Of a stretch of 64,000 nt of DNA, positions 1 through 64,000 are shown piece after piece (positions within the stretch are counted from its first letter, which is position 1; every line of letters begins with the position of its first letter). Made by a program: the position numbers and the translations under genes. Below the pieces are notes generated by a model. It did not search any database. It saw only the letters and a list, made by a program, of their open reading frames with translations, and was not told the DNA's origin. Origin of the DNA: Sipunculus nudus (Eukaryota > Annelida > Sipuncula > Golfingiida > Sipunculidae); assembly GCA_026874595.1 (NCBI GenBank), contig CM049310.1, forward strand, positions 7,626,001 to 7,690,000. Direction: 5' to 3'.

Positions 1-727
1 TGTAATACCCCATCATTGCCACTTAACAGTATTGTGAGCATTATAAGTCAAAAACGACAGATTTCTTGCATATACATAGACATAGGTTAGGGGATGATGT
101 ATATTGAAATTTGGATCATGATCTTTTCTATGAGAATGACCTTTTTTATGAGTGTGGTCTGATATTAATTGTTGCTGAAGATGGGGGGCCTATTCTTAAA
201 GGGGGGGGGGGGGGATTAATTGTCTGGCGATACTATGGCACCTGCGGTGCCAAGAAATATCTAGTTGATTTTTATAATGCACTATCGTTTTAATTATATG
301 TTTGGTAATGAAAACAATGCCTTCTGTTGTAAAGACGTTGCGCATATTATCCTTTTTGTAATTGGTACTGCTATGGTTTGGTTTAACACCACTTTAACTT
401 ATTAAAATCTAGCCAATTATCATTTAGTTGTCGATTTATTTATTACCTATGCAATATTTGCAGGACTTGTCGCTACCCTGGCAGGGCTTGCTTACACTCT
501 TCCTTACATCACAATCGCGGCAAATACAGAGTATTAGATTGCATGCAGTAACCGTCGTCATTTACCATGTAAAGACTTGATAAATCGTACATTTGATATC
601 GTGTATTGTAACCATGCCTGTCAAGGGATGTCACTCCAGAATTAAATTAATCACCCTAGAGAATATGACATTCGCATGTGCATACAGTCGTTCATAATCT
701 ATTACACGAAACCGCAACATAAAATCA

Positions 728-1040
728 TTGGTATATTCGATTAATCTGCACAACACTGTTAGTCGGGGAAGTCTCTGTCATGTCATGTCATGCATTTTCA
801 CGTTTTATCCGGCTTCCACTGGAGAGACAGGAAGAGAATCAGGTTCATTGATTTTACACTTGATCCTAATTCATAGTAAAAAAAAACCTCGATATCTCCA
901 ACAGCACGAGCGCGGATGATCTGGATTTCGGTTCTCATTATTCTTTGCTGTTTGTTTTTATTTCCCAAAGTCATCAATCAGCGTTGAATGCGGCTCCCTG
1001 AGAATTCTGATATAAACAGCACAAGAAGTACTGTGTTTAA
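728..1040 (+). repeat. Diverged segmental duplication, unit 1
   Basis: This segment aligns collinearly by eye with 1570-1935 in the same orientation. Shared blocks include GGATGATCTGG, a TTTCCCAA(A)GTCATC block, a GCGGCTCC(C/G)TGAGAA block and AACA(G/A)CACAAGA. Identity is only about two thirds, with several indels, so the duplication is old. No conserved reading frame explains it. Confidence 0.6.
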
Positions 1041-1569
1041 GCAGAAAATCCACCCTGGTATATTTGCCATGCACCGTACCGCCAGAGAAGGTTATGTTTT
1101 CATATGTTTTTTTTAAATTCGCTTAATAGGTTGGTTTTACTATCGGCAGGACTAATCAGTAAGTCAATCAACAGATATCTAGTAATACTCCCACACGCTT
1201 TATTTGTTGGAATCTTGGTTTCTCTTGAGCACTTATACCGTCATCTGCGATTCTTCCAGAAACTCGTTATCATCATCGATTTCTCGATATTTCCTTTACT
1301 TTTCCTCCTCTTGCGACTTTGTTGAAAGATTCGGGATATCAAAGGATTCTACTGTTTAGTGTACTGACATATCAACGCATTTTTTCAATGGAAAGAAAAA
1401 GTAAAGAGGGTTTATTTTAGATGCATTGTATATTTTTATAATCATCAAATTTACTTTAAAAATCTAGTTTGCTTGGCCTTTACGGTGGTATTTCTGCTGT
1501 ACTGTGCACATACATATTTGACTCATGTACCCCTTGTTGAACTTGTTTAACTCATGTGACCCTTTTGTT

Positions 1570-1935
1570 TGAATTAGCCGCTTGATATTAAACTGCACCG
1601 CCTGTTTATGTAAACACGTGACCAGAAATTTTTCTCCTCTGTAATAAAATCAACCTCTATTGTATCATGGCATAGCATTACATGTTTCATCCGCTTTTCT
1701 CTACTGAAATAAGGACAGAATAAACGCTTTAACTGAGTCCATTGATTTAACACTTCTGATTCATAGTGTAAACGTTTTCTATTGCCACAGCCATGCACGC
1801 GGGATGATCTGGGTTTTGATTCACATCATTCGTTATAATACTGTTCTTGATTTCCCAAGTCATCCATCTGCGGCGACAGCGGCTCCGTGAGAACGCATTA
1901 CGCTAACAACACAAGAGATAATACGTTTTCATGTT
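1570..1935 (+). repeat. Diverged segmental duplication, unit 2
   Basis: Partner of 728-1040, offset by about 850 bp. The best matches are ATTCATAGT, GGATGATCTGG, TTTCCCAAGTCATC and GCGGCTCCGTGAGAA. Further similarity may continue downstream (GACTTTGTTGA near 1315 and near 1936), so the duplicated block could be longer than marked. Confidence 0.6.
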
Positions 1936-2174
1936 GACTTTGTTGATGGATTCAAGGACATTGATCACATGCCAAAACAATAATGATAGACAAAAGATGA
2001 TTGAATGTTGGTTTAGTTAATGGTATACAAAAATCAACTGTCCTAAATGAAACAGAATAATGCCATTAGGCATCGCGGTTTCACCAGGAAGTGTCCCCTG
2101 TTGGCTGAAGCCGTTTAGCCTCCTCTACAGGCTCGGGTTGCAGAGCATCACTCTGTTTCTGTTATATATACTAA

Positions 2175-2270
2175 ACGCCGATTAGTTCAAAATGTTGATT
2201 CCATAGTATGTTCACACCTAAATGACGCCGATTAGTTCAAAATGTTGATTCCATAGTATGTTCACACCTA
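2175..2270 (+). repeat. Perfect 46-bp tandem duplication
   Basis: Bases 2175-2220 and 2225-2270 are identical, separated by 4 bp (period 50). The perfect identity shows either a recent event or an assembly artefact. It lies in otherwise unique DNA. Confidence 0.95.
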
Positions 2271-4894
2271 CGCCAGAATTCTAATAAATCTTTCATGTGT
2301 CTCTGTGTTCCATATTTTTCACCAACCCAGTACTCTAGAACCCTAGAACAAAGCTTCCCCCAATACCAATTAATGGATCTAGGGCCGGACACAGGAATGT
2401 CACGACGTTATAGAATTCTTTGAATGCTCAACATGATGTTCTTTATAACCTTCAGTCTTTAGCGGATTGTACTTTGGTGATTCATTAAACCCCTTCAGAA
2501 ACAAAATCTCGTCCATGCCCCAACCCTCCAAGAAGTGTTCCACAGAGTTTTTTGAAAACCGGTCCTGTTGGTTTTTATCACAGTCCTCATACACACAAGT
2601 AAACAAGTAAAAAAATAAAAAAGACAGGGGAGACATTATAACCTCCTTTACAGAAATAATAACACCAGGCTGCTCATTAAGTTATTTCCCTAGTTATCCA
2701 TTTTTATGGATCTGTTTTGTTTTATGAATAATTCAAACAACGGTGACCACCCCTTTGATGTTAAGTTTGCTCGCACTCTCCTTTATCCAAATCAACCTCT
2801 GGCTTCCCCTCTTAGAGCCTATATTGTCCGCCAACGCTTCCACAGTTCCCATTTTCTGTTTTTGAGCGTTCAGTTAATCCCCTCCTTCCCCCCTCTTCTT
2901 GATAGACCTTGGATTTGCTGCTGGTATGTTTGTTCGCACCCTCTAAGCCCACCATCCATTCCTTAATCCATCCACTATTTAATAATGGTTAGTAAATGAA
3001 AGTAATTTAGTTACGTAATGCTTAACGGGATATAGTCTGGTCTCTACACGCATGTATGCATCGTATCTGGAAATCTCATACAAAATGACCTTAAAGGATT
3101 GCACCCGGTGATGGATGAACGAACTTTTTTGTGAAAACAGTAACGCAAACTTGGAGGCCGTTATTGAGACATTCTCCGTTAACTAAATAAGGTGACGGAG
3201 CACTGCAGACCGTCCCGTGTTCCGTCTGTGAGGCTGATAACCCCAAGGAGACAGTAAAGATGCTCCACCGGCGCTAAATACTCCTGGCAGGTTGTTAATG
3301 GCAACCGATCGATCTGTCTCCTCTTTGTACTCTCGAGACAGAACCGTTTAATAATTTGCAGGTCAGCCGACTTTCTGCCTCGAATACAGAAACAGGCCTA
3401 GAACCCTATAATGGTCGGGCACCCAAGGGGTCACCTGGTGTATACACGTTTACTTAAGCTGACTTAAATTATACATACATACATACATACATATGAAGGT
3501 ATTCATTCTCTCTCGAACACCCGCAGACCTCCAGAGGTCTAGAGCTGCAGACAATCCCTGTCTCTCCTCTATAAAAATATAAACATTAAAAAATATTAAT
3601 ATAAGCGCGCAAAAATTGTTAGGAAATAAACACATTTAGGCAAAGGTATTTTTTTTTATTGAAACGTTTACCATGTTTAGTCAATCTAAAACAATCTAAA
3701 TTATATATTCCCTTTTTACTGCACATGTTCAACAAGATCAAATTGGGTTCTGATACCGGTTGTTGTCAAAGATTAATAATAATCGTAGTGATTTAACCAT
3801 CGATAATCGCGTTAATTCATGTAAAACCATCGGTTGGTCGTGTCGGCCCTGGGCTATCTTATCGGTTAATATATGTATTTCGGCCCCAGAAATAAACTTA
3901 TTTAAGAATTTTTATGCATGATGACTGTATCGGATCTTCCAGTGGATAAAGCCCTGAAGTAAAAGCGAAAAGAGGATAAAACAAGTGGTTATCAAGTAAA
4001 TATACATAAAAGACGAGCCTAAGGTTACCCAAACACATGTTTGATGAGAAAATGTGAGGGAGACAATCCAAATAGCCTGTAGAGAAGTCCCCTTTCGGCT
4101 ATACGTCTTGTCCTGAATCCACGAGTCAATCTCCCGTCTACGACGTAATCCTGCTTACGCTACTCTGTTGTCTCTCCAGAGAGTTTAAAGTTTTCTGTGA
4201 AAATGTCAATGTGCAGTTAACTCTCAGCATGATTCATTAGTATTGGTAATGCCAAAAATTCACTTTCTTAACATGAATTTTCTGGTTTACGTTAAATCAA
4301 CAAAAGAAACGAGACTTTCAACGTTTCACTGCAGCTGTCCTCTCTGGGCTAAAATACAAAGAAGACTAGCTATGTATCGTTAGTTGATTGGAGTGATCAA
4401 TGGGACATGCTTTGTTAGATTGATTAAAGGATGTGGAGAAGATCCATCAGCAGCAGTCATAGCTTTGACTTCACGTTGTCTGGCGGAAACTGGATCAGGA
4501 ACATCCAATTTTCATTAGGCTTAATTCTTTAAATATCAACGTCCGAGAAGCAAAAAAAAAAAAAACAAATGATTAAACAAAAGCTATTCTGTTTAACCGA
4601 TCCTTCATTAAAAGTATTTTTTTTCTGTTATTGAAATAATGGATTAATATTAGTATCATATATATATTGTGTACTTGATATTTGGATTGTAACTTGTATG
4701 CACTTGTCATTTAGCCAACCTAAGGGTACAAAATAGATTTTGCTAATAGATTTTGCTGAATTTCGAGAAACTTGGTTTCGTTTAATTATGTTCAAAGCAA
4801 CGGTAGTCTTATATTACCAGTTTTAAATATCGTTCATCAAAAATAGGTTTGTATTTGTTTAATAACACCAAAAGGGAAATACCAAACTAAAATG

Positions 4895-4939
<45 letters not shown>

Positions 4940-4965
4940 ATTATTTATTTATATATACACACATA

Positions 4966-5080
4966 GTTACGGGATGTACATAAAAGCAGACCGAACTGTC
5001 TCGCTAGTGATGCGTGAAGTTGTGCGCCGGACGTGCGCACCGACATGGGTACGAATCCCGGGATCGGCCAAGTAGTTGAT
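4966..5080 (+). mobile_element. tRNA-derived SINE-like repeat, copy 1
   Basis: Begins GTTACGGGATG and shares with 6427-6548 the blocks AGC(A/G)GACCGAACT, GCGCCGGAC and CACCGACATGGGT. A B-box-like GGTACGAATCC lies at 5048-5058, followed by a short GC-rich arm as in a tRNA 3' half. The region that should hold the A box is degenerate. It follows a (TA)n tract and directly abuts Helitron-like copy A. It is too degenerate to be a working tRNA gene. Confidence 0.6.
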
Positions 5081-6242
5081 TCGCCAAAACAAAGTTTTGC
5101 AGATACTATGTTTTTGACGGGGTTCCGCCGCCGCGTTCGTTTCCGGAATAGAACTCTGAGACCTCTGGACAGATTATTCCGAAACTTTACACCTTTATCG
5201 GGTCACATGTGAACTGCTGCCAAAATATTTTGCGTTGACCTCTGACCTTTCCTCTCTCTAGTGCGTCAATCTGTGCGTCTGTTTTGACACATTAACTCAC
5301 ATTTCTTCGGACTCGTTTGACCATTCAGGCTAAAAATTTGGCACAAATGTAGCCGCTGGATAGCTTAATAACATACATAGAAAATGGTGGCGCCACCTGC
5401 AACCATTTTTGCACAGCGTCCATCTGTTCATCTTCCTGAGGATAACATATTCATATCACGCAGTGGTTGGACTTATCTACCTGAAATTTTGCGTGTGTAT
5501 TCATCCTGGATAGCTTTCTTGATTTTATGATATTTGGCGCCTCCTACATTCACTGTCAAGCTGCAGACATCCAGGCTTATATCTCAGGACTGGTTTGACT
5601 TATTCTCCTGAAATTTTGCATGTGTATAGATCTCACATAGCGCTTTATCATATGCAATACTGGTGGCGCAACCTGTAACCATTTTGGCACACCGTCCGTC
5701 TGTTTGTCTTCCGTGGGATAAAATCACTCATATCTCGGCAGAGGTTTGACTTATCTGCCAAAAATTTTGCATGCATATACATCTTGGATAGCTTTTTAGA
5801 TTTTGAGGCAGGTGGCGCTACCTACATTTATGTTTACGTTGCAGACACCCATGCTTATATCTTAGGACTGGTTTTACATATCCCTCTAAAATTTTGTATG
5901 TGTATAGATCACACATGGCTCTTTATCATACACAAAATTGGTGGCGCCACCTGCCAAAAAAATCCAGAAAGCTCTCCAAGTTGTATAAACATGATAATTT
6001 TAGGCAGATAAGTCAAACCACAGCTGAGATTCGAGTGATTTTTATCCCACGGTAGACAAACAGACGGATGCTGTACAAAAATGGTTGCAGGTTGCATACA
6101 CATTTCGGCTGCAGACATCCATGCTAATACGCTACACACCTCGCTCTATTTCCCCTTGCCACTCAATCCATGCCTCACTTCACCCGTCCAACTCTGATTT
6201 CGGCGGATACATATAGTCAGTTGTCGACAACCCGTATTCCAG
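5081..6242 (+). mobile_element. Helitron-like tandem-repeat element, copy A
   Basis: Shortest and most diverged of three copies (others 7579-9015 and 17535-18989). The 5' end TCGCCAAAAC...GTTTTGC is followed by GATACTATG and a CCGCCGCCGCG block. The core is a degenerate array of roughly 130-149 bp units, each opening with GGTGGCGCCACC or a variant (near 5386, 5533, 5663, 5812, 5940). The 3' domain (CGGCGGATAC, a palindrome GTTGTCGACAAC, CCCGTATTCCAG) matches the other copies. Here the canonical CTAG end reads CCAG, and the left flank is T rather than A. No protein is encoded, so it is non-autonomous. It is probably an older copy. Confidence 0.75.
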
Positions 6243-6426
6243 TTTACCCTGAGCAAAAATGGTTTCGTAAATATGGGGGCTCGTCCAAATTTACGCTCAC
6301 ATTTGGGGCCCGGTGAATAGTAGTTTGAAGTAATTGAGTAATAACCACCTCATACTCCACCAAATGTGTTACTCCTGGCATAAATAATCTTGTTATAACA
6401 GCAAAAAGCTCTTAAGAGAGGTGTGT

Positions 6427-6548
6427 GTTACGGGGTGCACACGAAAGCGGACCGAACTTTCTTGATAGTGAAGCTTGTAGTGAAGTGGTTGGAACGCCGG
6501 ACTTGTGCGCCACCGACATGGGTTCGGATCCCTGGATCAGTCCAGAAA
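6427..6548 (+). mobile_element. tRNA-derived SINE-like repeat, copy 2
   Basis: The better-preserved copy. An A-box-like TAGTGAAGTGG lies at 6478-6488 and a B-box-like GGTTCGGATCC at 6521-6531. Their 43-bp spacing is that of a tRNA gene, so an internal RNA polymerase III promoter is plausible. The acceptor arms do not pair, so this is a SINE head and not a tRNA. Upstream sequence matches copy 1 (GACCGAACT). I see no clear poly-A or tail repeat. Confidence 0.65.
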
Positions 6549-6779
6549 CAAAATCCAATCAACGTACTTACTGCGTGACTTAATTATATTGCCTGCGGCG
6601 AAAAGATGACCTCCTGCCCTGTATTGGATGACCTTCACGTTCTGTCTTTATTGAATAAATCGGACAATACTTGTTATGAGCGTGTCTGTCCACAACCTCC
6701 AGGCTTGGTCGATAAGGACAAGGCCACGTGATCCGATCCCGACAGACAGTGGCATGGCTACCCATTCCATATAATGTAC

Positions 6780-6826
6780 ACACACGCACACATACACACA
6801 TATATATATATGTGTATATATATAAT

Positions 6827-6888
<62 letters not shown>
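6780..6888. repeat. (CA)n/(TA)n microsatellite
   Basis: A short CA run passes into a nearly continuous TA run to 6888. It directly follows (in the minus-strand sense) the terminal sequence of the Penelope-like relic, a typical arrangement for such tails. Tyr-Ile open frames across it are artefacts. Confidence 0.95.
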
Positions 6889-6889
<1 letters not shown>

Positions 6890-6985
6890 CTCTGAAGAAA
6901 AACAACACTGTTAATTCACAACAGTCTGTTTCACGGGATGCGACCCGATCATCAGGTGAATGTAGTTAGAATGAAGCTAACGGCG
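6889..6985 (-). mobile_element. Penelope-like 3' tail with hammerhead-like core
   Basis: Read on the minus strand, this contains CTGATGA (6949-6955), a CGGG/CCCG stem with a six-base loop, and GAAAC (6928-6932). This is the order of conserved parts in hammerhead ribozymes, which are known in Penelope-like retroelements. A closely matching copy in the opposite orientation lies at 9206-9312. A U-U apposition at the base of stem II and the lack of a clear stem I argue against activity. It lies downstream of the GIY-YIG relic on the same strand, so it is probably that element's 3' tail. Confidence 0.6.
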
Positions 6986-7371
6986 TGGTTTGAAGATTAT
7001 GCTTTATGCGATTCGAGGGGGGGGGGGCATGTGAAAGACTGACACTGATCCTATTGTCCTCGGGGGCACAATAGGATTGGCCGGGGTACACGTGCGATAC
7101 TGGAACATACCAAGGCAAAGAGGTTTGTGCTATAAAAATACACAATATATTAGGCAAATATACAATATAAAAGGCAAATATACTATACTATACTCATACC
7201 AAGTGCACTCCACTCGATAAACTCACCATGGGGTAGTGGTGACGCCATTTCACTCAACACTGCAAAGCAGTGAGAGAGCAACCACCTGAACAGGCAAGTC
7301 TGCCCAGCGGATCCTCGTGGTGGGGAGGGGGTTGATAAGATGAGCGGGCACGTTGGATATTAGTACGAATG
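6986..7371 (-). mobile_element. Probable 3' untranslated part of Penelope-like relic
   Basis: Non-coding DNA between the stop codon of the GIY-YIG relic (7372-7374) and the hammerhead-like tail. It holds an 11-base G tract (7017-7027) and a few short AT repeats. Membership in the element is inferred only from its position between two recognisable parts on one strand. Confidence 0.4.
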
Positions 7372-7459
7372 CTAGGATTTAAAACATTTCAGAGTGAATT
7401 TGTTTTGATGGCGGCACTTGGAGAGAATTTCAGCTCTTGAAATCAACAATGATAAGGGT

Positions 7460-7473
7460 GGGGGGGGGGGGGG
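7460..7473. repeat. Poly-G tract inside former coding sequence
   Basis: Fourteen consecutive G on the plus strand, inside the Penelope-like relic between its CxxC motif and its SKCRH motif. The flanking motifs are in different frames, so the tract probably grew after the gene died. Confidence 0.9.
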
Positions 7474-7578
7474 CATTGCTTTGAGTAGCTTTTCAGACAA
7501 ACAGAGATCACACTTTCTAGTCCCACAGAAGTAAGGTGCTGCCTTGGCAGAGATTTCTCAAGAGAGCTTGTAATTGTA

Positions 7579-9015
7579 TCTGCCAAAACAGAGTTTTGCG
7601 GATACTATGTTTTCAGCTGCACGCCGCCGCCGCCGCCGCCGCGTAGGTGTCCGGAGAACTCCTCCGTAACCGCTGGGCGGAATTTTACGAAACCCGGGAT
7701 TATATTCGGGTCACATGTGAACTGCTGCGCCCCGATTTTGTTTTGACCTCTGACCTTTCCTCTGCGCTCTGCGTCCGTTTGAGCGTCGGGAACCGTTTGA
7801 CGGATCAGGAAAATTTTTTTTGCACAAATGTAGCCCTTGGAGAGCTTTATAACATACACAAAAAATGGTGGCGCCAATTGCAACCATGTTTGCACAGTGT
7901 CCATCTGTTCGTCTGCCTTGGGTTAAAATCACTTATATCTCTGCAGTAACTTGACTAATTCACCTGAAATTTGGCATGCGTATACATCCTGGATAGCTTT
8001 TCTGAGTTTGTGACAGGTGGCGCCACCTACATTCACGTTTACGCTGCAGACATCCAAGCTCATATCTCGGGAACCGTTTGACCGATCAGGAAAATTTTTT
8101 GCACAAATGTAGCCCTTGGAGAGCTTTATAACATACACAAAAAATGGTGGCGCCACCTGCAACCATGTTTGCACAGTGTCCATCTGTTTGTCTGCCTTGG
8201 GTTAAAATCACTCATATCTCTGCAGTGACTTGACTAATTCACCTGAAATTCGGCATGCGTATGCATCCTGGATAGCTTTTCTGATTTTATGACAGGTGGC
8301 GCCACCTACATTCACGTTTACGCTGCAGACATCCAAGCTCATATCTCGGGAACCGTTTGACTTATTCTCCTGAAATTTTTCTTGTGTATAAATCTCACAT
8401 AGCTCTTTATCATACGCAAAACTGGTGGCGCCACCTGCAGCCATTTTTGCACAGCTCCTGTCTGTTTGTCTGCCATGGGATAAAATCACTCATATCTCGG
8501 CAGTGGTTTGACATATCTGGCTAAAATTTTGCAGGTTTATACATCCCCGACAGCTCTCTTGATTTCATGACAGGTGGCGCCACCTGCATTCTAGTTTATG
8601 CAGCAGACATCCAAGCTCATATCTTGGGAACCGTTTGACCGATTGGGCCAAAGTTTTGCATGTGTATAGTTCTCACATAGCTCTTTATCATACGCAAAAC
8701 TGGTGGCGTCACCTGCAACCATTTTTGCTCAGCGTCCATCTGATTGTCTGCCACGGGCTAAAATCACTCATATACATGTAGTGGTTTGACTTATCTGCCT
8801 TAAATTTTGCATATGTATACAACTTGGACGGCTTTCTGGATTTTGTGGTAGGGGGGGGGGGGCAACCTTCATACACAATTTGGCTGCAGACATCCATGCT
8901 AATATGCAACACTTCACTCTATTTCCCCTTGCCACTTAATCCATGCCTCACTTCACCCGTTCCACTCTGATTTAGGCGGATACACGTAGTCGCTTGTCGC
9001 CTACCCGTATTCTAG
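7579..9015 (+). mobile_element. Helitron-like tandem-repeat element, copy B
   Basis: A 1437-bp non-autonomous element. The 5' terminus TCTGCCAAAAC...GTTTTGCGGATACTATG is followed by a (GCC)n-rich block. The core has seven GGTGGCGCC starts (7867, 8016, 8146, 8295, 8424, 8573, 8702) alternating 149 and 129-130 bp, then a 12-base G tract at 8851-8862. The 3' domain contains an imperfect hairpin (GTAGTCG/CGCCTAC, 8986-9004) 7 bp upstream of CTAG. The flanks are A on the left and T on the right with no target duplication. Joining them restores the reading frame of the host Penelope-like relic. TC start, hairpin, CTAG end and an A-T target are Helitron hallmarks. The satellite-like core resembles the mollusc 'pearl'-type elements. 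Confidence 0.88.
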
Positions 9016-9152
9016 TTGTTATTGTTGTCTTTTAGTGACCAGATGTGTTTAGACAGTTCAGTTTTTAGCGTGGGATCTGTTACGAAAGGATTATTTGTGG
9101 TTATTGTATCTGGTCTTGAAATCACCATCAGTACACCCCATGTAGTGTTACT

Positions 9153-9213
9153 CGTCATTGTCTGTTCTAACTGTTCATATTTTGAATACTCATCCGTCAT
9201 TGTCTGTTCTAAC
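9153..9213 (+). repeat. Paired 19-bp direct repeats at the truncated end of the Penelope relic
   Basis: CGTCATTGTCTGTTCTAAC occurs at 9153-9171 and 9195-9213, separated by 23 bp. The pair sits exactly where the minus-strand relic loses homology and the opposite-strand tail begins. It could be a target-site or template-jump duplication. Confidence 0.8.
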
Positions 9214-9312
9214 CACATTCACCTGATGATCGGGTCGCATCCCGTGAAACAGACTGTTGTGAATTTACAGTGTTGTATTTCTTCAGAGTTATACCGCTCT
9301 GGCCTAGTCTGT
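9206..9312 (+). mobile_element. Inverted second Penelope-like tail
   Basis: This plus-strand segment closely matches the reverse complement of 6889-6985, over about 85 bp by eye. It holds the same CTGATGA (9223-9229), CGGG/CCCG stem (9231-9234, 9241-9244) and GAAAC (9246-9250). In this copy GTCTGT (9202-9207) can pair with ACAGAC (9249-9254) as a helix III, but no helix I is visible. Inverted partial copies at one end are a known feature of Penelope-like insertions. Confidence 0.65.
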
Positions 9313-9358
9313 AGGCCATAAAGCACTTCACAACGTAGGGTAAGTCTACCTTCTATAT

Positions 9359-9359
<1 letters not shown>

Positions 9360-9409
<50 letters not shown>
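9360..9409. repeat. (CA)n/(TA)n microsatellite
   Basis: A CA run followed by a TA run. It separates the inverted Penelope-like tail (9206-9312) from another tail-like sequence on the opposite strand (9410-9470), so both sides look like element ends abutting a TA tract. Confidence 0.95.
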
Positions 9410-9413
<4 letters not shown>

Positions 9414-9470
9414 TACATACATACTTTTTGGTACATGTTTTCTTATGCTTTTCATCAGGTGTATCGTTAT
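9410..9470 (-). mobile_element. Degenerate Penelope-type tail
   Basis: On the minus strand this reads CACCTGATGA, a short linker, GAAAAC, then ATGTACCAAAAAGTATGTATG running into the TA tract. The order resembles the other two tails, but the stem II sequence is nearly lost. It is probably the end of a different, older insertion. Confidence 0.4.
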
Positions 9471-10204
9471 ATCCCGCACTGTCGACCTTAGTTAAATTAT
9501 CTCTAAAATTACAAAATATTTTGACTCTATATAAAAGACGCAAAAAGGGGTAGTACACGTAGATGTTAGACGCGTCAAGGAAATACGTTTTACCTTACAT
9601 TCTGTAGGATTACCTGCTGTTTAGTATATATTCATATTTTAAATACTCATCCAGAATAACAGATTTTCACCCTGGTATGTTGCCATAAGTTTCCCATTAA
9701 AGATGTATACGGCAATATGCTTATACCTTTATTTGCATGCAATGCCTTCTTATGAGTCCAAAGTCACTCGTTTCTTGCCGATCAGAAAAAAAAAAAAGAT
9801 TCCCAATCGTTTATCTGGAGAAAAAACTTTCACCAAAATTGCCATCCGACGTGGCCTTGCAAAAAATTACCTGGCGGTATATATATCGATATATAATTAT
9901 ACTTTAAAAAGTTCAGCAGACTGAGTACGCCTACCTTCATTCTGGTAATGTATATCAATAGAATCCACATAACTGAACTTGTTATCATTAATTAGGAAAG
10001 GTTGGACTAAAATGTCAGAGGTCACCAGTTACAAAGGCTGTAGTAGGATCTGGGATAAGGGTAGTGCTAGCACACTCACAACTGATAACCACTATCACAG
10101 CCGTAATATATTAATGGAACAGGATAATAACATTAGTGTTCTCTTGACGGGGCTTTGAGTTGATGGCTGTAATCTGAATGTTTTTAATTTGCCGAAGTCA
10201 ATTG
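9471..10204. other. Unassigned DNA between element ends
   Basis: No gene or clear repeat. A short block near 9672-9690 (CACCCTGGTATGTTGCCAT) resembles one near 1050-1069, which may mark an old dispersed repeat. The longest open frame is 73 codons and matches nothing known. Confidence 0.45.
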
Positions 10205-10206
10205 TA

Positions 10207-10849
10207 TGGAGCCCGGGAGACGACATAAAATATTTATTAATTCGCGCGCACGATTTACAAGTTGTGAAAAATATATTTCCAAGGTGAGAAAAAAATGGCG
10301 ATTGATAACTGTAACTGTAGTTACTTTGTGAGGCAAAATAAGTGTTAAACATTTCAGCCTAATAACTTTGTCTACAATTCTGTTCCTATTATGATCCATC
10401 GTGATAATGTAGTTTCTTTTTTTTTTTACCAAAGTAAGCCTAAGAATTTTTCCACAATTCACGACACTGAGTATATGGGTCTGTGACTTATATATTTATA
10501 TATTATATATTTATATAGCTTATCGCCCTTTCAATTTTCAAGCACTACAGAGTTCTGAATTTTCCAATGTAGAAAGTCACAGATCTGTCGGAAATCGTTG
10601 AGCACCATTTTGACAACCGGGTGTGCACGCAGAATCTGCCAGCCTGTGCCTAGACTGAGTCGATGTGTGCTTGCTTCTCATTGACTAGTAATTCGTGCGC
10701 ACGAGTTATTAATTCGTGCGCACGAATTAGTAGCCAATGAACATTGAGCCAGCAAGCTGTTCTCATTGGCCACTAATCGTGCGCACGGATTAGTAACTCG
10801 TGCGCACGATTTAATAAATGTTTTTCACCATGTCGTCTCCCGGGCTCCG
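10207..10849. mobile_element. MITE with long TIRs and palindromic core, TA target
   Basis: A 643-bp element. The left end TGGAGCCCGGGAGACGACAT and the right end (reverse complement CGGAGCCCGGGAGACGACAT) are inverted repeats with one mismatch in 20 bp, and weaker pairing continues inward to about 45 bp. Both ends are flanked by TA (10205-10206, 10850-10851), the target duplication of Tc1/mariner-type transposons. The 3' half holds four copies of TCGTGCGCACGA or a one-base variant (10693, 10714, 10777, 10798), each self-complementary, arranged as an inner inverted repeat (10683-10738 against 10768-10813). No transposase frame is present, so it would be mobilised in trans. Confidence 0.82.
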
Positions 10850-11822
10850 TACACATTTGCAATTATCTGAAGGCAGACATTTTTAAAATTTATTTATTAG
10901 ATCTCTTTTAACAAATGTTAACGGACTTTTTGTCAAAATCCTATGTTTTGCTTCCTTATAATTCTAGGGAACACAACATATCTGAAAAACATTTTGTCCT
11001 TCCTCGTTATCAGCATATATAGTGCCATGGTCCATGGCCCTCATATTTCATTCGTAGTAACGTTTTATCAGAACAAAGAGTAATTGTGTCTTTCTACAGA
11101 ACTGTTTTAACTTAAAGTCTTTTGTGTTAGTGCTGTCTGCTCTGTCGGCTGCGTTATAGATTAGCTTAAGCCTAGCCAGGGCTGGGGTAATTATACAGTC
11201 GATGGAGACGCCAGAGAACTTGTACAGCACGTGGTGCTGTCGCTCGGCCGTCCTCATCGAACAGCCCTCCCGTGGCGTCATCAATCTTTTCCGCCATTTG
11301 TCCTCCATCACCTCAGTGAACTCACCCACGTGATGTGCGTGTCTCTTAACTTACGACGTCACCTTTTTTTATGGCTCTCGCTCATGACGATTGTCCATTA
11401 AGCGGTCCGTAAGCAGTGACTCTAATGTGTACCTAGCTGGCCTCTGATCACATTCTGTTACAAACTGTAATATTTCTGTTGAACTGCAGCAGCCTTACTG
11501 TTTTTTACCGCTAAGTCCTATACTTTCTGTTGCCTCGGAGAGTTAAGTTGCTGTTAACCTTTTCCCTGTATTATTTGACTTTACCTTATCTGCTCGGTTA
11601 TTAGAACTTGGTATACACGTTTTTCAGGAAACTTAGACATAGCTGTTGTAATCATATAAAACTGTCACCACGGTTTTTTTCCGGTATTTTTCTTATGTTA
11701 GAATACATTTTCTCTTGTAAAATGTAATTAATTAATTATTTGTCTCAAAATATAATCATATCAGATAATCTAACAAATGTTTAAGTGTAATTGCTGAAAC
11801 TATGCGACCTGTGACCTGGTGA
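10850..11822. other. Spacer between two MITEs
   Basis: No recognisable gene. A 93-codon minus-strand open frame (11048-11329) has no motif I know. The region 11140-11340 is less AT-rich than its surroundings but shows no promoter-like element. Confidence 0.4.
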
Positions 11823-11824
11823 TA

Positions 11825-12395
11825 GCCCGATTTAATCGGACTCAATATTATTAGGCCCTGCCATATATATATATATTGAGTCCAATAGCTATACAGTAAG
11901 AGTGTTTCTACAATATAAGCCTCATACTACACACAACCCAATGCCCTTGTAACCAGTGTCAACAGGTGTTTATTATCCCGTGCCTGCGGTCACTCTTTAG
12001 AGCCAGGTCCGTTGAAACAAAATAAAACAAAATTCTAGCAGTCAATCACTCGAGTCAGCGAGGCTATCAGTGGGGTCATCAAGTGCGCCTGTTCGACTGT
12101 TCTTCTCTGTCCCTACTAAACTCGCTGACATGCCTCTGGTAAAAAGGTCAGTCAATGTTTAAAAATGATGATTCAAGTTTAATTTTAGTTGCTATCGAAA
12201 CCATGAAACATATACTTATTGGTGCTAAAATGGAGTAATCCTGTGTCTTGTTGTTAGGCAGTAAACAGGCAGTAAAAGAATATGCAACGGATCCGTTGCA
12301 TCTTCCGTGGTTTATATTGTAGAAACTCTCACTGTATGGCTATCGGACTCAATATATGGCAGGGCCTAAAAATATTGAGTCCGATTAAATCGGGC
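11825..12395. mobile_element. MITE with ~100-bp TIRs, TA target
   Basis: A 571-bp element. The left arm (11825-11920) begins GCCCGATTTAATCGGACTC. The right arm (12310-12395) is its reverse complement with scattered substitutions, and the left arm carries a longer (TA)n insert. TA flanks both ends (11823-11824, 12396-12397), suggesting a Tc1/mariner-type origin. Shared blocks continue inward through TAGGCCCTGCCATATA, ATTGAGTCC, TATACAGT and TTTCTACAATATAA. Near the right arm lies a 20-bp perfect palindrome at 12282-12301. No transposase is encoded. Confidence 0.85.
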
Positions 12396-12674
12396 TAACC
12401 GGGTGACAGCTGGGTTTCAGTTTGTTCGCCAAATGTAGAGTCAATAGACTGGATGAAATAATAGGCAAACGTTTGAAGTGAGATCCAGGAAATCTTATTT
12501 TAGTCTTCGATTTGTTGTAGGTACCTTCATAAAGCTAAGTGTCTTCTTGTGTATGTACGAGGTGGGGTTGCGATGACAGTACGCATCTGGACACAAATGT
12601 TTCCGTAATCATGTTTGTCAGTGCACTTTTCTGGACATTAACATCTTCAAAATTGCACCAGATCGTTTCTTTAT

Positions 12675-12700
12675 CCCCCCCCCCCCCCCCCCCCCCCCCC
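12675..12700. repeat. 26-base poly-C tract
   Basis: The longest of about 18 poly-G/poly-C tracts of at least 11 bases in the window. It makes an artefactual proline run in one open frame. Confidence 0.95.
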
Positions 12701-15700
12701 GTATATCACTACATGCTGCAGTTGGCAATTGGCAAAAACGTGTCCGCAGCCGTCCGCCAGACCGCACACCGCGCCACACAAAAGGACGCCGTATGTTTTT
12801 GTCACTTTTATTAACTTTTTGGCCATGTCTGCGTAAGCATCCGGAACCCGACTTCCTGAACCATCACTTATTCATGAAACCTTCCGAAAGTCGTGAAGTA
12901 TAAATTTAATCACTTACAACAAAAATAAGTCATTATGTTTCCGTATAGCCATGTAGAGATCTGATACATTTTTCTCATTGTTTAATATTGAACAAAATTA
13001 TGAACATTGCATAATTATAATGAAAAATATTTATCCATTGTCGGAACAGACTACAGATATTGAAGTCCTTTGTTCAAGTGTTCTTCGGCATGAAGCATAT
13101 TCTAAATACTTCCGGGTAAATATAACAAATTTCAAAAGTATCACAAATTCCCAAATGGCGTTTTGACCACTTTCCCATTTACACTACTAGTTTGGCAGAC
13201 CAACCCTATTGAGAGCAAAACCCAAAGACTGTGGCGCGGATGCTTCCTTACAGCTTGACACTACAACACCCCATTCCTCCGTGTGTGATTTCAGTTGTTA
13301 ATCTTCAAGCGAACATTTGAATACAAGGGTCCCAAGATGCGATGAGTATGCAATATCCCCGTGGTTTTATTTGTAATAACGTTCTGTCAAGGCCAGAGAT
13401 CCCTGTGTATATGGGGCTGAATGAGAGAATAAAACCAACGCATGATTCTTTGTCAGTCGGTGAAGATGTTTCTCTTACGTATCTGGAACAGCTATGACAA
13501 TAAATACGGTTATTGAATTACATATTGTGAAAGAATCGTTCTTCACCAATACTTCTGGGTCCTAATTCATTGGTGAAGTCACAAGAGTGCTGATAAAAAG
13601 AAGGGAAGGCGTGACCACCTAATCTCCGCCATGGGCGGTTGTACAATGGCTGCAATCCCTCTGGGTATAGTTGAAATATTTAAGCGCTATTCAATTTAAT
13701 CCGAATCCCCTGGGCAGTAATTATAAAATTTGAATTTCATGAGCAGCTATCTGTTATTTGAAACCACAGCCTTCAATAACATAAAAATAGAAACATGGTA
13801 CTGAAAATGTGACAACTAAGATTTTTTCATATGACAATGAGAAAATTATTGCTTCAATCTGTCAGGAAGTAGGATCACGTTTAAAGACTGCTATTCAAAG
13901 TGCCATAGTTCCTGGAAACGCAGAAAAAACAACGCCAGTTGTGATTGTTTTGAAACATGAATTTGATCAGTAAATGGAATGCGAATTATCTTCAGAATCG
14001 GTTAATAAAGTTATGCGCCATAAATTGAAAAAAAATACAGAAAATTGTATTTGTAAAGACAATGAATATTGAGTCATCCGATCTGGACATAGGTATTTCC
14101 CAACACAGTTGACGTCGTCAGGCCATTAATGGAAAGGTAAATGATTATTTACTCTAAGAGTAAATTCCGGATACACAAAAGATACTTGAGGAATCCGTAC
14201 GGTAGTTCTCAAGTGTCTTTACGGCAGACAATAAAGCGACGTCAATTATTTAGGAAGCTGCATGCTCGGCCATTTGACGTAAGTGTATTCTTAAATAAAC
14301 CAATATTTGTTACCGGAAAGTCAGTTAGCAGAATCGTAAGTGGTGTCTCTGCTATAAATATTGTTCTTCCGGCACGGAGTATCATTACGTTTACTCGTTC
14401 AGTCAACTTAACACAGGGTTAAAGCGGCTGAGCTCTGGATAAATACGATTCTGCGGTTATTAAGGCCTAAGGGAGCGTGCGCCCGATTGCCTTTAATCAT
14501 GGAGAAAGCGATTGGTCGTGGCTAATACCCAAGATTACCAGTAGACTGACCAGTGGTCAGTTGGGACTGACCGTGCTACTGTCCGGAACGGTTTGGGACA
14601 GAGGGACCTCTGTTCTGGTAGTATAGGAGGTTTGGTTGATTTGCCAGCCAACGTACCGTGTCATTCTCCGGATTCCTACAGGACACAAGACATTAAAAGT
14701 CTCTCAAATATTGATTGCGGGGCCATTAAATGATTGTTCCAGGAGGATACGCAGTGCACCGTTTTCATGATAACAAGCCACTGAAACCATCAATAAAACT
14801 ACAAGGAATTATATGAACCGATCTATACTACAGGCATATCTGTCCGTCATGTGCCTCTCCGAGCGTGCTAGTACTACATAACGGAAAACGGATACACTCT
14901 CATTCAAATTTTTTGGCATACTTTAAACAGAAAATTTTCAATTTTAAGATTGAATTTTAAGATTGTATTTTGTTAAATTTTACATATATGTTTCTGGACG
15001 ATTGGTTTGCAGTAATCAGATCTGCTGGATCGTTCAGTTTCAGCAGTCAATCGGTAATGCTAAAGTTTGCAATATGAACCCAACAACTCATTTTTAATCT
15101 GGATAAGTCACTGGGGTCCGACCGATTTCCATGCGAATTGGTTCCAAAAGTTTTGTGAATGGCCTTATGGACGCGACAAAAGGTATTTTACAAAAAAAAG
15201 CTCAATCGCAACCGCTGCGCTCTTTGTGTCTGTGTGTTCAATTTGAACGTATGAAAAGGGATGAAACCTTTAAATCCGAACAATGTACATGATATGACCG
15301 TTTAAGGAGTACTGTCCTCTGTCGATTATTATTAAACTAATGCAAAGGAACTCAATTTGTATTTCCAGTATGCTTTGCCGCATTTATCTTGTTATTGGGC
15401 AAATGAGTATAGGATTGCCCTGACGTAATTATATGACATGCACTGAGAGAGATATTTTAGGTGTTTTTACACGAATATAATTTTACAAAAATATAAGTAA
15501 AACCGTCTTCTTCAGTATACATGTACCTGAAATATATCTGAACGTATCAAAGAGGAGCTGCTGTTACTCGTGGACAGGTTGATGGCTTCACAGTAGGAGC
15601 TCTGATTGCCTTCGTACAAGGCTGATAATCTCGCACCGGCGGACCTGGCTCCATAGTCAGACATGATATGCTTTTAAGCTAGTATGGTCGCGGGTTATTG

Positions 15701-17160
15701 TCAGTAAATCAAATACAATTAGGATTAAGACCACGATAAATCTCTCTAGACCTGATTTTCAGTGAAACTACCATACTTCTAAATTAACTTTTCTTATTTG
15801 CTCCAATGGTATAACCTTAAAATTTCTTTGGAAAAAATCATGGAATAATTTTAACTTGCATGCCTTTGTTTATAAGAAGAACTGTGAATGAATATAATCG
15901 TTAGCTTAAAGAGACGTCCTCCTATTATCACAGGAGTTACTATGTTAGCTGGTGAGTTCTTCTAAAGTGGCGTTAGAGCATTTTCTGATTGCGTTTCACA
16001 AAACGTGGATATTTAGCACACATTTATTTTGACAAACCTATTTCGCTGTTCAGTTATACAGGGTTTAAATTACCTTGTACATTTTCATTATCATAATATT
16101 ATTCATATGACCGATTTGGAAGTTAGTGGTAAGGGAATAATAATTGTTGTAATATTTTCCTATGTTATTAATAAAATCCAGAATCCAGAATTTATATGAA
16201 TCTTGTAGACCTCCCCAAGACATCCGCCATCCGGAACTTCCGGTTCCGCCGATGATAGATTTAGCCAGGCATCAGCGGTCATGTGAATAATGTGTATAGT
16301 TCAGGTGATAATACATTTACACTTGTATGCATACATCTGCTTATCCACTGACGACCTCCATAAAATATTGACCCGCCAGTATAGATACCCTGATTTTGGA
16401 ATGAGACATCATGAGTTTAGATATTTCGGACACGCATGTTAATCTGTACGTGGAATCCGCCCCCGCGTACGTCTATACATTATTCTCATTATCTCATTGA
16501 CGTCCTTTTCTGAAAACGAGTGATCCGCCCCCGCATGTGTACCGCACCGATGGCCTTGATTCTGAATTCCAAGGTCATGCTGGCGGTATCCCTAGTGAAA
16601 CCATGGCTGGAAATAATCGTATTGCTGTATTGAATGGAAACTGACTACACTCAGTGTCAGAGGATTCTTCTGAGAGGTTATCACGTTCTCAGTTGTATTG
16701 TTACGTAACAGTCACATGAAATATCGATGCGCTTCACAATGTGGCCACCACTCTCTGGCTGTATTCAGGTTAATGGGATACTGCTAGAGGAGCATGGGAC
16801 AGTGTTTGCAAAGGCTGGCCTTATAAGAGAAAGCCTCTACGTGAGCTTTCATTCTATCCTTTCCTCGCGTGAGTGGCCCCGACCAATGTTTGAGAATTTC
16901 GAGCATAATCAGCGGAAACTATTAAAGTGCATCTGTGTGTATGTCTTTATATGTTTAAGAACATCAAACGCTTCCTAAAACCCAAAGTGTAGTATCCACA
17001 ACGTATAGTAATGTGGACATAAGGTTCAAGCAGTAAGGACTGAGAGGCCTCATGCTCCGCTGAGGTAAAGACCTGGGCCGGGGGACAGTTGCCCCCAGTC
17101 TGTATTACAAAGTATTTTAAAACATTACATGTCCAGAAGTTAAACAAAATGTACAAATAA
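12701..17160. other. Unique intergenic DNA
   Basis: No gene recognised and no copies of the dispersed families. The longest open frame (14141-14422, 93 codons) is basic but resembles nothing I know. A block at 14470-14770 is less AT-rich and contains homeodomain/TALE-like words (ATTGATTG, TTAAATGATTG) and a 15-bp palindrome (14546-14560). It is a weak candidate for a regulatory element. Confidence 0.5.
13541..13578. other. Perfect 10-bp hairpin
   Basis: CTTCACCAAT (13541-13550) and ATTGGTGAAG (13569-13578) are exact inverted repeats around an 18-base loop. There is no T-run or gene next to it, so no function is assigned. Confidence 0.7.
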
Positions 17161-19350
17161 TTATTAGCTCAGCTGACTATAAGTCATGGTCCATTGTCCG
17201 TCGTCCGTCCGTCTGTCTGTCTGTCTCTCTGTCCGTCTGTCCGTCCGTCCGTCCGTAAGACTGGCACGTTTCAACACCATTGGACCTACGAATCTGAAAT
17301 TCGGCATACAGTTAGATGTCCCCAAAATCTCCTACCATGCCGAAAATTTGGTCAATAGGACTTCGTTCCTTCGAGATATTAAGGAAAACCCTCATTTTTT
17401 TATTAGAAATCTATTTTTACACTTCAGGACTGCCTAATATCAAAACAACTCATCTGGTTTTCTTCATATATACCATAAATATTCCTCTATATAGTTCCTA
17501 TGTACATGCCAGAAATTAAGTCAGTATTATTTAATTTGACACTATGTTTTCAGCTGCACGCCGCCGCCGATGCCGCCGCGTAGGGGTCCGGAGAACTCCT
17601 CCGTAACCGCTGGGCGGAATTTTACGAAACCCGGGACTATGTTCGGGTCACATGTGAACTGCTGCGCTCCGATTTTGTTTTGACCTCTGACCTTTCCTCT
17701 GCGCTCTGCGTCCGTTTGTGCGTCTGTTTCCACACATAAACCCACATATCTCGGGAACCGTTTGACCGATCAGGAAAATTTTTTGGCACTAATGTAGCCC
17801 TTTAAGAGCTTTATAACATACACAAAAAATGGTGGCGCCACCTGCAACCATGTTTGCACAGTGTCCATCTGTTCGTCTGCCTTGGGTTAAAATCACTCAT
17901 ATCTCTGCAGTGACTTGACTAATTCGCCTGAAATTCGGCATGCGTAAACATCCTGGATAGCTTTTCTGATTTTATGACAGGTGGCGCCACCTACATTCAC
18001 GTTTACGCTGCAGACATCCAAGCTCATATCTTGGGAACCGTTTGACCGATCAGGAAAATTTTTTTACACAAATGTAGCCCTTGGAGAGCTTTATAACATA
18101 CACAAAAATGGTGGCGCCACCTGCAACCATGTTTGCACAGTGTCCATCTGTTCGTCTGCCTTGGGTTAAAATCACTCATATCTCTGCAGTGACTTGACTA
18201 ATTCACCTGAAATTCGGCATGCGTATACATCCTGGATAGCTTTTCTGATTTTATGACAGGTGGCGCCACCTACGTTCACGTTTACGCTGCAGACATCCAA
18301 GCTCATATCTCGGGAACCGTTTGACCGATTGGGCCAAAATTTTGCATGTGTATAGATCTCACATAGCTCTTATTCATACGCAAAACCTGACCCTGGTGGC
18401 CTGGTGGCGCCATCTGCAGCCATTTTTGCACAGCTCCTGTCTGTTTGTCTGCCACGGGATAAAATCACTCATATCTCCGCAGTGGTTTGACATAACTGCC
18501 TAAAATTTTGCAGGTTTATACTTCCCCGACAGCTTTTTGATTTTATGACAGGTGGCGCCACCTGCATTCTAGTTTATGCAGCAGACATCCAAGCTCATAT
18601 CTTGGGAACCGTTTGACCGATTGGGCAAAAGTTTTGCATGTGTATAGTTCTCACATAGCTCTTTATCATACGCAAAACTGGTGGCGTCACCTGCAACCAT
18701 TTTTGCTCAGCGTCCATCTGTTTGTCTGCCACGGGCTAAAATCACTCATATACATGTAGTGGTTTGACTTATCTGCCTTAAAATTTGCATATTTATACAA
18801 CTTGGACGGCTTTCTGGATTTTGTGGTGGGGGGGGGGGGGGCAACCTACAAACACAATTTGGCTGCAGACATCCAGGCTAATATGCAACACTCTATTTTC
18901 CCTTGCCACTCAATCCATGCCTCACTTCACCCGTTCCACTCTGATTTAGGCGGATACACGTAGTCGCTTGTCGACTACCCGTATTCTAGTTTAAAAAAGT
19001 TATGGGCCCAAACATAATGGACTTTGTAAAAAAATCAGGAAAGATATTTGGTCACTTAAGACCAAAAGTGTTAAAGGTAGGGACTTTTTTTCAGTAACAC
19101 AACTTTACGTAATCAAAATTTAATTGTATACCAAAAATTAGATCAAAATCTGTTAATTTTTTTTTAATATTGGCAAAAATATAAAATTGGTGCCTTAAAT
19201 TTTGCCCAACTTTGGCCACGGCACGTTTTTTTTCCCTGTAAGTACTGTGGATTTAATTTTCACAGCATGTACACATAAGGATTTACTCTGTTAAAATCTG
19301 AAATTTGAAAATAAAAGCTGCAAAGCTAGGCTAGTTATTGAATTTTTTGG
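17161..19350 (+). mobile_element. E2 (AGCTCAGCTGA family) element, unit 1, interrupted
   Basis: 5' end TTAGCTCAGCTGACTATAAGTCAT (AGCTCAGCTGAC at 17166-17177), followed by a (GTCC/GTCT)n tract and a long AT-rich non-coding body. The body matches the copies at 30672, 47199 and 52301 in order: GACCTACGAAT, AGTTAGATGTCCCCAAAATCTCC, GACTTCGTTCCTTCGAGATATTAAGG, CTGCCTAATATCAAAAC, then GTTATGGGCCCAAACATAAT after the interruption. Helitron-like copy C sits inside at 17535-18989. The 3' hairpin end is missing here. Homology fades near 19350 and a second partial unit starts near 19445. Confidence 0.8.
17535..18989 (+). mobile_element. Helitron-like tandem-repeat element, copy C
   Basis: A 1455-bp copy nested in an E2 element. 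Seven GGTGGCGCC starts (17831, 17980, 18110, 18259, 18403, 18551, 18680) repeat the 149/129 alternation, with a small local duplication before the fifth. A 14-base G tract lies at 18828-18841. The 3' hairpin is perfect (GTAGTCG, loop CTTGT, CGACTAC, 18960-18978) and is followed by CCGTATT and CTAG. The right flank is T. Against the uninterrupted E2 copy near 31020, the flanks rejoin with no duplication if the left boundary is the A at 17534. The first ~27 bp of copies A and B (GCCAAAAC...) are missing, so this copy starts differently or is 5'-shortened. Confidence 0.87.
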
Positions 19351-19444
19351 AGGCTCTTGTTGTATTCCCTTACATTGTCAAGCAATCCACTTTGATGACT
19401 GTAGGTTATTCAGTGCACATCTCTATGCTCCCCAGGCTGTTGGC
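19351..19444. other. Junction between two E2 units
   Basis: About 95 bp with no clear match to either neighbouring E2 unit. It may be filler DNA from the rearrangement that placed a 5'-truncated unit behind the first. Confidence 0.4.
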
Positions 19445-21746
19445 ATAATGTTAGATGTCCCCAAAATCTCCTACCATACCGAAAATTGGGTCATTAGGAC
19501 TTCGTTCCTTCGAGATATTAAGGAAAAACCTCCGTTTTCCATATAAAAAAGCCATTGTTACCCTTCAAGGCTGCCTAATATCAAAACCACTGATCTGTTT
19601 TTGATCATATTTAGTATTCACATTCTTTCATACATTTTCTATGAACATACCAAAAATTAGGTCAGTATTGGGTATTATTTTAAAGTTATGGGCCAAAATA
19701 TAATGCAATTTTAAAAAAATCAGGAAATATATTTACTCACCTAACATAGAATTGCTGAACCTAGAGACTTTTTTCAGGAATATAACTTTATTTAATCAAG
19801 ATTCAATTGTTTACCCAAAAATAGATCTGAATTTTGCAAATTTTTCAAGTTATTAGCATAAATAAAAAATCAATACCTTAAATTTCGTCCAACTTTGGCA
19901 ATGGCACGTTTTTTCCCTGTTAGCACTGTTGATTTAATTTTCACAGCATATATACATAAGGATTTAATCTTTTAAATCTGAAATTTCAAAGAAATTGATT
20001 GGACAGAATAGCTTTTATTCTTGTTTTCATACACCATGTCAAGTGTTGTTTACATCTAGCCCACCTAGTAGTACAGCCTTCACTTGCATTATGTTACCCA
20101 CCCCAGGCAGCTTGCCTTTGCTCAGCTTGGCCACTACCAGCAGGCTTCCCCTTAGCCCTGCACTCCCCCCCCCCCCCCCGGATGGTGCATAAACTAGATG
20201 AATGTTATTATTTTATGTATTTGATTCATTCTTATTCTAGGCTATGCTACATTTTAGATTTTGTATTGTACCACGAGGGTTACAATGATTAAAGTGTACA
20301 TTTAATTGTGTCCACAAAGTGGTGTATTGCTGTGAAAGTGTGGATGTTCATCAGATACGTAATTCCTTACTTCAGAAGAGTAAAAACTTCACCAAGTGTG
20401 AAATTGACTATTGATTCCAGTAATAAATTAAAACTGGGAAAGTAATTAGCACAATGATATTGTTTGTCCCTCATTCAACCAACAGTGTGTATACTTTATT
20501 TGAAAAGATGTTTTATTTTATCAAATTTACTGAATCTTTTATTTTTATTTTGGTGAATAAAATTAAGCATGTACTGAAAACTCCAATGTGCAAAACTTTT
20601 TAATAGTGATTCAAGGAATATTCTTGTAGTTGCCATGTTGTGGCATTATTTTCTTTTAAATTCAGTTTAAACATTTATGATTGAAAAAAATAATAAAATA
20701 TATGTGTATGCATAATATGACCCAATATGAGCTACACTCTGGATATATGATGATTGCAACTTTTGCAACTATTCTATTATTTTAACTTATAGTTTCAATT
20801 TTATTACTCAGTATATATAATGATTGCAACTTTTGCAATTATTATAATATTTTAACTTATATTTTCAGTTTTTTTAATTAAAAATTTATAAAACCTGTAA
20901 ATAAAAAAATGATTCAGATAAAAACTTCTTAATAGAATAAATGGATATGCTAAAAAATAGGCTTATATATAAACATAAATGCATTATTCCCTTGAAAGTG
21001 AAATAAAAGTATTAGTCCATTCTGTCCACTTGCCTGTCCATCTGTAAATTTTCATATGCATCACAGTATCTCAAAACTTTTACTGTTTTTCTTCATGACA
21101 GTCTTGTCAGAGTATTAGTTTGCAATCATATATTTAGAACTTTACTATAACCAAGTAGGAGGGCCCCTTTCCTCTTAGCTTTTCATATTCTTATATAAAT
21201 GAAAAACATTACAATAGAATATTTCTACATCCACCTTCGTGCTGCCCTCACTTTTCCCTTCTCCGAACCCCATTGTGTAATATGTAGACATAGTGGGCAT
21301 CACAATAATGTACCTTGTCAAGACTAAAGAGATATTGTGTCATACATTCACAAATTCATAAATCACTTCATCAGCATAGTTAATCATAACATCATATCTG
21401 TCAAATTGAAAGCTTGCAGACTACCATACACTTTAGATCCTTCAACAAATAGCCTTATCATCATTCTACTACTGCTTATTACTGCTGTCATTGCATTCAT
21501 ATTTGCTCAAATATATCACAATTTTCAACCCCTCCTAAATAAATAAAAAATAAACCACTATATTTAATTCTATTTATCCATCAGTCAGGTAATTTCATTT
21601 ACTCACATATTACATTACATTCCTTTATAATAGCCCAACATGTCCATGATATTCATAAGCTTTATCGACTAGATATAGTATCACAGTGAAGAAACATTTA
21701 TAGTCCAATCACGTTCAGCTGAGCGCCATGACCCATGGGTCCCTTG
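19445..21746 (+). mobile_element. E2 element, unit 2 with intact 3' end
   Basis: Starts inside the family consensus (TTAGATGTCCCCAAAATCTCC) and lacks the AGCTCAGCTGA 5' end. It runs through a body closely matching 52301-54124 and includes a C tract (20165-20179). The 3' end holds TTCAGCTGAGCGCC followed by a 12-bp perfect palindrome GACCCATGGGTC and CCTTG ending at 21746. It has two features absent from the 52301 copy: a local tandem duplication at about 20746-20876, and about 490 bp more sequence just before the 3' end (after 21224). Open frames across the body also occur in other copies and reflect repeat DNA, not a gene. Confidence 0.8.
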
Positions 21747-24700
21747 TATATATTTATGTCCGATGATGTTCGCGTGAATAGCTATATCACTTTAGTTAAC
21801 GTGCTTATAACAACGGGATGTCATCAATGTCTACACATAAAAGGCTACTTTACTGGCTAAAATGTGAAATTTAATTAAAAAAAACCCCAGAAAACATGAC
21901 CTTGGTGTGATGTTTAAGGGCTTAAGTGCCCAAAGTTATATTAGGATAAAATTACCAGCCACCCAACCTTTCTTTGGCTAACTGGCAACTCTTATAACTG
22001 AAGAAAGTGCGTTATATGTACTATTTCCGTTATATTGATATTTATAGAATTTGATGTAAATTCTTACCACTCAAGTGATTAGGCTCACAGTTAGTTGTGC
22101 ATTGGAAATAGCTAAACAGAGCCGATGGCATTTACTCCGTATCGTAAAATGTAAGCACTGGATGTTAATATGACCATAAGACCTATACACTTAGCGAGAC
22201 ACGAATTTGGCTGAGTGGGCGATGACATTTAAACTATGCTTTTTAAAGATTGTTGGGCTCCTGTTCGCTGCTGTTTCCGCCCGAGAAACTTGCCCTGAAT
22301 CTTTATCCCTTGTTAGGCTTCCCTTCTCAGAATGACTACTCTTTTTAAATTTATACAATGTCCCTCCATCTCTATATTCAGAGCTTATTATCTCATACTT
22401 TTTAAAAATTGCCAGCGTGTTGCAGTAATCTGCAAGATTTTCGCAAATTCACCGTCAAAACATAAGACACATTTTGAAGATATGAACAGAGACAATATCA
22501 GGATAAATTCGGCAATGTCCTTTATTGGGATATTTTCAAGAAAAAATTAAAATGTATACATTTTCTCTAGTTTTAGCAAAACGGGAGCATATATATATAT
22601 ATATATATGAGACATTTGAACATAAAATTATCACGTTAATATTTTATTTTCCTTAGTTTGGACTCGTTTCTGTTATTTAACCCGAGTGTGTTTCAACTAT
22701 GAAGTTTTTATTAGAATTAGAGCTATTTTTTAATACACTTTACTGAATGGTCCAAATGTCACAAGACAAGTTTATCAGCTTCAGACTTCAGACCAAATAG
22801 GAAGCGGGTCATTAACTGCAAACCCTGTTTCGCCTAAAAAAGGGAAATTTTACGACACCATGATGTCCCATTCGAATGCCTGTTATCAGTCTTTTTCTGT
22901 GTGTCACTTGTTTATAACCGCTAAAATGGGCTCAAGCTGCTTTGAAAAAACTTAACCCACTCAGGCTTTTTTTTTTAATCTCTGTTCATTTATTTTTTTT
23001 TTCGTATTTTTTCAAAATATAAAGATGCCTCAAGTAATATGATCTCTTATATGAATATTAGAGATATGTACAAATATGACCAAGTGTCATGTTTATAATA
23101 ATATTTCAGGTTTATTTTATTTTTGTTTTGTTTGGCTAAAAGATATTTTCACCCTTCGAAAATATCACAACTGTCCAATACAGGGATACAAAACATTTGT
23201 ACAGCGGCAGTATAAATAGTCTTTTTTTCATATGCATAAAGTCACATGTTGACAAAGAACGACGGCGGGATGTTTATAGCAGTTTTCTTTTACAAAAGGA
23301 TTCAAGCTTAACCCGACATGATTTTTTCGAGTCCTAACTTCCGAGTGTAAGGACCGCAGAGTCCAACCCCAAAAAGAGCAGACGCGAGTGTAACGTCACG
23401 GATTAAAATAAAGATGATTGATGATTCGATGTAACTCAAGGTCATAGAAAAAAGGTAGAAAGTTGTAAAATATGAATATCATATTTTATTTTCAGATCCG
23501 TTATACCGTATCACTGTTTCATTCTAGGGTGTTCCTCAAAGTAAAAGTTTCTGAGCTGTTTTTATTTTTCGGAAAATATATTGAAAATTGATGTTATCCG
23601 TGGAATGGTCAAACAAAATATATTGTACAGATGATGGAGGGCGAGACAGATATCCCATTGATTATTTTCACAGCGAGGCTTCTTGCAAAAAAAAAAATGA
23701 CTGATATTCTATGAAGCACTGTCCCTGCGGTAATGTGTTCAAAGAGTGCATGTTTTGTCAGCTGTCAGCAAACGTTACACATCGGGATTTCACGATATAT
23801 GTTTCTGTAACGTCATTCCAGCAGAACACCTGCACGGCCGTTTTGTTTATCTTGAACTAAGAAACGCTACAAGCAAGGTTGGTTTGAACATTTGGCCCGC
23901 ATGGCATGTAACACCATTGTAATTTTGGCAGCGAGGTTTTATATGGAATCTCGTCAGACAAAACGCATGTTTTAATATATGATGTATTCTCGAACTGGGA
24001 GGTTTCTTATTAGGAGGCTGTTGATAATATCATGTGATTATTTATAAAATACAAACTTTAAACCCGAAAAGGAAAGTGCATGTCTTTTGTATGAAAGATG
24101 AGAAATATTTTTGATTTGGTTTTTCTTTATCGGGGCTCATACGAGGTTAACCTTTCCAAAATATTCCAGGTATATCAGTTCATTCATAGACCATGTATAT
24201 CGTCATTTGAAGCTACGTTTGGGGGTCGTGTCCAATCACGAATTACACTATTGGCGGGACTTTTCTTTTCGTCTTAATGCCCATTTTTTTCCATGGGTGT
24301 TTCATGTGCCATATTTAGAATATCTCCAAATTATACCTTGTAACAGGTGCTAGTCTGCTGCCTCACTCTCAAAGTGCGTCGCGTACATACATATGCATTC
24401 TCCTGAAATTGGCCAGAGAACACTAGATGAATTACCACAACACTTACGTTCAGTAAGACCAACTTTGCATATCGCACAGTCTGCCATCTCCATTCCCCCC
24501 CCCCCCCCCTGTGACGTCGCCACCCACCTTCCTAATTGTAGTCGGGGGTAAGCATTTGCCGTTAAAAGGAATCTACCGTCGCCCCCCCCCCCCCACTTTT
24601 TTAAGACATACATACTCGCACCTCTAAGTATACCGGCGCTGTAACCACTCCAACAGAAGATCAATCAGTTTTTCGTTAATGAGCGCAAAGACCTCGGGTT

Positions 24701-25811
24701 TTATTACAGCTAATTGCAGCTCATGCCTGATCTTGTCAATAAAATATTTAGCTGTATTAATTATGCAAAAGATTCTTTCATAAAGTTTAATCGAAAATGG
24801 ACTAAACATTTTTAATGATGTATGCACTATTTCAAAACTGATAAGCTGAAACATATGTTTGTTCCCTCCAATGCAAGTTTAAGAAATTCCGAGTAACTAA
24901 CTCGAACTGTAAATCATGAAACAATGACGGAAAACAAATTCGCCCGCTCCAAGTGTTTATCTAAACTAATATTTTTTGGTGTGGCCTAAACACAAATGTA
25001 AAATTCCGTTTCCGCTTCCTGTAGATATTTGAAGACAAGCGTGGCGAATTGGACGAGACGATAACAAGCGCCGTCCCTGGAGGGACATTAACATTGAATA
25101 TTGACTAAAAAAGAACAAGTAACACGGCGCTAATGTGCTCAGAGTCCCTCATATTTTATCAGCAATAACTTTAAGCCCTGGTGAATATGAAGATGCGAAC
25201 GGGCCCTGTTTTTCTCTGATTTATTATCTATTATTTCCGGTTCCGCTCCCCCTTGCTGGTTGTCGTCCCAGGCTGGGATCTTCTAATGGCGCCCCTGAGA
25301 TGCAATGTAACATTATCTTGTATTCCGCTGGCAATATACCAGTCTGTGTCTAATTACACGTCATATATCTGCTTGCGTTTTTAAAAAGTGTAGTGTATAC
25401 TTCTGCAATAAATCTAAGCCCATGCGGTTGTTTATGTTTGGACATTGTATTGATGTCGTTAGTTTTTAACCGGCTGGGAATGTAAAGCTATCTGCCTCAG
25501 CGCCCTTGATCCGGTTCGTAACCACTATCACGACATGATGAAAGTGTTTATTTCTATTTCTGACGATGCTTATTGGCGGGAAAACATAATTTCAAACATA
25601 CCATTTGGAAGATATAAATCTGTCATCCAGTAACCTAAACGTTTCTTCGTATTTTCTCGTCTATTCTAAAGCAACACCACCCGCTTTTTTATAATGCTTT
25701 GGTTAAGCTTTTTATAAGATTTTTTTCTGGCCAGTTTGTGACTTCTTGATAATATCATGCATGGTTAATTATCAATATATTATACTTTGTTTAACAATGT
25801 ACATTTTGCCA

Positions 25812-25869
25812 GTGTTTTGATGAAATATGCCATGCGATCGGTGTTTTGATGTAATATGCCATGTGATCA
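25812..25869 (+). repeat. 29-bp tandem duplication
   Basis: GTGTTTTGATGAAATATGCC and nine more bases (25812-25840) are repeated at 25841-25869 with three substitutions. A partial third unit may follow (GTGCTTTTTGCATGGCC). Confidence 0.85.
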
Positions 25870-27463
25870 GTGCTTTTTGCATGGCCATTGGCCACTTGTT
25901 CATTTAATGGCCAGGGAGCAAGTACCTCCGTCATCGCCAGAAGTTAATCCATGGCTTTGCAAATAATTAAATCATCTAATCCCTGCATCAAGGTCCCCTG
26001 TCTCACAATACCAAGTTTAAACACCATACGACAGAGCCAATGGTGTTTTCTTGGCTGGGACAGATACAAACCAGATTTTAAATATGCATATACACCTAAA
26101 AGTCATATGCAATACAGATACATAAATCACACTTTGAACTTAAGTCCATCGGCATATTTCAGTCACAAGGGTTTCTATTGTGACGCCACAATTTGCTTTT
26201 AAACAAATTAAAAAAATACCAAACTCATTCTCAAGATTTAGTCAATTCAATCCGTATCTTTCCTTAAATATTATTGGAATCAATCACAACCTCTTCAAGC
26301 AAACAAACAAACAAAAAAAAAGACACAAACACTGAGATATATGTACAAATGCAAGATAATTAGCATTGTAAATAAAAATGTTTAAATCAGTCTTAACATA
26401 GAGCGCAATACGTAAATAAAATATTATGTCACGACTAACACTATCAGTGACGTGTTGGTGTGATAACCTCCGGCGATCGTTTGATAATTTACGACTGAAG
26501 CCCTTCTCCCGATTAGCCGCAAATAACATGGCATTACCGCCATTAGCGAACATGTGCTAAAAAAGATTCAATGTTCACATATGAATTAAATATTTGTAAA
26601 CTCTAACGTATACGGTTCTGTTAGAAATACAGTCCCACACAAATAACACCTTTGGCGGAAGTACAAAGCACTCAGAATATTTGACAGTTTCCAACAAAGA
26701 TCATTAATGTTATAAATTGAGAAACGGTGTACAGAAACAATGAGAGATGTCTATATATAGCTAGTTAAGGAGGTCTCAGGTTTTAATTATTGATTTTCTT
26801 TCTTTTTTATATTTTCTTCGATAAATCCTTAGACACAAACATATGTATGAATGAGTTTATTTAATTATCATTTCTGCCCAAATAAATGGTGATTATATGA
26901 ATTTAAAATAATTGTGCCTTATTTTATTCCTTAATCCTCAACACTCCTTTCAATATATGTTTCTAACATATGGAAGACACGTATACTTACCGAAGGAACA
27001 TCAACGTTGTACACCACAAAATTGTCAGATGAATATAATAAATCAAATTAACGTTTTGAACTTGCAGAGGTAGCAATGTCATATCAGTTCTGCTTCATGC
27101 CATTTTATTATCATATATTTTATTATTATACATTTTTTTTTAGAATATAACTTTAGTGTTGCAAGCAACGGGTGAAGATCCAATGAGGCGGTTTTACTTA
27201 TTTAGTGATCCTTATTTGACATACAACCATTCTTACATCATTTCTCCTGCAGTTTGACATAGAGTATTAGACTCGCGATGAAAAATATAAATCTGTCCCT
27301 TCTCAAAATCCTTGAACATTTGTGCATGCTCATGTAACAGATAGGAGACTTTCTTAACAAGACGATGATGATATTTGTCGTTATTTTCTGTGTATTTCAA
27401 TTTTTGCATTTACTTTTGTTTACCGTATCGGCTAATGTGTGATTTATCTGAAAGAGAAGACCT

Positions 27464-27464
<1 letters not shown>

Positions 27465-27496
<32 letters not shown>
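27465..27496. repeat. (AAT)n microsatellite
   Basis: About ten AAT units. Isolated AAT-like words continue for 100 bp, suggesting decay of a longer array. Confidence 0.9.
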
Positions 27497-27678
27497 TACA
27501 ATAATTATTATGTTTAAGTGGTGAAGATGATGATTATGCTGATGAATAATATTATTATATTTCTAAATTCTAATAATAATGTGGTACTCTAATAGAATCC
27601 ACAGGTGAGTGTGCTCCAAATCAAACGCTTGGCAGGGCCCTGAAATGACGTTCATCATAATACAATATACAGAAGAAT

Positions 27679-27726
27679 GTACATGAAAAGGCAAAATATG
27701 AACGTACATGAAAAGGCAAAATATGA
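27679..27726 (+). repeat. 23-bp tandem duplication
   Basis: The 23-bp word beginning GTACATGAAAAGGCAAAATA occurs at 27679-27701 and 27704-27726, identical, with 2 bp between. Confidence 0.9.
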
Positions 27727-28269
27727 CACACAGAAACTCGGAGTTGCCTCAACTGTAACACAGATACAGCTCTGTCTTTGACGATTTATTTATAATGACA
27801 GAGCAGCTGTATGTTCAATCTTGATGTGTGGGTGTATGAATTTTAACTAATAATATATAGATGTCATTAACTGATGAAGCGCCAATGTAAACGTGAAATG
27901 TAAGAAATCGTGTTCATTCGACTTGAAGCATATTATATGAAAGCTAAGACATATCATATTTACAGAGTTAATCGACTTCGCTTGATGAATGTATCAAGGG
28001 AATTATGGGAAATGCTCAATTTAATGCAAGGAGGAATATATGTTCGACCATGTTTGATTGTTTGTCTTCCCATTGAATGACATCAAAAGGGGGTAAAAGA
28101 AAACTGTTCTCCTACCTTTAAGAGATTTTGGCCTTAGTAAAAAGTATTGAATGAGGTCATGAAAAATTCTAGATAAAGTTCAATGTAGAATGTCTCCATC
28201 TCTGCAGCCGTCTCTTCATGCACACCATGGTTAAACCTTCTGTGGGTTCTTCAGTGTCGGGATTGTCCC

Positions 28270-28575
28270 AAATCAGTGACGTATTCGAGTCCACGCCATC
28301 CTAGTCCGAGTCAAAGTCCTAGTCTTTGAGGTTCAATAGCAAGTCCTTCGAGTCCAATAACAATCTCCTCAAGTTAAACAATTTCTTTTCTTTAATTACA
28401 TTTAGCCCCTGATGCAGAACTCAGGCTTGGTATATACAGTCCTTTTTTTAAATATTTTGTTAGTTCAGTTCACTCATGAATGTAAATGACTTTACAGTAT
28501 GTGACGGAGGGACTTTACTGGACTCGAGATGGACTTGGTCTGATCTCTTGAACCCTTGCCGAGTCCGAAAACATG
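28270..28575. repeat. GAGTCC-rich inverted cluster
   Basis: Repeated GAGTCC/GGACTC words occur on the left (28274-28352) and in inverted sense on the right (28510-28566: GGACTCGAG, GGACTTGG, GAGTCCG). This may be a decayed inverted-repeat element. The arms are too diverged to define ends. Confidence 0.35.
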
Positions 28576-30171
28576 TCAAAGGAGGTAATGTTTTCATTCG
28601 TTTCATTTTTGTTGTTGTTTAAATGTTAGCAGGATAACACAATGAAATAAAAACCTAAACCGACCTCCCTCTACAAACCTTGCTGACGGGGTTCGGACAT
28701 GGGCCAGGGTAGACCCCATTTAATTTGGGTACGCATCCAGATAAAGGGCCGGATACATTTATTGTCTCCACAGGAGGGTATGCGATCATTCCCGCTGGTG
28801 TGTGTTTTTGTGTGTGTTTGTCACAACATAACTCACGCAGTCTTGAACGGAAGCTCATGAACATTTCAGGACATCGGAAAGGGGTGAAGGAAGGTGTTTA
28901 TCCAGCATGTTCTGCGGATTCTGGAGCATCTTCAAGGAATATTAACAAATGAACGATCACATATGCACGATTAAATCTGGGAATACGGGACAAAAAATAG
29001 ATGCATGCACGGAGGTGTAGCCTCATGCGCCTCTCATTGTCTCCATTTCACCAGTTCAGATCACGGTCGAAAGTCCAGCACCTCGTAATGCCGGTGTCCT
29101 GTGTGTTCGAAGAGCGTTTTGGAAACGTCTAGTCTAAGTTCTGAGGGGAGTGGATGCAAACTTTGTGGAGACATGTATGCATTGGGAGGCAGATTTCTTG
29201 TATTATTTCATAGTTTGTTCTACCTTGGCGGAATAAACGTTCTGCTTAGTGGCAATTCCCCATTTTATTGCCTCAACATATGCGCAGGCGGAGATATATG
29301 TCCAATGAAAATTTCATCTAGTTTATAATTTCTATATCATTTTTGCCAAGTCCGCAAGTATTCAGCCTTGGTTTGGTTCGTATGAATGCACGCCTCCGCT
29401 CGAAGGATAGACGGGAACTCTCCGGCGGGATTAATCATCTCTTCCGGCAAAAACGATACCATAAAGTTGAGTGGTCCATCTATAAAGACAGATTTTAGCT
29501 GTTATCTGGTCAAAAGGAGAGCAGCCAGGAAACAGTGAATGGCCTTTCTTAGAAGACTTGCACTGTTGAGTTCCGTGCCCTTTCCACCCCCCCCCCCCCC
29601 CTCCCCACCCCATCTTAAAATGAAAACGAACAAAAAGGCAACAAATCACACTTTCCCGAACTGTATGTATTGGTAATTACTTCATTCAACTGCTTTCCCC
29701 TCATGCACAAGCTTAGAGTATAAAGCCCTTTATATTATTCTCCATAATACTCCACCAAAATGACCCGTACTTCATGTTTAATCATGTGAGACTATTTTCA
29801 TCTTTGATTTTTTTTTTTCATCTTCCACATATTGTGCAGTTTTGTTATCCTTCAGTGTTAAAAAAGTCATTAAAATTGTATGTAATATTTGCTATAATAT
29901 GAAAACCTGCATTATTACCGACCTACTCATTCCTATTACAGACCCTTATGTAAGCACAAGTAAAATATCGTTTTACGTTTGTTACGCAAGTAAAGCCTTT
30001 TTTCGTGTTTGATTGTTCAGCTGACCGAACCATTGATTAGACTGGTCCCCTCTCTATTTTTTCTCTATCGATGTGCAATCAACCATTTTTACCGAACAGG
30101 CCAAATTAGTCACTTGTTGGTTAGGTAGAATCTGACAAAAACTGTTTCAAGTGATTGATATTTCCGTGTGC

Positions 30172-30671
30172 TTTTTACCTTAGCTTGCTGAAAGTCAACT
30201 GAGGTAAAGGAATGGCGCTTTGTCCGTCGTCCATTTGGTTGTCGTGCGGTCTGACCGTCTGACCTGGGAGGTCAATAAAAATATCCTTAGAAACCTGAAA
30301 TTAAGTCACTACGACCTATATCCTCCCAGTTATGGGGCTTGTAAGTACCCGCCCCCCCCTACGAATAATTAAAAATTTGATACAAAACCTCGAGTAACTT
30401 GTTAATTAATGCATGGATTGCCATGAATCTTGCCTTGAATATTGACCAGGGTTATCAGTTCTTGAAAACTGGTGGTACCACCTGTGTTGTTTTTCCATTT
30501 TTTACACTTTCTTTTCAGTTTTTAGGCCGTTTAATGACAGTGATAATGTCAGTTTCACTGCTGTGGTTTCATCTAGTGTCCCGAAACCTGGTCTGTTTGT
30601 TTTTATTATTGCTGCTTCCTTCAGGTCCTGAAGACTGGTAGCGCCACCTGTATTTTTTCTATTTTTATGCA
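30172..30671 (+). mobile_element. E2-type element, 5' part (host of a nested E2 copy)
   Basis: Starts TTTTTACCTTAGCTTGCTGAAAGTC, then a GTCCGTCGTCC block, and resembles the 59434-59900 part of the copy near 59 kb. Shared words include AATGCATGGATT, TCTAGTGTCCC and a GGTGG(C/T)(A/G)CCACCTGT block at 30466. It breaks off after TTTTTATGCA, where the 30672 copy is inserted, and continues at 33267. Confidence 0.7.
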
Positions 30672-33266
30672 TTTTTAGCTCAGCTGACTATAAGTCATCT
30701 GAACTATAATCGTGGTCCTTTGTCCGTCGTTCGTCCGTCCGGATGTCCGTTTCGACACCATTGGACCTACGAATCTGAAATTCGGCATACAGTTAGATGT
30801 TCCCAAAATTTCCTACCATGCCGAAAATTGGGTCAATAGGACTTCGTTTCTTTGAGATATTAAGGAAAACCCTCCATTTTTTTTTATTAAAAATCTATTT
30901 TCACACTTCAAAACTGCCTAATATCAAAACCACTCATCTGGTTTTTCTTCATATTTACCGTAAATATTCGTCCATATAATTCCTATTTACTTGCCAGAAA
31001 TTAAGTCAGTAGTATATAATTTAAAAAAGTTATGGGCCCAAACATAATAAACTTTGTAAAAAAATCAGGAAAGATATTTAGTCACTTAAGAGAAAAAGTG
31101 TTAAAGCTAGGGACTTTTTTCAGTAATACAACTTTAGTTAATTCAAATTTAAATGTATACCAAAAATATAAAATTGGTACCTTAAATTTTGTCCAAGTTT
31201 GACCATGCATGTTCCTTCCTTGTAAGAACATTTGATTTAATTTTCACAGTAGGTATACATATAGTTTAATATGTTAAATTCTGAAATTTGAAAGTAAAAG
31301 CTTAAATATTATTCTAGTTATTGAAGTTTTTCTTAGGCTCAAATGTATTTACATTTTAAACCGCCAGACCAGCCATGTCTGGTCCCTACAGCCTTGCCTG
31401 GGTAAAGGTGTTAGTGATGCAACACAGCTGTAAAAATGTAGAATCACGTGGCAACTCTGACCTCCCCCCCCCCCCCCCCCCCGCCTCCCAACCATATATA
31501 TGTTGCATTAGTTACATTCTTTAAATGCATTGCTGTTTCTGATCCGATGTGTACAACTTTTCCAGAATTAAGTGTTATTTTCAGATATTTATTATTTTGC
31601 AAATTTCAAAAAATACAGTTTAAGAAAAAATAAATACGTCTGTGTATATAATGTGATGTTGCCTGAGCAGATTAACTATAAATGTTGATGCAATTTAGAA
31701 TTGTTATCAACTGAAATTTTCAAATATAATCGATATATACTGTAAATGTATAGAAAAATTTATAAATTATGTCCAAAATTTCCCTTAACAAAAATTTGAT
31801 GTATTAAAAAAATGAGGATCTAATGCAAACATTCGTTCAGTATTTTTCTACCTCAGTAGAATGGGAATTAAAGTGATTTGCTTTGTTTTTCTATCTCTCT
31901 GTCTGTTTTTAAATATACAATAATTATGAATAAAACTTTTTTTACTTGCAAGCACTTTTGGATTAAATTTTGTATCCTGTATGTTTATGCAAAGTTGTTG
32001 TAAATTTCCTTACTCCCTGCCACTGAGTATTTGTTTGGGACAGTATTCTTATGGCAACTGCATAAAAATTAATACTGGTTAATAAAGAAAATAAATATAC
32101 AGAGGTACAAAGGTGTTTTAAAACTCTCATCCCCCCCCCCCAACAGGTCCTTCCACCTGTGAGATAGGAACATTATGTTTGTATTTATATGTTTGTATAT
32201 TTAAAAACAATTGATTTAATTAGATAGTGTAAACTGCTGAACTGTCAACAGCTTATCAAAAAGCCAACTAATGATCATGGTAATAGTATAGATCTCATAT
32301 TCACAAACTGCTATAACCTAATATGTTTTAGTTGGTCACAAAATCTAATTTAAGAATGTTCAAAAGTTGATGCGCTGGAATGTTAATTAATATTCCCCCC
32401 CTAGCTGTCAGAGGAACCACAAACAAAAGACCACCTCATGGTTTAGCCATTTATATACATGAACAGGTGAGTCCCCACTTAACCCTTCACCACCACACAA
32501 CACCAGATCAGTCACTTAAGATTGTTTTCCTCTATAGGTCACCCGCATGTCCCATCAGTAACTTCTTATCTGAACTCCCAAGTTTTAGTCTCTCAAGTTG
32601 ACCTCGACCTGCCTATAGTGATCATAGGCAATTTCAATATTGACATTTGTAATATAAATTATAATATATAACACCAAATTTACACAATTATGTCAACTCT
32701 TTAAATGTCAACAACTATTCAGAGAACCAACCAATGACCATGGAAATACCATAGATCTTGCCTTTACTAACTGTTTAAATGCTTCATTTTCAACATTAGA
32801 AAACACATGGTCAGATCACAAGATATTATTAGCATCAATCCACCATTCTTCAATTCAGATAAAACAAGGCATCTTCTCATAGCTTAATCTACCATTTGTT
32901 CTCTATTACTTTTTTGAAACAATCTGTTTCCTCTCCCATTCAGCAACAACTGCTTCCCAAAACATGTCAGTTTTCTACTTTTCCATAATTATTTTGATTT
33001 ATTAAATGTGTATTTTTATACTTGCAAATCTCCACTTCCTTCCTCTGCAATTTACAACATCTAATCATTCCCAATGCAATATTTTAGACACACATTCTTG
33101 TACATATTTGAAATATTGAAACTTCTATATTACTATTCCGCTCAACTACATAATTAATACAAAAATGACATCTGTCAAAATGATATCTTACAGACCTACA
33201 TACGACAATGGTGATACAATTATAGCTGTCACATTCAGCTGAGCGCCGTGACCCATGGGTCCCTTG
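30672..33266 (+). mobile_element. E2 element with both ends, carrying an endonuclease relic
   Basis: A complete-looking 2595-bp copy. It starts TTTTTAGCTCAGCTGACTATAAG, then a short GTCC block and the AT-rich body shared with the other copies, including a 19-base C tract (31464-31482). It ends TTCAGCTGAGCGCC, palindrome GACCCATGGGTC and CCTTG at 33266. AGCTCAGCTGA near the 5' end and TCAGCTGAGC near the 3' end are inverted and set unequal distances from the termini. That is the asymmetric arrangement described for Helentron/Helitron2 elements. The segment 32240-32860 encodes fragments of an AP-like endonuclease, the kind of domain Helentrons carry. Rep and helicase domains are absent, so the copy is non-autonomous or gutted. 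Confidence 0.75.
32240..32860 (+). pseudogene. Decayed AP-like (EEP-fold) endonuclease fragments
   Basis: Translation gives pieces of the exonuclease-endonuclease-phosphatase domain found in LINEs and at the C terminus of Helentron proteins. I see GLAIYIHEQ (about 32437-32465), IVIIGNFNID (32615-32644; families usually have GDFN), PTNDHGNTIDLAFTN (from 32727) and TWSDHKILLASI (the SDH catalytic motif, 32811-32819). The pieces lie in three different frames, so at least two frameshifts have occurred. A second partial copy precedes it: PTNDHGNSIDLIFTN from 32264, so the domain end is duplicated. It is dead as a gene. It could be the element's own remnant or a captured LINE fragment. Confidence 0.75.
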
Positions 33267-33960
33267 TTTCCTGTTTTTTTAGATTGCCAAATTATATTGA
33301 TACAATCAGATTCGCAACTGTGGTGTCATCAAGTGTCCTGAACCCTTTTGTGTTTATTAGGACCACGCTTGAATAATCGGATGCTCTATAGTAATCACCC
33401 TGTCAGGGCGTTTGTCCGTCTGTTTGTCTTTCAGAATGTCCGTCAAATATTTTTTCTAATGACAATTCCAGTTTGGATTGACATATGGATTTCATACTTG
33501 ACTTGTATATGGCCCACCTCAAAAGCAAGAATTCTATTGATTTTGGGGTTACGAGCTCAAAGGTTAAGGCCACAGGACCCACTTCTTTAAATAGATTGTG
33601 GATGAATTTTGGGCCCAACTTTTCAATCCAAACCTTTCAACTTGCTCATATAGCTTTTCTGTCAATAGGGAAAAAACACATGATTGATATTTGGGTCACA
33701 AGGTCAAAGGTCAAGGTCACAGGGACCATCAGTTAACATATTTGTTTCCAGATGATAACACCAGGTTGGATTGAAATAAAAGTTCCAAACTTTAACTGAT
33801 ATATGGCCTACTACTAAAGTAAGAACTCCATGGTTTTTAGGGTCATGAGATCAAAGGTCAAGGTCACAGGACCTACTTCTTTTAAAAGATTGTGGATGTA
33901 TTTAAGCCAAACAATTCATCTCAAATCTTCCGTCTTCCACTTTACCTTAACTGATCATGG
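33267..33960 (+). mobile_element. E2-type element, continuation after nested copy
   Basis: Resumes the host element broken at 30671. GATACAATCAG...TGTGGTGTCATCAAGTGTCC parallels the element's earlier TCAGTTTCACTGCTGTGG and matches the 59 kb copy through GCTCTATAGTAATCACCCTGTC. Two or three decayed units of about 150-175 bp follow, each with (A/G)GTCAAAGGTCAAGGTCACAGG (33701-33722, 33851-33870) and a degenerate version near 33559. The end is not defined, because no terminal palindrome is visible. Confidence 0.65.
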
Positions 33961-34589
33961 AAAATCTTTACTGATAACGTTTGTCAGACAAACTAAAAAA
34001 TGCCTTTAAAGCATGAGAGAAAATTAGTAGCCATCAAAGAGAATCCTGGTGCCATCATTACAAACATGTCATTATGAATTTATTCTGTATGCAAGAAATG
34101 GGGGGGGGGGGGGTTGGAATGTTGCGTTCTTTTATATATTTGTTGTTGAAGTGTATAATCGTGGTGCATTTAGGCGATACTCTACGGAAACATTATCATT
34201 CGGATGGGAAATCCAACACGATTATATTCCCGGTAATACAAGAATATTGTATTTAATACTGCCAATGACGTCACACTTACGTCATACATGTCACATAAAG
34301 CTCTGTCTTCTGTGCAAGGTGATAGTCTTGTAAAATACATAAATCGGCATGTTTATACATTTGCTTTTGCGTCAAGCTTACACTGTTCTTGAGCCATGCT
34401 GTATGCTTTATGTATAACTTTTACCGTTATAATAATTAAATGATAACTTTCTGTCTGATAACCATTCGTTTATCCCATATCTGGTCACTACTTCCTGAAT
34501 TTCTGTTTGAAAGATGGTGAGTCTTCTTTAATGAATCATGGACACTAGCGCCACCAGTTGATTCTTGGAAGAGAGGCTACCAGTTTCCC

Positions 34590-34660
34590 GGTCAAGTGGC
34601 GGATCCAGAGGGGGAGCTTTGGGGGCTGAAGCCCCCCCCCCCCCCCTTCAATGGTGGAAA
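34590..34660 (+). repeat. GGCGGATCCAG-type repeat terminus with C tract
   Basis: GTGGCGGATCCAGAGGGGGAGC followed by GGGGGCTGAAGC and 15 C. The word resembles termini of hAT-like repeats that begin CAGGGGCGGATCCAG. An inverted counterpart lies at 37082-37115. Confidence 0.45.
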
Positions 34661-34849
34661 AATTGTTATCATTATTTCTCAGAGAGGATTTTCATTATAT
34701 TATTTCAGTTGCCGTCATACAAATATCACCTTTTCAAGTTTCAACTGAAACATAAACGTTGAATCCCAAGGAATCGTTAGGAGAGGCGCATGTCTACACC
34801 AGGATCAGGCATCTTTTTATTCCCCGCCGTTAAGTAAGAGGACTACTAA

Positions 34850-35000
34850 AATGGTCCGCGTCTGTCGGTTACTCCGTCCTTTCGTCCACCTGTCCTTCAA
34901 AATCCGTCCGTCCGTCCGTCCCACACCATCACTGATGCCACACTTTCCTGGTTAACATATAGCCGAGGAGCATTGTGGCCCTAAGTCCTTTTGTATTTTT
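34850..35000 (+). repeat. GTCC-rich repeat fragment
   Basis: Contains TAAGAGGACTACTAAAATGGTCCGCG upstream and CCGTCCGTCCGTCCGTCCC near 34905-34922. It resembles the early part of E2-type elements but is too short and diverged to place in the family. Confidence 0.4.
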
Positions 35001-36905
35001 AAATAATTAATTGGGCATTTTCCAACATTGGTTATAGACGTTAAAAATTTCAAATTACAGAATCTATCATCCGTGGCTCCCTCAAGCATTTCTTATGCAA
35101 TGCTCCAGCTGTCCTCGGGCTTCGACATCTTGCTTGTGAACATGAGTAAGCGTTTAAATAAAAAGCTAGCCTTTTTTCACCTCTCTTTATCCTAGAAAAA
35201 AAAATAATTTTCTCTTTTTAACAAAACGTCAATACATTATCATTCAAATAAAAAATAATAAACAATGTCTGAATATACTTACATCATAGCATTTGTTTTT
35301 CATTATAAGCAGTGGAAATTAACTGCCTCGTCATAAATAACATGTTATATGGGGGACTAGGATTTTGGCTGTATATATTAGTTTGAATTGTCAATGGGGT
35401 TTCTGTGTTGAAATTATTTGACCTTGTCGCTCTTTAAAAGAAAAATGTACAGAATGGTACAAGAAACTTGAGTAAACTGACAATGTTTTATACCTTTAGC
35501 ATCCTTTTTATGGAAGATTTATTATCGATTACAAATGTATAAATTACCAAATAAATATGGAAATGATAATGCATAAATATGCGAACGAAAGAAATGCATT
35601 TTATACTTCAGACGTATTAATAAAAGAGATCTGACGTTTGAACGTATAAAAGCAAGTTATAGATAAAAGAAGCAACTGCTCATACGGTAAAGTAATTTAA
35701 GCTATACCAGTTAAACAAAATTAACGCTGGTGAGTAATATATTAAAAAGTAGTTAGAAAATGATATTAAATCACGAGTTATTTGTTTGCCTTTTTCAAAG
35801 ATGTTTAATGCACTTTAATGTTTATATGTAGATGTGTCTTTATTTGTATGACTGATCAATTATTTGGGATTAAATAATGAATGAAATGTTTACATCGTTG
35901 GGCACTTGTGCTCACATCTCATGTTCGTACCTATACGACAACTTAAAAAGAGATTATTAATAAACCCAAGTCTTATTTTTATTTTTAAATCGGTTGATAG
36001 AAAAAAAAGATTTCCAAATCATTTATTCATTTGCTATGAATTCCCCATTCTTACTGCTTGCTCCAGAGGAGTCTTTATTTGCTGAGTAAATGAATCCTCT
36101 GCGAAGCAAGGTTTATATCACGTATTTATATCGACGTTGGTTGATTCGTCTGTTAGCAGCCGTACTCAACAGTTATAGGCGGGCTTATGAGGAGGCCCAG
36201 AAAAAAAATCCAAAACAATTTAGAGTTTACCTGGATCACAACAATATTTAAAAAAAAAATGCTTAACTGTTGTGGAAAAAAGGCGATCGAAAGACCGTCT
36301 TTATTTTTTGGTTTTAGGGGAATCTTTAATTGAATATAAATTCCCGAAAGAGGCGAGAAGACCAGTTATGCAAAATCGAGTTGGTGAACTTGTCACACAT
36401 TCCTCATGAATAAATATAATTATCTCGCTACAAACTGTAAATACAAAAAAAATACACATAATATGAATTGTTTGACTTCAATGTCTGCTTTTATGTTTTG
36501 TTTTACATCTGTACCCATTTATACAAATTCACAATTTACAAATTGTCAGATCGTATATGAAGTGGGAAAATGAAAAAGGTGTATTTTGATATCCATATCC
36601 GTGGAGTCATGTTTTGTTAGTTTGTAGTCTGCAATTTTTTTAATATTAAACTGAAATTTAGACTACATGTTTACAAGACATTTAATGTGGTAATGGCTAC
36701 CTAATACCTCTTTCTCTCATTCATCAATAACAGTTGATTTTTTTTTGTAAAATCATTATTCTGAAGTTCAAGAATGAAAAAGGGCAGTTTTTCGTTTTTT
36801 AAAACGGCAAAGAATTATGTTTTTTATAGTAATAAAGTGACTTCAATTCATTTAACGTATCCAACGTTTAACTTATAACCTTTTGAACATCAGAAATTTA
36901 CACTG

Positions 36906-36906
<1 letters not shown>

Positions 36907-36939
<33 letters not shown>

Positions 36940-37017
36940 TTATTTATGTATAAATTGAAAGATAAATAATAAGATAAATGTCTATGGCAAGTGTCTGCGC
37001 AATATACATATACATAT

Positions 37018-37053
<36 letters not shown>
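36907..37053. repeat. Two (TA)n microsatellites
   Basis: TA runs at 36907-36936 and 37021-37053, separated by about 85 bp of AT-rich DNA. Confidence 0.95.
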
Positions 37054-37055
<2 letters not shown>

Positions 37056-37081
37056 TTATGCAAAGTATCTATATACTAGCC

Positions 37082-37115
37082 TCCCCTCTTGCAAAATCCT
37101 GGATCCGCCCCTGCT
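37082..37115 (-). repeat. Inverted GGCGGATCCAG-type terminus
   Basis: The reverse complement reads CAGGGGCGGATCCAGGA and ends in AAGAGGGG. It is the inverted counterpart of the sequence at 34590, 2.5 kb away. The outermost 8 bp do not match as a target duplication, so the two may not belong to one insertion. Confidence 0.4.
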
Positions 37116-40100
37116 GTCTCATATTTTAAATAAATTTAGGTTTACTCCGTGCCTTACAAAGATACATCTGGAGGCAAGAATTCACCAGAATTCATGCAGA
37201 TATACCTGTATTGTCTTGCAATACTAACCTTGTTTAACTGGAAATGTAATGTATCCTCTGTATTACGATTATCTTTTTTTAAATGTGTTGCAGCTCGTGG
37301 GTTATCATAAAATCACTGTTCTCTTCACATATTTACCATAAAGTAATGAACAGAACCCTTTACCATTAACAATATCATGTAAACAGTCAGTGATATTCCT
37401 TAATGTATTGTCTATGGATATAATAAGACCATATTAAATTATATATTAGATCTTTTTTGTTTGTACAGCATATAAACCCGCCTTCTGAATTAAATAGCAT
37501 CTTTTGTTCAAATCAGTCCCTTTTGATTACCAGTTCCCTGCCAATCATTAAAAAAAATGCAAAATCGTATCCAACATAGCAAAATAACGTTGTTAGATAC
37601 AAGTTATGTGTTTTTCGGTTTCAATAAATGAGTTTATCAGTTTAAATGCCAGTAGCAATTAACGTCACGATCAGTGAAAGAAGTCTCATAATAGATATTG
37701 AACATTATCGGCAGTGCCATTTCCTGTGTGGATTGATTTAAACACACTAACCCAATAGTAACACTACTGGAGTTTATCTGATAGGAAGCTGTCACCTTTA
37801 GATTTCGTTTCCCACATGTTTTCCGTAATGGATTTTTTAAGTTCCAGGAATCGTGTGTTTACTTGGTCTGAAACTGGGACGGACATTTTTGCAGCATATA
37901 ATGTAAGAGTGGTAAGTCTCCATTTTTTTATTATCCTGGACTACCAGGTCCTTGGGGGCTGACTTTACGATACATTTTTTCCAACAGGTTGTTTACTGTA
38001 ATGTCCCACGTATTCGTGGGGGAAGGAAATTGTTGCATATACATGTGTCCGACTCCTATAGCAAAGTATAGCTAAGGCATTTCTTTAAATGACATACAGA
38101 TGCGATTATAAGTAGATATGTTTTTCTTCAAGATATTTCCAAGGTACTTGAGATGCAGGATAAAGAATTATTTTTACTTCTGACGTCAGAATAACTGCAG
38201 TGATCTAAAATGATAGTAAGAATGGGGTACCATGGTTACAAGGATCAGGTGTATAACGACATTTTATAGTTTCAACTGTGAATCGATGTACTTTTGTTAT
38301 TAAAAAATATAAAAAAAAACAGCTAATATGCTCTTTTATTATGATATTGCACAGACGCCATTATGTACTGTTATATAATAAAAATATTTCTTTGTATCAT
38401 ACTCTGCAATATTTCGCAGTATTTACCACTGTACTAAAATGTTAAGTATCGTACTTCGCACTTGCGCCAATTTCTTAACCGTTTGAGTGGACTCGCACCT
38501 CCTCTTCTCTGCAGCAAATTGTACGCCCTTACACTCCCGTGGAATACGCCAAAACAAATTAAGGTTTTAGAGTATAGTATACTGGAGCATGCAGCCTTAC
38601 TGAAGGCTAAAGGGTTAATTTGAACATTTATTCACTGTTACTCGTCTCAAAATGGAAGATGACCTAATAAAAAAAAAACAAGGAAAGACAAACAATGAAT
38701 TTGAAAGGTCACATCCTCTGATTAAACCCCTACATTTGAGGTGGATTTTTTTCTGAATTATTATTAAATGAAGTATACACAATTTTAAATTAGCGTCATA
38801 ATTTTAAGCCTAGTGCAATGGCTTGCCTGATGTATTTGGTTTGAAGAAAATTGATACTGTTTTCCTAATGATTATTTCTTTGGTATTATTAAAAATTAAA
38901 GAGAAATCAACATTTTAATTAACTCAGCAAGAGTAACACAAAGTCATATTAGTGGACTTATATTTAAATTATATCACAAAAGCGTTTGTTGCATTTTTCC
39001 ATCTAATATATTTGTTTTTCTGTTATATTTGTGTAAATTAAATTTTAAATTTCAAATCGACGGAAGTATCGGACGGACTGACAAGCTACATTTTTAGAGG
39101 CCATGGACATGTCAAAATCTATAGTCTCTACTTTTGGTGATAAGGTCTACATCGGGGTTGATGATACCAGTATATGTTTTCATTCTTCTCAACTTAGGTT
39201 TTTTAGCGTTGGCACCTACGACTCCACCAGGCTTGCGTTTGGCCACCCGGGGGAGCCACAAAACAATAGAGTAGATTTTCAAGTTTTCGTAAATTAAAGA
39301 TTTCAATAACTATACGGATGTGTTCTAGGGCGGGAGCAAGACTTTCATATCAAGCGGGAGAATCATGTAAAGTGTTTCAATACTCCGAGACGCTTATAGA
39401 CATAGAGACACTCTTTATTCCAACCTAATGTTGATCCGGGGTGAGACTTGTGACTTTGAAGACAAAAACGAAACCGGTCCTTCGCCTCGTGCTTGTATAT
39501 ATTTCCTTGATCTGACATGTAGTTTGTCATGCAGGTAAATAAAATGAGTTAGCGCTCAGCAGTGCAAAACACGCAGCTAAATTGATATATCCCGCGAAAA
39601 TACAGCCACACTGAAAACTACTGTATAGCTTTACTCTGTCCTTAATGCACCACAGTGAAATAATTAAGTTATCATTTAGTGATGTAATAATATAGCGGAG
39701 TCCTGTAAACTCTGTGTAGACGGACCGATTAAAAACTTTGAAACTCTTAAGGTTAGACAGTAGTATTTTGGATTAGGTTACTAAATTTACATGTATCGGT
39801 ATAAACCTAGGCGACCAAAGAAACTGGTTATTGTCCCAGTTTATAATACATGTAAACTTTCTGAATGTAACACATTACCATTCTGTTGCTCATTTATAGC
39901 CATATGTTTTTGCTTATTATAACAGATGCTATCAGAACTGTGTTCGAGCTGTTGTAGTCTCCACGTTTTGACTAAGGACATCCCACTTGCGACATCCTGG
40001 TTTTAGTGTGCACAAATCATGGCGGCACGTGAACGCTTTTCTACTGCTTGTGATGAATTAATTACATGCATCGAATTTGATAACGTTACACAAATACGAC

Positions 40101-41084
40101 ACGACAGTTCTCCGAGGAAAGTCCATAGGTATACATGTACTTCAAGACATTGCAGAATGTAGCACATGTTATTTCCAGTGGAATGACTTCATATCAAGCA
40201 GTGACATCTACTGTTTTGTGACTGACTAAAGTATCTGGTCAATCAGTTACTTGTCTCAGTTATTACATAAGCTTGACACTAATTACCACCGGGAACAGAT
40301 CCGTCTAGGCCGTCCTGAGGTAGCCATCACAAGTCAGAACAGGCATAATGGTCCAAATGAACTGTTTAAAACCTTGCAAAGACGAACAAAAGCATTAACA
40401 CTAGCAAAACTGTTCATTCCTTGCTAACATACTGATGGTCATTCTATCTTTTCTAGCTCCCTTGCACATTTTGGGATAAGATTCACCCGTAAGAATAAGT
40501 CCCAAAGGAAAATTCAATAAGAGTAATGCTAGGGTGTTGAATGTTACCTTTAATACATATGATATCTCCTATTTTTCATTGTGACAAATGAGAAAAGAGT
40601 GGGATATATAGATAATAACCCGTTAGATTAGTTTGGTTAAACCTTAACACAAAGGACGAACATAACAATATCACATTCCCGCCTATCCATTATAGACTGT
40701 TCGAACTTTAAACGTACCGGAGGCCGATTACATCGTGCCCGTTACCTTGCGCGCCTCGCCAGCACAGACGATTTGATATGAAATCATTATCACTTGCAGA
40801 TATACTAAATATACGTGATAAATAGAGTGTAAACACTGATTAAAAGTGACCTAGTGTCGTCAGCGGTCTCATTAGCAACACGCTGTAGGGGCGGATTCTA
40901 TGTTCACTACCTTGTTTATGCGTACGGATGATATATAATTATATATATAAAAAAATAACATATAATATATTTGTTGACTTCTTTATATTGAATGTAAATA
41001 GATAAATCGTATTTCAAGTATATATTCCTTATAATCCACAGTACACACACACATTCTATATATATCGATATGTACAACATTGTA

Positions 41085-41090
<6 letters not shown>

Positions 41091-41131
<41 letters not shown>

Positions 41132-41197
41132 CACATACACATTTATAAATATAGAATGTTTATGTACAGAGAGAGAGACAGAGACAGAGACAGAGAA
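41091..41197. repeat. (TA)n and (GAGACA)n microsatellites
   Basis: A TA run at 41091-41130 and a GAGACA/GA run at about 41168-41197. Tyr-Ile-rich frames over the first are artefacts. Confidence 0.9.
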
Positions 41198-41466
41198 ATG
41201 TAAAGCTTCTGCCATTGTGTCAGTTTTGACATACAAACATTTACCAGACAAAACATAAAAAAAAAATTTCTCACGCTCAGCTGGCAGGTAAACGGTACTG
41301 CAGTGCGGCAGTGCTGACACCTGGCTGTCAGAGCCTGTCGCCTTATGCCTTGTCAGACAAATTCAGTAAGAAGAACAAGCGAGTAAAGGGTCGACTCCCT
41401 TACCGTCCACAGAGACTGAACCGGGATAAAAATAGAACTGAAGACAGTAAGAGCCATCGGTGAGCT

Positions 41467-42185
41467 TTAGATCTGTGGACGGTTACATAGATTAGGTGTA
41501 GGCCTGCACGCTGCAGACCTGTATGCTTGGCTGGGCTGGGTCACAACTTCTTGCTTGACGTGCTGGGACAGGGCCTGTTGCCAAATCGGCCTTGGGTAAT
41601 GAGCCAGGGTCGAGAAGAAAGCGAATTTATTACTGCTGGGCTGCTTCTGCTGTTGCAATGCTGAGTATATGGAGAGAGCCTGCTTAGATCCAGAAAGGCG
41701 GCGATGTTTTAACAACAATCGATTTTGCATTGTAGCCGAAGCAGTGGTCCCGCCATGGAACAGGCCACAGCAACGCCTTGCTGCCAGAGCAGTCAGCTTT
41801 GCTTCGCCATAGTTTGTGCCTGACTGCTTCAGTGGCCTCCAACCAGCGGCGCTGCAGGTGGTTCCCCGGCTGGCAGGCCTGCTAGACAGCAGTAGTGTTT
41901 AGCTGTAGTGGTGCTTTAGACGTTTCTTAACTATATCAGCTCACCCGTCGGTCCCTGAACAGAGTGACACCCCTTCAGGTCTCGCGTACCTATCTGTTTA
42001 TGACGTAGGAAGTATACCACCTTTGCCTTGGGAACGTTGTGATAGCATGTCGACGGGTCACTGGGATTACCGCACACAACCGCATAGTGGGGGTAGCAGT
42101 AACTTTTAGCTAATACTATCTTATACGGGCTTCTGCTTTCTGTTTCAAGATGCAAGACGCAGACTCCGAAGAATTCAGCAAACAA
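41467..42185 (-). other. GC-richer patch with two minus-strand open frames
   Basis: Two open frames of 87 and 84 codons (41467-41730 and 41931-42185) lie in an island clearly richer in G+C than its surroundings. The first is Gln/Ser rich and its frame stays open upstream for about 14 codons before its first ATG. A further open stretch in another frame crosses 41700-41860. I recognise no domain. It could be exons of an unknown gene, a decayed mobile element, or non-coding DNA. I cannot choose between these. Confidence 0.3.
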
Positions 42186-44863
42186 CAGCTTAGAGGTACG
42201 TTGTTTGGTTATTCTGTTTCTTCCTTTACTTTAAACACCGTTTTTCTTTTAAACTAAGAAAGTTAACATTTTCGCCTTATTTCCTGTTTGTTATTCCATA
42301 CACCCCCTGGATTAAATATTTCAGGGTCCGCTCCTTTTCTATTCACTTCCCACACACTTGCACCCTTAACAGCATGGAAAAAGATAACTTCAACTTTTAT
42401 ATTCCCGATTATTATTCAGTTAAGCCCCTGCGCATGCGCCTTAAGCACCCACGTTACTTCTTCCTCTGGAGTTGGTGCTTGTGTAGTAATCTTTTATTCA
42501 GGTGCAGATGGTTTTAATGAGAGATTCGCCTGTAAAAGCAAGGAACTAGAGAGCTGCATGCTTTGGCATTGTTTAACCCCTTTACTTATCTATTACAGCT
42601 GATGCCTGTTGTTGTGTTTAAAACTATACTACATTTTTTATTTCATATTTTCAATATTTATCTTTAATACCTTTTAATATGCTGAAGTTATTAATGAGTG
42701 TGTGTTTTCTTCTTATGAGAAGAAAACCCCGTAACTCGTGCTCTCTGTAAGGACAACTCATATATGTGGACCTTTGTTACGCGATGTGATATACGTGATG
42801 AATGCATTTATATACAGGAACGCTTGTACCATTAGGCACAGAAAGTAAATATACAATACCGATCCTATCTATTCACTGATAAGTGACATCAGACGTCACA
42901 GAAAAGATACTTCGCTCGTATATACAGACTGCAGGGATGTAATATAGAGGGTGTATAATCCGAACTTTATAACAAGCCAGAAGTTACAGCAAAGTACAGA
43001 CAAGTTTACAGAAAATTGTCAGTTGAATATGGCCCCTTGTAGGTATTATGTGTATAATATGTAATTGTTATTGCTAGCTTGGCTAACTTACTATTTGTGT
43101 CAAGGCCGTACAATGCCATTACAATACAGCTAAGCACTCGTGGTTCCTGTTCTATCTCCTTATTTATAGAACATTCACTAGATTCTATGCTTTTTCACCC
43201 TATTTCAAAAATAGAACAGAGAATGAGAAGTTCGTTATCATGGTGTTAAATCTGCTCTTCCTAACGAGCCGTTTTTATGCCCGTGTGAGTTAAGATGTTA
43301 TCTGTCTTATTAATATTTACTACAATCATCCGCTCGTCGTTCCTTCAAAATCTTCTGCACGTGAATGTCCTAATTTCCTTCTCAAAATTGTCTTTAGGGT
43401 TAAGGTCACACACGTTGGGGTGGCATGCCAAGTTAACATAATGATGCGTTTTGTTTGAGTGGCATAAAATCTGCTTTGTCCTAATTATAAGTATTTAAGG
43501 TACATATATCATTAGGAAGATAATTATTTTTGATTCAATGCGTTCTGTTTGGGGTCAACCCCCACCAGCATGCCCTTATTTTTGTATTATGCTATTTAAG
43601 AGGATACATTTTCAGTACACTGAAACTAAATTTCGTTAACTGAAAACTTCTCTGCAAAAAAAAAATTTAGGACGTATTTGTAATTGATAACACATTTTCA
43701 GCGAAACTTGGTTTTATAACAAATAGTCTTGGTCATAGAATCTTAGTCAAGAAAAGCACAATACGTGGATTGTTGGTGACAATGAGACAGAAAGCAAATC
43801 TCAACGATAGCATTCAGAGACGTCATTTAAAAATTAAAACTTTTGTGCTCAAAAGGATTGTTTGCTTTTAATTATTTTCAACATGCATTTGTAAGTGACA
43901 ACTCTATCCCGAGTTAGATAGAAGATTAGCTTTTTGTCTGAAATACCAATTTATCATCGTATGTCTTAGACTAACCATGCTTCAAGAAGAAACAAGATCC
44001 GCCACTCCAATTTTTTTTATTTCACTATATATTAAAACAGTATTTTAATTTCAAGTGGGATTATATTTCATTATGTCTACTAGTACTACCATGGAATCAT
44101 AAAACATAAGATTACGTTAGGCAACATATATAATTTTGTGGGAAATATATATATAATTTGGTGGGGTTGAAACATTAATGTGTATGGCCTATAGTTCATG
44201 GTTGATGCCATACATAAAATACGGTCATACATTATAATTATATGTCTAAAGCACCTAGAGGACAACTCAGTTATCAATAAATCCGATTTATCCTTGGTCC
44301 AAGTGTTATTCTAGTGGACTATCAGCGGGTTCATAGTACATACAAAGGCAACTACACTGCGTTATTACAAACAGATAGGAATCCAGAGTGTAAATATTTG
44401 TTTCGTTATTTATCAGGTGTTTATATCGGTCTACATTTTGTAGTGTTCCATTTGTCAAACATTTACGACATCCTGCTGTCAGTCGTTCGTTCAAAATCAT
44501 TCTCAATGAATGTCGTATTTTCCCCTCAGCGACATCATTACACACAACTAATTGAACTACTTGGACAACAGTTGCGGAAGCTGCAGCTATTTTTATTTCT
44601 CTCAGCATTAAAAAACTTTAGTAATTAGTGATCCTAATACGATAATTGCAACGTCAGCACAGCGTCCTAACTTCAAAGTCGACACTCTTTCAGGAGAGAT
44701 CCGAGTCTTAGTGTCGTAAAGATATCTTGACTGGTTAATCGGACACCTGTAAATAACAGGGTTAATTAAAGAACGCGCTCTCTAGGTAAGTTAAGTCCCA
44801 GGGCTGTTTTTCCTGCACCATGCACGAATGCGGTTATTATAAACTGCTGAGTTGGGCTGTCCC

Positions 44864-44864
44864 G

Positions 44865-44929
<65 letters not shown>
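44864..44929. repeat. (TA)n microsatellite
   Basis: An almost uninterrupted TA run of about 65 bp. Several short Tyr-Ile open frames on both strands arise from it. Confidence 0.95.
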
Positions 44930-44932
<3 letters not shown>

Positions 44933-45158
44933 CGCAGTTTCTGTACAAGAATTGACATTGAGACAGAAGACGTGTTTAGATATATATTTCTTATTATTCC
45001 TTTCGCGGGCAATCTGCCAGTGCAGTTTATACATTTTACGATGATAATTGCATGTTTTCTTGATTCCAAGGAGGTTATGTTTTCATACGTGTTAGTTCTG
45101 TTGCTTTGCGTGTTAGCGGAAATACAGGAAAAAGACAAATGAAGGATTTCTTCTAACT

Positions 45159-45476
45159 ATGGTGAGGTGGCAGATTGGTCTGTCTTGTCAAAGGTATGCA
45201 TACGCTCTGCTGTGGGTTATTCTATTTATTTTGTTGGACTTTGTTTATTCACTGCTTCTGAAACAACCGAGGTTTGTGTTATACAAGGGTTTACGCACGC
45301 TACAGATCCCAATAAAGTGGGACGCGAATCGGTCCCGTTTTGTTAAACGTTACAATAAGAGCTACACATGGCTTAAGTCTCACCTAAAACAACGGACAGA
45401 CAGCGGTAGACAGGACTTGATGTATCATTTGAACGTTCTACCTTCAGATACTTATTCAGTAAACGACAGTACCTGA
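45159..45476 (+). other. 105-codon open frame of unknown status
   Basis: One of the longer open frames in the window. Near residues 15-33 it has a hydrophobic stretch (ALLWVILFILLDFVYSLLL) followed by a basic C-terminal half. The ATG follows CTAACTATGG, a poor initiation context. There is no neighbouring coding signal and no family I recognise. Chance is the likeliest explanation. Confidence 0.15.
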
Positions 45477-47198
45477 AAAAAAAACATGTCCATATTATCA
45501 AACAAACAACGTTTAGGTCTTTAATATTTATAGAAAAATTTTTAGCGTTAATAAAACTACCTTATGAAAAAAAAAAAAGATCAAATCATACGATCTACCA
45601 TAAACTCTAAAAATGAGCTTAATATGAATTTTTCTAACCAAAATCAAAACTTGTGCATTCGTATCATTTTATACAGGGAGAATATTCCATGAAGAAAAAC
45701 ATTGTTTTCTCCATGGGTTTCATATACATTGTATATGACTGATACTTAAAACAACCAACGCAGCTCTCTGTTATATATACCAATATTATGTTCCTTGTGT
45801 TAATATGGAGGTTTGTGATTGGCGAGTTTAAATAATTCATTCACTGCGAGGCTTGCACTCATTTTCTAAGGAGTAGCTCTGCAATTAACTGGTATGTCTT
45901 GCATATAATGTAAACTACCGCCGAAGATGTTCCCTGACGCTGAACAAACGCTCAAAATACCGATGTACTTTTGTTTAAGCAGAAAGACCTTCAAGGAAAT
46001 CATGAAATGAAACAAACACAGGCAAGAAGTTCTCACGCAATTTCCTGAAATCAGCTGATTTAAACACGGTACTTGGTATATAGGTAAACCCTTGAGAAAT
46101 CGTCCAGCCCGTATGAATAATTGATGTCAGCTGTCAACATTTTCATTTCCAGCATCCGTTCTTCTTATGACAGCCACTGTCCACTGGAGTCCTCAGATTT
46201 AACTGGCGAGGCCACATAGACGGGATATATACAAGGTGTCGTTTTCCACGTCCTGTCTAGAGGGGATTTGTATTTTCTGTGTATTAAGTTTACTCTCAGG
46301 GGCTGATTATTATTTTTATTTAGGTTATACATATTCTGTTGGATATAAAATTAGAATGACTTCAGTAAAGCGCATACCTTCGACAAGGTAGAATAATCTT
46401 GCTCGGTCACAGCCCTTTTTTCGGGATTAGCATCCTGTTTTAATGTGGTATTTCAGGTTCCTTGGGTATGGTTTTTATGTTATCCTCTTACAGAAAAAGA
46501 CGGACCATCAGACTAACAGTCATGGGTGAAAACATTCAAACCTCCATTCATCTATATCCTTCAGAGGAATTTCGTTTTCTATAGATTATGATCTTTTTTC
46601 CTGTCTTCAACATTAATATTCCGTGTATTATAATGTGTATTATATAACTCATAATAGATTTTTCTATAATTCCGTCTTAGAGCTACATCTTAATTAGGCA
46701 TGTGATATCTATAATTTCAATCTGCCGATACCCTCGTTGACATGTAACTTGAATTCTTACAAATATTTCTGTGACATCCACATTTAAATATTGGGGTTAC
46801 TACTGTGTCTCTGTCTATACATAAGGATCGCTTGGATTTCAGCTTAAATTCTGGTGGTTCCTCGTGCAGGTGGGAGATTTGGAGTGAGTTTTTATAATCT
46901 TTAGCGTTGGTGGAGGTATGAGCTCTGTCAGACGAAATAACACAATTCAAATTATATTTTATAAACCATGGTTCTATATGTAAATTTGCGCCACTGCTGA
47001 CCCCCCCCCCCCCCCCCTCCTCGAAAAAGGCAGTTGAAACGTAGATTGTTATTCAAGGTTAATACTCTTTGCAATTATTTAATTAGTTAGTTGCAAAATT
47101 AGTGAAAACATGTCAAAACCCATAAGTGTTTTTTATTATTCAACTTGTTCCTTTAGGGATGCAACTTTCGTTCTTTTACCCATACTGTATCAGATGTA

Positions 47199-48248
47199 GT
47201 TTTTAGCTCAGCTGGCTAAAAGTCATTTGAACTATAACGATGGTCCGTCGTCCGTCCGGCCATCCGTCTGTAAACAAGGCACGTTTTGTAACCGTTGGAC
47301 CTACGAATTCGAAATTGTACCTGCAGTTAGATGACTCAAAGTTCTCCTAGCACACCGAAACCTGGGTCACTGTGTCTTCGTTCCTTTGACATATTAAAAA
47401 AACTCAATTTCCATTATATTCTATTGTTACACTTCAAAACTGCCTAATATCAAAGCCACTGTTGATGCTTTGTTCATATTTTACATACATATTCCTCTAT
47501 ATGTTTCCTATGATCTTCCCAGAAATTAGGTCTATATTGCGTAATTTAGAGGAGTTTGTAGGGCCCAAACATAATTTATATTATAAAAATATCAGGAAAA
47601 ATATTTATCCGATTTACATCCTAACTGTTGAAACTGGACAGCCTTTTTCAAGCATGTACCTTTATTTAATGTACATATAACTGTATGCCAGAATTAGATG
47701 TAATTTTGTAATTTATTTTAAGTTATAAAATTGCCCATCTTTGACCATGGAACATTTTTCCCTGTATACACTGTTGATTTATTTATCACAGCATATACAC
47801 ACAAGGATTTAATAATCAAAACCTGAAATAACAAAGGAATGAATCAAAAAGAGTAGCTTTTATTCAGGTTTTCAGACACCATGTCAAGTATTGATTACAT
47901 CAAGCCAGCCCAGTTTAACAGTGGTGAGTATGGGATATGCGCAGCCCTCACCTACATGTAAAATAATCTGTTCACTACAGCCCCCCCCCCCCCTCCCTAC
48001 TGACAGGATTATAAACTAGATGAATGTTGTAGTTCTCCCTATTTCATCCATTCTTATTGTTACCTTTTGTTTCAATTATGTATCACAAAGATACAATGAA
48101 TCAAGTACAAATTCAATTGTCCACAAAGTGATGTAATGCTATAACAGTGTTGAGCATTTCCTTACTGGGCAAAAAAATAGAAAAAGTTTAATTTGCATTT
48201 GCTTCAATTTACAAAGTTCATCTGAGCCCGTGACACATGGATCTCTTG
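47199..48248 (+). mobile_element. E2 element, short diverged copy
   Basis: Starts TTTTTAGCTCAGCTGGCTAAAAGTCAT, then GTCCGTCGTCCGTCC and GACCTACGAATTC, and follows the family body through CTGCCTAATATCAAA, a GGGCCCAAACATAAT block and a 13-base C tract (47981-47993). It ends TGAGCCCGTGACACATGGATCTCTTG, where the terminal palindrome has decayed. It is shorter than the others because of internal deletions, and more diverged, so probably older. Confidence 0.75.
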
Positions 48249-51200
48249 TTTTTGTTAAGTCCATATTTTTTTTATAAATTGCCAAATTGAATATACTTTG
48301 TGTTATAGAAATACAAGTGATCTAAACATGAAGTACCGAGTTGATTTTATTCAAGATATCATTGGTTGGTTCTGTAAATCTGAAAAAAAAGTGCTTTGGT
48401 TTATCTAGTCTGCTTATTCATAATTAACATAATTATAATTGCTTGATTTATTCAACTTCCACAATAAAAATATCCCTCAAATGTCTGGTTTTACAAGACA
48501 AAGTGAGTTAGAAGGATAGAAGCAACGTGCGTCATGCCATCTCATCGTGGTCCTCTACGACCATGAACTTATAAAATATTCTTATAAAATATTATCTTAA
48601 AATCGAAAGTATTCTAAGTGGTTTCCGTGCATTTATGACTTGATCTGGCGGCTGGTATCTGTCGCTATGCCCTCTGAAAGGAGGAGAGACAACACTCGTC
48701 ATTTCAATGTCAGTGTCACTCTCCCCGGCTATCATAACGCATCTTATTAGTTCAATATCTTCAGAGCTTGATTCATGATGTCTGCTTCTAGATAACGAGT
48801 TGCCCTTTGACCTCATGTTTTACAGTGCTATGTTTTGGCCGAATGTCGTCTGCGTGATTGTATGATGGAACTATAAATTTATATATATATATGTGTATGT
48901 ATATGTATATATTATATATTTATACATGGATATTTTATGGTTACAATATTAAAGTGTGAGTACATATATACTCTGGTCACTGGATGAAATTCAACTGCAA
49001 AATTTAAATTTGTTGGTAAAAGCAAAACTTGTTAATGGGTTTTAAACACGCCAAATTACACACCAGCAGAGTACACGAGGGTGTCATGTCAGATATCATG
49101 TAAAACTCGGAGTGTTCCCGATAATAAGTATTTTATATGTTAAGGCATTCAGATTCAAACATTACCTGATCATGACCTTTACTGAAGAGATTTTATAGGC
49201 AACCATATACGTTTAAGAGAGAGATACATAAAATAGGCCTTAAATTTGATTTCCAATATTTATAATATATTGAATAAATGTAAACCAGTGCCTTATCTGG
49301 TGATTTTAGACAGTTATATTTTTCTCACAAAGCTTCTTCCTTGCATAGTGTCATCTGTTTTCTCATCTTATATTGAACCGTTGAAAGCATCTTAAATTAT
49401 AGATCAAAAAGCTTTTCATGTAGGCCAGGAAAAGTGAACGCCCCCCGATAACCAAATATAGACCAAGACGCCACCGTTAAGCCTGCATTGTCTTTCTAAA
49501 GACAGCACAAACCACGTAATAAAATGTGACAATGTAATATATCATTTTCGTTTGGATGAATATTCTTCCACCGCCGGTGACTGATTTAGTATCAGGGAGT
49601 ATTTAGGCAGCCACAAGGCGGTCATTCGCGCTGTCATACTAAAGAGGTGGGGAGGCTAATAGTAACCAGGGCTATTAATTCCCGTCATACACCGCAACCG
49701 GAAGAGACAAGGGGAGGGAAAGGTCACGTCCAGGTATGAAACCGTGTGTTTGCAGACGCCAAGTCTTGCTCCCTAAGTGAACTCAGGATGTCTCCAGAAG
49801 ACCCATGGGCTTTCCCGATGGCATAAAATCATTTTTAGCCCTCTTTGACTGACGTATCCACATGCGGTGGCCCTTTGATAATTTACCTCTACACTCCGTA
49901 TGGACTTATCCCATTTACTCTATTAGCAACATAATGATATAAGAAGACCAAAATAAACCAAATATCTCTCTTATTAGGTTTTGCTCTTTATTTTTTTATC
50001 CTTTTTATAGGCTTAATATTAGGTTAATTCACGACATAATAATGTCTATCTAGACAATAAAGAGCATAGAAGGTTGATTTCAGCCATTTACTATTGCATA
50101 TTAACACTTAAATCATCAGGGGATAACGAAACTTCACAGAAACGAAGCATTAAATAAAGATCTGGCAGTTTTTGCTTTGGATGGAATTCTCACCCTGTTA
50201 CCTCTTTCGAATCGTGTTGTTATTCACAGCCCGACAGTCCCGCGCATAGAATTTTCTAAATCCTGCCTGATAAAAAAAGTCATATTCAACGATGTGGTTT
50301 ACATCATCCCATTTGACTGATACCTTAGGATGGTCGAAACTCTATGGAAAAACGAACCATGCAATCACTGACGTATCCGGGTTTGGTCTGGATCATGTAT
50401 CAAACCATAAAATACACAGGGAAAATTTGCTTTATACGATCTTATACTTGTCTACATGTCCGTCAGTCAGATTGGGTACCCCGCCTTGAATTAAGCAATA
50501 ATATTTGTTAATACACTGGAGAACAGCCTTTAATACTTAAAGAATATTTCATAAAAATAAATTCATTGGTTTTGCACGGGACGAAGGTATATGATCAGAC
50601 AAGTCCTACTCCAACGTTTCAAATTATATATTTTCAAATATTTAAGAATAAGTATTAGTGTTATATCAATTATTCAATTATATCGATTCTTTCACAATCC
50701 ATTATCTCGGTTGCATTTTTTGCATAATCAAAAACAAACGATCATGTAGGCAAATGCATATCCAAAGAAGTCGGGGCACAATCAGCGAACAGCATTAAAA
50801 GTTAACCCGGTGTCAACAACTCTGCTGTGACCTTGACCTTTCAGCGTGATATACACGTGAGACTGGATTTACTAGATCAGTATTTTAAGTGTTATTATAC
50901 AGAACATTTCACGGTTATATAGATGGTACATAAAAATAATCAATAAATAATCAATTATCGGTTCTTTTTTATCTTTCAATCATCGATTATGTTTTTACAT
51001 CCAATTCCTACCTCTAAGAACCATGTAGGAATCGTCATCCAGTAAACATCAGTTCTAATACATGTTTATACACATGATAGTTTCATTTTTGCCACAATAT
51101 TGCAGCTTGAATGCTTCAGCTCCCTTCTTTGGGGAATGTCTATGTCTTTTGGATACATTTAAAAATTGACAAATTAGGTCAGTAAAAATAATCGCTAACA

Positions 51201-52300
51201 ACGAAAATCAATCTACAAATAACTTGATCTGTATCTTTCCCGAACCGTTGAATTTTTTATTAAGTGCATGCACTTTCATTCAGAAGCCGGAGAGCATTAT
51301 TTGATATAGCGCTAGTATTATTAGTGTGATTGATGCAAAACTGTTTGATAGCAGGTAAAGTAATTGCCCCGCATAAACGTCATAACTGTTATGACGTCAG
51401 ACCTCATGCTTTGTCCCCCACCCCCTGTTGTTTACCGCATTTTATAACCTTAGACAAACCAGGCATATCTCCACCTGACTCACATACACGTGTATACATA
51501 TCAGGTCTTGACCTTTGACCTGGGCTGGCCTGGCCGGCCAGGTTTACTCAGGTAACATCTGTTTAGGCAAGTGATATGAGAGGATATGGATTACTTACCT
51601 TTGTGAAGACTAGGTTGTAATTTGTTACATTTTGTTTGAAGTATCCCGGAATGGTTTACACGCATGTGTATAAAACCATAGTCTATATAGGTTGGTAGAA
51701 GGTAATTGTAATTATGACTGTCTGAAACCATTGATTGTATAGTGTGATCACGTTTTATCGATGTCAAAGCTTTGGAATACTTGACCAGTGCAGTTCTTTT
51801 TCCAAAAAATTGTTCGAACTTATATTGTCTATTTAAAAAGGGAGCTTACGTGATAAAGGGGATACCTATTTATGTGTATGTGTGTTTAAGTGAGGGAGAC
51901 GGACAATATACTATATACTATGTTCTCTTTATGCATGTTCATCATGTAGAGACTTGAGCAAGGCTGTGTGGATGCGTTTGACACAAACATGCAGTTGCAC
52001 TAACAATATATGAATATGCATGTGTAGCATCGAGGATAGTCCTGAGAAACCATCAACAGGAGATTCATGATTAAAATTCAGTTCCCAGTAGTAATTTAAT
52101 TACTTACATAAATCATATATAATGTACAACAGAGTTTGGAGTCTCCCTCGGAGGATTCAGTAACAGACGCCCTGCCATTAACCGGAGCATCTACCGTGTG
52201 AATTATGATTAAACATGGTGCATACACAGCTATTAGTATAACTGAGTAAATGCCACATGTTGAAAACGGAAGAGCTCAGTATCAGCAATATGTTAGTAGA
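48249..52300. other. Unique intergenic DNA
   Basis: No gene recognised. A less AT-rich interval at about 49560-49870 and a cluster of regulatory-type words at 51390-51545 are the only notable structures. Open frames are all under 76 codons. Confidence 0.5.
51509..51542. promoter_or_regulatory. DR1-type nuclear-receptor motif next to a GC palindrome
   Basis: TGACCTTTGACCT (51509-51521) is a perfect direct repeat of TGACCT spaced by one base, the consensus bound by RXR/HNF4/COUP-TF type receptors. Eight bases on lies CCTGGCCGGCCAGG (51529-51542), a 14-bp perfect palindrome. A CRE-like TGACGTCA is nearby at about 51394. The motif matches are exact, but whether they function in transcription is unknown. 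Confidence 0.35.
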
Positions 52301-54124
52301 TTTTTAGCTCAGCTGACTATAAGTCATCTGAGCTATAGTCGTGGTCCTTTGTCCGTCGTCCGTCCGTCCGTCCGTCCGTTAACAGGGCACGTTTTAACAC
52401 GGTTGGACCTACGAATCCAAAATTTTGTATACCATAAGATGTCCCCAAAATCTTCTACCATACCGAAAATTGGATCATTAGGACTTCGTTCCTTCGAGAT
52501 ATTAAGGAAAAACCTCCGTTTTCCATAAAAAAGCCATTGTTACACTTCAAGGCTGCCTAATATCAAAACATATTTAGTATTCATATTTTTCCATACATTT
52601 TCTATGAACATTCCAAAAATTAGGTCAGTATTAGGTATTATTTTGAAGTTATGGGCCCAAATATAATACAATTTAAAAAAAAATCAGGAAATATATTTAC
52701 TCACCTAACATGAGAATCGCTGAAGCTGGAGACTTTTTTTTCAGGAATATAACTTTATTTAATCAAGATTCAATTGTTTACCAAAAATTAGATCTGAATT
52801 TTGCAAATTTTTTAAGTTATTAGCATAAATAAAAAATCAATTGCTTAAATTTAGTCAAACTTTGGCAATGGCACATTTTTTCCCTGTAAGCACTGTTGAT
52901 TTAATTTTCACAGTATATATACATAAGGATTTTAAAATCTGAAATTTCAAAGGAATTGATTGAAAAGAGTAGTTTTTATTCAAGTTTTCATACACCATGT
53001 CAAGTGTTGTTTACAGCTAGCCCACCTAGTAGTACAGCCTTCACATGCATTATGTAACCCACCCCAGGCAGCTTGCCTTGGCTCAGCTTGGCCACTACAA
53101 GCAGGCTTCCCTTCTGCCCTACCCTCCCCCCCCCCCCACGATGGTGCATTAACTAGATGAATGTTATAATTTTCTGTATTTTATTTTATTCTTGGCTATG
53201 CTACATTTTAGACATTGTATTGTACCACCAGGGTTACAATGATTAAAGTGCACATTTAATTGTGTCCCCCAAGTAGTGTATTGCTATAAAACTGTGGATG
53301 TTCATCAGATAAGTAATTCCTTACTTCAGAAGAGTAAAAACTTGGTGTGAAATTGACTATTAATTCCAGTAATAAATTATAGCTGATGTTGTTTGTCCCT
53401 CACTCAACCAACAGTGTGTATACTTTATTTGGAAAGATTTTTTTATTTTATCACATTTACTGAATCTTTCATTTTATTTCGGTGAATAAAATTAAGCATG
53501 TACTGAAAACTCCAATGTGCAAAACTTTTTAATAGTGATTCAAGGAATAATCTTGTAGATGCCATGTTGTGGCATTATTTTCTTTGAAATTCAGTTTAAA
53601 CATTTGTGATTTAAAAATAATAAAATATATGTGTATGCATAATATGACCCAATATGAGCTACGCTCTGGATATATAATGATAATGTTAATATTTTAACTT
53701 ATATTTTCAGTTTTTTTATTACAAATTTATAAAACTTGTAAATAAAAAAATGAATCAGATAAAAACTATTAACGGAAAAAGTGAATATACTAAGCTTATA
53801 TATAAACTTAAATGCATTATTCCCTTGAAAGTGAAATAAAAGTATTAGTCCATTCTGTTCACTTGCCTGTCCATCTGTAAATTTTTCATATGCATCACAG
53901 TATCTCAAAACTTTTACTTTTTTTTCTTCATGACATTCTTGTCAGAGTATTAGTTTGCAATCATATATTTAGAACTTTACTATAACCAAGTGGGAGGGCC
54001 CCTTTCCTCTTAGCTTCTCATATGCTTATTTAAATGAAAAACATTACAATAGAATATTTTGCATGTTTTGCATTTGCAAAAAAATTTCAAACTTAAGCTG
54101 AGCGCCGTGACCCATGGGTCCTTT
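52301..54124 (+). mobile_element. E2 element, copy with both ends and internal deletion
   Basis: Starts TTTTTAGCTCAGCTGACTATAAG with a GTCCGTCGTCCGTCC run. The body is close to 19445-21224, by eye the best-conserved pair in the window, and includes the same C tract position (53126-53137). After 54059, where that copy carries about 490 bp more, this one jumps almost directly to AAGCTGAGCGCC, palindrome GACCCATGGGTC and CCTTT at 54124 (terminal G replaced). The intact palindrome and close match suggest a fairly recent insertion. No coding capacity. Confidence 0.8.
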
Positions 54125-55013
54125 ATTTTCATCGATATGTAATTTTAGGAGCACACAAGGATGGGAAAAAAAATAAATGGATACGACATAGACAGTTTCT
54201 GTATTATATTGCTGTATGAAGGATTTTACGTGTGGCAGTGACAGGCGGGGCTCACGATAAACAAAGTATGCTGGTAAAAAGTACGATAAAGATAATTTCC
54301 CGACTCCACCCAAGAATCGACAGAGGCTTGCTTTGCAGTAGAAGCGCATTTTGCATTTAGATATAAATTGGAAGGAACAGAAAACATTTACCGCCATAAT
54401 GTTATTTCTCATGGGAAACTGTCCTATCAGTTAGATATATTTATCTTGGTACTAATGGCACTCAAACAGTGTGTATATTTTCTCATAATTACTGAGTATA
54501 TTGGTAAATCTGGCTGTAGGTATGTGGAAAGCCGTCTGAATTAGCCGTTTTTTTGACAATTTTCATAACGCTCTCCCGCCATGCATAAGGACATTATGCG
54601 CGGCATCATGCATTGCTTTGGAGCTGCAGCCATGTTTCTGTGTATAGAAAATACATACATTTTCGGTAATTTCATAATATTTTGAAGTATATAGAAGTAA
54701 AGTTTTAAACGACTCCAATAAGGATTATAATATAACTAAGTGTTCACGTCCTCATGCACCCCTGTCAGGTCTAAAGTCGGGGTAACACGGCTATTATGAA
54801 ATAAATTGTATATGCCTGATGCGTTAAACGTAATGTATAGTGTCCTGTGTTTAGTATTTTAACTTATAAATCCATCAAGGAATGTCATATGTCCACGTAA
54901 ACTTCTATAAATATCACCAAGCAAATGCTTGAGCATCCAGCGAAAAACGTTTTATATCTAGTTTACAAAAGCTTTTTTTCTGTGAAACCCAAGCATGTCT
55001 GGTGCACTTTTTC

Positions 55014-55113
55014 CATCAACGTCCGAGTTTTAGCATCAACGTCCGAGTTTTAGCATCAACGTCCGAGTTTTAGCATCAACGTCAGAGTTTTGGCATCAAC
55101 GTCCGAGTTTCAA
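55014..55113 (+). repeat. 20-bp minisatellite, five units
   Basis: CATCAACGTCCGAGTTTTAG is repeated head to tail five times. Units 1-3 are identical and units 4 and 5 carry a few substitutions. There is no spacer between units, so this is not a CRISPR-like array. Confidence 0.95.
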
Positions 55114-56487
55114 CATACCAGTTCTGTAAAATCCAAATGTATTTCCAGTATTGTCACGGTTATTAAATTTCTTATCTTATATAGATTAATCAGCTTAGAA
55201 ATGACTTGACTACGACCAGGTCATGTGATTGTAGGTTCCCCTGACATAGACATTAGTCGCCTACAGCAAACTCATCTTTCACATTCTCCGGTCATCTCCT
55301 CATGATGAATTAGACATAGTACATCACAATATGACCCTGTTGATTTTACCAGATTTATCAGTTGCAGTAACCACACAGCATATTAAATATACAGTTACAT
55401 GTGTATCTACCTGTCGACTAAGCCCATCTGGATCGTTAATAAAGCGTATCTGGTACCAGACCAGTTCTGACGGACCTCATGAGGAAGGAATGCAAATTAC
55501 ACAAACATGATGTATTATAACACGTGTCTGATCTTATATACTCTTTCAAATATAAAATAAATAAAAAAATATTGATTCAAGTAAAAAATGTTAATGTGGA
55601 TCGAAACTGCGTAACATAAAATTCTATTCGAGAATGTGAAAGGGTTAAAGCAAAAATGGTCACAGACATTTGCATTTATAGTCCAAGCGAGAGGAATCTG
55701 CGAGAAACCGTTCTGTCCAGCTTGAAACCTTGTAACGATAAACAGAAGCATAGTTCTAATTGGGATCGCCGATGTCTCCAAAAACCTTCAAAGCACCATG
55801 GAGATTAGTCTGACCTTCTTTCTTTCAAGAAATGCTTTGACTGTAAAAAAGTGACTTGTGTAAAAGACACCTCTGTCTACCTGTCATCCCACCCTGCCCT
55901 GCCCACGCTTTTATCTACAGGTTCCTGTCCTATAATTTACGTTAAGGGCATGGGATAATGGCACAGATCTGCAGAACGAGCCACTTTGCCAAACGACTCT
56001 TTTTTATGTTATAATTTACTCCGCAGTATCGCTATGATATATAATTAGAAAAGATTTTGGACACTATGGCTGACATATACGGTCACATATACTCTAAATT
56101 ATGCATTTCTTTTACTCCTTTCATTTGACCGCTGTTTTCTATAGTACTGTTTGCTAGGTAACGCCACTACAACTGATTCTAGCTCGGGGCCAAGAGTGTT
56201 CCAACCAATGATGGCTGGGTTCGCCCAAGTTTGAAACTGGTAAGACTCCACTCACTTTGATCGGAACACCCTGGGCCACATGTCTGTGGCGGTACCTAAC
56301 AAACATTGCCATAGAAGACAGAAATTCTACGGACAGAATACGTTGAAAGCCAAACTGTCGGGCTTTTGAATTGGTTGTGGGAACACAGTAAGATCGATGT
56401 ACTTTCTTGATGATTTATAAAATTTACCAGATAGCGAGTCATTATCACTGAAGTACGCAGAATGTTCAACATGTCTAGACTTACATT

Positions 56488-56993
56488 ACAATAATAATAA
56501 TAATAATAATTATAATAATAAAAAAGATAACAATAATAATAATAGTAACAACAACAACTAGAAATGTGCTCAGGGAGCGCACACCTCCGCAAAGGCAGGT
56601 CATTACCCCTATATTCAAAAATGCAGCAATTTTCTTGATAAAAATTACTGGATCCAGGTGGTGATTACTAAACCTTTCAGGAAAACGGCACTTGCACGTG
56701 GAGTGACGTCACTCTCCTCTGTGACGTCACTTCTGTTACGGCACAACTCGCACTCCAAAGATGGCCATTTCGTCACATGCTACGTCCCCGTGTAAACAAA
56801 TGTGCTATAAAACCCCGTAAAATACTCATACCGAGCTTATCTACGCATGGACCAACCTCAAAATGTAATCAATTGTTCCTTGTATCTGCGTAGCAGTCCC
56901 GAAAAATTTACTCAAAATCCATTCAGAACTTTTTGAGTAAAGACAAACCAACGCCACCAAAAACATAACCCCCGTAATTATTATTATTATCAT
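56488..56993 (-). repeat. Dispersed repeat bounded by AAT/ATT tracts
   Basis: The left boundary is an AAT-rich tract (56488-56540) and the right an ATT tract (56976-56993). Read on the minus strand it starts GGGGTTATGTTTTTGGTGGCGTTGGTTTGTC and continues with ACTCAAAAAGTTCTGAATGG and ATACAAGGAACAATTG. This order matches, from memory, a short interspersed repeat widespread in marine invertebrates whose ends read CCTCCGCC...GGAGG. The middle (56700-56730) differs and holds two TGACGTCA motifs. No protein is encoded. Confidence 0.55.
56700..56815 (+). promoter_or_regulatory. Twin CRE motifs with TATA-like box
   Basis: TGACGTCA occurs at 56704-56711 and 56722-56729, 18 bp apart. Downstream come AAAGATGGCCATTT (YY1-like, about 56757) and TATAAAA (56806-56812). 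The order is promoter-like, but no transcript or reading frame follows within the repeat. Confidence 0.3.
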
Positions 56994-58874
56994 TATACCC
57001 TGTTAAAACACCCCTGTCCACTAATTTTCGCGATATTTCTTTTAATTATAATTTGTTTGCCACTACAAATTAGCTTTAATCACAGAAAGTAATGTGGCGA
57101 TCTAAGATGATTTAAATGAGCCATAGATATATTTACTTTGCGACGCCGGGTCAGACCGGGCATCTCCTGATTGACACGTGTTTTGCCTCGGCGATGCACA
57201 CGGACCCACGTTATGTTGACAACGCCCGGTCCACTGCTTTTTAATTTGTTAACAGGAGAAAGCAAACGGTTTCAGGGCAATATTTTGGCATGTACAGATT
57301 TCGAGTCAATTCGTGTCGGACATGGATTTTTGTAACGTTCCGGAGTACATGGTGCTGGCATTCAACGTTATTTATATTTAAAAGGTAATCTGTGTTATGA
57401 TAATGCCTTATATGCACTCAGATCACTTCGGTTGAATCTGCTGTTTTCTAGGGTCTGATGAACATACGAAGCCGCCATGAAAAGTATTCCTGCAAAAGGC
57501 CATGTCAACTCTTGTGCGCCGTACAACAGCAGAGCAATTTATTGTGTGCTGATCATACCACCCCTCATAGATTTTACCTTGCAACCCCTAAAACAATACG
57601 GATTCAAGAAAGAGAATATAAAAATCCCATATATACTGTAGGCTTCAAATGAGGTTAATGGGCGATTTTAGAGGCTTCTATGGCAAACTGAATTTTCAAG
57701 GTAATTCTGCATTTGCAACCTACCTATGTTTGTTCTTCAGCAGCATATCGAGCTCATGATATATCATATTATAATAATTACCAATGCATTCGTTTAAAAA
57801 AAAACTGGGAACGCGTTTAACTCTTTTCTGTGATGATTAAGTGGAAATGGCAACCGTGGGGATTCCTATTCCGATACCTATGTTTTCTAGTGTAATATTG
57901 GGCCGTACAAACATACCTGGCCTGATCGGCAGTGGTCGACAGCCGATGAAACTAGTCTCTCCTCAGAACGCTACCAGATCCTATCTATTGTGTATTTATT
58001 TCCTTTGACATTTCATTCCGTAACAACTCTAACTTCCCCAAGAGAATTTGAAACTGTCAGCGGTATTAAGCTAAGGGAAAACGTAGGCGCCTGGGGTGCC
58101 AAGGCCTCACGCCAGGGCGTCCGAGGACCGCCTCTCCGGGACATTTGAGGGTTCTAGGTGTAAAAACTTGACTTCAAATAGCGCTCCAATGTATTTTTGT
58201 AAAAAGAAACACTGTGATGCCGCATCGAAGGAAAAATAAGGTCAAAAATGGGTAGTTTGGTGCAGATTGGATAGTGTTACGTTGATTGTAGCGCGTGTTG
58301 TGTTTGCTGATGCCAGCAGTGGTGGCCTGTATATTTACTGACGATGTATGTACCCTTTATTTACCAATCTTTTTCCCCGGGTAAATATTATTTGAACCTG
58401 TAAGCCTATAAATCCACACAACGCGAGAACTAGCAAAGATCCCCTGCCATCGCTTATTCGCATTGCACCCTTTTTATTGCCTAAACTGCATTTTAGACAA
58501 AACCTTTCTATGGCAATTAAATCGCATGGATTCTAGTTTCAGTTTCATTATATATTAGGCGGACGACAAGTCTGTGATTTTTTTATCGGAAATCTAAAGA
58601 GACTGTCTTACTAACCTTATCAGTGAGTTGTCCACATCTCTTTTCAGCATAAAGACGCGATTGTATATATCTACCTTCAGTTATTTGTTGGAGTTTCCAG
58701 GGATTCTAAATAACAAGAGTTTTCTAGCCTATATATTTGGCTCCGATTGCCAATGCCATGTCTGCATTTATAGATACAGGCCTGTATCGCTGATTCCGTG
58801 GCACAGTATCTGTTCCAGTTTGTTAACCCATGTGGTTTTTAAGTATACAATTAACCTTGGTGACTTCTCATTCC

Positions 58875-61290
58875 TTTTTAGCTCAGCTGACTGAGGTATA
58901 GCGATCACTCTTTTTCCGTTGTTCGTCTGTTCGTCCGTCAATGGGACATTTTTTTTTTTTTTGCTTTATTTTTGAGACCTTCAGATGAAGCAGTCTGGTC
59001 ATTAATAGGGCACAAACCATAACCTTCATTCCTAGAAAATTCTAACTGTAACTGTAGGGAGGTCCTAAGCAAATATCCTTGAAAACCTGAAATTAGGTAA
59101 TGATGACGTATATTTTGAAAACTTCGGGCCAAAAAGGTGATTTTTAGCACCCAGTGGGTTAGACGGGGCACAAATTGTAACCGCTGAAAATAGAAGCTTT
59201 TATCTACACACCCATAGAGGTTTATAAAAATATCTGAGGAAACCTGAAATGAGGTCACTGCGATCTATATCTTCCGAGCTATTGGGCTCAAAAGTATGCC
59301 CCCCCCCCCTCCAGAATTATTAAAAATTGATACATAAGCTCAAGTATCTGAATAACTAATGCATTGATTGCCATGATTCTTTTTATATATATTGATCATG
59401 GAGTGTTTCATAATTTCCTGAAGACTGATGTCCTTTTTTAACTCAGCTTACTGTAAGTCATCTGAGGTATAGCTATGGCGCTTTGTCCGTCGGCCGTCCG
59501 GCCGTCCGGGCGTCCGTTAGCAGGGCACAAATCGTAACCGCTGAGCCTAGAAGCCTGTAACTAAAAACCTAGGAAGGTTCATGAAAAATATCCTTGGATA
59601 CTAGAAATTAGGTCACTGCGACCAATATCTTCCGAGCTATGGGGCTTGTAAATAATAAAAAATTTGATACAAAACCTCAAAAAACTTGATAATTAATGCA
59701 TGGATTATCATGAAACCTGCTTTGAATTTTGACCATGGCTAGTTTAGTTAGTTCTCGAAAAGTGGTGGCGCCACCTGTATTTTTTTCTTATTTTTACGAA
59801 TATTTTTCTATTTCTTTTCTATAAAATGACTACAATCATGTCAGTTTCTCAGCTGTGATAACATCTAGTGTCCCAAACCTGGTGTGTTTATTGATCACAA
59901 GTGGATGCCCTATAGTAATCACCCTGTCTGTCTGTCAATCTGTTTGTCTGTCTGTTTGTCCATCTGGCACGTTTTGAAACCGTTAGACCTACGAATCCAA
60001 AACTCAGCATACTGTTAGATGTCCCTAAAATCTCTTAACAAACCGAAAACTAGGCCACTGCAACTTCGTTCCTTCGAGAAAATTAAGGGAAATCTCAATT
60101 TTCCATTAAAAACCTTTTATCACACCAAATGATTGCTAAATTTCAAAACCACTTATCTCTTTTTCTTAATATTCACCATAAATATTGTCCTATATATTCC
60201 CTATATACATGGCAGAATTTAAGTCCGTATTACGTCATTTCTTGAAGACATGGGCATGAACATAATGTACCTTGTAAAATTAGGAAAGGTATTACACCTG
60301 AAATAAGGTCATAGTGATTTATAGTTTGCGAAACCATGATTTTGAACACCCATTGAGCCAGAGGCAGATATTATATCTGGTACCTCAAGAATCTTCAAAT
60401 ACAACTTCCAGGGAAGTCTGGAGCAAATCTCCATGGAACCTGAAACTAGGTCATGTTAAAGTCTGTTGAAGACTGGTGGCGCCACCTATATTGTTTTCTT
60501 ATTTTATGCATTTTTTCTCCGTTTTTGAAACCTTCAAATAAAGCAGCAAAATCCACAACCGTCATACCTAGAATCTTCTTACTCTTTCTCCTACAAGGTT
60601 CTAGGCAAATCTCCTTGGAAACACGAAATTAGGTCATAATGACCTGTCTTCTGCGAGCCACTTGCTGATACCATGATTTTGAGCTCCGAGAGAGTCAGGC
60701 GGGGCACAAAATGTATCCATTAATGATTTGGCCAATATCCAGGGAAGTCTTTGACATGTCTCCTTTGATTACAGAAATTATGTTACTGTGACCTATATTC
60801 TGTGAACACGAGCAGAAAACCTATTTTTAAGCACCTAAAAAGTCACACAGGGTACATAATGTAACTGTTGGATCTATAAATGTCTTTCTTAATGTAAACC
60901 GAGGTCATTGTAATGTCTCCTTGGACATCTAAAATGAGGTCACTGTGAAATGTATTCTGTGAGCTATGTGAAAGAAGATGATTTCAGTACCCTGCATGCA
61001 GGTCAGATGGACACAAGCCTTGGTAGATTGACGTGGAAACATTTAATTTAGCATCTAGGGAGTTCCTATAAAAAATTTCTTGGAAACCTTAAATAAGGTC
61101 ACAGGTCATTGTTACCTATTTTCTAAGGACTATGGGGAAAAACATGATTTTGAGCATACTAGAAGTCTTTTTACCCATTGTTCAAAGTGCCTTAACAAAT
61201 ATCTTTCACCAGATCATAACATCTATCATTAATACATGCATTAACCTGTTTTTCCAATTCAACTGAGCGTCACGGCTCATGAGCCACTTG
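58875..61290 (+). mobile_element. E2 element (diverged subfamily), two 5' ends and a tandem core
   Basis: Starts TTTTTAGCTCAGCTGACTGAGG. A second 5' end (TTTTTTAACTCAGCTTACTGTAAGTCATC) lies at 59434, so one copy follows or interrupts another. The core contains several decayed units of roughly 150-180 bp with GGGCACAAA, TCCTTGGAAACC and AATTAGGTCA; two GGTGGCGCCACC palindromes occur (59764, 60477). The 3' end is CAACTGAGCGTCAC, palindrome GGCTCATGAGCC and ACTTG at 61290. That palindrome differs from the other copies by two paired substitutions, keeping the stem. No coding frames remain. Confidence 0.75.
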
Positions 61291-61429
61291 TTTTCATTCC
61301 TTATTCCTATATTTCAATATCCACCAAACAAACGTTTCGTTTCGTGATAATAGTTATAAAGGTTTAAAAAATAATTATGCTAGAATTCAAACAAACGCGA
61401 GTGGAACAAAAACCCTCCTGGGGTGGCCC

Positions 61430-61960
61430 CTTCCTCTATAAGAATCACGTCCCAAAGATCTGAGAGGCCGCGCGCACGCGCAGTCGGAGCTTTTTTATCA
61501 GCTTTGCCCAGGCCTCCATTTTCCTTGCGCATCAGACGAACTTTACTTTTGTTGCGATGTTCCTTTTGATGAATGAGGAGTCGGCTTTCTCGTCAGTTCG
61601 TCCTTGATGTTCTCCAGGCATGATTTATGGCACCGTCGACTGCGTTTTATTCTCATCAGCCAGATATCTCATGATAAGGTGTTAATTTTCTACATGGCTG
61701 ATTGGTTTGCTGCAGTTTATCGGTTCCCGTGCTTCGTGGGGATGCATGAGGCATGACTGAATTTTGTTCATTATCTGGGGTCATGTTTTACGTCGTTCAA
61801 ACTCGTTCGTGCGCAGCTTGCGCCTTCTTCCGAAATGGTGAGCGAGTTGCATGATGGGCCGTGTTGCTCATGCAGTCAGTCTGTTCTTAATATTTGTTTT
61901 CCGGTCAGTCGTCTAAAACCGTTGACTGAATCACCGCCATCTAGTAATTGCAGTTATTTT
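61430..61960. promoter_or_regulatory. GC-richer island, possible regulatory DNA
   Basis: Stands out from its surroundings by higher G+C and several CpG, for example GGCCGCGCGCACGCGCAG at about 61466-61483. No open frame of note crosses it. It could be a distal enhancer, an upstream promoter or a non-coding exon. Sequence alone does not decide. Confidence 0.3.
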
Positions 61961-63055
61961 ACTTTACTTTATACGTATATATATACTTTAATATTTCACC
62001 TTGATTTCAAGATAACTTTGAAATAAGATGTTGGTACCTAAATGATAACATTAAGATAACAATTATTTACTAGATAACACGTAGGTATATTAAGAAAACA
62101 CGTGGACATGTATAAGATGCACTTGCGATTAAGATAGATTCTACATTAATTTTTGCGCACTACAGAGGCTCACCAACGACCCTAATGTGAAGTACCGCGG
62201 CAAACAAAACCATAGGAAGCTGCATCTCTCACCGATAGGCAGCCGAAAGGACATCCAAAACAGCACGCCAGCACTGTAATGGCCAGTGATACCTCGTACA
62301 TCAGGCTGGCCACCCATGCAGTCCCTGGAACAGGCCGAGGTGCTGCACTGTCAGAGTCCCCAATCACAGCTGACCTGAGATAATTTACGTTACGCCTACG
62401 GCTCTCCGTCTAGGACCCTCTAACTCCTATTCAGTAGTCTTCTCTCAGAAAATCAAGTTATGTTAAAGTATTTTATTGAATTCAAACTGATTGATATTCA
62501 TGACGGCAAATTATATATATATATATATTAGGTAAAGAGAAAGAGTGACGCCTTTTAGATAGTAAAGAGTATATATCGACGATATTAACTTGATAACAAT
62601 AAAAGGATTAGGCATGGCATGGTGTATATACCGTGCTAGATAAGCGTGCTGGCAGGGGTATTAAATAACAAGTACTTATGCATTAATTTGGGTAAAACAT
62701 GGGTTGTACCTATTTGTGATAGTTGTGATGTAAAGGTGTAAAGGCTATGTAAACTGATATGAAAAAAAAAACAACTACGTTTACATATATGACCCCTCTC
62801 TACCCGGATAAAGGTCCTCCTTCTAGGATGTTGTACGCACCGATGTGGTATCACTTTTCTGGAGATGACTGAGATTGACCAATATTCTCTCCTTGTACGG
62901 AAGAGCATAATTATGTTCTGAACAAGATGTTCTGAAATTATAAACATGGTTGGGAACATGTCCATTATAGAAGGTTTAGCCGGATAAAACACTCAGTAGA
63001 AATACCGGTTGGATCTATAGGAGACACATCCGGCTCGGGTCCCCTCTGCTCTGAG

Positions 63056-63056
<1 letters not shown>

Positions 63057-63102
<46 letters not shown>

Positions 63103-63152
63103 ACATTGAATGGAGAAGGCTCTAGTTACTGAGTTAGGATGGACTCCATTCC

Positions 63153-63218
<66 letters not shown>
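63057..63218. repeat. (GA)n and (TA)n microsatellites
   Basis: A GA run at 63057-63094 and a TA run at 63156-63218, separated by about 60 bp of non-repetitive sequence. Confidence 0.95.
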
Positions 63219-63225
<7 letters not shown>

Positions 63226-63806
63226 TTTTATATTTGTATTAGTATTGACGTTTATATATGGAATAGTAAATAACCCGCATTACAAGCGAGCTTATATTTC
63301 AACATGTTGGGGGTTTAAATACCTTTCGTGCCTTGTGTATACACAATAACCGATACTCTAGCACCTGTCACTGCATGTATACGTAATACAGTATTTAAAA
63401 AAAGGTCCAACGTATGAATAGGATGTAACCCAACCTTGAATCGACAGACGATGGTTCTCTATGATTGAACTAAAATGTCACAAACCAATGCTGACTGCGA
63501 ACTCGGGTTACACATCAAGACGTGCCGATGTATTTTTTTATGTTTATGTTGGGAGATAGGTTAAGTACCCGGATGATCGATCAGGCGACCATATTGACAC
63601 TTGCGACAAAACGAGGCCATTTATACTCGGTGCAGGTTCAACAAATCAAACGCTCGGCTATTATTTAACATTGATGAACAGTAGCAACAGCTAATGACTG
63701 TATACATTCACTGCCAATGGCAATTACGCCCAGCCCCGTGGCTCGGGTCGGATTTTGCTGTTTATTCATTCATAAATGGGGAGAGTAACCAGTGAGCCAG
63801 GACAAC

Positions 63807-63837
63807 ATATCGTTGATGCCGGAGACGCCAACGATAT
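63807..63837. other. Perfect 9-bp hairpin
   Basis: ATATCGTTG (63807-63815) and CAACGATAT (63829-63837) pair exactly around a 13-base loop. No adjacent gene or T-run, so no role is assigned. Confidence 0.65.
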
Positions 63838-64000
63838 ACATGACCACGTACGAGGAAGGCAAATTAAACAGAAATAAAATGAGATCGACTTCCCTGACCT
63901 GTTGTCAGTAAGCCCTGCAATATTGTCGTCTGCTATTGCTGACAAAATTTATAATCAGACTCGGTGCAATATGTCGAAATAAGCTACATAAATGTTTTAG

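Follow-up and report, generated by a model that had tools for sequence, protein, structure and literature searches.

A probable non-autonomous Helentron-type element interrupting a Penelope-like relic in Sipunculus nudus

At positions 7579-9015 of the window (the whole stretch of Sipunculus nudus DNA analysed here, 64,000 nucleotides of contig CM049310.1, to which all positions refer) lies an element, copy B, that we read, with a probability of roughly 0.85, as a non-coding rolling-circle element of the HINE type (Helitron2/Helentron), inserted in the 3' coding part of a Penelope-like element that is now a relic. That the element is real is borne out by the three copies in the window, by the 3' stop that they have in common and by the interruption of Penelope coding sequence by B. 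The earlier note had proposed a Helitron-like element, and of this proposal the rolling-circle type is well supported, by the 3' end shared by 3/3 copies, the hairpins, the absence of terminal inverted repeats of the cut-and-paste kind and the empty state of the site of copy C; what did not stand is the assignment of canonical Helitron ends. Judging from its sequence, the B family appears to be a new one within a known kind, the non-autonomous Helentron/Helitron2 type. It mixes features of Helitrons (TC/CTAG termini, A/T target) with those of Helentrons (5' hairpin, asymmetric repeats, satellite-like array). The copies and the parts of B are as follows, a slash within a sequence marking the element boundary here and below.

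5080-6242, plus strand: copy A, a member of the B family, with 5' end A/TTCGCC and 3' end CCAG/TT
7579-9015, plus strand: copy B, a non-autonomous Helitron2/Helentron-like (HINE-type) element, from its sequence, blastn within the window and comparison of ends
17538-18989, plus strand: copy C, a member of the B family, without the first 22 nt of B and otherwise 92% identical to it, with 3' end CTAG/TTT
7579-7602, plus strand: 5'-terminal hairpin of B, TCTG(C)CAAAAC-AGA-GTTTTGCGGA, with the 5' asymmetric inverted repeat occupying its first 16 nt (7579-7594)
7623-7643, plus strand: GCC microsatellite, left module of B, from its sequence
7786-8844, plus strand: central satellite-like array of B, period 278 bp, 3.8 copies (TRF)
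8964-8980, minus strand: 3' asymmetric inverted repeat of B, 35 bp from the 3' end
8986-9004, plus strand: imperfect 3' palindrome of B, separated from CTAG by 7 nt, its stem of 7 bp having a single mismatch in B and none in C
9012-9015, plus strand: 3'-terminal CTAG of B, then TT, with the matching end in A (CCAG) and C (CTAG)

Using blastn within the window, we found two relatives of B, both on the same strand: copy A, 74 to 87% identical to B across the longer aligned pieces, and copy C, 92.4% identical across 1460 columns. Copy B starts with TCTGCCAAAACAGAG (first letters TCTGCC at 7579) and ends with CGTATTCTAG (CTAG closing at 9015). The right ends coincide in all three copies (CCAG/TTT in A, CTAG/TTG in B and CTAG/TTT in C), each time with TT directly 3' of the element, and the left end is common to A (A/TTCGCC) and B (A/TCTGCC), C starting without the first 22 nt of B. 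Both copies with a 5' terminus have an A before and a T after the element, and C is compatible with this (AA/TTT). The TC start, the CTAG end and the A/T flanks that the earlier note had claimed for B are thus all found in the sequence.

The first 24 nt of B form a hairpin (TCTG, one bulge, CAAAAC-AGA-GTTTTG, CGGA), and the DNA fold of 7579-7604 reached -4.1 kcal/mol (z -2.44), which was equalled by 7 of 200 shuffles and by 50 of 3000 random 26-mers from the window. The 5' end of A also folds (z -2.48); the start of C, which lacks that end, does not (z +0.50). In addition, the first 16 nt of B match the reverse complement of 8964-8980, with scores of 10 in B and 9 in A. When random pairs from the window were matched for position, these scores were reached by 24 (B) and 118 (A) out of 20000; with positions free, they were reached by 292 and 643 out of 5000, and in letter shuffles by 26 and 119 out of 2000. 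The match is weak with positions free or in shuffles and is therefore informative mainly by its position. No such match was found in C, without its 5' end (1083 of 2000 shuffles were as good).

At the other end, a hairpin had been claimed 7 bp before CTAG, and an imperfect palindrome of 19 nt is indeed present there, its 7-bp stem being perfect in C; as a folded structure it fares less well, since the minimum-energy fold of the 3' end of B uses another pairing and the fold of the last 53 nt is unremarkable (z -1.32 in B, -1.96 in C and +0.77 in A). In A, the palindrome of B and C is not kept in this form, and a different short palindrome, GTTGTCGACAAC, stands at that place.

Inverted repeats near the ends of a short element could also point to a MITE-like derivative of a cut-and-paste transposon, and the Pearl elements of bivalves were first called MITEs (PMC7492417, in the excerpt consulted). 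The repeats of B are asymmetric, however, one starting at position 1 and the other lying 35 bp inside, and its extreme ends are unmatched, TCTGCC and CTAG not being inverted copies of each other; moreover, no constant target duplication was found between A and B. We rejected a cut-and-paste origin on these grounds and hold it to be highly improbable.

Between its termini B carries a GCC repeat, shared with C and shorter in A, and a tandem array whose period is 278-279 bp in all three copies, with 3.8 units in B, 3.6 in C and 2.1 in A (TRF). The 278-bp unit itself consists of two related halves, spaced 127/151 bp. A piece of the repeat unit is found inverted in copy A, at 5959-6095, adjoining the right module. 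Taken together, the 5' hairpin, the asymmetric inverted repeat, the microsatellite and the tandem array argue for a Helitron2/Helentron derivative rather than a canonical Helitron.

The likenesses to published families given here and below refer to excerpts of the papers cited. In Helitron2, the inverted repeat lies 0-2 bp from the 5' end, within a 5' hairpin, and its 3' partner lies upstream of a second hairpin, as in B, and 5'-truncated copies like C are described as well, whereas Helitron1 is presented in the same excerpt as having no 5' hairpin (PMC3627910; PMC5148889 is a second source for the terminal anatomy of both groups). The 3' partner is found ~20-30 bp from the end in that group, compared to 35 bp in B, and B lacks the RepHel. 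The closest likeness in layout is to Cg_HINE of Crassostrea gigas (PMC7492417), where the 5' subTIR with a complementary IR, the microsatellite of the left module, the satellite-like central array (the latter two described as additions in oyster HINEs), the right module with a subTIR and then a palindrome, and the T-rich target all have their counterparts in B. Unlike Cg_HINE, B has its own sequence, a 278-bp unit and a GCC rather than a GTCC-type microsatellite; it also has a CTAG end and an A before its 5' end, the excerpted comparison with Cg_HINE covering the layout without the end letters of the latter. The DINE-1/HINE elements of Drosophila and a mite (PMC4067079) share with B the subterminal repeats, the 3' stem-loop, optional tandem repeats and a T-rich target, no duplication being reported in the excerpt, although in the mite the distances of the subTIR from the 5' and 3' ends are 2-4 nt and 38-60 bp (0 and 35 in B) and the elements are flanked by T runs. 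The Phytophthora proto-Helentron described in the same paper (5' TT, 3' CTAG, A/T target) is nearer to B at its ends than DINE-1/HINE are.

These end letters also bear on the reading of B as a canonical Helitron (Helitron1) with its insertion point precisely between A and T. The canonical termini, 5' TC and 3' CTRR, are present in B; C has CTAG without a 5' end, and A has TT and CCAG instead. The A/T flanks at both B and A suit this reading, as does Helraiser/Helibat, which has TC...CTAG ends, an A/T target and a palindrome 11 nt from its 3' end, corresponding to 7 nt plus CTAG in B (PMC4778049). Helraiser/Helibat is autonomous, however, and a 5' hairpin with an asymmetric repeat is not among its features as described in the excerpt. 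Oyster Helitrons (PMC7992393) are likewise similar in their TC start, CTAG end, 3' palindrome and A/T preference, and 257 of 751 have a subTIR, a 5' IR being present in a third of these; the authors consider them possible intermediates, so that the combination seen in the B family is partly known already. Only 1 is reported to have a microsatellite there, and B has one. Since the 5' hairpin and the asymmetric repeat are Helitron2 traits, and since copy A departs from the canonical letters at both ends, we consider a canonical Helitron unlikely and retain the Helitron2/Helentron-type reading.

Copy C offers the better empty-site test, as it lies in a repeat family, here called D, of which copies without the insert occur in the window.

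17163-17537, plus strand: left part of the host of copy C, repeat family D, with AGCTCAGCTGAC at its start and a GTCC microsatellite, from sequence comparison
18990-19380, plus strand: right part of the host of copy C, with five insert-free paralogues within the window

Five stretches of family D within the window lack C and align across the insertion point. The closest, at ~30.7-31.3k, is 88% identical over the joined 282 nt, followed by those at ~19.4-20.0k (76%), ~47.2-47.8k (75% over 193 columns), ~59.9-60.3k (74% over 198 columns; it spans the point in MAFFT, with the shortest right side, 47 nt) and ~52.3-53.0k (71%). The closest paralogue reads ATATAATTTAAAAAAGTT, where the site of C reads TTTAATTT, the boundary, GACACTATG...CTAG, the boundary and TTTAAAAAAGTT. 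On this alignment, the paralogues fix the 3' end of C at CTAG. The missing 22 nt of its 5' end coincide with the insertion point, and C was therefore probably truncated on insertion. TTT flanks C on both sides and occurs once in the closest paralogue, which can be read in two ways: either as a 3-bp duplication, or with the left TTT derived from the element, as B has TTTTG there, leaving a clean AA/TTT site.

We also observed that copy C and its host form a nested pair (17163-19380), one rolling-circle-type element within another, as family D is itself a second HINE-like family. Its 5' ends lie at 17163, 30674, 47200, 52303, 58875 and 59435; the fullest start, at 52303, reads TTTAGCTCAGCTGACTATAAGTCATCTGAGCTATAGTC, the others being variant and those at 58875 and 59435 weak matches. 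Several of the starts are followed by a GTCC-type microsatellite, similar to the GTCY ones of oyster HINEs.

The host of B is of a different nature, and its parts, with the bases directly flanking the insert, are listed here.

9021-9200, minus strand: Penelope relic upstream of the insert, CTDGDFKTRYNNHK, a stop and SFRNRSHAK (frame -1), then TELSKHIWSLKDNN (frame -2), from tblastn
7378-7578, minus strand: Penelope relic downstream of the insert, YNYKLS, a stop and EISAKAAPYFCGTRKCDLC...SKCRHQNKF (frame -1 of the joined site), from tblastn
7574-7578, plus strand: left arm (TTGTA) of the imperfect 5-bp repeat that flanks B, from its sequence
9016-9020, plus strand: right flank TTGTT, the other arm, 4/5 identical, from its sequence and a chance control

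The relic was compared with one homologue, L001 (JAAEPJ010000379.1), which has an RT-like ORF and a 170-aa C-terminal ORF and which we take to be a Penelope from its RT and GIY-YIG motifs; it was retrieved from genome_contigs with an alignment query, a single-sequence Penelope query having given none there. The C-terminus of L001 matched the joined flanks with a tblastn E of 3e-20, three short sequences having been searched, and the homology lies to either side of the insert, on the minus strand. The matches run, in order, through YMGCTDGDFKTRYNNHK, a stop and SFRNRSHAK in frame -1, TELSKHIWSLKDNN in frame -2 and, past the junction, YNYKLS, a stop and EISAKAAPYFCGTRKCDLC and then SKCRHQNKF, again in frame -1. 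By this protein comparison, B lies within, and interrupts, the 3' coding sequence of a Penelope-like element, now a relic.

According to the earlier note, excision of 7579-9015 restores an uninterrupted host frame, and the joined minus strand is in fact open, for ~45 codons beyond the junction. This is not the Penelope frame, which is -2 before and -1 after the junction according to tblastn with L001; the open frame past the junction reads NTITSSLEKSLPRQ, and its sole match to L001 is out of order and at chance level (15.8 bits, E 1.4). The conclusion that the restored frame confirms both boundaries was therefore wrong, as the Penelope homology switches frame at the junction. Upstream of the junction the relic is broken by a frameshift and a stop, and a further stop comes soon after the junction, so that in such a host the openness of a frame proves little; on these comparisons, frame continuity cannot place the ends of B to one base. 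The trap is a general one, in that an open frame through a joined pseudogene is no proof of a boundary, and here the homologue shows it to be the wrong frame.

From the ELKD/SLKD motif to the W position there are 8 residues (24 nt) in L001 and 29 nt at the joined site, and the surplus of 5 nt equals the length of the flank repeat TTGTA/TTGTT. To our knowledge, an 8-residue spacer is general among Penelope proteins. With a spacer of 29 rather than 24 nt and flanks alike at 4/5, the claim that B inserted with no duplicated bases is not established. As the surplus is just as long as the flank repeat, the frame is compatible with a duplication and gives no confirmation of the boundaries.

Three readings of the site were weighed. 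The first is a 5-bp duplication, TTGTW, at B, one base of which changed later, together with a 3-bp duplication of TTT at C, where the insert has the triplet at either side and the closest paralogue has it a single time. The exact 5-nt surplus and the 4/5 flank match speak for it, and duplications of ~7-19 bp are described at 5'-truncated Helitron2 copies of Chlamydomonas (PMC3627910). In a chance control, however, flanks alike at 4/5 or better were counted at 1850 of the 63980 cuts in the window, at 176 of its 6343 A/T cuts and at 6 of 100 cuts nearby. Moreover, GTTGA/TTTAC, which flank copy A, match at only 2/5 (counted by eye); the TTT at C is possibly element-derived; and the host relic has another frameshift. 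We regard this reading as quite unlikely, and the wider proposal that short target duplications accompany insertions of the B family (5 bp in the case of B, 3 bp in that of C, which is 5'-truncated) as very doubtful; if true, it would mean that the textbook rule of no duplication fails in a family with intact CTAG ends.

In the second reading, a variant of the HINE interpretation, the insertion took place between T and T, so that the element spans 7580-9015, T7579 derives from the host and the host spacer is two residues longer than in L001. Published HINEs favour a TT target (PMC4067079, PMC7492417), which agrees with the TT after the 3' end of every copy, and a boundary shift of one base alters the frame relation across the junction. 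The 10-residue spacer that it requires is absent from the sole homologue L001, and T7579 is itself a paired base of the 5' hairpin and a part of the inverted-repeat match; we thus judge this reading improbable. The third, a clean insertion between A and T, leaves the 5-nt surplus of the joined Penelope site unexplained when taken alone, and we prefer it combined with an unrelated indel in the relic, because of the pairing of T7579 and because copy A shows no duplication. Judged by the ends of the family, 7579/9015 is accordingly proposed as the best reading of the boundary, which may be off by one base (T7579) or, given a possible short duplication, by a few.

By analogy with published families, from which the enzyme, the strand transfer and the circle are borrowed, a RepHel-type protein supplied by an autonomous relative elsewhere would most likely nick the 5' TC end of the element, peel off one strand and halt at the 3' hairpin and CTAG end, with the 5' hairpin and the partner inverted repeat near the 3' end perhaps helping to mark the end of replication. 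A single-stranded or circular copy could then be joined between A and T in T-rich DNA, and the central 278-bp array would be passenger satellite-like DNA carried within the element.

The longest closed stop-to-stop ORF in the window has 148 aa among the ORFs listed, and none of five closed window ORFs of at least 120 aa matched Pfam above the cut-off. Rfam gave nothing at the gathering score in 4000-20000 of the window, and the DNA patterns of the element had 0 matches in viral_contigs. For the host, the Penelope pieces had no match in Pfam and L001 none above the cut-offs, the best matches in PDB had E 0.6 or worse, no match to the Penelope query was confirmed in viral_contigs, and tblastn gave no match at 1e-5 in plasmids and phages; a text search of the literature on the Penelope peptide motifs returned a single unrelated paper. 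No second Penelope copy was found within the window, where protein matches elsewhere were at chance level only and DNA matches were limited to a terminal inverted pair and one match of 22 nt. For the flanks of copy A, too, the window yielded no paralogue free of the insert.

The inverted pair, 6885-6971 and 9207-9293 (87 nt, 97% complementary), bounds the Penelope relic and was rejected as a part of the insert, as it lies outside B on both sides. It contains a CTGATGA...GAAAC core, presumably the hammerhead of Penelope terminal repeats. The minus-strand piece 6900-6955 folds with z -2.17 and the plus-strand piece 9225-9275, cut slightly shorter, with z 0.18. The record of L001 is titled as a contig of a bacterial MAG, yet it holds Penelope-like RT and C-terminal endonuclease ORFs, and it is probably eukaryotic contamination of a bacterial bin.

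Two further features were observed in the window. A related pair at 4966-5072 and 6427-6545, 77% identical and containing GGTACGAATCC and GGTTCGGATCC, is perhaps, we assume, a tRNA-derived SINE. At 236-264, a perfect hairpin (TGGCACC-TGC-GGTGCCA) is followed by 8 nt, CTAG and then TT, which by its sequence makes it a possible 3' end of another Helitron-like element.
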